NCBI GenBank assembly: GCA_903822545.1
Contig: CAIJPN010000136.1
Coordinates: 1-39,521, forward strand
Direction: 5' to 3'
DNA: 39,521 nucleotides
Origin: an uncultured Anaerolineae bacterium
GTDB lineage: Bacteria > Chloroflexota > Anaerolineae > Anaerolineales > Villigracilaceae
In this document: positions 1-39,521 of the stretch, piece by piece
Layout: each line of letters starts with the position of its first letter
Position numbering within the stretch: the stretch's first letter is position 1
Notes under the pieces: model-generated
What the model was told of the DNA's origin: nothing
The model's database searches: none
The model's input: the letters and a program-made list of their open reading frames with translations, nothing else
Made by a program: the position numbers and the translations under genes

Positions 1-1
1 A

Positions 2-133
2 AAAGCATTTGCTCTTGTCCGCGCTTACATCTCCACTGCCAGGAAAAACAAGCAAAACGTGTTGCAGGCTTTGCGCTTGGCTTTTGCGAATAAGCCTTTT
101 TTGCCCAATTTTGTTCAGCCTTTACCGGCCTGA
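2..133 (+). pseudogene. IS66-type transposase, C-terminal end only
   Basis: An open frame runs from the window edge to a TGA at 131-133. It encodes 43 residues including YISTARKN, QALRLAFANKPF and LPNF, which resembles the C-terminal end of IS66-family (TnpC) transposases. The N-terminal part lies outside the window, so completeness cannot be judged. Just after the stop the sequence reads gcagttac (134-141). IS66 elements normally end in TTAC (the complement of GTAA), so the right terminus of the element is probably at about 141. The next frame starts there without a start codon of its own, as if the element had inserted into a gene. The family call rests on recognition, not alignment. Confidence 0.6.
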
Positions 134-232
134 GCAGTTACGGTCAGTTACAACACCGCTGAATTACAGAATGCGGCCTTCGAGGTTGTAGTTGGGGCAG
201 GCGGCTTAGTTACCGGCACCCCCATCCCGGAT

Positions 233-1111
233 GTGTTGCAAATCCAGCTTGAAGCCAAAATCACAGCATCCCTTTCTAAACAATTCGGAATCAATGTAGA
301 ACGAGGACATGAACTTCCCCTGGTCATCCCCAACGGGAAAAAAGTCCAGCACACCATCACATGGCAAATTACACGCGTCAAAGGCATTATAGATGTTCTA
401 TATGATAACGGGACAGCACAAGTAGCCTTTAATAAGATTGCAACCGTGGCACTATATGACCGAAAGAGCGATGAATTACCCTGCGATGAAAATAGCGTGA
501 TCCAACCATCTGAGACATCTGAGCAATCGGCAGCGAGTCCCCTACCAGTTGAAACCACACCCCCACCGAGTTCACCGCAATCATCGCAACAAGTATCACA
601 AATCGCATCTCAGCTTGATGAGTTATTCGGAAGCGGAAACTGGTTTTGTTTCCCAGACCGGGGTGATGCCGTAGCTGTCAAAAGACTTAAAGCCGTGACT
701 ATTCAATCTCCATTGGTCAAAATAGACACATTCACAGGCTCATATACAAGCGGAAAATCCCCTTCTGGCATAACTGCAACTGTATGGCTCGATAGATGGG
801 TATCCCAATCTGAATGTCCTTCTTATCAGACCGAAGAACTAAAGGCTTGGGCAGCGGCAGATACCGCTGATCAATCATCTTTTGATGGTGCCAGAATGGA
901 TTCTCTTTTTGGAAAAGGGAACTGGCGATGCCTTTCCAGCTACCCCTATGCTGCAAAAATAAACTCTTTGCCTGCAAACACAGTAGTTCAATATCCATTC
1001 ACCGCGATTGACAACTCACAAAGCAAGTATGGCGTAGGAGAATCCGTTCCCCAGGCTGGCCCAGCGACCGTTTGGCTGGCAGGTAACATTCCGCAAAACG
1101 ATTGTCCATGA
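233..1111 (+). CDS. Unknown protein with two C-terminal repeats, probably 5'-truncated
   Basis: Function not recognised. The frame is open from 134, directly after the transposase stop, and has no ATG before residue-like sequence such as ELQNAAFEVVVGAGG. The first usable start is GTG 233, with no clear ribosome binding site. The original start was probably lost or separated by the IS66-type insertion. After a Ser/Pro/Gln-rich linker (about residues 95-125 from 233) come two similar modules of about 70 residues. One runs from LDELFGSGNWFCF to QSECP, the other from MDSLFGKGNWRCL to QNDCP. Both have an LFGxGNW opening, an ATVWL motif and a closing Cys-Pro, suggesting a repeated disulfide- or ligand-binding domain. 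A terminator-like hairpin follows at 1170. Confidence 0.6.
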   Translation: MLQIQLEAKITASLSKQFGINVERGHELPLVIPNGKKVQHTITWQITRVKGIIDVLYDNGTAQVAFNKIATVALYDRKSDELPCDENSVIQPSETSEQSAASPLPVETTPPPSSPQSSQQVSQIASQLDELFGSGNWFCFPDRGDAVAVKRLKAVTIQSPLVKIDTFTGSYTSGKSPSGITATVWLDRWVSQSECPSYQTEELKAWAAADTADQSSFDGARMDSLFGKGNWRCLSSYPYAAKINSLPANTVVQYPFTAIDNSQSKYGVGESVPQAGPATVWLAGNIPQNDCP

Positions 1112-1169
1112 AATTATCCTGCGCAACCCACCGAGAACATCACTGGCTTTGGTTTTGCTCGTTTACACC

Positions 1170-1217
1170 ACCGCCAACCAGCGATCCGCCTGGTTCGCGG
1201 GCTGGTGGCGGTTCTTT
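1170..1217 (+). terminator. Probable terminator of the upstream ORF
   Basis: Arms accgccaaccagc (1170-1182) and gctggtggcggt (1201-1212) pair with one bulged base and are followed by tctttaat. It lies about 60 bp after the stop of the plus-strand ORF. Confidence 0.5.
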
Positions 1218-1265
1218 AATCCGGTGAAGTGATAAGCTGCATCGAATATCCGCGCGCCCAATCTA

Positions 1266-1300
1266 AAAAACGCATCGGCCAGGTTAACTGATGCGTTTTT
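1266..1300. terminator. Bidirectional rho-independent terminator
   Basis: Perfect 11-bp arms aaaaacgcatc (1266-1276) and gatgcgttttt (1290-1300) with a 13-nt loop. A-runs and T-runs on the two sides allow termination in both directions, between the plus-strand ORF and the minus-strand NACHT gene. Confidence 0.75.
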
Positions 1301-1303
1301 CAA

Positions 1304-1334
1304 AAATCAAGCTGTACAATGTACAGCTTGATTT
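1304..1334. repeat. Perfect 31-nt palindrome
   Basis: Two 15-bp arms (aaatcaagctgtaca and its complement) surround a single central base at 1319. The centre contains two TGTACA hexamers. It sits 3 bp from the terminator above. It could be a second terminator hairpin or a dyad operator; the sequence does not decide. Confidence 0.6.
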
Positions 1335-1387
1335 CCCAGCCATCCCGTCACCCGGCGGCCTGCCCGCATAGCCGCCCCCAGGCAACC

Positions 1388-1424
1388 CCAGGGCCAGCCT
1401 TGTAAAACAGAAGGCTGGCCCTGG
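1388..1424. repeat. 14-bp stem hairpin downstream of the first NACHT-FGE gene
   Basis: Arms ccagggccagcctt (1388-1401) and aaggctggccctgg (1411-1424) are perfect complements with a 9-nt loop. It lies about 100 bp past the stop of the minus-strand gene. There is no U-run on that strand, so it is not a classical terminator. The second NACHT-FGE gene lacks this hairpin. Confidence 0.5.
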
Positions 1425-1519
1425 ATATTATGGCGAAATTTTTAACGCGACCCGCTACGCGGGTTTGGTTTGACTTTTTCCAGATTAACTTGACTGGCGC
1501 AAGCCAGAGTACAGAGTAA

Positions 1520-4500
1520 TCACGCGAAGCGCGGGGAGAAAAAAACAACCACACGAAAACCGTAGTTGACATCCCAGTAGTCAGGGACGTACCAGTTACG
1601 GAGGGCACAGCGGACGCCGACAACAGTGGGAGCAAAAGAGCCGCCACGCACTCCACGCGAAAATCTATTCGAGTTGTTAATTTCTTCTCGGCCATCCACA
1701 GGATTGTAGGGGTATCCAAATTCTTTGATCACCTTCTCTCGTTTTTCATCCCACTCGCGGACTATGCTGCGTGTCCACTCCCAGACATTACCGCTCATGT
1801 CCAACACGCCATAAGGCGAAGCGCCGTTCAGGAACAGCCCAACCGGGGTGGTATCGCCCAGGCCAAGTTCAGACGAGTTGCAATGCAGTTCCTTCCACTC
1901 GTTGCCCCAGGGGTACTTTCGGTTTTCGAGTGAACCTTTGGCGGCCTTTTCCCACTCGGCTTCGCTGGGCAAGCTGATTTTCTGGTTGGTTTTTTCTCCC
2001 AGCCATTTGCAGTAGGCCAGCACATCAAACCAGGTAACGTTTACAATCGGATGGTTTTCCTTGCCCTGCGGAACCTGCCCGCCGCGCCAGTGTGATGGCG
2101 GCTGCGCGCCGCTGTCACGCACGTAAATGGCGTATTGGGCATTCGTCACCGGCACACGCGCAATCCGGTATTCGGGCAGGAACAGTTTATGTGCGGGGCG
2201 CTCATCATCGTATTTACTTTTGTCGTCCCCCATCCAGAACTCACCTTCTGGGATGGTGATCCATTCCGGTTCGCCCCAGGGCTGTTTCCAGAACTGCGAG
2301 ACGATTTTGCCGCTGTCGATGCGCGCCAGGGCGTTCATGGCCGCCAGTTTGCCCAACAAGGCCGGTTTGTTGCCCTTTTGTAGCGGCACATCGGCCTGTT
2401 TTTGCAGCCTGCCGCGCGCCTGGCCGAGCAGGTCGCCCTCCACGCGGGCGCTGCCCACGTCGAACAGGCATTCGGCGGCCAGCAGCAGGTGATGGTGCGG
2501 CTCCGGCTCGGTTTTGGGGTCGGCGTTCATGATGGCAGCGATTAATTCACTCACGCGGCGCTTGCCCCCGTCGCTCAGGTAGCCCGCTTGCAACAAAATC
2601 ACTTCGCGCCACCAGGGATCGGAGAGCACCTTCAGGGTGAAATCCAGCGCATCAGCGCGGTCAGCCAGGGCGCGGGCTGCCAGGTACTCCTGGAAGGTCA
2701 GGTGAGCAAACCCATACACACCGGCTCCGCGTTCAATCAACAGCCCGCTGCGCTCATTGATGACGCGCAGGAAGTCATCCAGAGCTTTGGCAGCCAGGGC
2801 GGGTGTAGTAGCCATGTTTTGGAAGGTCGGCATTAGCAGCGGACGCAAATCGTCGCGCTCAATTTCGCGGAGTTTGTGTTCGTGCAACCAGAAAGCCACC
2901 GGCTCCAGGATGCTGCGCCTGTCGCCGCCATCCAGCTTTTGGGTGATACCAACCACCTGAACGCTACTCTCCATGCCAGGTTTCGCTTCATCCCAATGCC
3001 CAAGCAGCACTTCCACCGCTTCTTCGTACAACTCCGAGCGGCGCTCCGGCAATTGGGCGCGGTAGCGATGCACCAGCGCGATAACGGTCAGCAGCAGCGG
3101 ATTGACCGCCAGCTCTGCCACGCGCGGGTTGGTCTCAATGGCCTGGGTCAGCCTGCCAGATTGTTCATCCGCCAGGCGCAGCACATCCTGGCTTTCACTG
3201 CCCGCCAGGGTGACTTCCACCACCCGCGTCCAGTCACGAACAAACTGGCGCACTTCCGCCGGGCTGAAATCGCGCACCTTTGCCAGCCCGAATTCGGCTC
3301 CCACGCGCGCCGCGCCCTCATACCCCACCACCCGGCTGGTGACGACAAACCGGCATTTGGGGTAGCGCCCGGCAAATTTCTCGATCAGGCGGGCGGTGCG
3401 CTGGCGCAGGGCGATGTCGGCCAGCTCATCCATGCCATCCAGCAGGATGACGGCCTTGCCGCTTTCCAACGCGGCGTTGAAAAAGTCTTCGGGCAGGCAG
3501 ATGTTTTGGGCCAGGTAATATTCGCGCAGGTACGAGAGCAGCAGCGCCGGGCCATCCTTGCCGGGGTTGGGGTTTTCGGCCTTGAGATGCTGCCCCAGGT
3601 CGCGCAGCGGCAGGAAGATGGGCAGGTGGTCGCCTTCTTCCAGTTTCAACCGCTCCTGCACCGTTTTGTCGTCCTGGCGCACAGAGCGGGCATAAGTCAG
3701 GGTCAGGTACGAGAGCAGGGTGGTCTTGCCGCAGCCAGGGTCGCCGATGATGACCAGCCTGCGATAACGCCTGAGCGCGTCCGCGATGGTCAGGGAGCCG
3801 CGCTCAAGCTGGAAATCTTCGTTCCCAGTTTTGTGTGCCTGTCCACCACCGGCATGCTTGTCGTCAGCGGTTAGCGAAACGTAAACCTTCTCCAGCGCCA
3901 CGCTCAACGGCTGGCTCCCGGCGCGAATGCCCTGCAAGCGCAGGTGGCGATGGGTGGCAATCAGGTTGTCGAGATAGCTTTGCAGGGCTTCATCCAGCGG
4001 CAGGGGTGCTGGGCCGCCGGTGGGCTGGTGAATGATGACATCCCCTTTAACATCGCCCTTGATCAAAACCGCGCCCGCCCCAACAGCCGTCCCGCTTCCC
4101 TGGGCAATCGCCCCGCCGCCGGTGACGCTGGCCGTGTAGGTGATGCCACTCTGGAGCTTTTCCAACTCGTCTTTCAGCGTTTTGGCGAACCAGGCTTTGT
4201 CCGCATCGGAAAGATTCTTCTCCATCGCTGCGATTGCATCCAGCTTTTGCAGCACCAAGTCCAACTCGGCGCGCAGGGCCGGATCATGCTGGGCGGCCTC
4301 GCTGACCTGCTTTACCGCGCTGGCTTCATCCTTCCAACCCTGGATTTGGTTGGCGAGCAGGTTGGTTCCCAGGCTGGCAGCGGTCAGTCCTGCCAGCGTA
4401 CCTACTGCGCCCCAATTGCCACGTTGGGCAGCATCCAGCACCGGCCACAACGCCGTGATGGAGAGAAACGCATACAACTGGCCCGCGCTTTCGCGGTTCA

Positions 4501-4567
4501 GCCCATCTTTTAGCTTCTCATAGCGGATGGCAGCCTGTGTTTTCCATTGCTCAATGTCAAAAGCCAT
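1520..4567 (-). CDS. NACHT/STAND NTPase with C-terminal FGE-sulfatase (C-type lectin) domain; probable DGR target
   Basis: Start ATG 4567 follows GAGGGATGAGTT. The N-terminal ~150 residues hold an alanine/leucine-rich hydrophobic stretch (about 30-75), possibly membrane-associated, then a coiled coil. A glycine-rich segment follows (GAIAQGSG, GDVKGDVII). The NACHT core has Walker A GDPGCGKTT near residue 277 and Walker B AVILLDGMDEL. Helical repeats with FAHLTFQEYLAARAL close the NTPase part. From about residue 770 comes an FGE-sulfatase domain (IPEGEFWMGDD, LPSEAEWEKAAKG, LDMSGNVWEWTRS, RGGSF, GFRVVVFF). The paired active-site cysteines of true formylglycine-generating enzymes are not seen, so a binding role is likelier than catalysis. 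The family is known in bacterial conflict and anti-invader systems; that role is inferred here. Its last ~30 codons match the next gene in a DGR-like pattern. Confidence 0.88.
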   Translation of the reverse strand: MAFDIEQWKTQAAIRYEKLKDGLNRESAGQLYAFLSITALWPVLDAAQRGNWGAVGTLAGLTAASLGTNLLANQIQGWKDEASAVKQVSEAAQHDPALRAELDLVLQKLDAIAAMEKNLSDADKAWFAKTLKDELEKLQSGITYTASVTGGGAIAQGSGTAVGAGAVLIKGDVKGDVIIHQPTGGPAPLPLDEALQSYLDNLIATHRHLRLQGIRAGSQPLSVALEKVYVSLTADDKHAGGGQAHKTGNEDFQLERGSLTIADALRRYRRLVIIGDPGCGKTTLLSYLTLTYARSVRQDDKTVQERLKLEEGDHLPIFLPLRDLGQHLKAENPNPGKDGPALLLSYLREYYLAQNICLPEDFFNAALESGKAVILLDGMDELADIALRQRTARLIEKFAGRYPKCRFVVTSRVVGYEGAARVGAEFGLAKVRDFSPAEVRQFVRDWTRVVEVTLAGSESQDVLRLADEQSGRLTQAIETNPRVAELAVNPLLLTVIALVHRYRAQLPERRSELYEEAVEVLLGHWDEAKPGMESSVQVVGITQKLDGGDRRSILEPVAFWLHEHKLREIERDDLRPLLMPTFQNMATTPALAAKALDDFLRVINERSGLLIERGAGVYGFAHLTFQEYLAARALADRADALDFTLKVLSDPWWREVILLQAGYLSDGGKRRVSELIAAIMNADPKTEPEPHHHLLLAAECLFDVGSARVEGDLLGQARGRLQKQADVPLQKGNKPALLGKLAAMNALARIDSGKIVSQFWKQPWGEPEWITIPEGEFWMGDDKSKYDDERPAHKLFLPEYRIARVPVTNAQYAIYVRDSGAQPPSHWRGGQVPQGKENHPIVNVTWFDVLAYCKWLGEKTNQKISLPSEAEWEKAAKGSLENRKYPWGNEWKELHCNSSELGLGDTTPVGLFLNGASPYGVLDMSGNVWEWTRSIVREWDEKREKVIKEFGYPYNPVDGREEINNSNRFSRGVRGGSFAPTVVGVRCALRNWYVPDYWDVNYGFRVVVFFSPRFA
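1562..1651 (-). other. Putative DGR variable repeat of the first NACHT-FGE gene
   Basis: Codon alignment with 4969-5058 gives seven variable codons, listed as this gene/other gene: CCC/CTC, GTT/GAT, GTC/GGC, GGC/CTC, GTC/GAC, TAC/TTC and TAC/CTC. That is nine changed bases, all at codon positions 1 or 2, and none at position 3. Every change is compatible with adenines in AAC, AAT or similar template codons. The repeat ends next to a 58-nt tract (1504-1561) identical in both genes, covering the last 13 codons, the stop and 16 nt beyond. This tract is the candidate initiation-of-mutagenic-homology region. No template repeat was found in the window. Confidence 0.7.
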
Positions 4568-4926
4568 AACTCATCCCTCGCGGCGTGGAATGTGGAGCCT
4601 GCTGGTAGTATACCTGTTCGGCAGCCGATTCATCTTTCCGAATTCATCTTTCAGCTTTGGCGCGTGATGGGCAGCAGCCAGGTGAGAAAATCGAAGGTGC
4701 GAGTGAATATGGGGGTGTAATCGGGCAAACTGACCTCCGTAAATTGTAAGGGCGACCCATTCAAGCCATCTGGCGGGTTTGTTTGCAAGATTTCTTTGCT
4801 CGCCAGCGTAATTGTTCAAACCAGGCGGTCGCCCCTACTCAAATTTTTAACGCGGCCCGCCTACGGCGGGAAAAACCTGACTTTTTCCAGATGAACTTGA
4901 CTTGCGCAAACCAGAGTACAGAGTAA
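4568..4926. other. Intergenic region between the two NACHT-FGE genes
   Basis: No convincing gene is present. An 82-codon minus-strand frame at 4571-4819 has no ribosome binding site and no recognisable domain. The interval holds a palindromic genomic repeat (4746-4838). Next to the second gene is an ~80-bp segment (4842-4926) homologous to 1434-1519. Both copies carry a small hairpin, cccgcctacggcggg at 4856-4870 and cccgctacgcggg at 1451-1463, whose stems differ in a base-paired way. These conserved 3' flanks are expected if the ends of both genes are DGR targets, but ordinary gene duplication would also explain them. Confidence 0.55.
4746..4838. repeat. Palindromic genomic repeat (gtaagggcgacc ... 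ggtcgcccctac)
   Basis: Terminal inverted repeats gtaagggcgacc and ggtcgcccctac bound about 93 bp. Related ends occur at 36981-37073 and 38613-38641. It is probably a non-coding MITE-like or REP-like family. Confidence 0.6.
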
Positions 4927-7788
4927 TCACGCGAAGCGCGGGGAGAAAAAAACAACCACACGAAAACCGAGGTTGACATCCCAGAAGTCAGGGTCGTACC
5001 AGTTACGGAGGGCACAGCGGACGAGGCCATCAGTGAGAGCAAAAGAGCCGCCACGCACAGCACGTCTGACATCTTTCCGGCTAATATCTTCGCGCCCATC
5101 AGTCGGGTTATATGGATATTTGGATACATTATAGCCAAAAGAGCGCGTCCACTCCCAGACGTTGCCGCTCATATCCAGCAATCCGTAAGGGCTTTGCCCT
5201 GCCGGGAACGCGCCCACCGGCGATGTGCCGCCAATACCGGTTTCATCGTAGTTCGCTTTGTTGGGGTCAGCTTTGTCGCCCCAGGGATAAACCCGGCCAT
5301 CCCCTGAGCTTGTCGCATCGTCCCCGAAGGGGGAAGGGCTACGCGCCGCTTTCTCCCATTCAGCTTCGCTCGGCAGGCTGACGGTCAGGCTGCCGCTGGC
5401 AATTCCTTCCCAAAACGTGTTGCCGTTTACTGATAACTGATGACTGATCGCTGATAACTGCTTATTCAGCCACTTGCAGTATTCCAGCGCATCGTACCAG
5501 GTTACATAAGCCACCGGATGATTGAGCGTCCCGCCCAGGCTGTTTTGGTCAGTTGTTTTGTAACCACTGGCCTCCACAAAGGCGCGATATTGCGCCACCG
5601 TTACCGGGTATTTCGACATCCAATAGTCTGGCAGGTCGAGTTCATGCTGGGGGCGCTCGTCATCGTAACCTTCGTCTTGTTTACTGCCCATGATGAACTT
5701 CCCCGCCGGGATGCGGATAAAACCCAGGTTGGGGTCTTTGGGCAGGTACCAGCGTTCCGGGTCGAAGCGCGGGTCGCCCAGGGCGGAGAGTGTGTTGCCG
5801 GCCAACACGCGCAGCGCGGCGCTGGTATCCTGCTCCGGTTTTTCAAAGGCTTTGCACAGCAGGGCCGCCTGGGTCTGGTAGGCTGCCGGGTCAGGGCGCT
5901 CAATTTCGAGCAGGGCTGCGCCCGCCAGTTCCAGCCCGGCCAGGGCCGCGTTTTCGCTGTGATGCAGGTTCGAGAGCCAGTGCAGGTACTCCGCCGCGAA
6001 ACGGGAGTAATCCATCTTGGCGAAGCCGTAAATCAGCAGGAAAGTCTCGCGCCACCACGAATCATTCACATGCCCGGCCAGCGCCGTGAACGCCTTTTCG
6101 CGCTCTTTTGCCAGGTAGCGCGCCGCCAGGAATTCCTGGATGGTCAGGTGGGCAAATTGGAACAACTCGGCGCGCTCATCCAACAGCCCGCCGCGCAGCC
6201 GCACCGCCTGGATGAAGGTGTCCAGCCGGGCCGCATCCATGCCGGGGTAGTGCGAAAGGATGGCGCGCACCCGCTCTTCGGGGATGGCCGCGCCATCGCG
6301 CCCGCCCCGGTGCATTTCCAGCGCCAGGAAGGAGAGCCAGTCACGCTGCTCGTGCCAGGCCCCGCCCCAGTTGACCAGTTCTTCCTGGGCCTCATCTTTT
6401 TCGATGTATTGGGCCTGCAAAATCACCTTGACGGCGGCCTCGTAGAGTTGGGCGCGCTCACGCGGCAGCTCATTCTCGCCCCATTTGACGCTCACCACCA
6501 TCGTGGTCATCAGCGGGGTGCTGACCAGGCGCGGCAGCCTTTGCTGCTCGTAACGCTGGTTGATGTCGGCGATGTTGCTCATCATCTCGCGGGTTTGGGC
6601 CTGCACCGCTTCGGGGTAGAGCTGGGCGCACCAGTTGCCCACCAGTTGCTCGATTTGCCCATCATCCAGCGGCTGGACATCCAATCGCACAAAGTCGTCG
6701 CCAAAAACGGCGTCTTCGCGGTAGCCCGACTCGCGCGCCGTGACCATCACCAGGTTGCCGGGGTAGATGTCATTCGCCAGGCTCTCCACCTGGGCGCGCA
6801 CCTGCCCGCGCTCGGTGCGGTTGACGACTTCATCCAGGCCATCCAGCACCAGCAGGCAGCCGCCGCCCAGCAGCAGGCGGTCAAAGAAATCTTCTGAAAG
6901 CTCCAGCGCCGGGCTGCGGCGCATCAAATACCAGGGGATGAACCCGGCTAGCTTGCCGGTGCGCGGGTTTTTGAGCTTCTCACGCGAGTTTTCGGCGCAA
7001 ATACGCTGGTACTCGCGCAGGTAGCGCAGGGGGATGACCAGCGGCAGCAGGTTTTCCCGTTTTTTAGGCAGACTCATGGCGGACGGGCTGCCATCCAGCG
7101 CGGCCTGGGCCAGGCTGGCCGCCAGGAAAGCTGCCAGGGTGCTTTTCCCGCTGCCCGCGCCGCCGATAACGGCCAGGCGGTCATTGACCGTCAGCAATTT
7201 CACCAGGTCAATTGCATCGCCATCGGTGCGACGGTTCTCCACCGCCCGCAGGTAGGCGCGCTGGTGAGCCAACGGGTCGCCTTTGAACTCCCCGGCCAGT
7301 TCTTCAATTTCATCGCGGCGCGGCGGGGAAAATCGGCGCAGGGTCAGCGGCACAAAGACATCAGACAGGGCGCGGCGCGGCTGTTCGCGGGTGGCTGGAG
7401 CATTTTCCAACCCGTAGAGCTTTGCCCGGCCATAGGCTTTCACCACCCAGGCCAGGTACTCGCGCAGGATGCGCTCAAATTGATCTTTGTCCAATTGGGA
7501 TTTCCCCGCCGGGGCTTCGTAGCGGTTGAAAAAGTAAGTGACCGTCCCGGTGTTGATGCTGCCCCCAACATTGCCACCGACCATGACCCCTTTTTCGCCT
7601 ACCGCTTTGGCATTCGGCCCCTGGGCTGATGCGCCGCTGGTTGCGCTGGCAGTGTAGGTTGCCAGTTCCTTTTTCAGCGCCGCAATGCTGGTATCGACAA
7701 AACTGGCGTTCAATGCGCCGCTGGCTTTGGCTGATTCTAGTTGCTGGATGGTTTCTTCAATTTTCTGGCGTTCTTCACGATCAGGCAT
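4927..7788 (-). CDS. Second NACHT/STAND NTPase with C-terminal FGE-sulfatase domain; probable DGR target
   Basis: ATG 7788 was chosen because GAGGG lies 8 nt upstream and MPDREERQKIEETI begins a natural helix; an upstream in-frame extension lacks a ribosome site. The layout parallels its neighbour. It has a coiled N-terminus and a glycine-rich linker (VMVGGNVGGSINTG). The NACHT P-loop is GGAGSGKST near residue 209, with Walker B CLLVLDGLDEV, helical repeats (FAHLTIQEFLAARYLAKE) and an FGE domain from about residue 690 (IPAGKFIMGS, LDMSGNVWEWTRS, RGGSF, GFRVV). Two insertions in the FGE domain are absent from the neighbour: about 20 residues around QLSAISHQLSVNG, and about 13 around SPSPFGDDATSSG. 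Both are encoded by DNA resembling non-coding genomic repeats. As in the neighbour, the catalytic cysteine pair is not evident. A sensor-effector role in defence is inference. Confidence 0.88.
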   Translation of the reverse strand: MPDREERQKIEETIQQLESAKASGALNASFVDTSIAALKKELATYTASATSGASAQGPNAKAVGEKGVMVGGNVGGSINTGTVTYFFNRYEAPAGKSQLDKDQFERILREYLAWVVKAYGRAKLYGLENAPATREQPRRALSDVFVPLTLRRFSPPRRDEIEELAGEFKGDPLAHQRAYLRAVENRRTDGDAIDLVKLLTVNDRLAVIGGAGSGKSTLAAFLAASLAQAALDGSPSAMSLPKKRENLLPLVIPLRYLREYQRICAENSREKLKNPRTGKLAGFIPWYLMRRSPALELSEDFFDRLLLGGGCLLVLDGLDEVVNRTERGQVRAQVESLANDIYPGNLVMVTARESGYREDAVFGDDFVRLDVQPLDDGQIEQLVGNWCAQLYPEAVQAQTREMMSNIADINQRYEQQRLPRLVSTPLMTTMVVSVKWGENELPRERAQLYEAAVKVILQAQYIEKDEAQEELVNWGGAWHEQRDWLSFLALEMHRGGRDGAAIPEERVRAILSHYPGMDAARLDTFIQAVRLRGGLLDERAELFQFAHLTIQEFLAARYLAKEREKAFTALAGHVNDSWWRETFLLIYGFAKMDYSRFAAEYLHWLSNLHHSENAALAGLELAGAALLEIERPDPAAYQTQAALLCKAFEKPEQDTSAALRVLAGNTLSALGDPRFDPERWYLPKDPNLGFIRIPAGKFIMGSKQDEGYDDERPQHELDLPDYWMSKYPVTVAQYRAFVEASGYKTTDQNSLGGTLNHPVAYVTWYDALEYCKWLNKQLSAISHQLSVNGNTFWEGIASGSLTVSLPSEAEWEKAARSPSPFGDDATSSGDGRVYPWGDKADPNKANYDETGIGGTSPVGAFPAGQSPYGLLDMSGNVWEWTRSFGYNVSKYPYNPTDGREDISRKDVRRAVRGGSFALTDGLVRCALRNWYDPDFWDVNLGFRVVVFFSPRFA
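4969..5058 (-). other. Putative DGR variable repeat of the second NACHT-FGE gene
   Basis: Partner of the repeat at 1562-1651. The encoded stretch reads ALTDGLVRCALRNW here and APTVVGVRCALRNW there, followed by YDPDFWDVNLGF here and YVPDYWDVNYGF there. Codons outside the seven variable ones are identical to the base. Upstream of the repeat the two genes diverge strongly, including at third positions. Confidence 0.7.
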
Positions 7789-8270
7789 AGCGTATCCCTC
7801 CGCGCGGGGTGTTGATACTATTATGCAACAGCCGGGCTGATGACGCAACAAAATCGGGGAAGATTACAGGTAACTGGCTGTAACCAAATATAGATTTAGT
7901 GGTGGAGGTTTCAATCCAATCCCCCGGATGAAGGACGGCATCTTTTTTTAACATTTTTTTGTTGGAAAAAGGGCCACTCCACGCCCCCGGATGGATGACG
8001 ACTGCCGGGATGGCATTAAAAATTAGCGAAGTATCTCCAATCTCCGCCACTCTCCATCCGATTTTCCCCTGTCAAGAAAAGTGCTAAAACGCGCCAGGAA
8101 GCCCCATGTTGGCAGTTTTTTCGCAGGCATGAAAACATAAGGGCAGGTGTTTTTTTCACGCCCCTATTTCGGCGGAAATCGTGACATTTCGCCAGGCGCT
8201 AGTGAACTGCAATCAAACAACTGGATGTCAAGAATGCCAATATTCCGTGTCGCGGCATGTTGCTAATAGG
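7789..8270. other. Gene-poor interval upstream of the second NACHT-FGE gene
   Basis: No gene is supported. A minus-strand frame at 7781-8050 overlaps the NACHT start and contains two short HPGxW-like repeats (VIHPGAW, VLHPGDW). These come from a direct DNA repeat (cccccggatg near 7920 and 7985), so coding is doubtful. The interval also holds the 85-bp repeat at 8079-8165, and it must contain the promoter of the NACHT gene. No clear -35/-10 pair was identified. Confidence 0.4.
8079..8165. repeat. 85-bp direct repeat, copy 1
   Basis: Clearly similar over its whole length to 18784-18870 in the same orientation. Shared blocks include aaaacgcgccaggaagccc, gttggc, gaaaacataag, caggtgt and cgcccctа-like ends. 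The copies lie 10.7 kb apart. Confidence 0.65.
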
Positions 8271-8705
8271 TCACGATGCTTCGAGCACCAGGCGATAGGT
8301 TTTGCCGTGAATCGTGATCGTCGCGCCATCCAGGCTGGGCTGCTCAATATGGCCGTGTTCATGAAATCTCCGGCAGATTGGACATTCTGGCAACTGGAAT
8401 AGTTCCATTTTCTCCGGGGCGTGGAGTTCCAGTAGCTCAGGGTGCTCGCGCTTTACAATTTCCAGCCATGCCATCAAAACTTCGCAGGATTTGCTGCCAA
8501 GATTTTTCAACTCGCGCAGGGAATGCGAATCCGTTTCGGCGATGGTTCCCCAGAAAATGACCAGGCCGCTATAGTTCCCGGTTACAAATGCGCGCGGCCT
8601 GTTGGTAACTGCCAACGAGTTTTGCAGCAGGATGTTGATGATCCTGATATTTTGGGCTGTTCGTTCGATTGGGGGTGTGGCGTAAAGAAGGGGCAAAGTA
8701 TTCAT
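8271..8705 (-). CDS. Small RpoA C-terminal-domain-like protein with zinc motif
   Basis: 144 aa, starting at ATG 8705; the ribosome site is weak. The middle contains SHSLRELKNLGSKSCEVLMAWL. Its LKNLGxKS core matches the helix-hairpin-helix of the RNA polymerase alpha C-terminal domain (usual form IRNLGRKSLEEI). Residues 15-35 (ERTAQNIRIINILLQN) match the first helix of that fold. A spacer of about 35 residues replaces the usual short linker. After it comes ECPICRRFHEHGH, a CxxC...HxxxH set able to bind zinc. The neighbours are mobile-element genes, so a transcription or UP-element mimic acting on the host polymerase is possible but inferred. The HhH could instead bind DNA non-specifically. Confidence 0.6.
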   Translation of the reverse strand: MNTLPLLYATPPIERTAQNIRIINILLQNSLAVTNRPRAFVTGNYSGLVIFWGTIAETDSHSLRELKNLGSKSCEVLMAWLEIVKREHPELLELHAPEKMELFQLPECPICRRFHEHGHIEQPSLDGATITIHGKTYRLVLEAS

Positions 8706-8771
8706 CTGGCAATTGTACCCGCCGACTGGCTTACAAAAATGCGTATTTCCACAAAGTTGTCAAATTTTCGT

Positions 8772-8786
8772 TTTATAATGGTTCTT
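8772..8786 (+). promoter_or_regulatory. Promoter/operator copy 1 (tttataatggttctt)
   Basis: Contains a TATAAT -10-like hexamer. The identical 15-mer lies in opposite orientation at 9129-9143. The two copies face inward and drive two convergent small genes. No well-spaced -35 was found; an upstream TTGTCA is too close (11 bp). Confidence 0.5.
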
Positions 8787-8817
8787 ATTGAACCACTTTC
8801 AAGGCGTCAATCTCATC

Positions 8818-9054
8818 ATGCGGCTTATCGACCTTCACCTTCCCCCAGAAATCATCCAACAAATTTCTGCCTACGCCCAGGAAACCGGCCTGGACGAAGA
8901 ACAGGCGCTCATCGCTCTCCTGACCGTTGCGCTTGGGCAAGCATCTCCAGCGCCTTCTGCACCAGCCAAACAATCTCCTGGTTCATTGAACGGCGATTTT
9001 CCTGGGCGCGGGCCTGCACCAACTCATACAGATCATCGGGAAAGCGAACACTGA
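8818..9054 (+). CDS. Small protein with RHH-like N-terminus
   Basis: ATG 8818 is preceded by aaggcg; a TTG at 8788 is possible but less likely. The 78 residues begin MRLIDLHLPPEIIQQISAYA and continue to ALIALLTVALG. This strand-helix-helix pattern resembles small ribbon-helix-helix regulators or antitoxins. The tail is Pro/Ala-rich and probably disordered. Its last ~145 bases overlap the opposite-strand RHH gene. The tail may therefore be shaped by the other strand, and only the first ~42 residues look constrained. Confidence 0.45.
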   Translation: MRLIDLHLPPEIIQQISAYAQETGLDEEQALIALLTVALGQASPAPSAPAKQSPGSLNGDFPGRGPAPTHTDHRESEH

Positions 9055-9097
9055 GCGCCAATCGGTTTTTATCGGGGTAGAGCTTTTGACGCGGCAT
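8909..9097 (-). CDS. Arc-type ribbon-helix-helix DNA-binding protein
   Basis: 62 aa from ATG 9097, with GAAGGAACAT upstream; a GTG at 9109 is less likely. LALSVRFPDDLYELVQ is a typical RHH strand and first helix, and SMNQEIVWLVQKALEML the second helix. The N-terminus is basic (MPRQKLYPDKNR). These proteins act as dimers on short palindromic operators and often repress their own gene. The matching 15-mers upstream of this gene and of its convergent neighbour are candidate operators. No toxin was identified, so it could be a plasmid copy or transfer regulator rather than an antitoxin. Confidence 0.75.
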   Translation of the reverse strand: MPRQKLYPDKNRLALSVRFPDDLYELVQARAQENRRSMNQEIVWLVQKALEMLAQAQRSGER

Positions 9098-9128
9098 ATG
9101 TTCCTTCACAAAAGCATTACAGGTAATA

Positions 9129-9143
9129 AAGAACCATTATAAA
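9129..9143 (-). promoter_or_regulatory. Promoter/operator copy 2 (tttataatggttctt on the minus strand)
   Basis: Exact inverted copy of 8772-8786, about 30 bp upstream of the RHH gene start. Confidence 0.5.
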
Positions 9144-9213
9144 CCATCCATCATCCCCACTGCCTGGTGATGACTTCGTCATTCACCGGCGTCAACGCAA
9201 AAGGATTTCGCCC

Positions 9214-9669
9214 ATGAAACTCATCAAAGCCTTTTTCAACGTGATCGGTTTTTTCGTGAACAGCGTGATAGCTGTCATCGTGATCCTGCTCCTGGCAGCT
9301 GCCGCATACTTCCTGCCGCCCCAGTTACCACGCATTCGGATGCACTGGACAGCCTACCAGTTCATGACGGCCCTGCAAGCCGAAGATTACCCGAAGGCGT
9401 TTGACATGATGGCCCGGTTTTCGGTGGAGAAAATCGGCGAGCCAGACAAATTGCCGGAAATGCTGGGGATGACCGGCATGAAAATCGAGCGTTTTGAGCC
9501 AGCCTGGATTGAAATCCCTATGGAAACGCCCGCAGGGGAAGGCACCGCTGTCGCCTACAAAGTAGTGTTTGCAGGGAGCAAGAAAGCGCAACCTATCATG
9601 GTTGCCTTGCTGGAAGAAGATGGGGAGTGGAAAGTTTTTGCTACATCGCTCCCAACCAAAGTGAAATAA
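9214..9669 (+). CDS. Membrane-anchored NTF2-like (DUF4878-type) protein
   Basis: 151 aa from ATG 9214, with aaggatttcgccc upstream. One N-terminal membrane segment (FFVNSVIAVIVILLLAAAAYFL) anchors it. The rest is extracytoplasmic: a helix YQFMTALQAEDYPKAFDMMA, then alternating strands ending MVALLEEDGEWKVFATSLP. That is the layout of NTF2-like or DUF4878 lipoprotein domains. Similar proteins form accessory factors in conjugative systems, but no specific partner is visible. The next gene follows by 17 bp with its own good ribosome site, so the pair is probably co-transcribed. Confidence 0.6.
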   Translation: MKLIKAFFNVIGFFVNSVIAVIVILLLAAAAYFLPPQLPRIRMHWTAYQFMTALQAEDYPKAFDMMARFSVEKIGEPDKLPEMLGMTGMKIERFEPAWIEIPMETPAGEGTAVAYKVVFAGSKKAQPIMVALLEEDGEWKVFATSLPTKVK

Positions 9670-9686
9670 GGAGTGGAGATACAACT

Positions 9687-10172
9687 ATGATCATGAAAGA
9701 TATTCTTTTGCCTGTTCTCGTGGTAATCCTGGGCGACCTGTCGATCAAGGCAATTGGAAGGCTGTTCCAGCCAAAACCCGCAAGCCCCGGTGTAGAACTG
9801 ACCGAAGGACAACTGCGCTGGCAACGTTTCCTGAAAACGGCCAACCGGTGGGCAACCTGGGCGGTTGTCATCGTAGCCCTGGGAACGGTGGGGTACTACG
9901 CTATCCAGCAGCAATACTTTCCCACAGTAGAAGGGTGCATCAAAAACGGTGCTGTAGCTAAGAATGTACCGGAAGGCAATGTTGTCAGCCCGCTCACGCA
10001 AGGTTGTGGGTACTACTTCGATGCACAAACTCCAAAAGGAGACTGGTTTAGACTGAGCAGTGATAGTAAAGAAATCGACAAGACCTGGGTGGCTCGCACT
10101 TATGTTGTCCTTCGTCTCTGCAAGATGAATGCTTATGCCCCATCACTTTGGAGTTGTATCACAAGCCCCTGA
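9687..10172 (+). CDS. Membrane protein of unknown function
   Basis: Start ATG 9687 is chosen because aaggagtggag lies upstream; the frame itself opens earlier inside the previous gene. 161 aa. There are two hydrophobic segments: residues 5-20 (LLPVLVVILGDLSIKA) and about 55-75 (WATWAVVIVALGTVGYYAI). The second is followed by an external part with several cysteines (VEGCIKNG, TQGCGYYF, LRLCKMN, LWSCITSP). The cysteine-rich exterior may form disulfides. No family was recognised. A strong terminator follows immediately. Confidence 0.55.
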   Translation: MIMKDILLPVLVVILGDLSIKAIGRLFQPKPASPGVELTEGQLRWQRFLKTANRWATWAVVIVALGTVGYYAIQQQYFPTVEGCIKNGAVAKNVPEGNVVSPLTQGCGYYFDAQTPKGDWFRLSSDSKEIDKTWVARTYVVLRLCKMNAYAPSLWSCITSP

Positions 10173-10179
10173 CCGCAGA

Positions 10180-10225
10180 AACCAAAAGACTTGCCGACAT
10201 AAATTAGTCGGCAAGTCTTTTGGTT
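10180..10225. terminator. Strong 19-bp hairpin terminator
   Basis: Arms 10180-10198 (aaccaaaagacttgccgac) and 10207-10225 are perfectly complementary with an 8-nt loop. The right arm contains a tttt run. It closes the two-gene plus-strand unit. Confidence 0.8.
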
Positions 10226-10284
10226 GGCAGGGTTGCTCGTTGCCTGGAAATATCCTGGTTGCCTGCCAGCATCCCGGTTTGTTT

Positions 10285-10307
10285 GTAGCCTGCGTAAAAC
10301 AGGCTAC
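10285..10307 (-). terminator. Hairpin overlapping the end of the 49-aa gene
   Basis: Arms gtagcctg (10285-10292) and caggctac (10300-10307) form a perfect 8-bp stem that includes the stop codon at 10304-10306. It may end the long minus-strand operon. Confidence 0.4.
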
Positions 10308-10453
10308 GCAGCGGGAAATGGGCGCGCCATCTGCCGCTTTCCTTTGGGAGACAGACAGGCGATTTGCTGATAGCTTAACTCAGTCATCATTGCGCTGATT
10401 TGCTCCTGGGAAAAGTGCTTTTTTACGAAAGCTACCAGGAAAACTGTTGTCAT
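10304..10453 (-). CDS. 49-aa protein at the end of the replicon operon
   Basis: The frame starts at ATG 10453 with AGGAGGAACTC directly upstream, one of the best ribosome sites in the window. The protein begins MTTVFLVAFVKKHFSQ and continues with SAMMTELSYQQIACLS, ending in a basic tail. It starts 10 bp after the replication-relaxation gene, on the same strand. The N-terminal helix is amphipathic to hydrophobic. No family was recognised. The strong start signal and operon position argue for a real gene; size and lack of homology keep confidence moderate. Confidence 0.5.
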   Translation of the reverse strand: MTTVFLVAFVKKHFSQEQISAMMTELSYQQIACLSPKGKRQMARPFPAA

Positions 10454-10462
10454 GAGTTCCTC

Positions 10463-11971
10463 CTACCAGTATTCAGGTTTTCCCAGCCCAAGTTCGGCTG
10501 AATATTCAAACAGGCCGAAGAAGACCCAGTGCAGGGCCGTTTCGTAGTACGCGGTGTCATCATTCGTTGGGGTCTCATCGTTGTCATCCTCCATGAGCAG
10601 CCTGCCGGTCTCGATAACCACGCGAATATCAAACATTGCCCCTAAGCCGTCTTCCCAGCGACGAGTGTGCGCCACAACTTTCAGCCATCCATCTGAGCGC
10701 CAACCGTGATAGCGCAGGAATGTATTGATGACCGCCTGCATCCTGTGAATAATAGTGACCTGGTTCCAGCGCATGGTGCCTTTCCCGTAGTGCATGGCCT
10801 TCCGCAACTCATCGTACAATTTGGGGTGCATTTCCAGGTACTGTCTGAGCAAGTAAATCGAAGTTTTGGGGTAGGCAGACTGTCTGAACACTGTTTGCGA
10901 TGAGTGAAAGGATGCGGCATAGATCAGGCCGATGAGTTCAAAGAAACCAGGTTCGGGATCGCGCGATTCGTCCTCTTTGGCAGTCAACTTGAACTGCTGC
11001 CACAAGGCTTGTAGCACCGCCTTATCCTGGCTGGATGTGCCATAGGCCAGCAATTTCTCTGGCGTTTCGATGTTTTCGTCCTGCTGGGGTTCGCTGGAAT
11101 CGCCCAGACTGGTTTGCCCAAACACATCAACCCACTCAAGCTGGCCTGTGCCATCCCAATCAGGTTGATCCAGGAATTCCAACAAGGGCACAGCCAGGAG
11201 AGAAAATTTGAGTTGTTGGTCACGAAGGGACATCCGGGCTTTTCGCCAAATCCCAAGTGTCTTGTCGAATTCCTTGCCGCGCGACAGGTGTACCAGCATT
11301 CGGACTTCCCGCACGTAGGATTGCGACTCTGGCCTGCTGAAAAAATCCTGGCGGTTTCCCAGGCTTTCTACGATGCGTGGCATCGTGTGCCCGCTGGCGG
11401 CCTGTTCGACCTCGAAGATGAGCTTTTTACCACCGGAGATGGAAACCACATGATCGGGTCGCAACACACGTTTTCCATCAAAAGCCAGGGTTGCATCAGT
11501 CGTGATGTCCACGCCACATGCCTGGGCGACCAGGTGAACGTCGCTCATCGCCAGGGCGTGCAGGATGGTCAGGTCGGTGCTCAGGCTGGACGCATCGGCA
11601 TCATCATGCCCCAGGGCACGGAGCAGTCCGGCTCCCCCTTCGTCCAGCATATAAATCGCCGAAGGGCGTCCAGCATAGCCGGGGCGCGAAATAGAACGAT
11701 CCAGTTTGCGCAAGATTGGCGGGAAGCCGGAACATCTTTTGTTCCAACGCTCTACCAGGCGCTTGAGCGGCACGAATTCCAGGTTGGTGATTTTCTGCAA
11801 CTGTGTCGCGTTGACAACGCCTGTATGCCTGACCACATCCAGAGCTGTCTGCCACTGGCAATCTGGAAATCCTGTTTTCATGCAAGCCAGGAGTTCAGCA
11901 GCTTGCGCTTCATCCAGGCGAGCTGGTGGTTGTGTTGCGGGGAGACGGGTTTGTTGAGTTTGTCTGTTCAT
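10463..11971 (-). CDS. Replication-relaxation family protein
   Basis: 502 aa; ATG 11971 follows agaggtta. The N-terminal half shows a winged-helix-like region (ALDVVRHTGVVNATQLQKIT) and the stretch TDLTILHALAMSDVHL. It then has PDHVVSISGGKKLIFEVEQA, resembling the DNA-nicking or nuclease-like core of the replication-relaxation family (PF13814), found on plasmids and conjugative elements. The C-terminal ~230 residues are helical, lack a recognisable domain and end in an acidic segment (EDDNDETPTNDD). The family is thought to relax or process plasmid DNA near the origin. Its position at the end of a rep-dnaB-par operon fits that. Assignment is by motif resemblance. Confidence 0.55.
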   Translation of the reverse strand: MNRQTQQTRLPATQPPARLDEAQAAELLACMKTGFPDCQWQTALDVVRHTGVVNATQLQKITNLEFVPLKRLVERWNKRCSGFPPILRKLDRSISRPGYAGRPSAIYMLDEGGAGLLRALGHDDADASSLSTDLTILHALAMSDVHLVAQACGVDITTDATLAFDGKRVLRPDHVVSISGGKKLIFEVEQAASGHTMPRIVESLGNRQDFFSRPESQSYVREVRMLVHLSRGKEFDKTLGIWRKARMSLRDQQLKFSLLAVPLLEFLDQPDWDGTGQLEWVDVFGQTSLGDSSEPQQDENIETPEKLLAYGTSSQDKAVLQALWQQFKLTAKEDESRDPEPGFFELIGLIYAASFHSSQTVFRQSAYPKTSIYLLRQYLEMHPKLYDELRKAMHYGKGTMRWNQVTIIHRMQAVINTFLRYHGWRSDGWLKVVAHTRRWEDGLGAMFDIRVVIETGRLLMEDDNDETPTNDDTAYYETALHWVFFGLFEYSAELGLGKPEYW

Positions 11972-12033
11972 AAATAAATAACCTCTTATGTGTAGTTCAC
12001 TCTCAGTTTTAACAGGGGGGTTTTAACACCCTC

Positions 12034-12576
12034 TCAAGTCTCTCCAGTCAATGCCTTCAACCGCTTTTGTTGGGTAGCGATGATGTTGTTCTGTTGGGCG
12101 ATGTACTCTTTTTGCTCATTGATGGCGATGAGAAGATTTGTCATCTGCACTTTCAAATCGTCAATCTCATCCAACATGTCGTTTATGGGTGCGGTTTGTT
12201 CTTCGCGCATGGCACTTATTTCGCGCGCAGCTTTCGCATTTTCTTCACGGAGCCGGGCATTTTCGTTGATGATCAATTCGTGCCAGGTGTTAAATTTCTG
12301 ACCCTGACTATAGAGTTCTGCCTGGGATTGTCGCTTTTCGTTCTCCAGCGCCCTCGCAGAGTTTTTGTGCAGCTCTTTAACTTCATCGAAATGCTGGTTC
12401 AGCTTGTCAAACAGGCCCGATTTGAATGCAGCGACAACCGAATCCAGGGGTGCGCCTTGTTTAATCTCTACCAAAGCAACACGCACTCCCGGAACTTCGT
12501 GGCCTAGCATAAGTAACAATTCGTTCAACAATGCGCGTTGCGCTTGCTCATTGTCTCCCAAGATAAGGTAGGTCAT
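12034..12576 (-). CDS. Coiled-coil protein of unknown function
   Basis: 180 aa from ATG 12576, four bases after the TAA of the preceding gene (TAACAGAATG), so probably translationally coupled; there is no separate ribosome site. Residues 1-45 form a small domain (MTYLILGDNEQAQRALLNEL, LMLGHEVPGVRVALVEI). Two long heptad-rich segments follow (FDEVKELHKNSARALENEKR; then from ENARLREENAKAAREI to QKEYIAQQNNIIATQQ). No enzymatic motif was seen. It may be a structural or oligomeric partner of the partition or replication proteins encoded beside it. Confidence 0.6.
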   Translation of the reverse strand: MTYLILGDNEQAQRALLNELLLMLGHEVPGVRVALVEIKQGAPLDSVVAAFKSGLFDKLNQHFDEVKELHKNSARALENEKRQSQAELYSQGQKFNTWHELIINENARLREENAKAAREISAMREEQTAPINDMLDEIDDLKVQMTNLLIAINEQKEYIAQQNNIIATQQKRLKALTGET

Positions 12577-12580
12577 TCTG

Positions 12581-13003
12581 TTAGCGATTCTTTCGCTGGA
12601 GCTTTGTGTAATCGCATTCGGGGAGGTAAATGCGCTTATAGCCATCCCTGGCGTTTTCTGCTGCGAAATTCAAAATAGCCCCCACCGGTAGGCCCATGCC
12701 TTCCATGTGTCGCTTAAATCGCTCCACATAATTGTGAGGTGTTGGGCAATCCTGGGTTACAGCAACCGCCACCCGGCAGTCTACGACTATGTCGAACCTG
12801 CCGTATCCGATGGCGCTGTCATGGCGCACAATCACGGGCACATCTCTCGATGCGCAAATGTCAAAGTCTCGAAAGCGATCAAAAACTGCGTTTGCCAGTT
12901 GAAATTGGGTAAGGCCGGGGCGTGCTTTCATTTCTTCAAAGAGTGGGGAGTAGGCTTTCCAAATCAACCCGGTCAAATCTTCGTACAAGTACTGCGATGT
13001 CAT
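12581..13003 (-). CDS. GxxExxY-like (PD-(D/E)XK-related) protein, degenerate
   Basis: 140 aa from ATG 13003, with GGAGA 7 nt upstream. The stretch from RFDIVVDCRVAVAVTQ to HMEGMGLPVGAILNFA parallels GxxExxY proteins (PF13366), where the corresponding core reads ADIVV...VELK, then a helix, then GLxVGLLINF. The usual E-L-K catalytic triad is replaced by AVT, and the GxxExxY signature itself is absent. The nuclease is therefore probably inactive and kept, if at all, for nucleic-acid or protein binding. The stop codon is coupled to the coiled-coil gene. Resemblance is moderate. Confidence 0.45.
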   Translation of the reverse strand: MTSQYLYEDLTGLIWKAYSPLFEEMKARPGLTQFQLANAVFDRFRDFDICASRDVPVIVRHDSAIGYGRFDIVVDCRVAVAVTQDCPTPHNYVERFKRHMEGMGLPVGAILNFAAENARDGYKRIYLPECDYTKLQRKNR

Positions 13004-13033
13004 AATCATTCTCCATTCAGAACGTGGGATTTT

Positions 13034-13069
13034 TGGGAACCAGAAAATAGGCTCATTTTTTGGTTCCCA
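13034..13069. repeat. Hairpin tgggaacca / tggttccca
   Basis: Perfect 9-bp arms at 13034-13042 and 13061-13069 around an AT-rich 18-nt loop, between the ParR-like gene and the GxxExxY-like gene. It could be an attenuator or processing site in the operon. Confidence 0.45.
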
Positions 13070-13070
13070 G

Positions 13071-13304
13071 TTATTTGAGGAAATCATCAGCTGCAAAGAA
13101 CAATTCGTCATCCGAAACAAGTTCATCGGCATGGGAAATGTTCATTGCGCCGGTTCGCAAGGCAGTTTTCAGGGCAACAGCCCGCTTGCGAGGTGGCAAA
13201 CCGCCCAGGAACTCGATCAGGTCATCATCCTCGCCCACCCGCAGACGCAGGTGAACATGGAATTCCCAGGCTTTGCCTGTGGATACCGGGCGTCCGCGAG
13301 TCAT
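13071..13304 (-). CDS. Small ParR/RHH-like protein
   Basis: 77 aa. ATG 13304 overlaps the TGA of the preceding actin-like gene (TGATG), so the two are translationally coupled. A basic N-terminus (MTRGRPVSTGKAWEF) leads into HVHLRLRVGEDDDLIEFLGG and RKRAVALKTALRTGA. This strand-helix-helix order is what small centromere-binding RHH partners of plasmid actins look like. The C-terminus is acidic (DELVSDDELFFAADDFL), possibly the contact to the filament protein. The gene order, actin-like then RHH, matches ParM-ParR operons. The call depends strongly on context. Confidence 0.5.
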   Translation of the reverse strand: MTRGRPVSTGKAWEFHVHLRLRVGEDDDLIEFLGGLPPRKRAVALKTALRTGAMNISHADELVSDDELFFAADDFLK

Positions 13305-13555
13305 CACTTGCCCTTACGCGCCTGCTGGAGCAGGGTCAGGCGGTACAAACCGCGCGCAATCGCCTGGACAGGTTCATTGGGCATGAAAGCGCGGCCATTG
13401 AAGCGGTGTGGCAGGCTGTCTTTCAGCAGGATAGCTCCGCCATCCAGTACCATTGGTAGCACCTGGGATACAACTTCCAGGCCGCCAGGCGCGCCATATA
13501 GCTTGAAAGCGCCGTTTCCGGCATCAATGCCGAGGGGGGTGAAATTCTTTTTCAT
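13304..13555 (-). CDS. Short actin-like (ParM N-terminus-like) protein
   Basis: 83 aa; ATG 13555 follows aaggagtaattccagc. The N-terminus PLGIDAGNGAFKLYGAPGG resembles phosphate-binding loop 1 of actin-like plasmid segregation proteins (GIDxGNGxxK). Real ParM-type proteins are over 300 residues, so this is either a remnant with a large deletion or a distinct short protein. The remainder (LDGGAILLKDSLPHRF, EPVQAIARGLYRLTLLQ) reads smoothly and ends in a basic tail. It has a good ribosome site and is coupled to the following gene, which suggests it is still expressed. It cannot form a complete ATPase. Confidence 0.45.
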   Translation of the reverse strand: MKKNFTPLGIDAGNGAFKLYGAPGGLEVVSQVLPMVLDGGAILLKDSLPHRFNGRAFMPNEPVQAIARGLYRLTLLQQARKGK

Positions 13556-13595
13556 GCTGGAATTACTCCTTTTTACTTTTCAAAAACGGTTGAGA

Positions 13596-13617
13596 CGGCT
13601 CGATGCGGTTTGAGCCG
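13596..13617 (-). terminator. Weak terminator-like hairpin after the recombinase gene
   Basis: Arms cggctc and gagccg with a 10-nt loop. On the minus strand they are followed by tctcaaccgttttt. Confidence 0.35.
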
Positions 13618-13628
13618 GTTTGATTTGT

Positions 13629-14516
13629 TCATTCCGATAGGGTTGTCACGGCCAGTTCCAGGTCGGTTTCGCCGGGCGTGATGTAAAGCCGGGTGGTGTT
13701 CAGGCTTTCATGGCCCAGCAGTGCGGCCACTTTCTCCAGCGTTACGCCGCTATCGATCAGCGACTTGGCGAAGGTGTGACGACATACATGGCAGGTGACA
13801 TCCGGCAGGCCAGCCTGTTCGGCATAACGGGTCACAGCATTTTGGACGGAGCGGGGCTGCATCGGCTCGCCGCGCTGGCCGATGAAGAGGGCCTCACTGA
13901 CAATTTGCGGGCGGACTTCCAGCCATTGCTCCAGCATGGCGCGGGCGTCTTTGTTGAGCGGGACAACTCTTTGTTTCAGGCCCTTCCCGGCCCTCACCGT
14001 GAGCGAAGACTTCCGCTCGGTGAGAACCAGGTCGCCCACTCTCAGGTTGCAGAGTTCGGAAACTCGCAACCCGGTATTCAGGAGCAAAATCACCGAGACG
14101 GCGTCGCGCAGGCGCAACAGCCACAGGCGCGGGTAGCGCAGCCGGGCAGTTTGCAGGTCGGTGGTCACGGTTTGGATCAAGTCGCGGCGCTGCTTTTTGT
14201 CCAGCCATTTGGGGGCGAGCGAGACGGTTTCCACGCTTTTGATGCTGATGGCCGGGTTGTTGGGCATCAGGCCGGTTTGCGCAGCCCAGTTGCCAAAGGC
14301 GGCGATGGCGGCCAGTTTGCGGTTGATGGTATGGGCGGCGGTGCCGCTTTCCAGCAAGGAGGAGCGATATTCGCGCACATCGGCGGCGGTCAGGGCGGCC
14401 AGGTCTTTTTCCAGCCAGCGCGAAAGGACATTCAGGTCGTTGACATATCCGCGCACGGTGGCGGGAGAGCGATCAAGGGCGTGCAGGTGTTCGGAAAAAT
14501 CAGTAAGCTGGGTCAT
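13629..14516 (-). CDS. Tyrosine recombinase (Xer/phage-integrase family)
   Basis: 295 aa, the usual length for Xer-type recombinases. The N-terminal SAM-like core-binding domain covers about residues 1-85 (SPATVRGYVNDLNVLSRWL). The catalytic domain contains all key residues: Arg in LNTGLRVSELCNL, Lys in RAGKGLKQRVVPL, HxxR in CHVCRHTFAKSL, His in LLGHESLNTT and the nucleophile Tyr in TRLYITP. It starts 10 bp after dnaB and is co-directional with the replication genes. That position suits a plasmid dimer resolvase at least as well as an integrase. No att repeats were found next to it. Confidence 0.9.
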   Translation of the reverse strand: MTQLTDFSEHLHALDRSPATVRGYVNDLNVLSRWLEKDLAALTAADVREYRSSLLESGTAAHTINRKLAAIAAFGNWAAQTGLMPNNPAISIKSVETVSLAPKWLDKKQRRDLIQTVTTDLQTARLRYPRLWLLRLRDAVSVILLLNTGLRVSELCNLRVGDLVLTERKSSLTVRAGKGLKQRVVPLNKDARAMLEQWLEVRPQIVSEALFIGQRGEPMQPRSVQNAVTRYAEQAGLPDVTCHVCRHTFAKSLIDSGVTLEKVAALLGHESLNTTRLYITPGETDLELAVTTLSE

Positions 14517-14526
14517 GGGTTATCTC

Positions 14527-15873
14527 CTAGAATGGCATGGTTTCGTTCTTTTTCGCCAGGTCGGCAAAGCGGGTCAGGCGGGTATCGAAGAACAGGTCAA
14601 CGATCCCGGTTGGGCCACCGCGATGTTTGCCGATTTTGAACCGCGACACGTTGTCTTTTGTGTCTGGACGCCAGATAAAGGCCACCATGTCGGCATCGTT
14701 CTCGATGGCCCCCGACTCGCGCAGGTCGGAAAGTTCCGGCTCCTTGTCCGCCCGGACTTCCGATGCCCGGTTGAGTTGGGCCGCAGCCAGCACCGGGATG
14801 CCCAGTTCCATCGCCAGCAGTTTCAGCGAGCGTGAGCAATAGGCAACTTCCTGCTCGCGTTCCCTGAAATTGTTCCCACTTCCAGCCTGCATCAACTGGA
14901 GATAATCCACCACCAGCAAATCCAGCCCGTAGCGCGCCTGCATCTGGCTGGCAAGTGCCCGCAGCTTGGCCGGGGTAATCGCGGCAGCATCGCTCAGGAA
15001 AAGCTGGTCACGCTGAATGTCGTCCAGCGATGCAATAAAAACATCTACCTGATCGTCCTCCAGTGCCTTTTCGGTGAGGCTGGCAGCTTCTATGCCGGTG
15101 CGCGAGGCCATCATGCGCCCAATCAGTTCCCGGCGAGACATCTCCAGGGAGAACATCGCAACTTTCTTCCCGTTCTTGATGGCATCCAGCACCAACGTTT
15201 GCATCCAGGCCGATTTGCCCTGCCCAGGGCGGCCAGCGATTATATTCAGGGTGCCTTTCGGCAGGCCACCTTTGAGCACCTTGTCCACATCAGCCAGCCC
15301 GGAGGAAATACGCTGGCTTGTGACAGGTTTGCCTTCGGCGGCCAGTTGCCTGCGTTGCATAATGTCGTCGTACAGCTCACCGACGCCATCCACGAAATCC
15401 ACCAGCACGTCCGGCATGTCCACCTGCTTTGCCACTTCGTGCAAGGTTTTTTCGGCACCGGTCATTACGTCCGCCGCGTTCAGGTCGCGTGAGTCAAAAG
15501 CCAGCGTAGCAATTTTGTTGGCAGCCTGGAGCAGTAGACGGCGGGCATGATCACCGCGCACAACTTCGGCATATTCGGTAGCGTGTAAGGTCGTCGGCAC
15601 TTGGTTGAGCATGGCCGTGAGGTAAGCCGGGCCGCCAATATCGTCCAACCGCCCCATGTCGTCCAGTTCTTCGGAGACGGTGAGAATATCAATTCCCGCG
15701 CCGCGCTTATCCAGGCGGGCGTAGGCTTCCCAGATAAAGCGGTGCCGGTGGATGTAAAAGGCTTCCGCAGATAAGGCCACTGCGCTGAAAACCAGCGAGT
15801 TGATCAAGACCGAGCCGATCAAGGCTTCTTCGGCCTCGCGGCTGTGCGGCAGTTCGGGTGCAGGGGTGGTCAT
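14527..15873 (-). CDS. dnaB: Replicative DNA helicase DnaB
   Basis: 448 aa from ATG 15873, with cggaggaaaa immediately upstream; the longer frame overlapping the previous gene is not needed. The N-terminal helical domain (SREAEEALIGSVLIN, YIHRHRFIWEAYARL, GGPAYLTAMLNQVPTT) is typical of DnaB. The RecA-like motor has Walker A AGRPGQGKSAW, FSLEMSRRELIGRM, Walker B LLVVDYLQLM and the arginine-finger-containing end (FKIGKHRGGPTG). It unwinds the replication fork as a hexamer. It lies 22 bp downstream of an initiator gene that contains iterons. The replicon thus carries its own helicase instead of only borrowing the host's. Confidence 0.95.
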   Translation of the reverse strand: MTTPAPELPHSREAEEALIGSVLINSLVFSAVALSAEAFYIHRHRFIWEAYARLDKRGAGIDILTVSEELDDMGRLDDIGGPAYLTAMLNQVPTTLHATEYAEVVRGDHARRLLLQAANKIATLAFDSRDLNAADVMTGAEKTLHEVAKQVDMPDVLVDFVDGVGELYDDIMQRRQLAAEGKPVTSQRISSGLADVDKVLKGGLPKGTLNIIAGRPGQGKSAWMQTLVLDAIKNGKKVAMFSLEMSRRELIGRMMASRTGIEAASLTEKALEDDQVDVFIASLDDIQRDQLFLSDAAAITPAKLRALASQMQARYGLDLLVVDYLQLMQAGSGNNFREREQEVAYCSRSLKLLAMELGIPVLAAAQLNRASEVRADKEPELSDLRESGAIENDADMVAFIWRPDTKDNVSRFKIGKHRGGPTGIVDLFFDTRLTRFADLAKKNETMPF

Positions 15874-15895
15874 TTTTCCTCCGGGTGATGTGGGT

Positions 15896-17869
15896 TTATT
15901 GAGCAAGTCCCAGGCGCTCGGTACGCTTCTGGGCCTTTTGTGCCAGGTTTCGTTCTTTCCAGGCCGCTCCCTTTGCTTCGAGGGCGGCTTTTTCTTCGGG
16001 CGTAAACGTTTTGACAGGCGTGGCGGGCACATCGGCGGCCAGGGCTGCCTTTGTTTCGGCCACTTTCCTGTCGCTCTGTCGCCGGACAGACATGGCCGCT
16101 GCGACGACATTCACGAGTGAGCGAGGGGATACAACGTTGAAATAGTGATTTTTCCAGATGTCATGAACAGCGTTGATCGCTTCGGCGGGTGTCACGCCAT
16201 ACTCGCCAGCGGTAGCTTTAAGCTCATTCACGTCATCGAACCATTTTTTCGATTTGTAATTTTTGCCGCGCGGCATCGCCGGGGGAATGATCCCGAATTG
16301 CGAACAGAAAACCCCAACGACTTCGCCCACTTCGGGGGAGTAAACCTTGCCAAAGGCTGCAATGCGGGCGGCAATCTCTTCGGGGGTCAGGCCAGCCGAT
16401 TTGGATGTTTCGGCAGGTTGGAGAGCAGGCTTGGGTTCGTTGGCGGGTTTCGGGGATTCCGCAGCGCGTTTGGGGGGTTCCGGTTTTGGAGTCTCGCTGG
16501 TCGGAGCAAAAGCATCCGGGTTTTTTGGTTTTGAATTTCCAACACACACAGGCGCGTCAGCGCCAGAGACGCCAGTTTTAGATTCGAGCGATTTAGGCGC
16601 ACGGTAGTTTTTAATAGCTTTAATGCTTAATAGCTTAAAAGCCTGTGCCACTTGCGCCACCCGGATGTGCCATTCGCGCCACTCGGATGTGCCATTTGCG
16701 CCACTGATGTGTGCCACTTGCGCCACTCCGATTGTGCCATTTGCGCCACTGATGTGTGCCACTTGCGCCACTCCGATTGTGCCATTTGCGCCACTGATGT
16801 GTGCCACTTGCGCCACTTTGTCAACGAGTCTGTCAAAAGCGTCCCCATCGTCAGCGTTAATCGACTGTGCTATCACACGCAGTTCAACCGGAATTTCATC
16901 GGTTAGTACGTCGAGGGTACGCGGAGCGTCCCATTTGCCATTTTCAATCAGCCCGCTCTCGTTCAGGTGGATGTAAATCTGCAAGACCGGATCGCGCAGC
17001 CACTCCCAAATCGTCTTGGGCCGCGACAGGCCCAGCCAGTTAGACATTTCCGCGTAGCCGCCACTTACAACTACCTGGCCTCGGTCTTTCCCGCGACTGT
17101 TCCAACATTTGTCCCGCAGGATCGAGAGCAACCATCCTTGCCCGGTTCCCAAAAGCGGCAGCAGATTTCGAATAAATGACAGATGCAAGTGCAGCGTATC
17201 GCTTACAGGCATAATGTGGCTGGTGAGTTTTTCGGCCAGCCCCCGGATTTCCGCATCCGGCAAATCGTTGAAAATTTCACGCAACAAGGCGGATACCATC
17301 ATGGGGGTTTCGCTTTCAGACGCGCCAGGCTCGGCTAGTAGTTTGTCCAGCAATATGGTGCAGGCAGCGGACACCACTTCGGTGGGGCCACCGCACGCTT
17401 CCAGGTTGTCAATCAACCAACGACGCAGAGCGAAAGTATCGGGGCCAGTCAGCGGCAACGACATTGAAACCACGTATCGATTGGCTGCGCGACGTGGGGC
17501 ATCGGATGTGTTCTGCCATTGTGGTTTTTCTTCCACCCATCGCACTAACCCGGACAACTTTTCCCAAGTCTCCGGGGTCGCAATCCGACGCCAAAAAGTA
17601 CGGCGAGATGCTCCGCTCAGGGCCGCGATAGACGCACCAGAAAAGCGCCCGGTTCGCTGGCCGTTTCGTGCGCCCAGATTGTAGGCAGACTGGCGAAAAG
17701 CGATATACAGCCAGGCCAGTTCAGGGCCAATCAACGGCAGAAAGCGCAAAAAGTAAGCATTTACAACAACGACCTGGCCGGGGCGAACAGCTTTCTCGTA
17801 GAGCATATCGCCCCAGTCTGCCTCTAGCGCAAGGTCGGTTTCGGGGAGAGTAGTATCAAGTTGTTTCAT
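15896..17869 (-). CDS. Long replication-initiator-like protein with internal iteron array
   Basis: 657 aa from ATG 17869, with taggatg upstream. The first ~370 residues parallel the next gene upstream: YFLRFLPLIGPELAWLYIAF, a helix-turn-helix near residue 85 (IAALSGASRRTFWRRI) and a second one near residue 300 (GGYAEMSNWLGLSRPKTIWEWL). Two winged-helix units of this kind are typical of plasmid and phage initiators. After about residue 350 comes a repeated segment (VAQVAHISGANGTIG three times, then EWREWH) encoded by the iterons. A Pro/Lys/Glu-rich linker follows, then a C-terminal helical domain (TPAEAINAVHDIWKNHYFNV), perhaps for helicase loading. The family could not be named; the initiator role rests on architecture, iterons and the adjacent dnaB. 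Confidence 0.65.
   Translation of the reverse strand: MKQLDTTLPETDLALEADWGDMLYEKAVRPGQVVVVNAYFLRFLPLIGPELAWLYIAFRQSAYNLGARNGQRTGRFSGASIAALSGASRRTFWRRIATPETWEKLSGLVRWVEEKPQWQNTSDAPRRAANRYVVSMSLPLTGPDTFALRRWLIDNLEACGGPTEVVSAACTILLDKLLAEPGASESETPMMVSALLREIFNDLPDAEIRGLAEKLTSHIMPVSDTLHLHLSFIRNLLPLLGTGQGWLLSILRDKCWNSRGKDRGQVVVSGGYAEMSNWLGLSRPKTIWEWLRDPVLQIYIHLNESGLIENGKWDAPRTLDVLTDEIPVELRVIAQSINADDGDAFDRLVDKVAQVAHISGANGTIGVAQVAHISGANGTIGVAQVAHISGANGTSEWREWHIRVAQVAQAFKLLSIKAIKNYRAPKSLESKTGVSGADAPVCVGNSKPKNPDAFAPTSETPKPEPPKRAAESPKPANEPKPALQPAETSKSAGLTPEEIAARIAAFGKVYSPEVGEVVGVFCSQFGIIPPAMPRGKNYKSKKWFDDVNELKATAGEYGVTPAEAINAVHDIWKNHYFNVVSPRSLVNVVAAAMSVRRQSDRKVAETKAALAADVPATPVKTFTPEEKAALEAKGAAWKERNLAQKAQKRTERLGLAQ
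16605..16640. other. AT-rich repeat region, candidate DNA unwinding element
   Basis: Two copies of ttaatagctt (16611-16620 and 16627-16636), 16 bp apart, lie in an AT-rich stretch that touches the first iteron. It is inside the initiator gene, where the surrounding DNA is GC-rich. The layout resembles the 13-mer regions of iteron origins. Confidence 0.6.
16644..16817. repeat. Eight iterons (tgtgccayttgcgccact) inside the initiator gene
   Basis: 18-bp units begin at 16644, 16666, 16688, 16710, 16733, 16755, 16778 and 16800. Spacing is 22, 22, 22, 23, 22, 23 and 22 bp, about two helical turns. Because 22 and 23 are not multiples of three, the same DNA is translated in all three frames, as VAQVAH, SGANGT and EWREWH. 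DNA sequence and helical phase are kept while protein sequence changes. This fits iteron binding by the initiator, as in RK2- or F-type plasmids, with the origin placed inside the initiator gene as in lambda O. Confidence 0.8.
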
Positions 17870-17877
17870 GGAACATC

Positions 17878-18750
17878 CTATTGGATTGTCGCTCGAAGAA
17901 TAGTGAAAGTGCGTGGCGAATCCCACTGTCCAACGTTTTCGCTGTCAACCACCTGAACATAGGATTGCATCGCCGGGCTATTCAGCCACTGATAAATCAA
18001 TTCAGGATTCGACAAGCCCAACCATCGCGCCATTTCTTCATAACCACCTTCCACAGTGACACGATTATCCTGGCTTGTGTAATCCAAGATGGCAAGTAGC
18101 CATACCTGTCCATCCCCAAGTGTATTTCGCAGGTTCCCTAAATATTCTAGCGGCAAGCACAAAAATTCGTTTTCGGGCATGATACGAGCGGTCAGGAGTG
18201 CATCGAGCTTTGAGATTTGCGCTTCTGTAAATTCTCCAAAACCGCGCAATACGTCACCGATAGTCTCATGAGAGTGATACACCATCGCATCGGGATCGGC
18301 CAAGTCATCGGCGTCAGCTAGTAAATCATCAATTGGAGCGCGACTACAAGCAGCCGCTACTGATGAGGCAGTTGTCGCATGGCCCCCAGATAAACGGTAA
18401 CCCATTGCAAAAGCATCTGGGCTGACAAGCGGCAGCGATACCTGTACCAAAAAGTGAAGTGTTACTATTCCTTGCCCGTTTTCTATGCGCCATACCAAGC
18501 CTTCCAATTTGCACCAGGGTTCTTCCGAATAAATAAAATCCAAAAGAGAATCAACTGATATGCCAAGCAGATCAGCGATATATGGGGTATGCAAATTAGC
18601 CGAACTTCGACCTTCGTACACGCCATTTGCGTACATAGCCTGGCGGAACGCAAGGTAATACCAGGCCAGTTCCGGGCCAATTACAGGCAAGAAACGCAGG
18701 AAATAAGCTGGTACAAAAATAGGATCGGGGTTATTTTTTGATGTTTCCAT
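17878..18750 (-). CDS. Short paralogue of the initiator-like protein
   Basis: 290 aa from ATG 18750, with aaaaaggagc upstream. It is collinear with the N-terminal ~370 residues of the next gene. Shared motifs are YFLRFLPVIGPELAWYYLAF, an internal HTH-like segment (IADLLGISVDSLLDFI), LGDGQVWLLAIL, GGYEEMARWLGLSNPELIYQWL and WDSPRTFTIL. It lacks the iteron-encoded repeats and the C-terminal domain. It starts after a ~240-bp gap containing the second repeat array, and it ends 8 bp before the long initiator gene. It could be a regulator or competitor of the full-length initiator; both roles are inference. Confidence 0.65.
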   Translation of the reverse strand: METSKNNPDPIFVPAYFLRFLPVIGPELAWYYLAFRQAMYANGVYEGRSSANLHTPYIADLLGISVDSLLDFIYSEEPWCKLEGLVWRIENGQGIVTLHFLVQVSLPLVSPDAFAMGYRLSGGHATTASSVAAACSRAPIDDLLADADDLADPDAMVYHSHETIGDVLRGFGEFTEAQISKLDALLTARIMPENEFLCLPLEYLGNLRNTLGDGQVWLLAILDYTSQDNRVTVEGGYEEMARWLGLSNPELIYQWLNSPAMQSYVQVVDSENVGQWDSPRTFTILRATIQ

Positions 18751-18783
18751 GACGAAAGTAGCTCCTTTTTCTTTTTTCGGGAT

Positions 18784-18870
18784 AAGTGTGAAAACGCGCC
18801 AGGAAGCCCTGTGTTGGCGGGTTTTTAGCAGACGGGAAAACATAAGGACAGGTGTATTTCCGCGCCCCTA
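18784..18870. repeat. 85-bp direct repeat, copy 2
   Basis: Partner of 8079-8165. This copy is bracketed by an 11-bp inverted repeat, ccaggaagccc (18799-18809) and gggcttcctgg (18872-18882). It forms the leader of the short initiator gene. Confidence 0.65.
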
Positions 18871-18888
18871 CGGGCTTCCTGGGGGCGC

Positions 18889-18967
18889 AACCTAAGCAGC
18901 AACCTAAGCGAGTATCCAAGCAGAAACCAAGCAAAACCTAACTGGTATCTAAGCAGCATTGCTTAGG
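18889..18967. repeat. Short tandem repeat array, candidate iterons or partition site
   Basis: Degenerate cores of cctaagc start at 18891, 18903, 18915, 18926, 18937 and 18948, 11-12 bp apart. An inverted copy gcttagg closes the array at 18961-18967. It lies just downstream of the ParA-partner gene and upstream of the short initiator gene. That is a usual place for a parS-type centromere, an operator or an origin. Confidence 0.6.
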
Positions 18968-18988
18968 TCATTTTGGGCACATAAAAAA

Positions 18989-19702
18989 TCACACGTTTTT
19001 CGGCGGAAACTCCGATTCTGGTTTTTTGACCTTCTCCCAGGTGGTGACTTTTATGCTTGCTTCGGCCTCTGGTTTCAGCCGAAACTCGCAGGCGATATAG
19101 TCGTCCAGCGCAATCTCCAACAAGCGAATAACTACCTCCCCTATCGGGATGATGTGCTTCATCGGACTCTGCGCCGTTGCGCCATCCTGAGTGCCAGCAA
19201 TTGCCCGGATGCGACTATCGATTTCCGCAGGCCAGCGAAAGGTCAGCGATTTTGCGCGAACCTTTTCTGCCGGTTTCTTTTTCTTGATCGGGTCGCGCAG
19301 TTCCAGCTTTTCTTTCTCCCAGGGGCGTTCTTCTGACTTTTCCCAATTCATGATGGTCATGTGCCCACGCCCTCGCGGGTTGGTGCGAGGCGTAATCAAT
19401 TTGGGATTTTCATCAACGCGAGAAAATGCCCAGCTCATCATGGCCTTTGCGATGTTGTCTACCGTTGTAGCATCGGCCCGAGCATTCCCTTTTTCATCAA
19501 ACTGCACAATACTCAGCATGGCTTTTTGCAGTCGCTGGCTGCGCTCGTGTAAGCTGACAGGGATGTGATACGAATAAGTGCGGCTGCCCCAGGTGCGTTT
19601 GCGCGCAACGCTATCAGGCGGCGGCATGAACCTTTCCACGATGCTGTTCATTTCAGGAACAGTGGCAAACGGGTTTCGACGATCAAACGCTGGCTTTGTC
19701 AT
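18989..19702 (-). CDS. Probable partition partner of ParA (C-terminal RHH-like)
   Basis: 237 aa from ATG 19702, with ggaggttatagg upstream; three bases separate it from the parA stop. The N-terminal half contains YSYHIPVSLHERSQRLQKAML, a possible first RHH. After a charged Lys/Glu-rich linker comes KSLTFRWPAEIDSRIRAIAG followed by IPIGEVVIRLLEIALDDYI, a strand-helix-helix pattern. A conventional ParB nuclease-like or HTH domain is not seen. Its position directly after parA and beside a short repeat array makes a centromere-binding role likely, by context rather than by family match. Confidence 0.5.
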   Translation of the reverse strand: MTKPAFDRRNPFATVPEMNSIVERFMPPPDSVARKRTWGSRTYSYHIPVSLHERSQRLQKAMLSIVQFDEKGNARADATTVDNIAKAMMSWAFSRVDENPKLITPRTNPRGRGHMTIMNWEKSEERPWEKEKLELRDPIKKKKPAEKVRAKSLTFRWPAEIDSRIRAIAGTQDGATAQSPMKHIIPIGEVVIRLLEIALDDYIACEFRLKPEAEASIKVTTWEKVKKPESEFPPKNV

Positions 19703-19705
19703 TTC

Positions 19706-20449
19706 CTATAACCTCCGAATAGCATCAACCAAGCCCCGGTAATCCTGGGCTACACCGCAGCCTGGGTCATATTCCCAAATTGTGCGCGCCACAGCCGCAC
19801 ACTCGCGCATGACCGTTGCCCGACGAATGGGGGCCAGCGTATGCTTCTTGTCCGCACGCAACGCTTCCAGGCACGTCGCGCTTTCCTTCGTCACTGTGTC
19901 GTAAAGCGTCGGCAGGATGCCAACCAGCAAGCCATCCCACTTGTACCTATCTGCCAGCCCGTTGAGGAACATCATCGTCTTGCCCAGCGATTCCACTGCC
20001 AGGAAGTCGGTTGCAACCGGGATCAAAACATGCGTGGCGGCCCAGGCAGCTCGCTCTTGCAGGCCGCCAAGTGAAGGGCTGGTGTCGATGATGATGTAAT
20101 CGTATTTGGGGAGCAGCGGGCTGATTGCCCGTTGAATGGCACCTACCGGGCGAGACTCGGCGTTCATTAAGGTTTGCGCGGACGATGTGTGCGCGTCCCC
20201 AGGAATGATGTCAAGGTTTTCGCGCGCATGGCGCACAAGCGAGTCTGCGCGCACGCCGATGCCCACCAGCAGGTTATAGATGCACGGTTCGGATTCAACT
20301 CCCAACACGGTTGCAACCTGGCCTTGCGGATCAAGGTCAACGATTAAAACGCGCTTCCCGGCCAGCGCCAGGCCGTGCGCCAGGGTGGCGCAGGTGGTTG
20401 TTTTGGCAACACCCCCTTTTTGGTTGGTGACAGTGATGATGTGAGGCAT
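19706..20449 (-). CDS. parA: ParA family partition ATPase
   Basis: 247 aa. Deviant Walker A NQKGGVAKTTT lies at residues 9-19, VLIVDLDPQGQ is the Walker A' motif, and YIIIDTSPSLGGL is the Walker B region. The short length and absence of an N-terminal DNA-binding domain place it in the small (type Ib or Soj-like) ParA group. It positions plasmid DNA by ATP-dependent nucleoid binding together with a centromere-binding partner, probably the next gene. It begins 4 bp after the preceding small gene. Confidence 0.95.
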   Translation of the reverse strand: MPHIITVTNQKGGVAKTTTCATLAHGLALAGKRVLIVDLDPQGQVATVLGVESEPCIYNLLVGIGVRADSLVRHARENLDIIPGDAHTSSAQTLMNAESRPVGAIQRAISPLLPKYDYIIIDTSPSLGGLQERAAWAATHVLIPVATDFLAVESLGKTMMFLNGLADRYKWDGLLVGILPTLYDTVTKESATCLEALRADKKHTLAPIRRATVMRECAAVARTIWEYDPGCGVAQDYRGLVDAIRRL

Positions 20450-20453
20450 TTAT

Positions 20454-20684
20454 CTACTCCTGCAAAGTGTCGATCAGATTCAGTTCGGTTTTGCCGCTGC
20501 GCTCATCGAACCGAGCGCCGGGGATGACAGCGATGGCAACGATGTTTCCGTCAGCATCGCGGGCGTTTTTGACGCGGACGCCAGCCCACCGGTTGACCGC
20601 AGCAAGGGCAGACAGGACGAAGGTGAACGCTTCGGCAGCGTGACTTTCGCGTGTCCCGCCACCCTTGCGGCCCGGAACCCGCAC
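20454..20684 (-). CDS. Small protein upstream of parA, unknown
   Basis: 76 aa from a GTG at 20684, with gcggag 9 nt upstream. The frame is open further upstream (LHLDDALPLIAEPLQ) but has no other start codon there, so the true start is uncertain. The sequence is basic at first (RVPGRKGGGTRES), then helical (AAEAFTFVLSALAAVNRW), then has strands (DGNIVAIAVIPGARF). It ends 4 bp before parA, in the same operon. No family was recognised. Confidence 0.45.
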   Translation of the reverse strand: MRVPGRKGGGTRESHAAEAFTFVLSALAAVNRWAGVRVKNARDADGNIVAIAVIPGARFDERSGKTELNLIDTLQE

Positions 20685-20755
20685 CTGGAGAGGCTCCGCG
20701 ATGAGCGGAAGCGCATCATCCAGGTGCAGGTTGTTCGATGGGGCAGGGGGCTGGC

Positions 20756-21838
20756 TTAGGGAAAATTTGGCTTGTGGCCGTTTCCGCCGAAACCAACAGG
20801 GGCGGGCGGGGTCAGCGAAACCGTGACGCCCACCGGAACAGGCGGCTCCATCACTTCGGCGTACACGGTGCGGAAGTTTTCCACCGTCATGTCGGCGGGC
20901 AGCAGACTGACCTGCATGAACTTCTGGTAGGTCACGTCTGGGGTAGCGTTGATCTGGGAAAACAGCGTCACCAGTTCATCGGCAGTAACGTTCATGTAGG
21001 CCAGAAGGTCGGCCAGGGCGTAAACGTGGGGGATGCGCACCGTCATGACGCCAGCGGGGGTGTGCGCAGTTTTCAGGGCCGCGATACGGGCGCGCATTTG
21101 GTCAGGCGAAGCGGTGGGAGCAGCAGGGGCGGCGGGCTGTTCGAGCGCGCGCACACCAGTTTTCAGCACACGATTCTTCAAGACGGTATTCAGCTCGTTT
21201 TCCAGCCCTTCCTGCTCCATGCGGATGGCAGCCAGCAGTTTGGCCTTTTCCAGGATGTCAGCGCGGGCCAGGGTTTCAGCTTCCAGACGCAAGACCTGGC
21301 GGCTCAGTTCATCCGACTCGGCCATCTCGACATTGTGGGCGTGGTCTGCCTTGCGGCGCGCCCGGCGTTCAGCAGTCTGCGGGCTGGTCATGTGGTAGAT
21401 AAAACCGGCCACCACGTTCAGCACCACCACCAGCGGGACAGCCACAACCGCGATGCTGCCGATGGTCTTGCTCAACACTTCGTTGTGGGATGCGCCGCCG
21501 TACATCAGGGCGTCCGCGGTGGAAGTCAGGATCACGCCGAGCAGGTCAAAGATGAAAAAGCCCATTGCTACGGCGTCCTGGTATTTGGTGCTGGAGCCGA
21601 ACATCCAGACCACCGACCAAAGCACAGCGCCGATGTCCAGGCCCCACAAGCCAACCATTGCGATCAGTTCCATGCCGGACGGGACGGAAGTGGTGAGGAA
21701 GTCGTAGCTGCGCCAGCCGGTGTAGACCAGCAGGACAATATCCAGGATAAGCACCATGATGTCGCCTGCGTTCAGGCCACCGTGGTCGGTTTTGATGTCT
21801 TCGCCCCGCAGGGAGTCAATCAGGGTTTTGGTAGTCAT
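20756..21838 (-). CDS. Polytopic membrane protein with coiled coil, unknown
   Basis: 360 aa; ATG 21838 overlaps the TGA of the preceding gene. Four hydrophobic segments lie in the first ~150 residues (IMVLILDIVLLVYTGW, LIAMVGLWGLDIGAVLW, AMGFFIFDLLGVILT, IAVVAVPLVVVLNVVAGFIY). A charged coiled coil follows (ERRARRKADHAHNVEMAESD, then LEAETLARADILEKAKLLAA). Next is an alanine/proline linker and a C-terminal soluble domain (RIPHVYALADLLAYMNVTAD). The soluble part is presumably cytoplasmic. With the next two membrane proteins it forms a block that might be a membrane complex of the element, but no secretion or conjugation motif was seen. Confidence 0.6.
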   Translation of the reverse strand: MTTKTLIDSLRGEDIKTDHGGLNAGDIMVLILDIVLLVYTGWRSYDFLTTSVPSGMELIAMVGLWGLDIGAVLWSVVWMFGSSTKYQDAVAMGFFIFDLLGVILTSTADALMYGGASHNEVLSKTIGSIAVVAVPLVVVLNVVAGFIYHMTSPQTAERRARRKADHAHNVEMAESDELSRQVLRLEAETLARADILEKAKLLAAIRMEQEGLENELNTVLKNRVLKTGVRALEQPAAPAAPTASPDQMRARIAALKTAHTPAGVMTVRIPHVYALADLLAYMNVTADELVTLFSQINATPDVTYQKFMQVSLLPADMTVENFRTVYAEVMEPPVPVGVTVSLTPPAPVGFGGNGHKPNFP

Positions 21839-22407
21839 GTGTTTCTCCTTGTGATTTTCGAGATGGTTCCTGGCAGCCAGGTAAAGGCCGGGCCATCCAG
21901 GTGGAAGGTTTTCCGCTCACGCAGCAGGCGCAAGCGGATGGCGATGTAGAACAACAGCAGCGCGGCTGTGGCAGGGGGCAGTACCGCAAGGAACAAGTCC
22001 GCGTATTGCCACTGCGTCAGGGATGGGAGGCCCAGTCTGGTTGCGAGCAGGGAGAGAACCCCGCCGATTGCCAGGCCGCCCCAGATGTCCTGTTTCCCGC
22101 GCCGCTGGAGCAGGAAGCCCACCCATCCCACCATCGTCAGGATGACGACGAATTGCAGGGTAAGGACAGGGAAGGGGCGGGAGAAGGGGGAGTACAGGTT
22201 GTCGATGGCAACCATCAGCGTGTACGCGCCCGCCAGCCAGACCATCACGCTTGCCACTCGCAAGAGCCAGGGCAGCGCCAGCAGCAGGGCCGCGACCAGC
22301 GCCAGGAACAGGATGGTGATGAACTTCCACAAGGCGGCCAGCCTTGCCCGGATGTCAGCTTGCAAGCGGGCGGCGGTTTCGTCAGGAGCGGGGGAAAATT
22401 CATTCAT
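21835..22407 (-). CDS. Small polytopic membrane protein, unknown
   Basis: 190 aa. It has an N-terminal charged helix, then about five hydrophobic segments (FITILFLALVAALLLALPWL, VMVWLAGAYTLMVAI, VLTLQFVVILTMVGWVGFLL, GGLAIGGVLSLLATRLGL, LFLAVLPPATAALLLFYIAI) and a basic C-terminus. It overlaps both neighbouring genes by a few bases, so the three membrane proteins are tightly coupled. No family was recognised. Confidence 0.6.
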   Translation of the reverse strand: MNEFSPAPDETAARLQADIRARLAALWKFITILFLALVAALLLALPWLLRVASVMVWLAGAYTLMVAIDNLYSPFSRPFPVLTLQFVVILTMVGWVGFLLQRRGKQDIWGGLAIGGVLSLLATRLGLPSLTQWQYADLFLAVLPPATAALLLFYIAIRLRLLRERKTFHLDGPAFTWLPGTISKITRRNT

Positions 22408-22888
22408 GGCGGGGTGAATCGCCCCCTTTCTTTTTGCCGTTTGCGAGATGGTGGTTGAAGTTCATCATTTCGTTGATAAAAACAAATACTTCCCCAAATA
22501 CGCAAACGCCAAGAAATTGCAGGCCGAAAATGGAGTAGACCAGGTAGCCAGCCGTAGCCAGCGTGTCGGCGTGCCGAAAGAAATACAGCGCGTACAAAAT
22601 CCCGGCTACGATGAAGGCCGCGATGGACGCTTCGCCCAGGAGCAGGGCGATTTTCAGCCGGATGTAGAAGGTGGCATTCCTGAATTCACCGAAGGTGCGC
22701 GGACGGGCAGCGTGGCTGGTTGACTGGTATGCTTCGGCGCGGGCCATGATCTCGGCCCCGGATGGGCCGGGGAAGGTAGGGTCAAGGGCCTTGTCCAAGA
22801 TTGCGCGGGCAGCCAGTTTGGCGCTGGCAGAATTGAAGCCGGTAGGGCCGAGCCTGTTGGGGGGAAATTGGATTTGACGGGTAGCCAT
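22400..22888 (-). CDS. Membrane protein, unknown
   Basis: 162 aa from ATG 22888, with aaaggaacacc upstream. The soluble N-terminal ~75 residues include GPTGFNSASAKLAARAILDK and AAR-rich segments. Two membrane helices follow (LLLGEASIAAFIVAGILYALYF and LVYSIFGLQFLGVCVFGEVFVFI). The tail is basic (HHLANGKKKGGD). It overlaps the next gene by 8 bases. No family was recognised. Confidence 0.55.
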   Translation of the reverse strand: MATRQIQFPPNRLGPTGFNSASAKLAARAILDKALDPTFPGPSGAEIMARAEAYQSTSHAARPRTFGEFRNATFYIRLKIALLLGEASIAAFIVAGILYALYFFRHADTLATAGYLVYSIFGLQFLGVCVFGEVFVFINEMMNFNHHLANGKKKGGDSPRHE

Positions 22889-22914
22889 TTTAGGTGTTCC
22901 TTTCCTGGTTGGGG

Positions 22915-22944
22915 ATTTCGCACTCATCGAAATGAGTGCGAAAT
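22915..22944 (-). repeat. Intergenic hairpin 1 (atttcgcactcat stem, TTCG loop on minus strand)
   Basis: Perfect 13-bp stem with a 4-nt loop that reads TTCG on the transcribed strand, a very stable tetraloop. Related hairpins lie at 23250-23271 and 23610-23639. Confidence 0.7.
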
Positions 22945-22957
22945 TTGGCCGGTGGGT

Positions 22958-23224
22958 TTACGCTTGCGCCTTCTCTGTGAGCGAGGTGCAAATCTCGTCC
23001 AGCTTGGCCCAGTTGTTGCTCATCGAGCAAATGATCATCGCGTCTGCCATCGGCTTACTGATGCCCAGTTCTGCGTTCAGGGTGTCTACGAACTCCTGGG
23101 ACTGCTTACCGGCGTCAGTTTTGTAATAACCATCTTTGCCGTAGCGGACGACAATAACTTCGCCATTCGCTTGCAGGCGCGAGTAGCAGAAGGCGGGGCG
23201 AGTGGATGACGGATCGAGTGGCAT
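22958..23224 (-). CDS. Small protein, unknown
   Basis: 88 aa from ATG 23224, with gaaaggagacc upstream. It begins MPLDPSSTRPAFCYSRL, continues with strands (NGEVIVVRYGKDGYYKTD) and ends with a helix (FVDTLNAELGISKPMADAMI). It lies between two members of the intergenic hairpin family. No family was recognised. Confidence 0.55.
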   Translation of the reverse strand: MPLDPSSTRPAFCYSRLQANGEVIVVRYGKDGYYKTDAGKQSQEFVDTLNAELGISKPMADAMIICSMSNNWAKLDEICTSLTEKAQA

Positions 23225-23249
23225 AAGGTCTCCTTTCATTTTTTCCTTT

Positions 23250-23271
23250 CGCACACATTGAAATGTGTGCG
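23250..23271 (-). repeat. Intergenic hairpin 2 (cgcacacat stem)
   Basis: 9-bp stem cgcacacat / atgtgtgcg with loop tgaa. It is located between two small genes, upstream of a ribosome site. Confidence 0.65.
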
Positions 23272-23279
23272 GAATTCAG

Positions 23280-23597
23280 TTAGGCATTGTTGGGGCCGTA
23301 CAGATACACAGCGGCATCATCCAGCGCCGCGCTAGTCATGTTTTGAGCTTTCCCAACAGAAATGTGAAAAACTTTTTCGCCACGTCGCTTTTCTGCGACC
23401 CAACGGCCATTCTCACGTTTGATCAGGCGAAAATCGCCGAAACCAGTCTTGCACTCCAGGGACTGTAGTTGCTCCATAGCAGCGCAAAATCGTTCGCCGC
23501 CAATTGCAGCCGGATCACGGTATCCAATGCCCAGTTCGCGGCAAATCAGGTACAGCTTGCTGAAATCTCGGTGGTCTTGTTCAATCACTGCATCCAT
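23280..23597 (-). CDS. Small protein, unknown
   Basis: 105 aa from ATG 23597, with cggagaccc upstream; an earlier in-frame start would lie within the hairpin and is unlikely. It begins MDAVIEQDHRDFSKLYLI and has a helical middle (FCAAMEQLQSLECKTG). The C-terminus has strands (FRLIKRENGRWVAEKRRG). No family was recognised. Confidence 0.5.
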   Translation of the reverse strand: MDAVIEQDHRDFSKLYLICRELGIGYRDPAAIGGERFCAAMEQLQSLECKTGFGDFRLIKRENGRWVAEKRRGEKVFHISVGKAQNMTSAALDDAAVYLYGPNNA

Positions 23598-23609
23598 GAA
23601 GGGTCTCCG

Positions 23610-23639
23610 TTTTCGCACACATTTCAATGTGTGCGAAAA
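23610..23639 (-). repeat. Intergenic hairpin 3 (ttttcgcacacat stem)
   Basis: Perfect 13-bp stem with a 4-nt loop, 8 bp after the lipoprotein stop and 13 bp before the next start. The stem core equals that of hairpin 2, with the loop inverted (ttca against tgaa). Confidence 0.7.
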
Positions 23640-23647
23640 ATAAGTTG

Positions 23648-24055
23648 TTACTGGTTGCCCAGTTTCTGGCAGTTGGTGTACCGGCTGTTCACCCAGCCGT
23701 TTTTGGTTGCGGCGATCACAGCGATCCAGTTGCCAACCGGGGCGGCAGTACCCAGGGTGAGCGTATCGCCAGCCGCCAGATAGCCCGTCACCGGCGATGT
23801 CTCACTGGCCGAAGCCCGCAGGTGCAGGTGTTCCGCCGTAACCCGGCAGTCATGCTGCGGGTTGACGGGAGTTGTAGTAGGAAATGGAGATAATGCCGGC
23901 CCACTTGTCACCCCCTGTGGAGTTTCCGGCGTACTGTCAGGCAATTTGGTTGGTAAAACCGCAATCTGAACAGCAGTATTTGCTGACTCGGGAATGGCAG
24001 AAAGACTGCAAGCCAGCCCAGTCATTACAAGCGCAATCAAAATTGAATATCGCAT
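23648..24055 (-). CDS. SH3b-domain lipoprotein
   Basis: 135 aa from ATG 24055, with ttggagacgt upstream. The signal peptide MRYSILIALVMTGLACS carries a lipobox (GLAC) with Cys at residue 16, so the mature protein is lipid-anchored outside the membrane. A Thr/Pro/Ser-rich spacer follows. The C-terminal ~60 residues (RVTAEHLHLRASASETSPV, GYLAAGDTLTLG, GWVNSRYTNC) form a bacterial SH3 (SH3b) domain, which usually binds peptidoglycan or peptides. It is the only clearly exported soluble protein of the replicon. Confidence 0.75.
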   Translation of the reverse strand: MRYSILIALVMTGLACSLSAIPESANTAVQIAVLPTKLPDSTPETPQGVTSGPALSPFPTTTPVNPQHDCRVTAEHLHLRASASETSPVTGYLAAGDTLTLGTAAPVGNWIAVIAATKNGWVNSRYTNCQKLGNQ

Positions 24056-24079
24056 ACGTCTCCAATTCGGGTAAAATGG

Positions 24080-24103
24080 GAGACAGCAGGAAACTGCTGT
24101 CTC
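24080..24103. terminator. Hairpin with GAAA tetraloop
   Basis: Perfect 10-bp arms gagacagcag and ctgctgtctc with loop gaaa on the plus strand. It is located upstream of the lipoprotein gene and might act as an attenuator. Confidence 0.5.
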
Positions 24104-24108
24104 TTTGA

Positions 24109-24150
24109 TTGAACGAGCGCAGTCCACAGCCACGCGGGGCGCTCGTTCAA
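24109..24150. repeat. 12-bp stem hairpin next to the previous one
   Basis: Arms ttgaacgagcgc (24109-24120) and gcgctcgttcaa (24139-24150) with an 18-nt loop, 4 bp past the stop of the preceding gene. Confidence 0.5.
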
Positions 24151-24153
24151 GTT

Positions 24154-24528
24154 TTAAGTCAACTTCACATCTGATCGCAATTCCTGATGTTCCTGATTCA
24201 CTGCTTGTGACAAAACCATGTCCCAGACAGGAGATTCGGCAACCTTTACAACATAGCCTACAAACAAGCCCTGCTGTTGCAAAAGAGTATCGAGTCGGCT
24301 TTTTTCTTCTGCTACATTTTTCTGCGTAATCCAGATAATGGTCAGATGTTCAACAACAACCATGTTCTGTTCAGCATGAGATGGAAACCCAGCAAAACGA
24401 AGCCTACGGGCCAGGCGAATGGCAAATTTAGCAGGCCGGGTACGAGCATCAGTATTGAGCATTGATTCCTGGTAAATTACCGGAAAAACTCGCCGGGCTT
24501 TCTCCCATTCAGTTAAAAGATTGACCAT
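24154..24528 (-). CDS. Unknown protein overlapping the HTH gene
   Basis: 124 aa if started at ATG 24528; ATG 24537 is also possible, and the AGGAGA upstream fits 24528 better. It overlaps the end of the HTH gene by 20 bases. It has a basic central part (RPAKFAIRLARRLRFAGF), strands (NMVVVEHLTIIWITQ) and a helical C-terminal half (EEKSRLDTLLQQQGLF). No family was recognised. Confidence 0.5.
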   Translation of the reverse strand: MVNLLTEWEKARRVFPVIYQESMLNTDARTRPAKFAIRLARRLRFAGFPSHAEQNMVVVEHLTIIWITQKNVAEEKSRLDTLLQQQGLFVGYVVKVAESPVWDMVLSQAVNQEHQELRSDVKLT

Positions 24529-24727
24529 CGGTTTCATTCTCCTGTTGACGAGTGTTCTGAAAGATAAACTTCTCAAAATCATCAGTTGCTATGCGTGTGA
24601 CACTCCCTAGCCGAAAAGCTCGGAGCAACCCGACCCGCACCCACCGCATCACGGTGCGTTCTGAGACGCCAAGCCGTTTTGCAGCATCATCAGTAGTCAG
24701 ATAGTGTTCAGACAGATTTTTGAGCAT
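24509..24727 (-). CDS. Excisionase-family helix-turn-helix protein
   Basis: 72 aa from ATG 24727, with tttggaggtctg upstream. HYLTTDDAAKRLGVSERTVM followed by RWVRVGLLRAFRLG and RIATDDFEKFI is the MerR-like winged helix of excisionase (Xis, HTH_17) proteins. It is the first gene of the long minus-strand series. It could be an excision factor for the recombinase at 13.6-14.5 kb or a transcription regulator of the operon. The distance from the recombinase favours regulation, but the sequence does not decide. Confidence 0.8.
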   Translation of the reverse strand: MLKNLSEHYLTTDDAAKRLGVSERTVMRWVRVGLLRAFRLGSVTRIATDDFEKFIFQNTRQQENETDGQSFN

Positions 24728-24747
24728 CAGACCTCCAAAGAGTAATA

Positions 24748-24779
24748 AAAAATGACCGAGATTGTCCTCGGTCATTTTT
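24748..24779. terminator. Terminator-like hairpin upstream of the HTH gene
   Basis: Perfect 13-bp arms aaaaatgaccgag and ctcggtcattttt, bidirectional A/T runs. Confidence 0.7.
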
Positions 24780-24837
24780 AGGCAGGCAGAATATTAGGTA
24801 TTTGTCTGGGTAGCTTTCCTAGAACCCTCCCTCTCCG

Positions 24838-24879
24838 CCATAAAAAAACGCCCGTTAGCAAACGGGCGTTTTTTTATGG
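24838..24879. terminator. Strong bidirectional terminator at the right edge of the replicon region
   Basis: Perfect 19-bp arms (24838-24856 and 24861-24879) with loop agca, core cgcccgtt, and seven A and seven T residues. It separates the minus-strand replicon genes from chromosomal-type genes. Confidence 0.85.
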
Positions 24880-25002
24880 GCGAAGATCCCGTTTGGGAGA
24901 TTGCCAAAGGAGTTTTTTCCTCGTATAGTAAACACATACGATTGCACCCACTCATAAAAACGAGTCGTTACATCCCCCCCCAAATTGGGTTCTTGAACAA
25001 AA

Positions 25003-25482
25003 ATGATGACAACTATGAAACCGATTGAAATCAAAATCTCTGGCGATATTCAAAAATCTCCGCAGGAAATATGCTCCGCAATACTCGATACAAATCGCTG
25101 GACAGAATTTACCGGCTACTCCATCCTGCCAGGAATTGAAAGCGCCCATTTTGAAACCAAAACCCAGGGCATTGTGGGCTCAAGAATCAGTGTGAAGAAC
25201 AAAGATGGTTCATCCCACATTGAAGAAATCATTGAGTGGGATGCGCCCCATCAAGTAGCAATGAAATTCCAGGATTTCAACGGAGTCGTTAAGAACCTGG
25301 CGTCGCATTTTATCGAAACGTGGAGTTTCCAGCCATCAGACAATGGCACACGTGCCACCCGGATGATGGCTTTTTATCCCAAGGGGATTTGGGCATGGCT
25401 GGTACTGTTTCCAATCTCAAGGCTGATGAAAACGGCCTTTGAACAGGATTTCTTGAAACAAGGCGGAAAGCTTGGAACATAA
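25003..25482 (+). CDS. SRPBCC (polyketide cyclase/START-like) family protein
   Basis: 159 aa from ATG 25003; ATG 25015 (MKPIEIKIS) is an equally good start, and neither has a clear ribosome site. The sequence shows IQKSPQEICSAILDTNRWTE, the glycine-containing loop and strands (GIVGSRISVKNKDGSSHIEE, WDAPHQVAMKF) and a long C-terminal helix (LVLFPISRLMKTAFEQDFLK). This is the fold of SRPBCC lipid- or ligand-binding proteins. It is followed after 27 bp by an MDR oxidoreductase. The ligand is unknown. Confidence 0.75.
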   Translation: MMTTMKPIEIKISGDIQKSPQEICSAILDTNRWTEFTGYSILPGIESAHFETKTQGIVGSRISVKNKDGSSHIEEIIEWDAPHQVAMKFQDFNGVVKNLASHFIETWSFQPSDNGTRATRMMAFYPKGIWAWLVLFPISRLMKTAFEQDFLKQGGKLGT

Positions 25483-25509
25483 AAATGGGAGCCCGCTGGG
25501 ATTTTCACA

Positions 25510-26475
25510 ATGAAAGCAATCACTTATAACAAATATGGAACGCCCGATGTCCTGCATCTCGAGGATGTGGAAAAACCTACCCCAGATGGTGACCAGGTGC
25601 TGATCAAGGTAGTCGCGGCCTCCGTCAATGCACTGGACTGGCACATGCTGACTGCCGATATTTTCCTGGTGCGGCTGATGGGTTCCGGGCCATTCCGGCC
25701 CAAAAACACCATTCTTGGCGCAGATGTCGCCGGGGTGGTGGAAGCCGTGGGCAAAAATATCAGCCAGTTCAAGCCGGGTGACAATGTTTTTGGGGATATT
25801 GGTCACGGCGGTTTCGCCGAATATGCCCTCGGCAGGGAAAAACAGTTGGTCTTGAAACCCACCAACCTGTCGTTTGAGCAGGCAGCCGCCGTCCCGGTAG
25901 CAGGCCTGACGGCCCTGCAAGGCTTGCGCGATAGCGGGAAAATCCAGCCGGGGCAAAAAGTTCTCGTCAACGGAGCCGCTGGCGGGGTGGGAACGTTCGC
26001 TGTACAGATGGCTAAAATTTTCGGGGCAGAAGTCACCGCCGTTTGCAGTTCCCGTAACATGGAACAAGCCCGTCAACTTGGCGCAGATCACGTCATCGAT
26101 TATACGAAGGAAAATTTTACCCAAAACGGCAAGCAGTATGATCTGATCTTTGCCGCAAATGGCTACCATTCGTTGGCCGATTACAAACGGGCTCTCGCTC
26201 CCAGGGGCATTTACGTAATGGCCGGGGGCAAAACCAGGCAAATTTTCGAAGCGATGCTGATGGGAAAGTGGTTTTCAGAAAAAGATGGTCGCACACTGGG
26301 CGGTGTCTCTACTCATATTGACCAGAAGGATCTGCTGACACTCAAAGAAATGCTCGAAACTGGGAAAATCATCCCGGCGATTGACAAACTTTACCCGCTG
26401 AATCAAGTTCCCGAGGCGCTGCGCTATCTCGGCGCGGGACACGCCCGGGCAAAAATCATTATCACGGTTGGTTAG
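25510..26475 (+). CDS. Medium-chain NAD(P)H dehydrogenase/quinone oxidoreductase (zeta-crystallin-like)
   Basis: 321 aa, typical for the zinc-free quinone oxidoreductase branch of the MDR superfamily. The N-terminal GroES-like domain includes VVAASVNALDWHML, LGADVAGVVEAVG and FKPGDNVFGD. The Rossmann domain has VNGAAGGVGTFAVQMAKIFG, the AAGGVG NADPH-binding motif, and VTAVCSSRNMEQARQLGADH. Structural zinc cysteines are absent. It reduces quinones or enones with NADPH; the substrate is not evident. It is probably co-transcribed with the SRPBCC gene. Confidence 0.88.
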   Translation: MKAITYNKYGTPDVLHLEDVEKPTPDGDQVLIKVVAASVNALDWHMLTADIFLVRLMGSGPFRPKNTILGADVAGVVEAVGKNISQFKPGDNVFGDIGHGGFAEYALGREKQLVLKPTNLSFEQAAAVPVAGLTALQGLRDSGKIQPGQKVLVNGAAGGVGTFAVQMAKIFGAEVTAVCSSRNMEQARQLGADHVIDYTKENFTQNGKQYDLIFAANGYHSLADYKRALAPRGIYVMAGGKTRQIFEAMLMGKWFSEKDGRTLGGVSTHIDQKDLLTLKEMLETGKIIPAIDKLYPLNQVPEALRYLGAGHARAKIIITVG

Positions 26476-26557
26476 CATAGCTGAAGCGCAGGCGATCAGA
26501 TTGGATTGCCACCCCGTGTAATGATCAGCAAAACCGATCGCTCCCAAATTGCCCTGG

Positions 26558-27397
26558 TCAGATGGTTATCAATACAATCGCCACCAGCGCGATCACGATA
26601 CCAAGCGCCTGCTGTTTGTTAATGCGTTCCTTGAGCAGAATCCACGCCAGAAGCACTGTTGCGCCAGGGTAAAGTGAGCCGAGCACCGCGGCAACATCCA
26701 CGCGGCCACGTTGGGCAGCAAGCGCATAGAAGGCATTACCAAGCGTGTCGAGCAGTCCACTCATCAGGATGGGCAAAATACTCTCGCGGTTTGGGATGAT
26801 TTTTTGCTGTGTAAAGAGCGAGTATAAGAGCAGGCTGAAAATTGAGATGATGCGCACAGCAATAAGCGGGTAAACCACCGCATCTGTGCTGGCGAAGTGT
26901 AAGGTGGTAAAGAAAAAGCCAAATGCCAGACCCGCAATCACAGGCAGGCGCAAATCTGCGAGATTGAAACCCAGGCCACCGCCCCCAGAAACCAGCCAAA
27001 TGGCAGCCAGCGCCAGCAGGAACCCGATAACCACGAGGAGTGGAGGTAGTTTTTCGGTCAAAGCGGCAAAAATCACCGGGATGCCAGCCGCCACAAGCGC
27101 CGAAACCGGCGCAGCAACGCTCATCCGCCCATTTGCCAGGGCGGTATAAAGCAGCAACAGCCCAATCGCGCCACCCAGGCCGGCAGCCCCGCCCCACAGC
27201 CAGGATGAGAGCGGCGGGAAAGGTTCGCGAATCGCAAAGGCAGCAGCGAGTAGCAGGATCATACTGAAAACATGCGCAAAGATAACCACAGCATAGGCAC
27301 TGGTGCGCTTGGTGGCAACCCCGCCGCTAAAATCGCCTGCGCCCCATGTCAGGGCAGCGGCGAGGCCAAAAAGCACCGGCATCCATCCAAAGTTCAT
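26558..27397 (-). CDS. EamA/DMT family transporter
   Basis: 279 aa with about ten hydrophobic segments in two repeated halves. EamA features are FGLAAALTWGAGDFSGG in the first half and ALAAQRGRVDVAAVLGSLYP near the second half end, followed by TVLLAWILLKERINKQQALG. Members export amino acids or metabolites in the cytoplasmic membrane. ATG 27397 has gatggagtttcg upstream. The gene lies 38 bp beyond the Fe-S subunit gene on the same strand but is functionally unrelated by family. Confidence 0.88.
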   Translation of the reverse strand: MNFGWMPVLFGLAAALTWGAGDFSGGVATKRTSAYAVVIFAHVFSMILLLAAAFAIREPFPPLSSWLWGGAAGLGGAIGLLLLYTALANGRMSVAAPVSALVAAGIPVIFAALTEKLPPLLVVIGFLLALAAIWLVSGGGGLGFNLADLRLPVIAGLAFGFFFTTLHFASTDAVVYPLIAVRIISIFSLLLYSLFTQQKIIPNRESILPILMSGLLDTLGNAFYALAAQRGRVDVAAVLGSLYPGATVLLAWILLKERINKQQALGIVIALVAIVLITI

Positions 27398-27434
27398 CGA
27401 AACTCCATCAGCGAAAAATCAAAACACGCAGAAT

Positions 27435-28133
27435 CTATGATTTTTGAGATTTGGCCTTCGACTTCCGGCCAGAATTCATCACAACGATTTGCTCCGGCGC
27501 CACACCCTGTTCCAGCAAAAACTCACGCTTGGGCTTGAGCGCGCCAGTCGGGCAGACTCCTACACACTGGCCACAGAAAACGCAGCTTGTGGCAGGCATT
27601 GGAATGTCAAAAAACGTGCCAATCTGCGTCTCAAAGCCGCGCCCGCTAAAGTTAATGGCGTAAGTATACTGGGCGTCGTCTGCGCAGACCTGTACACAAC
27701 GCCAGCACAGCACACACTTGGCATAATCGCGGATATACATCGGGTTGTCATCTTTGACTTCCACTTCGCGGCGGTGGGCAGCGGGGAAACGGTCTGGGGA
27801 TGCGCTGTATTCACTCATCAGCCCCTGGATTTCGGGGGAATCGGCCAGGTCTACGCTGGATGCAAGCATCTCAAGGATGGTTTTTCTTGCCCGGTTGACG
27901 CGTTCCGATTTCGTCTGAACCTTCATCCCATCGGCCGCCTTGACAACACAACTCGGCTGGAGCAGGCGCATTCCATCGATTTCAACAACGCACATACGGC
28001 ACAGCCCGTTGGCTGTTGTCGCCGGGTGCCAGCAAATGGTGGGGATATCAATCGCAAACTGGCGAGCAGCTTCCAGAATGGTTAGGCCATCTTCAACCGT
28101 AATTTCTTGAGCATCGATTATCAATTTGGGCAT
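27435..28133 (-). CDS. Fe-S diaphorase subunit (HoxU / NuoG N-terminal type)
   Basis: 232 aa from ATG 28133, with cgggagttctc upstream. The N-terminal [2Fe-2S] ferredoxin domain has cysteines 34, 45, 48 and 62 ([19 protein letters not shown]). The C-terminal ferredoxin pair has [11 protein letters not shown] and [16 protein letters not shown] for two [4Fe-4S] clusters. The intermediate His-Cys3 cluster motif (N5 type) is not present: the region [16 protein letters not shown] has no cysteine. The length equals HoxU-like subunits. It would pass electrons between the NuoE/F-like protein encoded upstream and a catalytic partner that is not in this window. Confidence 0.85.
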
Positions 28134-28226
28134 GAGAACTCCCGAAAGGAAATTCGCCACAGAGCCCTGGAATACGGAGGGAACCAGCGAAAACTCCGTG
28201 TTCACATTGCATCCGTGGTTGAAATT

Positions 28227-29918
28227 TTAGATTTTGATCAACCCGAGTTTCAGGGCAGAAAGAACTGCACTTGCAGCTGTTTGGCCCAGCCCGCACAGGC
28301 TGGCATCCGTCATCGTCCAGCCAATATCTTGTAAACGATCCAAATCGCCGGCTTTTCGCTTACCTTCTGCGATTCTTTCCAAGATTTCTGCCTGCCGCTG
28401 CGTTCCCATCTGGCAGGGATAGCATTTTCCACAAGATTCGTGGGCGAAAAATTTGCCAAGCACAGCAAGGGTTTGACGCAAATCCCGCGATTGGTTAAAA
28501 ACCATCACCACGCCTGATCCAAGCGGCAGACCAGCAGCGCGCAGGTCTTCAAAGGTCAGTTTCACATCGAGATGAGCAGATGTGGCAAAAGCCCCGGCGG
28601 CACCGCCGAAAAGAATTGCCTGGATATGGTTTTCCAGCGAAGAATCAGCCAGTGGGTCAGTGGGATCGCCATTTGCCATGCGCAACAGTTCGCGCAGGGT
28701 CACCCCAAAGGGTACTTCGTAAACACCCGGCCTGGCAACATCGCCAGAAACGCAGAAGAGCTTGGGGCCGGGGGATTTCTCTGTGCCAATTTGGCGATAA
28801 GCCGACGGGCCTTTTGCGATGATAAGTGGGACGTTGCAGAGCGTCTCAACGTTGTTGATGACCGTGGGCTGGTTGAACAGGCCATTGGTGGTGGGGAATG
28901 GTGGTTTGATGCGCGGATAACCCCGTTTGCCCTCGATGGACTCAAACAGGGCCGTTTCTTCGCCGCAGATGTAAGCCCCTGCGCCCAAGCGGATTTCAAT
29001 ATCGAACTTTTCGCCGAGATAACCCGCCTCGCGCGCTTCTGCGAGGGCATTTTCCAAGCCAGGCAGGATGTAGGGGTACTCACCACGCAGGTAGATGTAT
29101 CCTTTTTGCGCGCCAATGGCATGGGCCGCGATGCACATTCCTTCGATGACACAATGCGGATCATCGAGCAGCAACACGCGGTCTTTGAACGTTCCCGGTT
29201 CGGATTCGTCGGCATTGCAAACAAGGTATTTCGGGAAACGATCAGCTTTAGCTGCCCCTTCCCATTTGATACCGGTGGGAAAAGCTGCCCCGCCACGCCC
29301 AACCAGGCCAGCCGCTTTGACCTCGGCGATAACAGATTCGGGGGTCATCGTCAGGGTGCGGTGGTAAGCGGGGTAGTCACCGTATTCAGCCAGGGTGGCA
29401 GCGCGGCCTTTGCCACAGTTCGAGGTTAGGAAGGATGAAAGGCGATAGATTTTCGAGGCCGGGCGGCCTGGTTCCCAGGAATTTTGGGAGGGGTCGAAGT
29501 TGGTTTCGGCCTCGTTGTTGACGAGCGCGGCAGGAGCGTGGTCACACAGCCCGAGGCAGGGAGAAGATTCGATAGTGGTGGCACCATCCAGGGCGGTTTG
29601 GTTCGGCTGGATTCCGTGCCGGGCGCAGAGTCCGCTCAAGATGTGATCAGCACCTTTCAGCGCACAGGCTGCATCCGTACATATCCGGATGATGCGTTTG
29701 CCAACCGGTTGATTGTAAAACAGGCTGTAGAATTCGATGACGCCATGCACATCAGCCAGCGGGACTTGCAGGGCCTGGGCCACTTCGGCAGCGACTGGCT
29801 GTGGCAGCCAGCCGTAGTGTTTTTGGGCGGCGTGCAGGGCGGGAAGCAGGCCGGAACGGCCTTGCAGGGCGTAGATTGGAAGGATTTCTCGCAGTGGGGT
29901 GAGATCAATTTCTGACAT
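28227..29918 (-). CDS. NuoE-NuoF fusion, NAD(H)-binding diaphorase
   Basis: 563 aa from ATG 29918, with ttggagtaact upstream. The N-terminal ~140 residues are NuoE-like (thioredoxin-fold [2Fe-2S]: [23 protein letters not shown]). The rest is NuoF-like: FMN/NAD site [44 protein letters not shown], and the [4Fe-4S] ligands [13 protein letters not shown] plus SLCGLG. This is the layout of HoxF and of NAD-linked formate dehydrogenase or hydrogenase beta subunits. It is followed by the HoxU-like gene. No hydrogenase, formate dehydrogenase or other Nuo subunit lies adjacent, so the partner is unknown. Confidence 0.92.
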
Positions 29919-29975
29919 AGTTACTCCAATCTCATGAGTATATAACATCTTGGGCCACCTGGGTATTCAAAATAC

Positions 29976-30004
29976 AAAAACCTTCCGGCGAATTTGCCGG
30001 AAGG
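29976..30004 (-). terminator. Terminator of the ABC importer operon
   Basis: On the minus strand a 9-bp stem ccttccggc / gccggaagg with a 6-nt loop is followed by ttttt gtatttt. It lies about 155 bp after the last permease gene. Confidence 0.75.
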
Positions 30005-30158
30005 CCTGGGTTCTTTCAGTAAACCACCGATCACACTCAGGCAACAGGTGATGCTGATTGTCAGGATTATGACCCGTGGCGCAATCGGGAATTGTGCCAA
30101 CGCTGGGCCTGAAGATGAATTTCGGTTTTTTACTTATTTTTGGCATCAGCCCGATGCC

Positions 30159-31202
30159 TTATTTTTTCACCATTCCAACCAGCCGTTCCCAGCCTTTTTT
30201 TATCTCAAACGACTTCAGCATCCACGTTCCGACGATGCCATAGGGGATGAAAAGCACGAACGCGACATAAATCGCGCCATTGATGAAGCTGGCGCTTTCG
30301 CCGATATATCGGCGCAGGCCAAAATCGAGCAGGCGGTAGACCAACGCCCCGACCAGCGCGCCGTTTAATGTGCCGACGCCGCCAAGCAGCACGATCAGCA
30401 GGGCGGTGACGGTGAATCCCATGCTGGCGGTGTTTGGGCTGACGATGGGCTGGTACAGGCAGTGCAGCGTCCCAGCGAAGGCGGCGGTGATGGATGAGAG
30501 CAGCAAGGCGGCGAATTTGAAGGAGAAGGTGTTGTAACCGAGCATCCTGGCGCGGCCTTCGTTCTCGCGAATGGCGACGCACACCCTTCCGGTGGGAGAT
30601 GCAACAAAGCGCTGGTAAAGCAGGTAGGCCAGCACCATCACGGCCAGCGCCACAAAGTAAAAGCGCAGGCGCTCATTGGCCGGGCTGATGAAATCAGGGA
30701 CGATTACGCCTTGCAGGCCGACATCCGCGCCGGTGTAGTCGCCCAGTTCGCGCGACATGACCAGGATGTGGAAAACCGAAGCCATGCCGAGCGTCACCAG
30801 CGCAAAAGTGATGCCTTTAACGCGCGGGAGCACGATGCCAAACAAAACCGCCTGGGCAATTGCGGCCAGGAACACCACGCCAATCGTCTGCCACAAGTTC
30901 AGGCCGAAACTTTTGAGCAGGATGCCGGTCAGGTATGCGCCAACCGAAAAAAACATGCTGTGGCCAAAAGATAACAGGCCGGTGATGCCGAAGATCAGGT
31001 CAAAACTCAGGGCGTAGAGCGCCAGGATGAAGATTTCAATCGCCAGCCCCTGGATGAATTTACTCGTCCCCGCGGCATTGACCCACACTGCGGCAGGCGA
31101 CGCGCCCTCGAACATCCCAGCGATAAAGGGGAGCAGTACCAGCCCGAGCAGGGTCAGCAGGCTGGCGCGGTTTTGGCGGAAAATGGCGGCGAGAGAATTC
31201 AT
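30159..31202 (-). CDS. livM: Branched-chain amino-acid-type ABC transporter permease (LivM)
   Basis: 347 aa from ATG 31202 (MNSLAAIFRQNR). It has about nine membrane segments and the LivM motifs GITGLLSFGHSMFFSVGAYL, ENEGRARMLGYNTFSFKFAA and LLIVLLGGVGTLNGALVGAL. It is the second permease of the importer, forming a heterodimer with LivH. The order is LivK, LivG, LivF, LivH, LivM. The true substrate may be an amino acid, an amide or an aromatic acid. Confidence 0.9.
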   Translation of the reverse strand: MNSLAAIFRQNRASLLTLLGLVLLPFIAGMFEGASPAAVWVNAAGTSKFIQGLAIEIFILALYALSFDLIFGITGLLSFGHSMFFSVGAYLTGILLKSFGLNLWQTIGVVFLAAIAQAVLFGIVLPRVKGITFALVTLGMASVFHILVMSRELGDYTGADVGLQGVIVPDFISPANERLRFYFVALAVMVLAYLLYQRFVASPTGRVCVAIRENEGRARMLGYNTFSFKFAALLLSSITAAFAGTLHCLYQPIVSPNTASMGFTVTALLIVLLGGVGTLNGALVGALVYRLLDFGLRRYIGESASFINGAIYVAFVLFIPYGIVGTWMLKSFEIKKGWERLVGMVKK

Positions 31203-31257
31203 AAAGACCTTTTTTGACGCGGATTTCACGAATGGTTTGGCGGCGGTAGGGTCGCCC

Positions 31258-32802
31258 TTACTCTTTTTTGCCCAGCAGCCCATTCGGCATGAGCAGCAGG
31301 ATGATGACCATCAGCAGAACCGTCGAGGCGGGGACGATGGGCGGGGTGGGCTTGAAGATAATCTCGGTGAAAGGGATGGCGATGCCGATCTGGCCGTACT
31401 TGATCATAAATTGTTGCAGCAGGCCGACCAGCAGCGAGCCGAGCGCCGCGCCGGGGTAACTCGTCAGGCCGCCGATGGCCAGGGCGATCAGGGCGTTCAG
31501 GAGCAGGCTTTCGCCCATCGCGTTGGAGAGGCCCATCGAGGGGGCGGCTAAAATCCCGCCCAGGGCGGCGAGACCAACCCCCAGGGCAAAGACCAGCGTG
31601 AAAACGCGGCGAACGTTGATGCCGAGAGCTTCGACCATTTCACGATCCTGCACCCCGGCGCGGATGACCATGCCCAGGCGGGTACGCTGGAGCAAAATCC
31701 AGACGGCGATCAGGACGAGGATGCCGACCAGTGGGATGAATATCTCGTTATAGACGCGTACCCGGCCCTCGAACAGGAGCACAATCGAGCAGTTTTTGTC
31801 CCACCAGGCGGCGAGCGTGGTAGCCGGGCAGCCCTGGCCGGAGCCACTGAAAATATCGGGCTTGGGCATGACAAATTCGGGGCGGCCCCAGATGGCGCGG
31901 ACGACTTCGATGCCGATGGCGCTCATGCCGAGGGTCAGCATCAACTGGTAGATGGGGCGGCTGTAGAGCGGGCGGATGAGGGTCGATTCCATCAGTGCGC
32001 CGAGGCCAATCCCGCTCAGGGTGGCGACCAGCAGGGCGATGAGGAAGAGCCAGTTGTTGCTCAGGCCGGTCAGGAAGGCGGTCAGGGCGTCGTTGGCGGC
32101 GAATGCGCCGAATCCAATCAGGGCGAGCAGGCCGAAGGGGATAAATTCTTTGACGGTGAGTTTTGGGGATTGGGTTTGCTGCCCAAAGAGCGACAGGCCA
32201 AACGCGCCGAGCGAACTGGCAAGGAGTAATCCGAGCAGGGCCAGGGCGGGGTTGATTTTATCGAAGCTGACGGCAGGCGGGGCGAGCGGTGCGCCCTGGT
32301 CGAGCATCAGCGAGTAGGAGCCGGGGGCCTGGGAGAAGTTTTCGGTGTCCCAGCTGGAGATGGGGTAGCGCGTGATGACGGTAAATGCCAAAAGGGCAGC
32401 GACGAGGAGCAATGCCCAGGGGAAAATCTTGTTCGTTCGAGCGGAAGCAGGCAGCAGGGCGGATAGTTTCGTCCACAAAGCTGAAAGTGTGAATCCACCA
32501 ATCAACAGGGCCAGCGGGGTTAGCACATCCACAAAGGTGTCGGGGCGGACGTAGACCGTCCAGCCGAGGTAGGCGCCAATCATGAAGAGCGTGCCGTGGG
32601 CCAGGTTGAGCACGTCGAGCAGGCCGAAGATGAGCGAGAAACCGGAGGCGACGAGGAAGGTGAGCGAGCCAACCGACAGGCCGCGCAGCAGGGTGATGAC
32701 GAAGTCTTTGCGCTCCATGCCCTGCCCGGCGGCAATGAAGACGGCCAGGAAGGCGGCCAGGGTGAGGATGAGTATCAGGTTTTTGCGGAGGAATTGGGTC
32801 AT
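31258..32802 (-). CDS. livH: Branched-chain amino-acid-type ABC transporter permease (LivH), enlarged
   Basis: 514 aa, against about 290-300 for typical LivH. The start region has the family pattern (GLSVGSLTFLVASGFSLIFG, LNLAHGTLFMIGAYLG). After residue ~85 about 160 extra residues occur, containing two to three hydrophobic segments (PLALLIGGFTLSALW, IFPWALLLVAALLAFTVI, PALALLGLLLASSLGAFG) and a polar loop. The family then resumes (LGALMESTLIRPLY, GMVIRAGVQDREMVEALGIN, NALIALAIGGLTSYPGAALG). The extra part may add membrane helices or a periplasmic loop. No frameshift is visible, and ATG 32802 follows ggaaaaagccc. Confidence 0.9.
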   Translation of the reverse strand: MTQFLRKNLILILTLAAFLAVFIAAGQGMERKDFVITLLRGLSVGSLTFLVASGFSLIFGLLDVLNLAHGTLFMIGAYLGWTVYVRPDTFVDVLTPLALLIGGFTLSALWTKLSALLPASARTNKIFPWALLLVAALLAFTVITRYPISSWDTENFSQAPGSYSLMLDQGAPLAPPAVSFDKINPALALLGLLLASSLGAFGLSLFGQQTQSPKLTVKEFIPFGLLALIGFGAFAANDALTAFLTGLSNNWLFLIALLVATLSGIGLGALMESTLIRPLYSRPIYQLMLTLGMSAIGIEVVRAIWGRPEFVMPKPDIFSGSGQGCPATTLAAWWDKNCSIVLLFEGRVRVYNEIFIPLVGILVLIAVWILLQRTRLGMVIRAGVQDREMVEALGINVRRVFTLVFALGVGLAALGGILAAPSMGLSNAMGESLLLNALIALAIGGLTSYPGAALGSLLVGLLQQFMIKYGQIGIAIPFTEIIFKPTPPIVPASTVLLMVIILLLMPNGLLGKKE

Positions 32803-32819
32803 GGGCTTTTTCCGGGTGG

Positions 32820-32837
32820 CGCGAGATTAATCTCGCG
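32820..32837. repeat. 18-bp perfect palindrome cgcgagattaatctcgcg
   Basis: Located exactly between the LivF stop and the LivH ribosome site. It may act as an RNA hairpin that tunes expression within the operon. Confidence 0.5.
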
Positions 32838-33542
32838 TTACGCTGCACCTAAATAACGATGAATCGTGGCTTTGTCTTGTTTCAGGTCAGACATTTTGCC
32901 GCTGGTGACGGAGCGGCCTTCTTCGATGATGACGTAGGTTTCGGCAAGCTGGCTGGCGACGAGGAAGTTTTGCTCGACCAGCACGACGGTGGATTCTTTG
33001 GAGAGCTGGCGGATGGCGTCCATCATGTGTTCGATGATGACCGGGGCCAGGCCTTCGGATGGTTCGTCGATGAGCAGCAGGCGGTTGTCGGGGACGAGGG
33101 CGCGGGCGATGGCGAGCATTTGCTGCTGGCCGCCGCTCAGGCTGGTGCCGGGCAGGCCGATGAGGCGTTTGAGATCAGGGAACAGGCTGAAAATCATCTC
33201 GCGTTTGCGGTCGAGGTCGCCTTTGCGGCGCTCGGCGATTTTCAGGTTCTCCTCCACGCTCAGGTCGCGGAAAATGGCGCGGTGTTCGGGGACGAAGCCG
33301 ATGCCGAGGGCGGCGATGTCGAAGGAGCGCATGCCATTCAGTTCGCGGCCATCGAAGGTGACTTTGCCCTCGCGTGGCGGGGTCAGCCCTAGGATGGATT
33401 TGAGCGTGGTGGTTTTGCCCGCGCCGTTGCGTCCAAGCAGGGCGGTGATGCTGCCGCGCGGCACCTGCACATCTACGCCCTGGAGGATGTGGTACTGGCC
33501 GATGAAGGTGTGGATGGATTGTACGTCGAGGATATAGTCCAT
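32838..33542 (-). CDS. livF: ABC transporter ATPase (LivF)
   Basis: 234 aa from ATG 33542, with aaaagagaa upstream. Walker A is GRNGAGKTTT, Q-loop region GIGFVPEHRAIF, signature LSGGQQQMLAIARAL, Walker B LLLIDEPSEGLA and H-loop VLVEQN. Length and the E-rich PEHR stretch match LivF. It forms a heterodimer with LivG on the cytoplasmic side. Confidence 0.93.
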   Translation of the reverse strand: MDYILDVQSIHTFIGQYHILQGVDVQVPRGSITALLGRNGAGKTTTLKSILGLTPPREGKVTFDGRELNGMRSFDIAALGIGFVPEHRAIFRDLSVEENLKIAERRKGDLDRKREMIFSLFPDLKRLIGLPGTSLSGGQQQMLAIARALVPDNRLLLIDEPSEGLAPVIIEHMMDAIRQLSKESTVVLVEQNFLVASQLAETYVIIEEGRSVTSGKMSDLKQDKATIHRYLGAA

Positions 33543-33557
33543 GAAATTCTCTTTTTG

Positions 33558-33645
33558 TACACGGATTAAACGGATTTCACGGATGGACACGGATTTTTTG
33601 TAAAAATAATCCGTGGAATTTGCGTAATCCGTCCCATCCGTGTAC
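33558..33645. repeat. Intergenic repeat built from atccgtg units
   Basis: Ends gtacacggat and atccgtgtac are inverted. Inside are further inverted and direct copies of acggatt/aatccgt. The pattern is common between genes in Anaerolineae-like genomes. It fills the LivG-LivF gap. Confidence 0.6.
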
Positions 33646-33653
33646 GAAAGGTT

Positions 33654-34424
33654 TTAAACATTCAGCTCATACAGCCCGCCCAAATACGCCGTTTGCACTT
33701 CTTTATTGGCGGTGATTTCGGCGGGGGTACCTTCGGCCAGGACTTTGCCCTGGTGCATGACGGTGATGGCATCGGAGACGCTCATGACCACGTTCATGTT
33801 GTGCTCGACGAGCATGACGGTTTTGTTCCCGGCTTTTTGAATTTCCTGGATGAGAGCAATCAGTTCGGGGACTTGCTCGGAGGCCATCCCGGCGGTGGGT
33901 TCGTCGAGCAGCAGCACTTCTGGGTCGGGGGCCAGGATCATGCCCAGTTCCAGTTTGCGCTGGTCGCCATGAGGGAGGGTTTTGGCGGGGGTCAGCGCCC
34001 GGTCTTTTAGCCCAACCTTTTCGATGACTTCCCAGGTGCGGGATTCGTACTTTTTGAAGGCCGAGGCGGGCTGCCAGAACTTGAAGTTATCCGCGCCGAG
34101 GGCTTGCGCCGCCAGGCGGATGTTCTCGAAAACCGTCAGGTTGGGGAAAATGTTGGTGATCTGGAACGAGCGCCCGATCCCGAAATGGATGGTGCGGTGA
34201 ACAGGCTGGTGGGTAATGTCGCGCCCTTTGAAGATGACCTGTCCGCTGGTGGGTTCGATATTCCCCGAAAGCAGGTTGAAAAACGTGGTTTTCCCCGCGC
34301 CATTCGGCCCGATGATGGCGTGCAGCGAGTTTTTGCGCACTTTCAGGCTGACATCTTCCACAGCCACAAGTGCGCCGAATTGTTTTCGCAAGTTGACAGC
34401 TTCGAGAATGGTTTCTGATTCCAT
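33654..34424 (-). CDS. livG: ABC transporter ATPase (LivG)
   Basis: 256 aa. Walker A is GPNGAGKTTF, LivG-specific region GIGRSFQITNIFPNLTVFEN, and signature-like LPHGDQRKLELGMILAPDPE. Walker B is VLLLDEPTAGM and the C-terminal tail NKEVQTAYLGGLYELNV. In the signature, LPHGDQ replaces the usual LSYGxQ; this variation is seen in LivG proteins. ATG 34424 follows aggaaggcacc. Confidence 0.93.
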   Translation of the reverse strand: MESETILEAVNLRKQFGALVAVEDVSLKVRKNSLHAIIGPNGAGKTTFFNLLSGNIEPTSGQVIFKGRDITHQPVHRTIHFGIGRSFQITNIFPNLTVFENIRLAAQALGADNFKFWQPASAFKKYESRTWEVIEKVGLKDRALTPAKTLPHGDQRKLELGMILAPDPEVLLLDEPTAGMASEQVPELIALIQEIQKAGNKTVMLVEHNMNVVMSVSDAITVMHQGKVLAEGTPAEITANKEVQTAYLGGLYELNV

Positions 34425-34452
34425 GCGGGGTGCCTTCCTAAATTTGACCGTT

Positions 34453-34500
34453 GACCGTGGACGATGGACAATGATAACGCATTATCCACCGTCCACGGTC
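34453..34500. repeat. Imperfect palindrome (gaccgtggac ... gtccacggtc)
   Basis: Arms of 21 bp (34453-34473 and 34480-34500) with two mismatches. It is one of two repeats stacked between the LivK and LivG genes. Confidence 0.55.
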
Positions 34501-34508
34501 TGCGGAAC

Positions 34509-34611
34509 GCTCCCTCACCCCCGGCCCCTCTACCCTTACGAGCACACGCCCCGTTGGGAGAGGGGAGAAATTCCCTTCCCCCAATGGGGGAAGGGTTAGG
34601 GATGAGGGAGC
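34509..34611. repeat. Palindromic repeat gctccctcaccc ... gggatgagggagc
   Basis: Related in sequence to the hairpin at 36112-36160 (ccctcatcccc / ggggatgaggg). Contains an inner hairpin ttcccccaatgggggaa. Confidence 0.55.
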
Positions 34612-34620
34612 GAAATCAGA

Positions 34621-36021
34621 CTACTTGCCGCTCAAATTGCCGTAGGGCAGGCTTCCGCAGCGACCTTTCAGCGCTTCGGGGAGCAAGCAGGGCGGTTCGG
34701 GGCGGGTGGTGTCGATGTATTCGTAGAAGTTGGCGTCGGGGTCGGTCACGTTGAGCAGTTTCAGGATATACATATCCTGGATGGCAACATGGTCTTCGGG
34801 GCGAATCTGGATGGTGCCCTTGGGGCCTTCAAAGCTCATGCCTTCCATGACCTTGACGAGGGCTTCGCCAGTGGCGTCGCCACCGCTCAGCTTCAGGGCT
34901 TCGACCAGCATGATGGCGGCATTCATACCGTCAGCAGCGAACAGGTCGGGGTTCTTGCCATAGCGGGCTTTGGACTGGGCAACCAGGAAGTCGTTGGCGG
35001 CATTCTTGGGGGCGCTGTAGTGATACAAGATACCACTGGTGCTGCCAACCGCATTGCCGTACCAGACGGGCATGAGGGTGTTGTCGATGAAGGTCGCGCC
35101 GAGAGCCATACTGTCGGTGACACCCTGATCTTTGGCAGCCTGCATCAGCGGGACGAACCCGCCGCCAGCCCAGCTGACGATGTAGGATTCAGCGCCGGAG
35201 TTGGCGATCTGTTCCATATAGGTGGTGAAATCGGTGGTGTCGAGCGGGGCGAAGATATCATCCGCCACGAAGGTGCCGCCATCCAGGGTGCAGGCATCGC
35301 GGAAAGCCGCGGCCGAGCCACGCCCAAAAGCGTAATCAGGAGCAATCTGGATGAAGGTCTTGTACTGTTTGGTCAGGTAAGCACATTCATTCATCGCATC
35401 CTGGTAGTTGTTGCGGCTGACGCGGAAAGTGTACTCGTTGAAATTCGCACCGGTAATGTCATTGGCAGCGGCGGGAGCCACAATCAGCGGGATTTTGCTC
35501 TCGTTGGCAATCCCTTGCAGGGTGGCAGTCGCGCCCGATGAAACGGTCCCAACCAGGATGTTGACTTTCTGCACATCGATCAGCTCACGGGCCACAGTGG
35601 CGGTATTTTCGGGGTTGCTGCCATCATCGCGCACATATACGATGATTTCGCAATCATCCACCTTAAAGGTGTTTTCCTGGGCAGCCTTGAAATCAAAGGT
35701 TTCGCCAGCCGAGCCAGCGGCGCCAGCTACATATTCCATGCCCAGCATGAAGGAGGGCAGGATATGCGCGCCATAGATGGCAAGCGCGCCAGAGGCATCA
35801 GTGATCAGGCCAACCTTGATTGGTTCGGCGCAAGTCAGGCCAGTGGGAGCGGGCTCAGCAGTGGGAGCTTCGGTGGGGGGAACTTCCGTTGGGGGAACGG
35901 CGGTCGGCTCGGGGGCCTGGGTCGGCTCCGGGGCCGGGGTGGGGGTCGCAGCCGGGGCGCAGGCGGCCAGCACCAGCGAAGCGGCAACAACCAAAAAAGC
36001 AAGCGTTCGTAACATTTTCAT
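34621..36021 (-). CDS. livK: Substrate-binding lipoprotein of the ABC importer (LivK-type)
   Basis: 466 aa from ATG 36021, with ttggaggagaacc upstream. The signal peptide ends in the lipobox SLVLAAC. A Thr/Pro/Glu-rich spacer (TPTPAPEPTQAPEPTAVPPT) precedes the binding domain. That domain has IKVGLITDASGALAIYGAHI, ILVGTVSSGATATLQGIANE and QIAPDYAFGRGSAAAFRDA, a type I periplasmic-binding fold (Peripla_BP_6). It delivers the substrate to the LivHM channel. Ligand residues cannot be assigned, so amino acids, amides or aromatic acids are all possible. Confidence 0.92.
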   Translation of the reverse strand: MKMLRTLAFLVVAASLVLAACAPAATPTPAPEPTQAPEPTAVPPTEVPPTEAPTAEPAPTGLTCAEPIKVGLITDASGALAIYGAHILPSFMLGMEYVAGAAGSAGETFDFKAAQENTFKVDDCEIIVYVRDDGSNPENTATVARELIDVQKVNILVGTVSSGATATLQGIANESKIPLIVAPAAANDITGANFNEYTFRVSRNNYQDAMNECAYLTKQYKTFIQIAPDYAFGRGSAAAFRDACTLDGGTFVADDIFAPLDTTDFTTYMEQIANSGAESYIVSWAGGGFVPLMQAAKDQGVTDSMALGATFIDNTLMPVWYGNAVGSTSGILYHYSAPKNAANDFLVAQSKARYGKNPDLFAADGMNAAIMLVEALKLSGGDATGEALVKVMEGMSFEGPKGTIQIRPEDHVAIQDMYILKLLNVTDPDANFYEYIDTTRPEPPCLLPEALKGRCGSLPYGNLSGK

Positions 36022-36043
36022 TTGGTTCTCCTCCAAGAGAATT

Positions 36044-36101
36044 TTGTAGGACAGGCTTGAGCCTGTCGTAGTTTATGGACAGGCCGAAGCCTGCCCTACA
36101 A
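36044..36101. repeat. Inverted repeat ttgtaggacaggctt ... aagcctgccctacaa
   Basis: Arms of 15 bp with one mismatch, plus an inner caggcttgagcctg palindrome. Common non-coding repeat type. Confidence 0.55.
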
Positions 36102-36111
36102 CACAATTTCA

Positions 36112-36160
36112 CCCTCATCCCCAACCCTTCCCCTAGCGGGGGAAGGGTTGGGGATGAGGG
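36112..36160. terminator. 22-bp perfect hairpin after the hydrolase gene
   Basis: Arms 36112-36133 and 36139-36160 pair perfectly with loop tagcg. It lies 2 bp from the hydrolase stop. It has no T-run, so termination is plausible but it may equally be a repeat element. Confidence 0.5.
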
Positions 36161-36162
36161 AA

Positions 36163-36963
36163 TTACACAAATTGGATGACGGCTTTCGCCGCCGCTTCGG
36201 GGACTTCAATCGGGAAAAAGTGCCCGGAGTCTGGGAGTATCTCCACTTTCGCGCCCTGGAGCTTGCTCGCCATTAAATCGGCATTCCCGGGCGGGACAAC
36301 TTTATCGTGCGCCCCGAACATAATCAGCGTGGGCGCAGAAATTTTCTCCAGCTTATGCTCAAACGATGCGGCCTCGGCCAGCAGCCCCAGCCCAATCGCC
36401 ATCTGCGACTGGTAACCCGCCACATCGATCGGGTTGGCGAGACGCCATTCCAGCCACTGCTGGATCATCTCCGGGTTTTTCTCGGCAAATCCTGGCGCAG
36501 TGCTGACACCCAACCCGTTTTTGAATCTCGTTACCGGGTCGCTTTTGATGTCTGAGAGCACCGCCATCGCTTCAGCAGTGATCGGGACATGGTGCGGTCC
36601 GCCAAAGTTGGTGGAGCACAGAATCAGCTTCTCCACCCGCCCCGGATATTCCAGCGCAAAGGCCTGGGCGACGAACCCGCCCATCGAGTGGCCCATGATG
36701 ACCGCTTTTTCGATACCCAGCGCATCCAGCAGCCCGGCCACATCCGCCGCCAGCATCGAGGCCGTGTACGGCCCGGCGGGCTTATCACTCTGCCCCACGC
36801 CGCGATTATCGAAGGTGATCACCTGGAACTTCTCCGCCAGCAAGGGCACCATCTTGTGCCACTGCCACAGCGGATATCCCAGCCCCGAAATCAGCACGAG
36901 CGGCGCGCCGGAGCCATGGGTTTCGTAGTAAATTTCGATGCCGTTGGTTTGAATTTTGGGCAT
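36163..36963 (-). CDS. Alpha/beta hydrolase
   Basis: 266 aa from ATG 36963, with cggaggttgttat upstream. Features are the oxyanion region ISGLGYPLWQW, DNRGVGQSDKP, nucleophile elbow GHSMGG, acid in FGAHDKVVP and His in PDSGHFFP. This matches 3-oxoadipate enol-lactonase- or esterase-like hydrolases. It is encoded between an acyl-CoA synthetase and the ABC importer. Hydrolysis of an ester or lactone in the same catabolic route is plausible but not shown. Confidence 0.88.
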   Translation of the reverse strand: MPKIQTNGIEIYYETHGSGAPLVLISGLGYPLWQWHKMVPLLAEKFQVITFDNRGVGQSDKPAGPYTASMLAADVAGLLDALGIEKAVIMGHSMGGFVAQAFALEYPGRVEKLILCSTNFGGPHHVPITAEAMAVLSDIKSDPVTRFKNGLGVSTAPGFAEKNPEMIQQWLEWRLANPIDVAGYQSQMAIGLGLLAEAASFEHKLEKISAPTLIMFGAHDKVVPPGNADLMASKLQGAKVEILPDSGHFFPIEVPEAAAKAVIQFV

Positions 36964-36980
36964 ATAACAACCTCCGAACA

Positions 36981-37073
36981 TAAGGGCGACCCTTCAAGGC
37001 CATCCAGCGCCTTGTCAGGCCAGGCTTATTTGCCAGAAAGCGTGATTTTCATGGCAGGGCGGGTCGTCCCTAC
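36981..37073. repeat. Palindromic genomic repeat, relative of 4746-4838
   Basis: Ends taagggcgaccc and gggtcgtcccta. Its right end contains the stop codon of the acyl-CoA synthetase gene. Confidence 0.55.
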
Positions 37074-38599
37074 TTTCCATTTTCCATTTTCCACTGCTTC
37101 AACTCAGATTTCATCACCTTCCCGTACGGCGAATACGGCAGCATCTCGATAAACTGCACCCGCTTGGGAATTTTGTATTTTGCCAGCCGCCCGGCGCAGA
37201 AGGCCAGCAGCTCTTCGGCGGTGGCGTTGGCCCAGGGCTTGAGCGAGACGAACATCAGCCCCACCTCGCCCCATTTTTCATCGGGGACGCCAATCAGGGC
37301 GGCATCTTGCACCGCGTCATGCTCGCGGAAAACGGCCTCGACCTCGGCGGCATAGACATTCTCGCCGCCGCTGATGATCATATCCTTCAGCCGCCCGGCG
37401 ATGTAGTAATAGCCTTCAGGGTCGCGCCGCGCCATATCTCCAGTGCGGAACCAGCCATCTTTAAGGGCATCAGCCGTCGCGTCGGGGCGATTCCAGTAGC
37501 CGGTGCAGACGTGTTTGCCGAAAATCGCCAGTTCGCCGGTGTCGCCTTCGGGCACATTCTTCCACAGGCTGTTGACCAGGCGCATATCGCTATGGAAAAT
37601 CGGCTTGCCGACCGAGCCAACCTTGGTCAGCGCTTCCTGGTCAGTCATCGAGAAGCAGTTCACGCCCACTTCGGTCAGGCCGTAGCCCTGGCGCAGCGTC
37701 ACACCCTTCGACTTGTGCCAGGCATCGATCAGCGAGGGCGGGCAGGGCGCGCCGCCACTGATAAAGAAATGCACGTGGCTGAAATCGGCCTCCGCGAACG
37801 CCGCAGAGTTCATCCAGACCTGGAACAGGGTCGGGACGCCCAAAATCACGGTGCATTTTTCCTCGCGGATGAGTTTAAGCGAGGCTTCGGGTTCAAAATT
37901 TCGTCCCAAAACGATGCGCCCGCCCGCGTAAAAGAGCGGCGTCAGGAACACAAACAACCCACCCGAGTGGAACATCGGCGTCAGGATCGGCGAAACATCC
38001 TTTTCGCTCAGTCCCCACGAAATCACCGTGTTGATGGCGTTCCACAAAACCTGGCGGTGCGGCAGGACGGCCCCTTTGGGCTTGCCGGTGGTGCCGGATG
38101 TGTAGAGGATGCAGTAGGCATCATCCTCGTCGATGGGCGTGGAGGGTGGTTCCGCCCCGGATGCGGATTCCAGCAACTCCTCGTATTTCTTTGCTCCGGG
38201 GAGTTCCGCCCCTTCAACGGAAACCGCTATCGGGGCGTTGATCTCGCCGCGCATCTGCTCGTAAACGGGAGCAAATTCCGGTCCGACCAGAATCACTTTG
38301 GGTTGGCAATCATTGACGATGTAGGTCAATTCCCGGGCGGTGAGTCGCCAGTTCAGCGGGGCAAAAATCGCCCCAATTTTGGCCAGCCCGAACAGCAAAT
38401 CGATATAAACGACAGAATTGTGCGCCAAAATCGAAACCCGGTCGCCCTTTTGCACGCCGAACTGCTCGCGCAGCAGGTTGGCGGCGCGGTTGGCGCGCAC
38501 ATCCAGCTCCGCGTAGGTGTAGCGGGTGCCGGTGTGGACTTCGTAGAGGGCTTCGCGGTTCGGGGTCAGCCGGGCGCGGCGGGAGAGAATATCAGACAT
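37070..38599 (-). CDS. Long-chain-type acyl-CoA synthetase / AMP-dependent ligase
   Basis: 509 aa from ATG 38599 (MSDILSRRARLTPNRE); a longer upstream frame reads through the palindrome and is unlikely. Adenylation motifs are LYTSGTTGKPKGAV (A3), GYGLTEVG (A5), GWFRTGDMARRDPEGYYYI (A7) and GRLKDMIISGGENV (A8), with the catalytic Lys in YSPYGKVMKSEL (A10). It converts a carboxylic acid to its CoA thioester via acyl-adenylate. The last residues (QWKMENGK) are encoded by a repeated attttccattttcca sequence, so the C-terminus seems to have been replaced or extended by repeat DNA. The acid is unknown. Confidence 0.92.
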   Translation of the reverse strand: MSDILSRRARLTPNREALYEVHTGTRYTYAELDVRANRAANLLREQFGVQKGDRVSILAHNSVVYIDLLFGLAKIGAIFAPLNWRLTARELTYIVNDCQPKVILVGPEFAPVYEQMRGEINAPIAVSVEGAELPGAKKYEELLESASGAEPPSTPIDEDDAYCILYTSGTTGKPKGAVLPHRQVLWNAINTVISWGLSEKDVSPILTPMFHSGGLFVFLTPLFYAGGRIVLGRNFEPEASLKLIREEKCTVILGVPTLFQVWMNSAAFAEADFSHVHFFISGGAPCPPSLIDAWHKSKGVTLRQGYGLTEVGVNCFSMTDQEALTKVGSVGKPIFHSDMRLVNSLWKNVPEGDTGELAIFGKHVCTGYWNRPDATADALKDGWFRTGDMARRDPEGYYYIAGRLKDMIISGGENVYAAEVEAVFREHDAVQDAALIGVPDEKWGEVGLMFVSLKPWANATAEELLAFCAGRLAKYKIPKRVQFIEMLPYSPYGKVMKSELKQWKMENGK

Positions 38600-38612
38600 G
38601 GTTGTGTGGGTA

Positions 38613-38641
38613 GTAGGGGCGAGCCGTTGGCTCGCCCCTAC
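38613..38641. repeat. 13-bp palindrome gtaggggcgagcc / ggctcgcccctac
   Basis: Perfect stem with a 3-nt loop between the SDR stop and the ligase start, related to the repeat ends at 4746-4838. Confidence 0.6.
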
Positions 38642-38648
38642 GAAATGA

Positions 38649-39413
38649 TTACGTTCCAACCACAATCCCGCCATCGACGCGCAGGGTCTCGCCGGTGATG
38701 AACGAGGCTTCGTCGGAGGCCAGGAACAGGTAAGCGTTGGCGATGTCGCGCGGTTCGCCCAGGCGGCCCAGCGGGGTGCGAGATTTCATACCATCCAGCA
38801 CTTTTTCGGGCATGGATGTGACCATCTCGGTGGCGGTGAAGCCAGGGGCCACAGCATTGACGCGGATGCCGAACTTACCAAGTTCGCGCGACCAGACTTT
38901 GGTCATGCCGATCACGCCCGATTTGGTGGCGACATAGTTGGTCTGGCCAAAGTTGCCATCCAGCCCAACGATGGAGGTGGCATTGAGAATGACGCCGCCT
39001 TTTTGTGCAGCCATGACCGGGGCGACAGCCTGGGTGCAGTTGAACACGCCCTTCAGGTTGACCGAAATCACCAGGTCGAAATCAGCCTCGGACATTTGCC
39101 CGACCAGCTGGCCTTCTTTGAACTTGATGAGTTGGCCGTCGCGCAAAATCCCGGCGTTGTTGACGAGCACATCGATGCGGCCATATTTGGCGACAACATC
39201 ATCCACCCATTTCTGGGCATCTTCGCGGCTGGCAACATTGACCTTGTAAAAAGCGGCTTTTTCGCCCAGCAGTTTGACGGTTTCCTGCCCGGCGGCTTCG
39301 TTCAAGTCGCAAATGACAACGGTTGCGCCCTCTTCGGCGAAACGCAGGGCCGTGGCTTTGCCAATCCCTGCCGCCCCGCCGGTGACGAGGACGATTTTTT
39401 CTTTCATGCGCAT
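38649..39413 (-). CDS. Short-chain dehydrogenase (3-oxoacyl-ACP/CoA reductase type)
   Basis: 254 aa from ATG 39413, with aaggag 8 nt upstream. The cofactor motif is TGGAAGIG, then NNAG, catalytic Ser in NATSIVG, Tyr-x-x-x-Lys in NYVATKSG, and the classical end VAPGFTATEMV. Asp in VICDLNEA suggests NAD rather than NADP preference. It lies just upstream of the acyl-CoA synthetase on the same strand. An acyl-chain or hydroxyacyl-CoA substrate is likely but inferred. Confidence 0.9.
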   Translation of the reverse strand: MRMKEKIVLVTGGAAGIGKATALRFAEEGATVVICDLNEAAGQETVKLLGEKAAFYKVNVASREDAQKWVDDVVAKYGRIDVLVNNAGILRDGQLIKFKEGQLVGQMSEADFDLVISVNLKGVFNCTQAVAPVMAAQKGGVILNATSIVGLDGNFGQTNYVATKSGVIGMTKVWSRELGKFGIRVNAVAPGFTATEMVTSMPEKVLDGMKSRTPLGRLGEPRDIANAYLFLASDEASFITGETLRVDGGIVVGT

Positions 39414-39450
39414 GATAATCACTCCTTCGAGTTGGTATTCGGGATGAAAA

Positions 39451-39493
39451 ATAGAAAGTGGAAAGTAGATGCTTTCTACTCTCCACTTTCTAT
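39451..39493. repeat. Near-perfect 19-bp inverted repeat
   Basis: atagaaagtggaaagtaga and its complement with one mismatch, loop tgctt. It shares the gtggaaagtag motif with the 3' end of the acyl-CoA synthetase gene. It is upstream of the SDR gene. Confidence 0.55.
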
Positions 39494-39521
39494 CATGAAT
39501 GAGTTACGCGCCAGTTACAAA

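Follow-up and report, generated by a model that had tools for sequence, protein, structure and literature searches.

Replication origins that lie within the gene of their own initiator are already known from lambda O and from RepA_N plasmids. In phage lambda, ori is described as a set of iterons with an AT-rich region in the middle of the O gene (PMC7466680). In pSK41-type RepA_N plasmids, the origin and its Rep boxes are reported to be central in rep, where the boxes encode a dispensable linker from the N-terminal DNA-binding domain to the C-terminal domain (PMC5703833), and in the satellite PLE, by the account in PMC7145576, a RepA_N initiator drives replication from repeats in a non-coding region. 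For iteron plasmids, iterons of 17-22 bp are reported, with cooperative binding that is sensitive to half a helical turn (PMC4980987), and domain I of E. coli DnaA is described as binding DnaB (PMC6127211).

Here we analyzed a window of 39,521 bases, which is an entire contig (C136) of a 5.5-Mb genome assembled in 237 contigs; the host is probably one of the Anaerolineae. Eight direct repeats inside an initiator gene of this window very probably serve an integrated plasmid-like element as its replication origin. The window resembles lambda O in having iterons and an AT-rich tract inside the initiator gene. It may also resemble pSK41-type RepA_N plasmids, since its repeats lie mid-gene and encode a stretch of low predicted confidence. 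Unlike lambda, it has a resident DnaB and not a loader such as P, and ParA and an integrase are encoded alongside. The original prediction had likened the locus to lambda O; that likeness holds, but in-gene origins extend beyond lambda to the pSK41-type RepA_N plasmids (PMC5703833). The new part is the family: in-gene iteron origins appear to be the rule in predicted tandem winged-helix initiators of Anaerolineae, with DnaA domain I and resident DnaB as partly alternative partners.

Gene content of the element

The right part of the contig holds ordinary chromosomal genes (NADH dehydrogenase, ABC transporter, AMP-binding enzyme). Its middle part encodes, all on the minus strand, an integrase, DnaB, the initiator, an initiator paralogue, a small gene and ParA:

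13629-14516, minus strand: tyrosine recombinase/integrase (Pfam Phage_integrase, 4.3e-37)
14527-15873, minus strand: resident replicative helicase DnaB, 448 aa (Pfam DnaB_C, 1.7e-73; DnaB, 1.1e-25)
15896-17869, minus strand: initiator gene, 657 aa from the ATG at 17869 (open reading frame and homologue family)
16073-16357, minus strand: C-terminal domain common to lambda-O-like proteins, the proposed DnaB-recruiting part (6 loci, family search)
16880-17776, minus strand: predicted tandem winged-helix DNA-binding region, residues about 32-330 (AlphaFold2 models against PDB)
17878-18750, minus strand: winged-helix-only initiator paralogue (42% identity over initiator-frame residues 51-345)
18989-19702, minus strand: ParA-linked partner gene, possibly ParB-like (homologues between parA and the initiator in several relatives)
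19706-20449, minus strand: ParA partition ATPase (Pfam AAA_31, 6e-38; PHROG ParA, 2e-48)

The open frame of the initiator begins with a GTG at 17926, and the ATG at 17869, which has AGGA upstream, is the likelier start. The ATG of dnaB (15873) lies 22 nt past the initiator stop codon (15896-15898); the host genome has a separate dnaB on contig C157. Directly upstream of the initiator, the paralogue is its sister in the tree, on a long branch, and is possibly an antagonist or copy-control protein, which might bind the initiator's iterons too and restrain initiation. No flanking direct repeat of at least 18 bp was recognised as an attachment site within 7000-27500, six window proteins had no match in PADLOC, and searches for tRNAs and for Rfam matches at gathering score returned none.

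Iteron array within the initiator gene

Eight 18-mers on the same strand (TGTGCCAYTTGCGCCACT) occupy 16644-16817 and are spaced 22-23 bp apart, and the interval 16605-16817 of the original prediction covers the array together with the AT-rich repeat that it abuts:

16611-16642: AT-rich 16-bp double repeat adjoining the iterons, a candidate DNA unwinding element (repeat and AT content)
16644-16661: iteron 1 (TGTGCCACTTGCGCCACC), closest to the AT-rich tract, 2 mismatches to consensus
16666-16683: iteron 2, 1 mismatch
16688-16705: iteron 3, 0 mismatches
16710-16727: iteron 4, 1 mismatch
16733-16750: iteron 5, 0 mismatches
16755-16772: iteron 6, 1 mismatch
16778-16795: iteron 7, 0 mismatches
16800-16817: iteron 8, 1 mismatch

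All copies have a single orientation and differ from the consensus (TGTGCCATTTGCGCCACT) at 0-2 positions each. The steps between them are 22, 22, 22, 23, 22, 23 and 22 bp, and Tandem Repeats Finder (TRF) scored the array at 278 for a period of 45 and at 190 for a period of 22. The codon phases of the iterons, in order, are 2, 1, 0, 2, 0, 2, 0 and 2, and three frames are therefore used. When the codons of the gene were shuffled, the word count averaged 2.4 and reached at most 4, compared to 8 observed (0 of 100 shuffles as high). No further copy with up to four mismatches was present on either strand of the 39.5-kb window, and the single match of the array region in the host genome (E ≤ 0.001) was the array itself. 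The two halves of the AT-rich repeat (16611-16626 and 16627-16642) are 88% alike, and AT content is 70% in the 50 bp after the array compared to 45% for the open reading frame.

These are the marks of an iteron origin, namely similarly oriented direct repeats, each about 17-22 bp long and spaced close to the helical period, here with an AT-rich tract alongside (16611-16642) that may serve as the unwinding element. Exact DnaA boxes (TTWTNCACA) were absent from 10753-23362. The window itself thus bears out what had been predicted of it: eight 18-bp repeats at 22-23 bp spacing in an initiator-like gene, an adjoining AT-rich double repeat with dnaB just beyond, and one DNA word translated in three frames, with VAQVAH, SGANGT and EWREWH all present in the protein.

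Predicted fold of the initiator

At E ≤ 1, the initiator had no Pfam match to Rep_3 (PF01051), RepA_N (PF06970) or Phage_rep_O (PF04492); PF06970 was likewise absent from 10 relatives at E ≤ 0.1, NCBIfam named no family for the initiator, and no sequence in the PDB was close to it (best E 0.22).

The full-length AlphaFold2 model was confident over residues 32-330 only. Its best Foldseek match was pi with iteron DNA (E 0.01 for the full model, 5.5e-3 for the region alone), and there was no match at E ≤ 0.001. Among the VIA-align matches listed, only RepE-type, pi and RctB initiators exceeded 170 aligned residues. The best alignment of the full model had a Z score of 9.4 and an rmsd of 4.3 over 191 residues; that of the region alone, with a Z score of 7.9 and an rmsd of 4.0-4.3 over 185-192 residues, was in the tool's middling range, and other matches included CRP-like single domains (up to Z 6.5) and RctB (6.0). 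These moderate scores are suggestive, not proof, of a DNA-binding half that is like RepE and pi in fold.

Compared with Rep_3 initiators (RepE of F, pi of R6K) and RctB, the window protein would share a tandem winged-helix arrangement of about 180-195 residues, as modeled; it differs from Rep_3 in having no PF01051, in having iterons in the coding sequence ahead of an extra C-terminal domain, and in that many relatives have DnaA domain I. From RepA_N it differs by the missing PF06970, by two predicted winged helices, by a family with DnaA domain I or its own DnaB, and by its occurrence in Chloroflexota, and from lambda O by the missing Phage_rep_O match and the predicted tandem winged helix.

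A family of initiators with clustered words

Searches recovered homologues from 26 of 396 genomes in the class, from 49 of 152 in the taxonomic family and from 31 of 400 in the phylum, where each count includes the window's genome and the phylum matches outside the class are partial. Named relatives are from Anaerolineae or Chloroflexota and include an Anaerolinea MAG (L125), a Brevefilum MAG (L130) and the isolate Bellilinea caldifistulae GOMI-1 (L137). Plasmid, phage and viral collections contained no match. Integrated copies and contigs are the only forms observed, and among 18 whole contigs none had an exact terminal overlap of 15-300 bases that would point to a circular form. Some relatives are damaged, such as L185, which is split by a TAG. 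The initiator family is large and apparently undescribed: open-licence papers concerned with replication in Chloroflexi or Anaerolineae, or with domain I of plasmid initiators, yielded nothing on it.

Removing copies at least 90% alike left 61 distinct rows, 48 of which have parA in the fetched locus. Word clusters were counted in the 56 rows with enough frame after the domain; the window's paralogue, L180, L158, L159 and L042 have too little. In 55 of the 56, the window among them, a single cluster close behind the winged-helix region holds 4-11 copies of a 16-bp word, and for these 55 no codon shuffle in 100 reached the observed count. In L037, where 2 of 100 did, four words are scattered and form no real cluster. 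The weakest clusters are those of L038 and L047, with just 4 words, and of L036 and L177, with uneven steps. The position of the first word ranges from 9 residues ahead of the end of the profile to 46 past it, and the main cluster of L062 begins further on. As a control, words were counted in 119 further ORFs of the window and 28 loci; the top count was 5, in 4 ORFs, with no regular spacing. None of 16 more distant relatives (ORFs) outside the class had a regular cluster; 4 (L106, L107, L109 and L120) exceeded their own null maximum, none of them with regular spacing.

Spacings follow the helix more than the codon. The most common of 290 steps were 22 bp (94), 23 bp (70) and 24 bp (53), followed by 33, 21, 45 and 31 bp, and 179 are not multiples of 3. 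In 39 clusters the word uses two frames, in 10 it uses three and in 7 just one. The common alternation of 22 and 23 bp adds up to 45 bp, or 15 codons, so the frame is kept by the pair and not by the single word; with steps of 22 bp (L181, L179, L182 and L184), word phases rotate through three frames. A minority keeps the frame with steps of 21 or 33 bp (for example, L040, L059, L041, L183 and L035). The original prediction had proposed comparing repeat phase in homologues, and a loss of phasing with the peptide kept is not the pattern: most homologues keep the helix-like spacing and change both word and peptide.

AT-rich DNA follows the clusters, with a family mean of 65% AT in the next 50 bp compared to 45% for the ORFs. 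By 40-bp percentile, 51 of 56 members fall in the top 5%, although these percentiles lean high because the best of about 55 offsets was taken, a bias that the plain 50-bp means do not have. The AT-rich stretch also contains CWCTTW words, a motif picked after seeing the sequences, at a mean of 1.16 compared to 0.19 in codon shuffles; such words are present in 38 of 56 members, 14 of which have them in more than one frame.

DNA-level conservation and alternative explanations

We compared synonymous divergence along 25 related genes of one group, chosen for holding the word at least twice, a choice that favours conservation (15 of 15 clade rows in the tree qualified). Divergence was lower in the iterons than in the winged-helix region in all 299 binned pairs out of 300 (12/12, 49/49, 33/33 and 205/205 per distance bin), and lower than in the C-terminal part in all pairs but 2 of the closest 12. 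In the 49-pair bin, synonymous divergence was 0.02 for iterons, 0.37 for the winged-helix region and 0.09 for the AT-rich tract, and for the 205 most distant pairs it was 0.31, 0.65 and 0.30, respectively. Across 54 clusters, word distance rises with winged-helix distance (Mantel ρ = 0.73, 0 of 2,000 permutations), a correlation that common descent alone could explain in part. The claim that selection acts on the DNA is supported by these relatives, in which word and peptide vary while position and helix-like spacing stay, and so, as far as sequence can tell, is the claim of an iteron origin inside the initiator gene.

In the mechanism that we propose, the tandem winged-helix region would bind the eight iterons, which would lie on nearly one face of the helix, and the initiator would melt the adjoining AT-rich double repeat. 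Its C-terminal domain would then bring the element's own DnaB, the product of the next gene, to the opened DNA, and replication would start there; translation of the iterons would yield merely a linker joining the winged-helix half to the C-terminal half. This reading draws on the number, phasing and uniqueness of the repeats, their AT-rich neighbour, their conservation at the DNA level and the linkage of the C-terminal domain to dnaB, together with a predicted winged-helix fold. Alternatively, the repeats might serve the protein as a tandem-repeat linker whose DNA similarity is a remnant of duplication. The part of the protein that the array encodes does have low predicted confidence, as expected of a linker, and 7 of 56 clusters keep one frame, but the other 49 use two or three frames for the word and synonymous sites are suppressed between genomes. 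The frames used and the suppressed sites disfavour a peptide-level explanation, and we regard the linker account as extremely improbable.

Iterons can act in control too, and the array could be a site of autoregulation, incompatibility or ParA-dependent partition for the initiator or the ParA partner, with replication starting elsewhere. The adjoining parA and partner gene and a second set of short repeats upstream of the window's paralogue speak for this. An origin is a better fit to the AT-rich DNA and recurring CWCTTW words right after the cluster in most members and to the initiator-like predicted fold, and the array lies mid-gene and not at a promoter, which leaves a control site improbable. 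Somewhat more weight, though still well short of favour, goes to the window copy being a relic, an integrated element that no longer replicates itself in a family that does have in-gene origins, which is compatible with the reading at the family level. The contig runs on into housekeeping genes, and damage such as the TAG in L185 occurs among relatives, but in the window the initiator, DnaB, ParA and integrase frames are open, existing family profiles match over most of their length, and the eight iterons are nearly identical.

A chromosomal origin was considered and is disfavoured. In single-contig genomes, the copy nearest to the best dnaA match is 71 kb (G027), 1.31 Mb (G213) or 1.36 Mb (G351) away, and in the window's genome dnaA is on a different contig (C60). 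In draft genomes, a copy shares a contig with dnaA at 32 kb (G223:C10) and at 60 kb (G233:C3). We read the copies 32-71 kb from dnaA in G223, G233 and G027 (C1) as chance, though nearness could matter.

Proposed helicase partners

The C-terminal half of lambda O meets the helicase side. Among 10 relatives of the window initiator, Pfam identified the DnaA domain I family DnaA_N (PF11638) in 6, a likeness to DnaA, at the N terminus of L125, L137 and L080 and at the C terminus of L060, L061 and L039; it was absent from L126, L047, L059 and L062, and for none of the ten was a Bac_DnaA or DnaA DNA-binding family reported. With a home-made profile built from six members, domain I was found in 49 of 59 tree rows; dnaB is nearby in 2 of the 49 and not in the other 47. 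Unlike this majority, the window protein has no domain I by Pfam or by the home-made profile.

Four members combine a neighbouring dnaB with the absence of domain I (the window, L122, L044 and L047), and three have both (L127, L164 and L198, the last found later). Leaving out the window's paralogue and the truncated L035, domain I is missing in 4 of 6 dnaB-linked members compared to 4 of 51 others (Fisher P = 0.0023, or 0.0039 without 7 members having less than 1.5 kb downstream); adding L198 gives 4 of 7 (P = 0.0048, or 0.0079 without the 7 short loci). All of these P values are too optimistic because the rows are related. On the tree, the domain I/dnaB label changes at least three times, perhaps by a single gain and two losses. 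Of the four members with neither domain I nor dnaB, three belong to one genus (L040, L041 and L059).

The window-type C-terminal domain occurs in 6 of 152 genomes of the taxonomic family (the window, L122, L197, L198, L199 and L200), with weak matches in the five other loci (E 6.4e-7 to 8.4e-4). In all six loci dnaB follows directly; in L197 and L200 the locus ends within it. In L199 the domain stands behind an N-terminal Phage_rep_O domain (1.3e-10), a likeness to lambda O. From these linkages we infer that the window's C-terminal domain may recruit the resident DnaB and that domain I may recruit the host's.

The original prediction of a plasmid-like version with its own DnaB stands in that a resident DnaB adjoins the initiator; it is amended in that the type recurs in Anaerolineae and most members found have DnaA domain I and no dnaB beside them. 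Over the whole family, we give even odds to a wider reading: an unnamed, large family of Anaerolineae mobile elements would combine origin, origin-binding protein and helicase recruiter within a single gene some 2 kb long. By default, the recruiter would be a DnaA domain I that was captured, can move from one terminus to the other and would draw the host DnaB; some lineages would have lost it and use their own DnaB instead, the window's lineage with a lambda-O-type C-terminal domain. If true, phage-like and plasmid-like replicons would be able to exchange helicase recruitment as a module.

A specific prediction on how initiators recruit helicase, and one that can be tested, follows from the partial alternation between DnaA domain I and a resident DnaB. 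The family would provide a mobile replicon type for Chloroflexota and more than 50 natural initiator-origin pairs with diverging words, useful for deriving rules of DNA recognition, and one relative has a host in culture (Bellilinea caldifistulae GOMI-1, L137). An in-gene origin is also a compact candidate vector where hosts have few genetic tools.

Other features of the window and its relatives

L197, L199 and L200 encode short lambda-O-like or HTH proteins with a C-terminal domain as in the window and dnaB next to it, resembling an exchangeable domain-helicase cassette; none has a word count above its null maximum or a regular cluster. In L055, two adjoining large ORFs (1657-5040) that look recombinase-like, of the serine type by eye, lie beside the parA-initiator module, where the window has a tyrosine integrase.

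Several other repeats were observed in the window. A 22-nt stretch at 25344-25365, outside the element in the chromosomal part, is 82% like an iteron reference and is not among the 18-mers with up to four mismatches. Repeats of 12 bp of the CCTAAGCAGCAA type lie at 18889-18970, between the paralogue and the ParA-linked gene, and are a possible operator or partition site. A 93-bp stretch occurs twice (18767-18859 and 8062-8154, 80% alike), upstream of two different genes, and elsewhere in the genome has just a weak 38-bp match on C157. A 28-bp near-palindrome (for example, TTTCGCACACATTTCAATGTGTGCGAAA) is found at 22916-22943, 23247-23274 and 23611-23638, with 86-100% identity to the reference; these copies are perhaps operators of small genes nearby.

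Two big adjoining genes at 1520-4567 and 4927-7851 have no PADLOC match; their translations resemble NACHT-type NTPases with a C-terminal formylglycine-enzyme-like part. In addition to the chromosomal DnaB and that of the window, a partial DnaB lies at a contig edge of the same genome (G000:C49:1-396) and hints at a further element.
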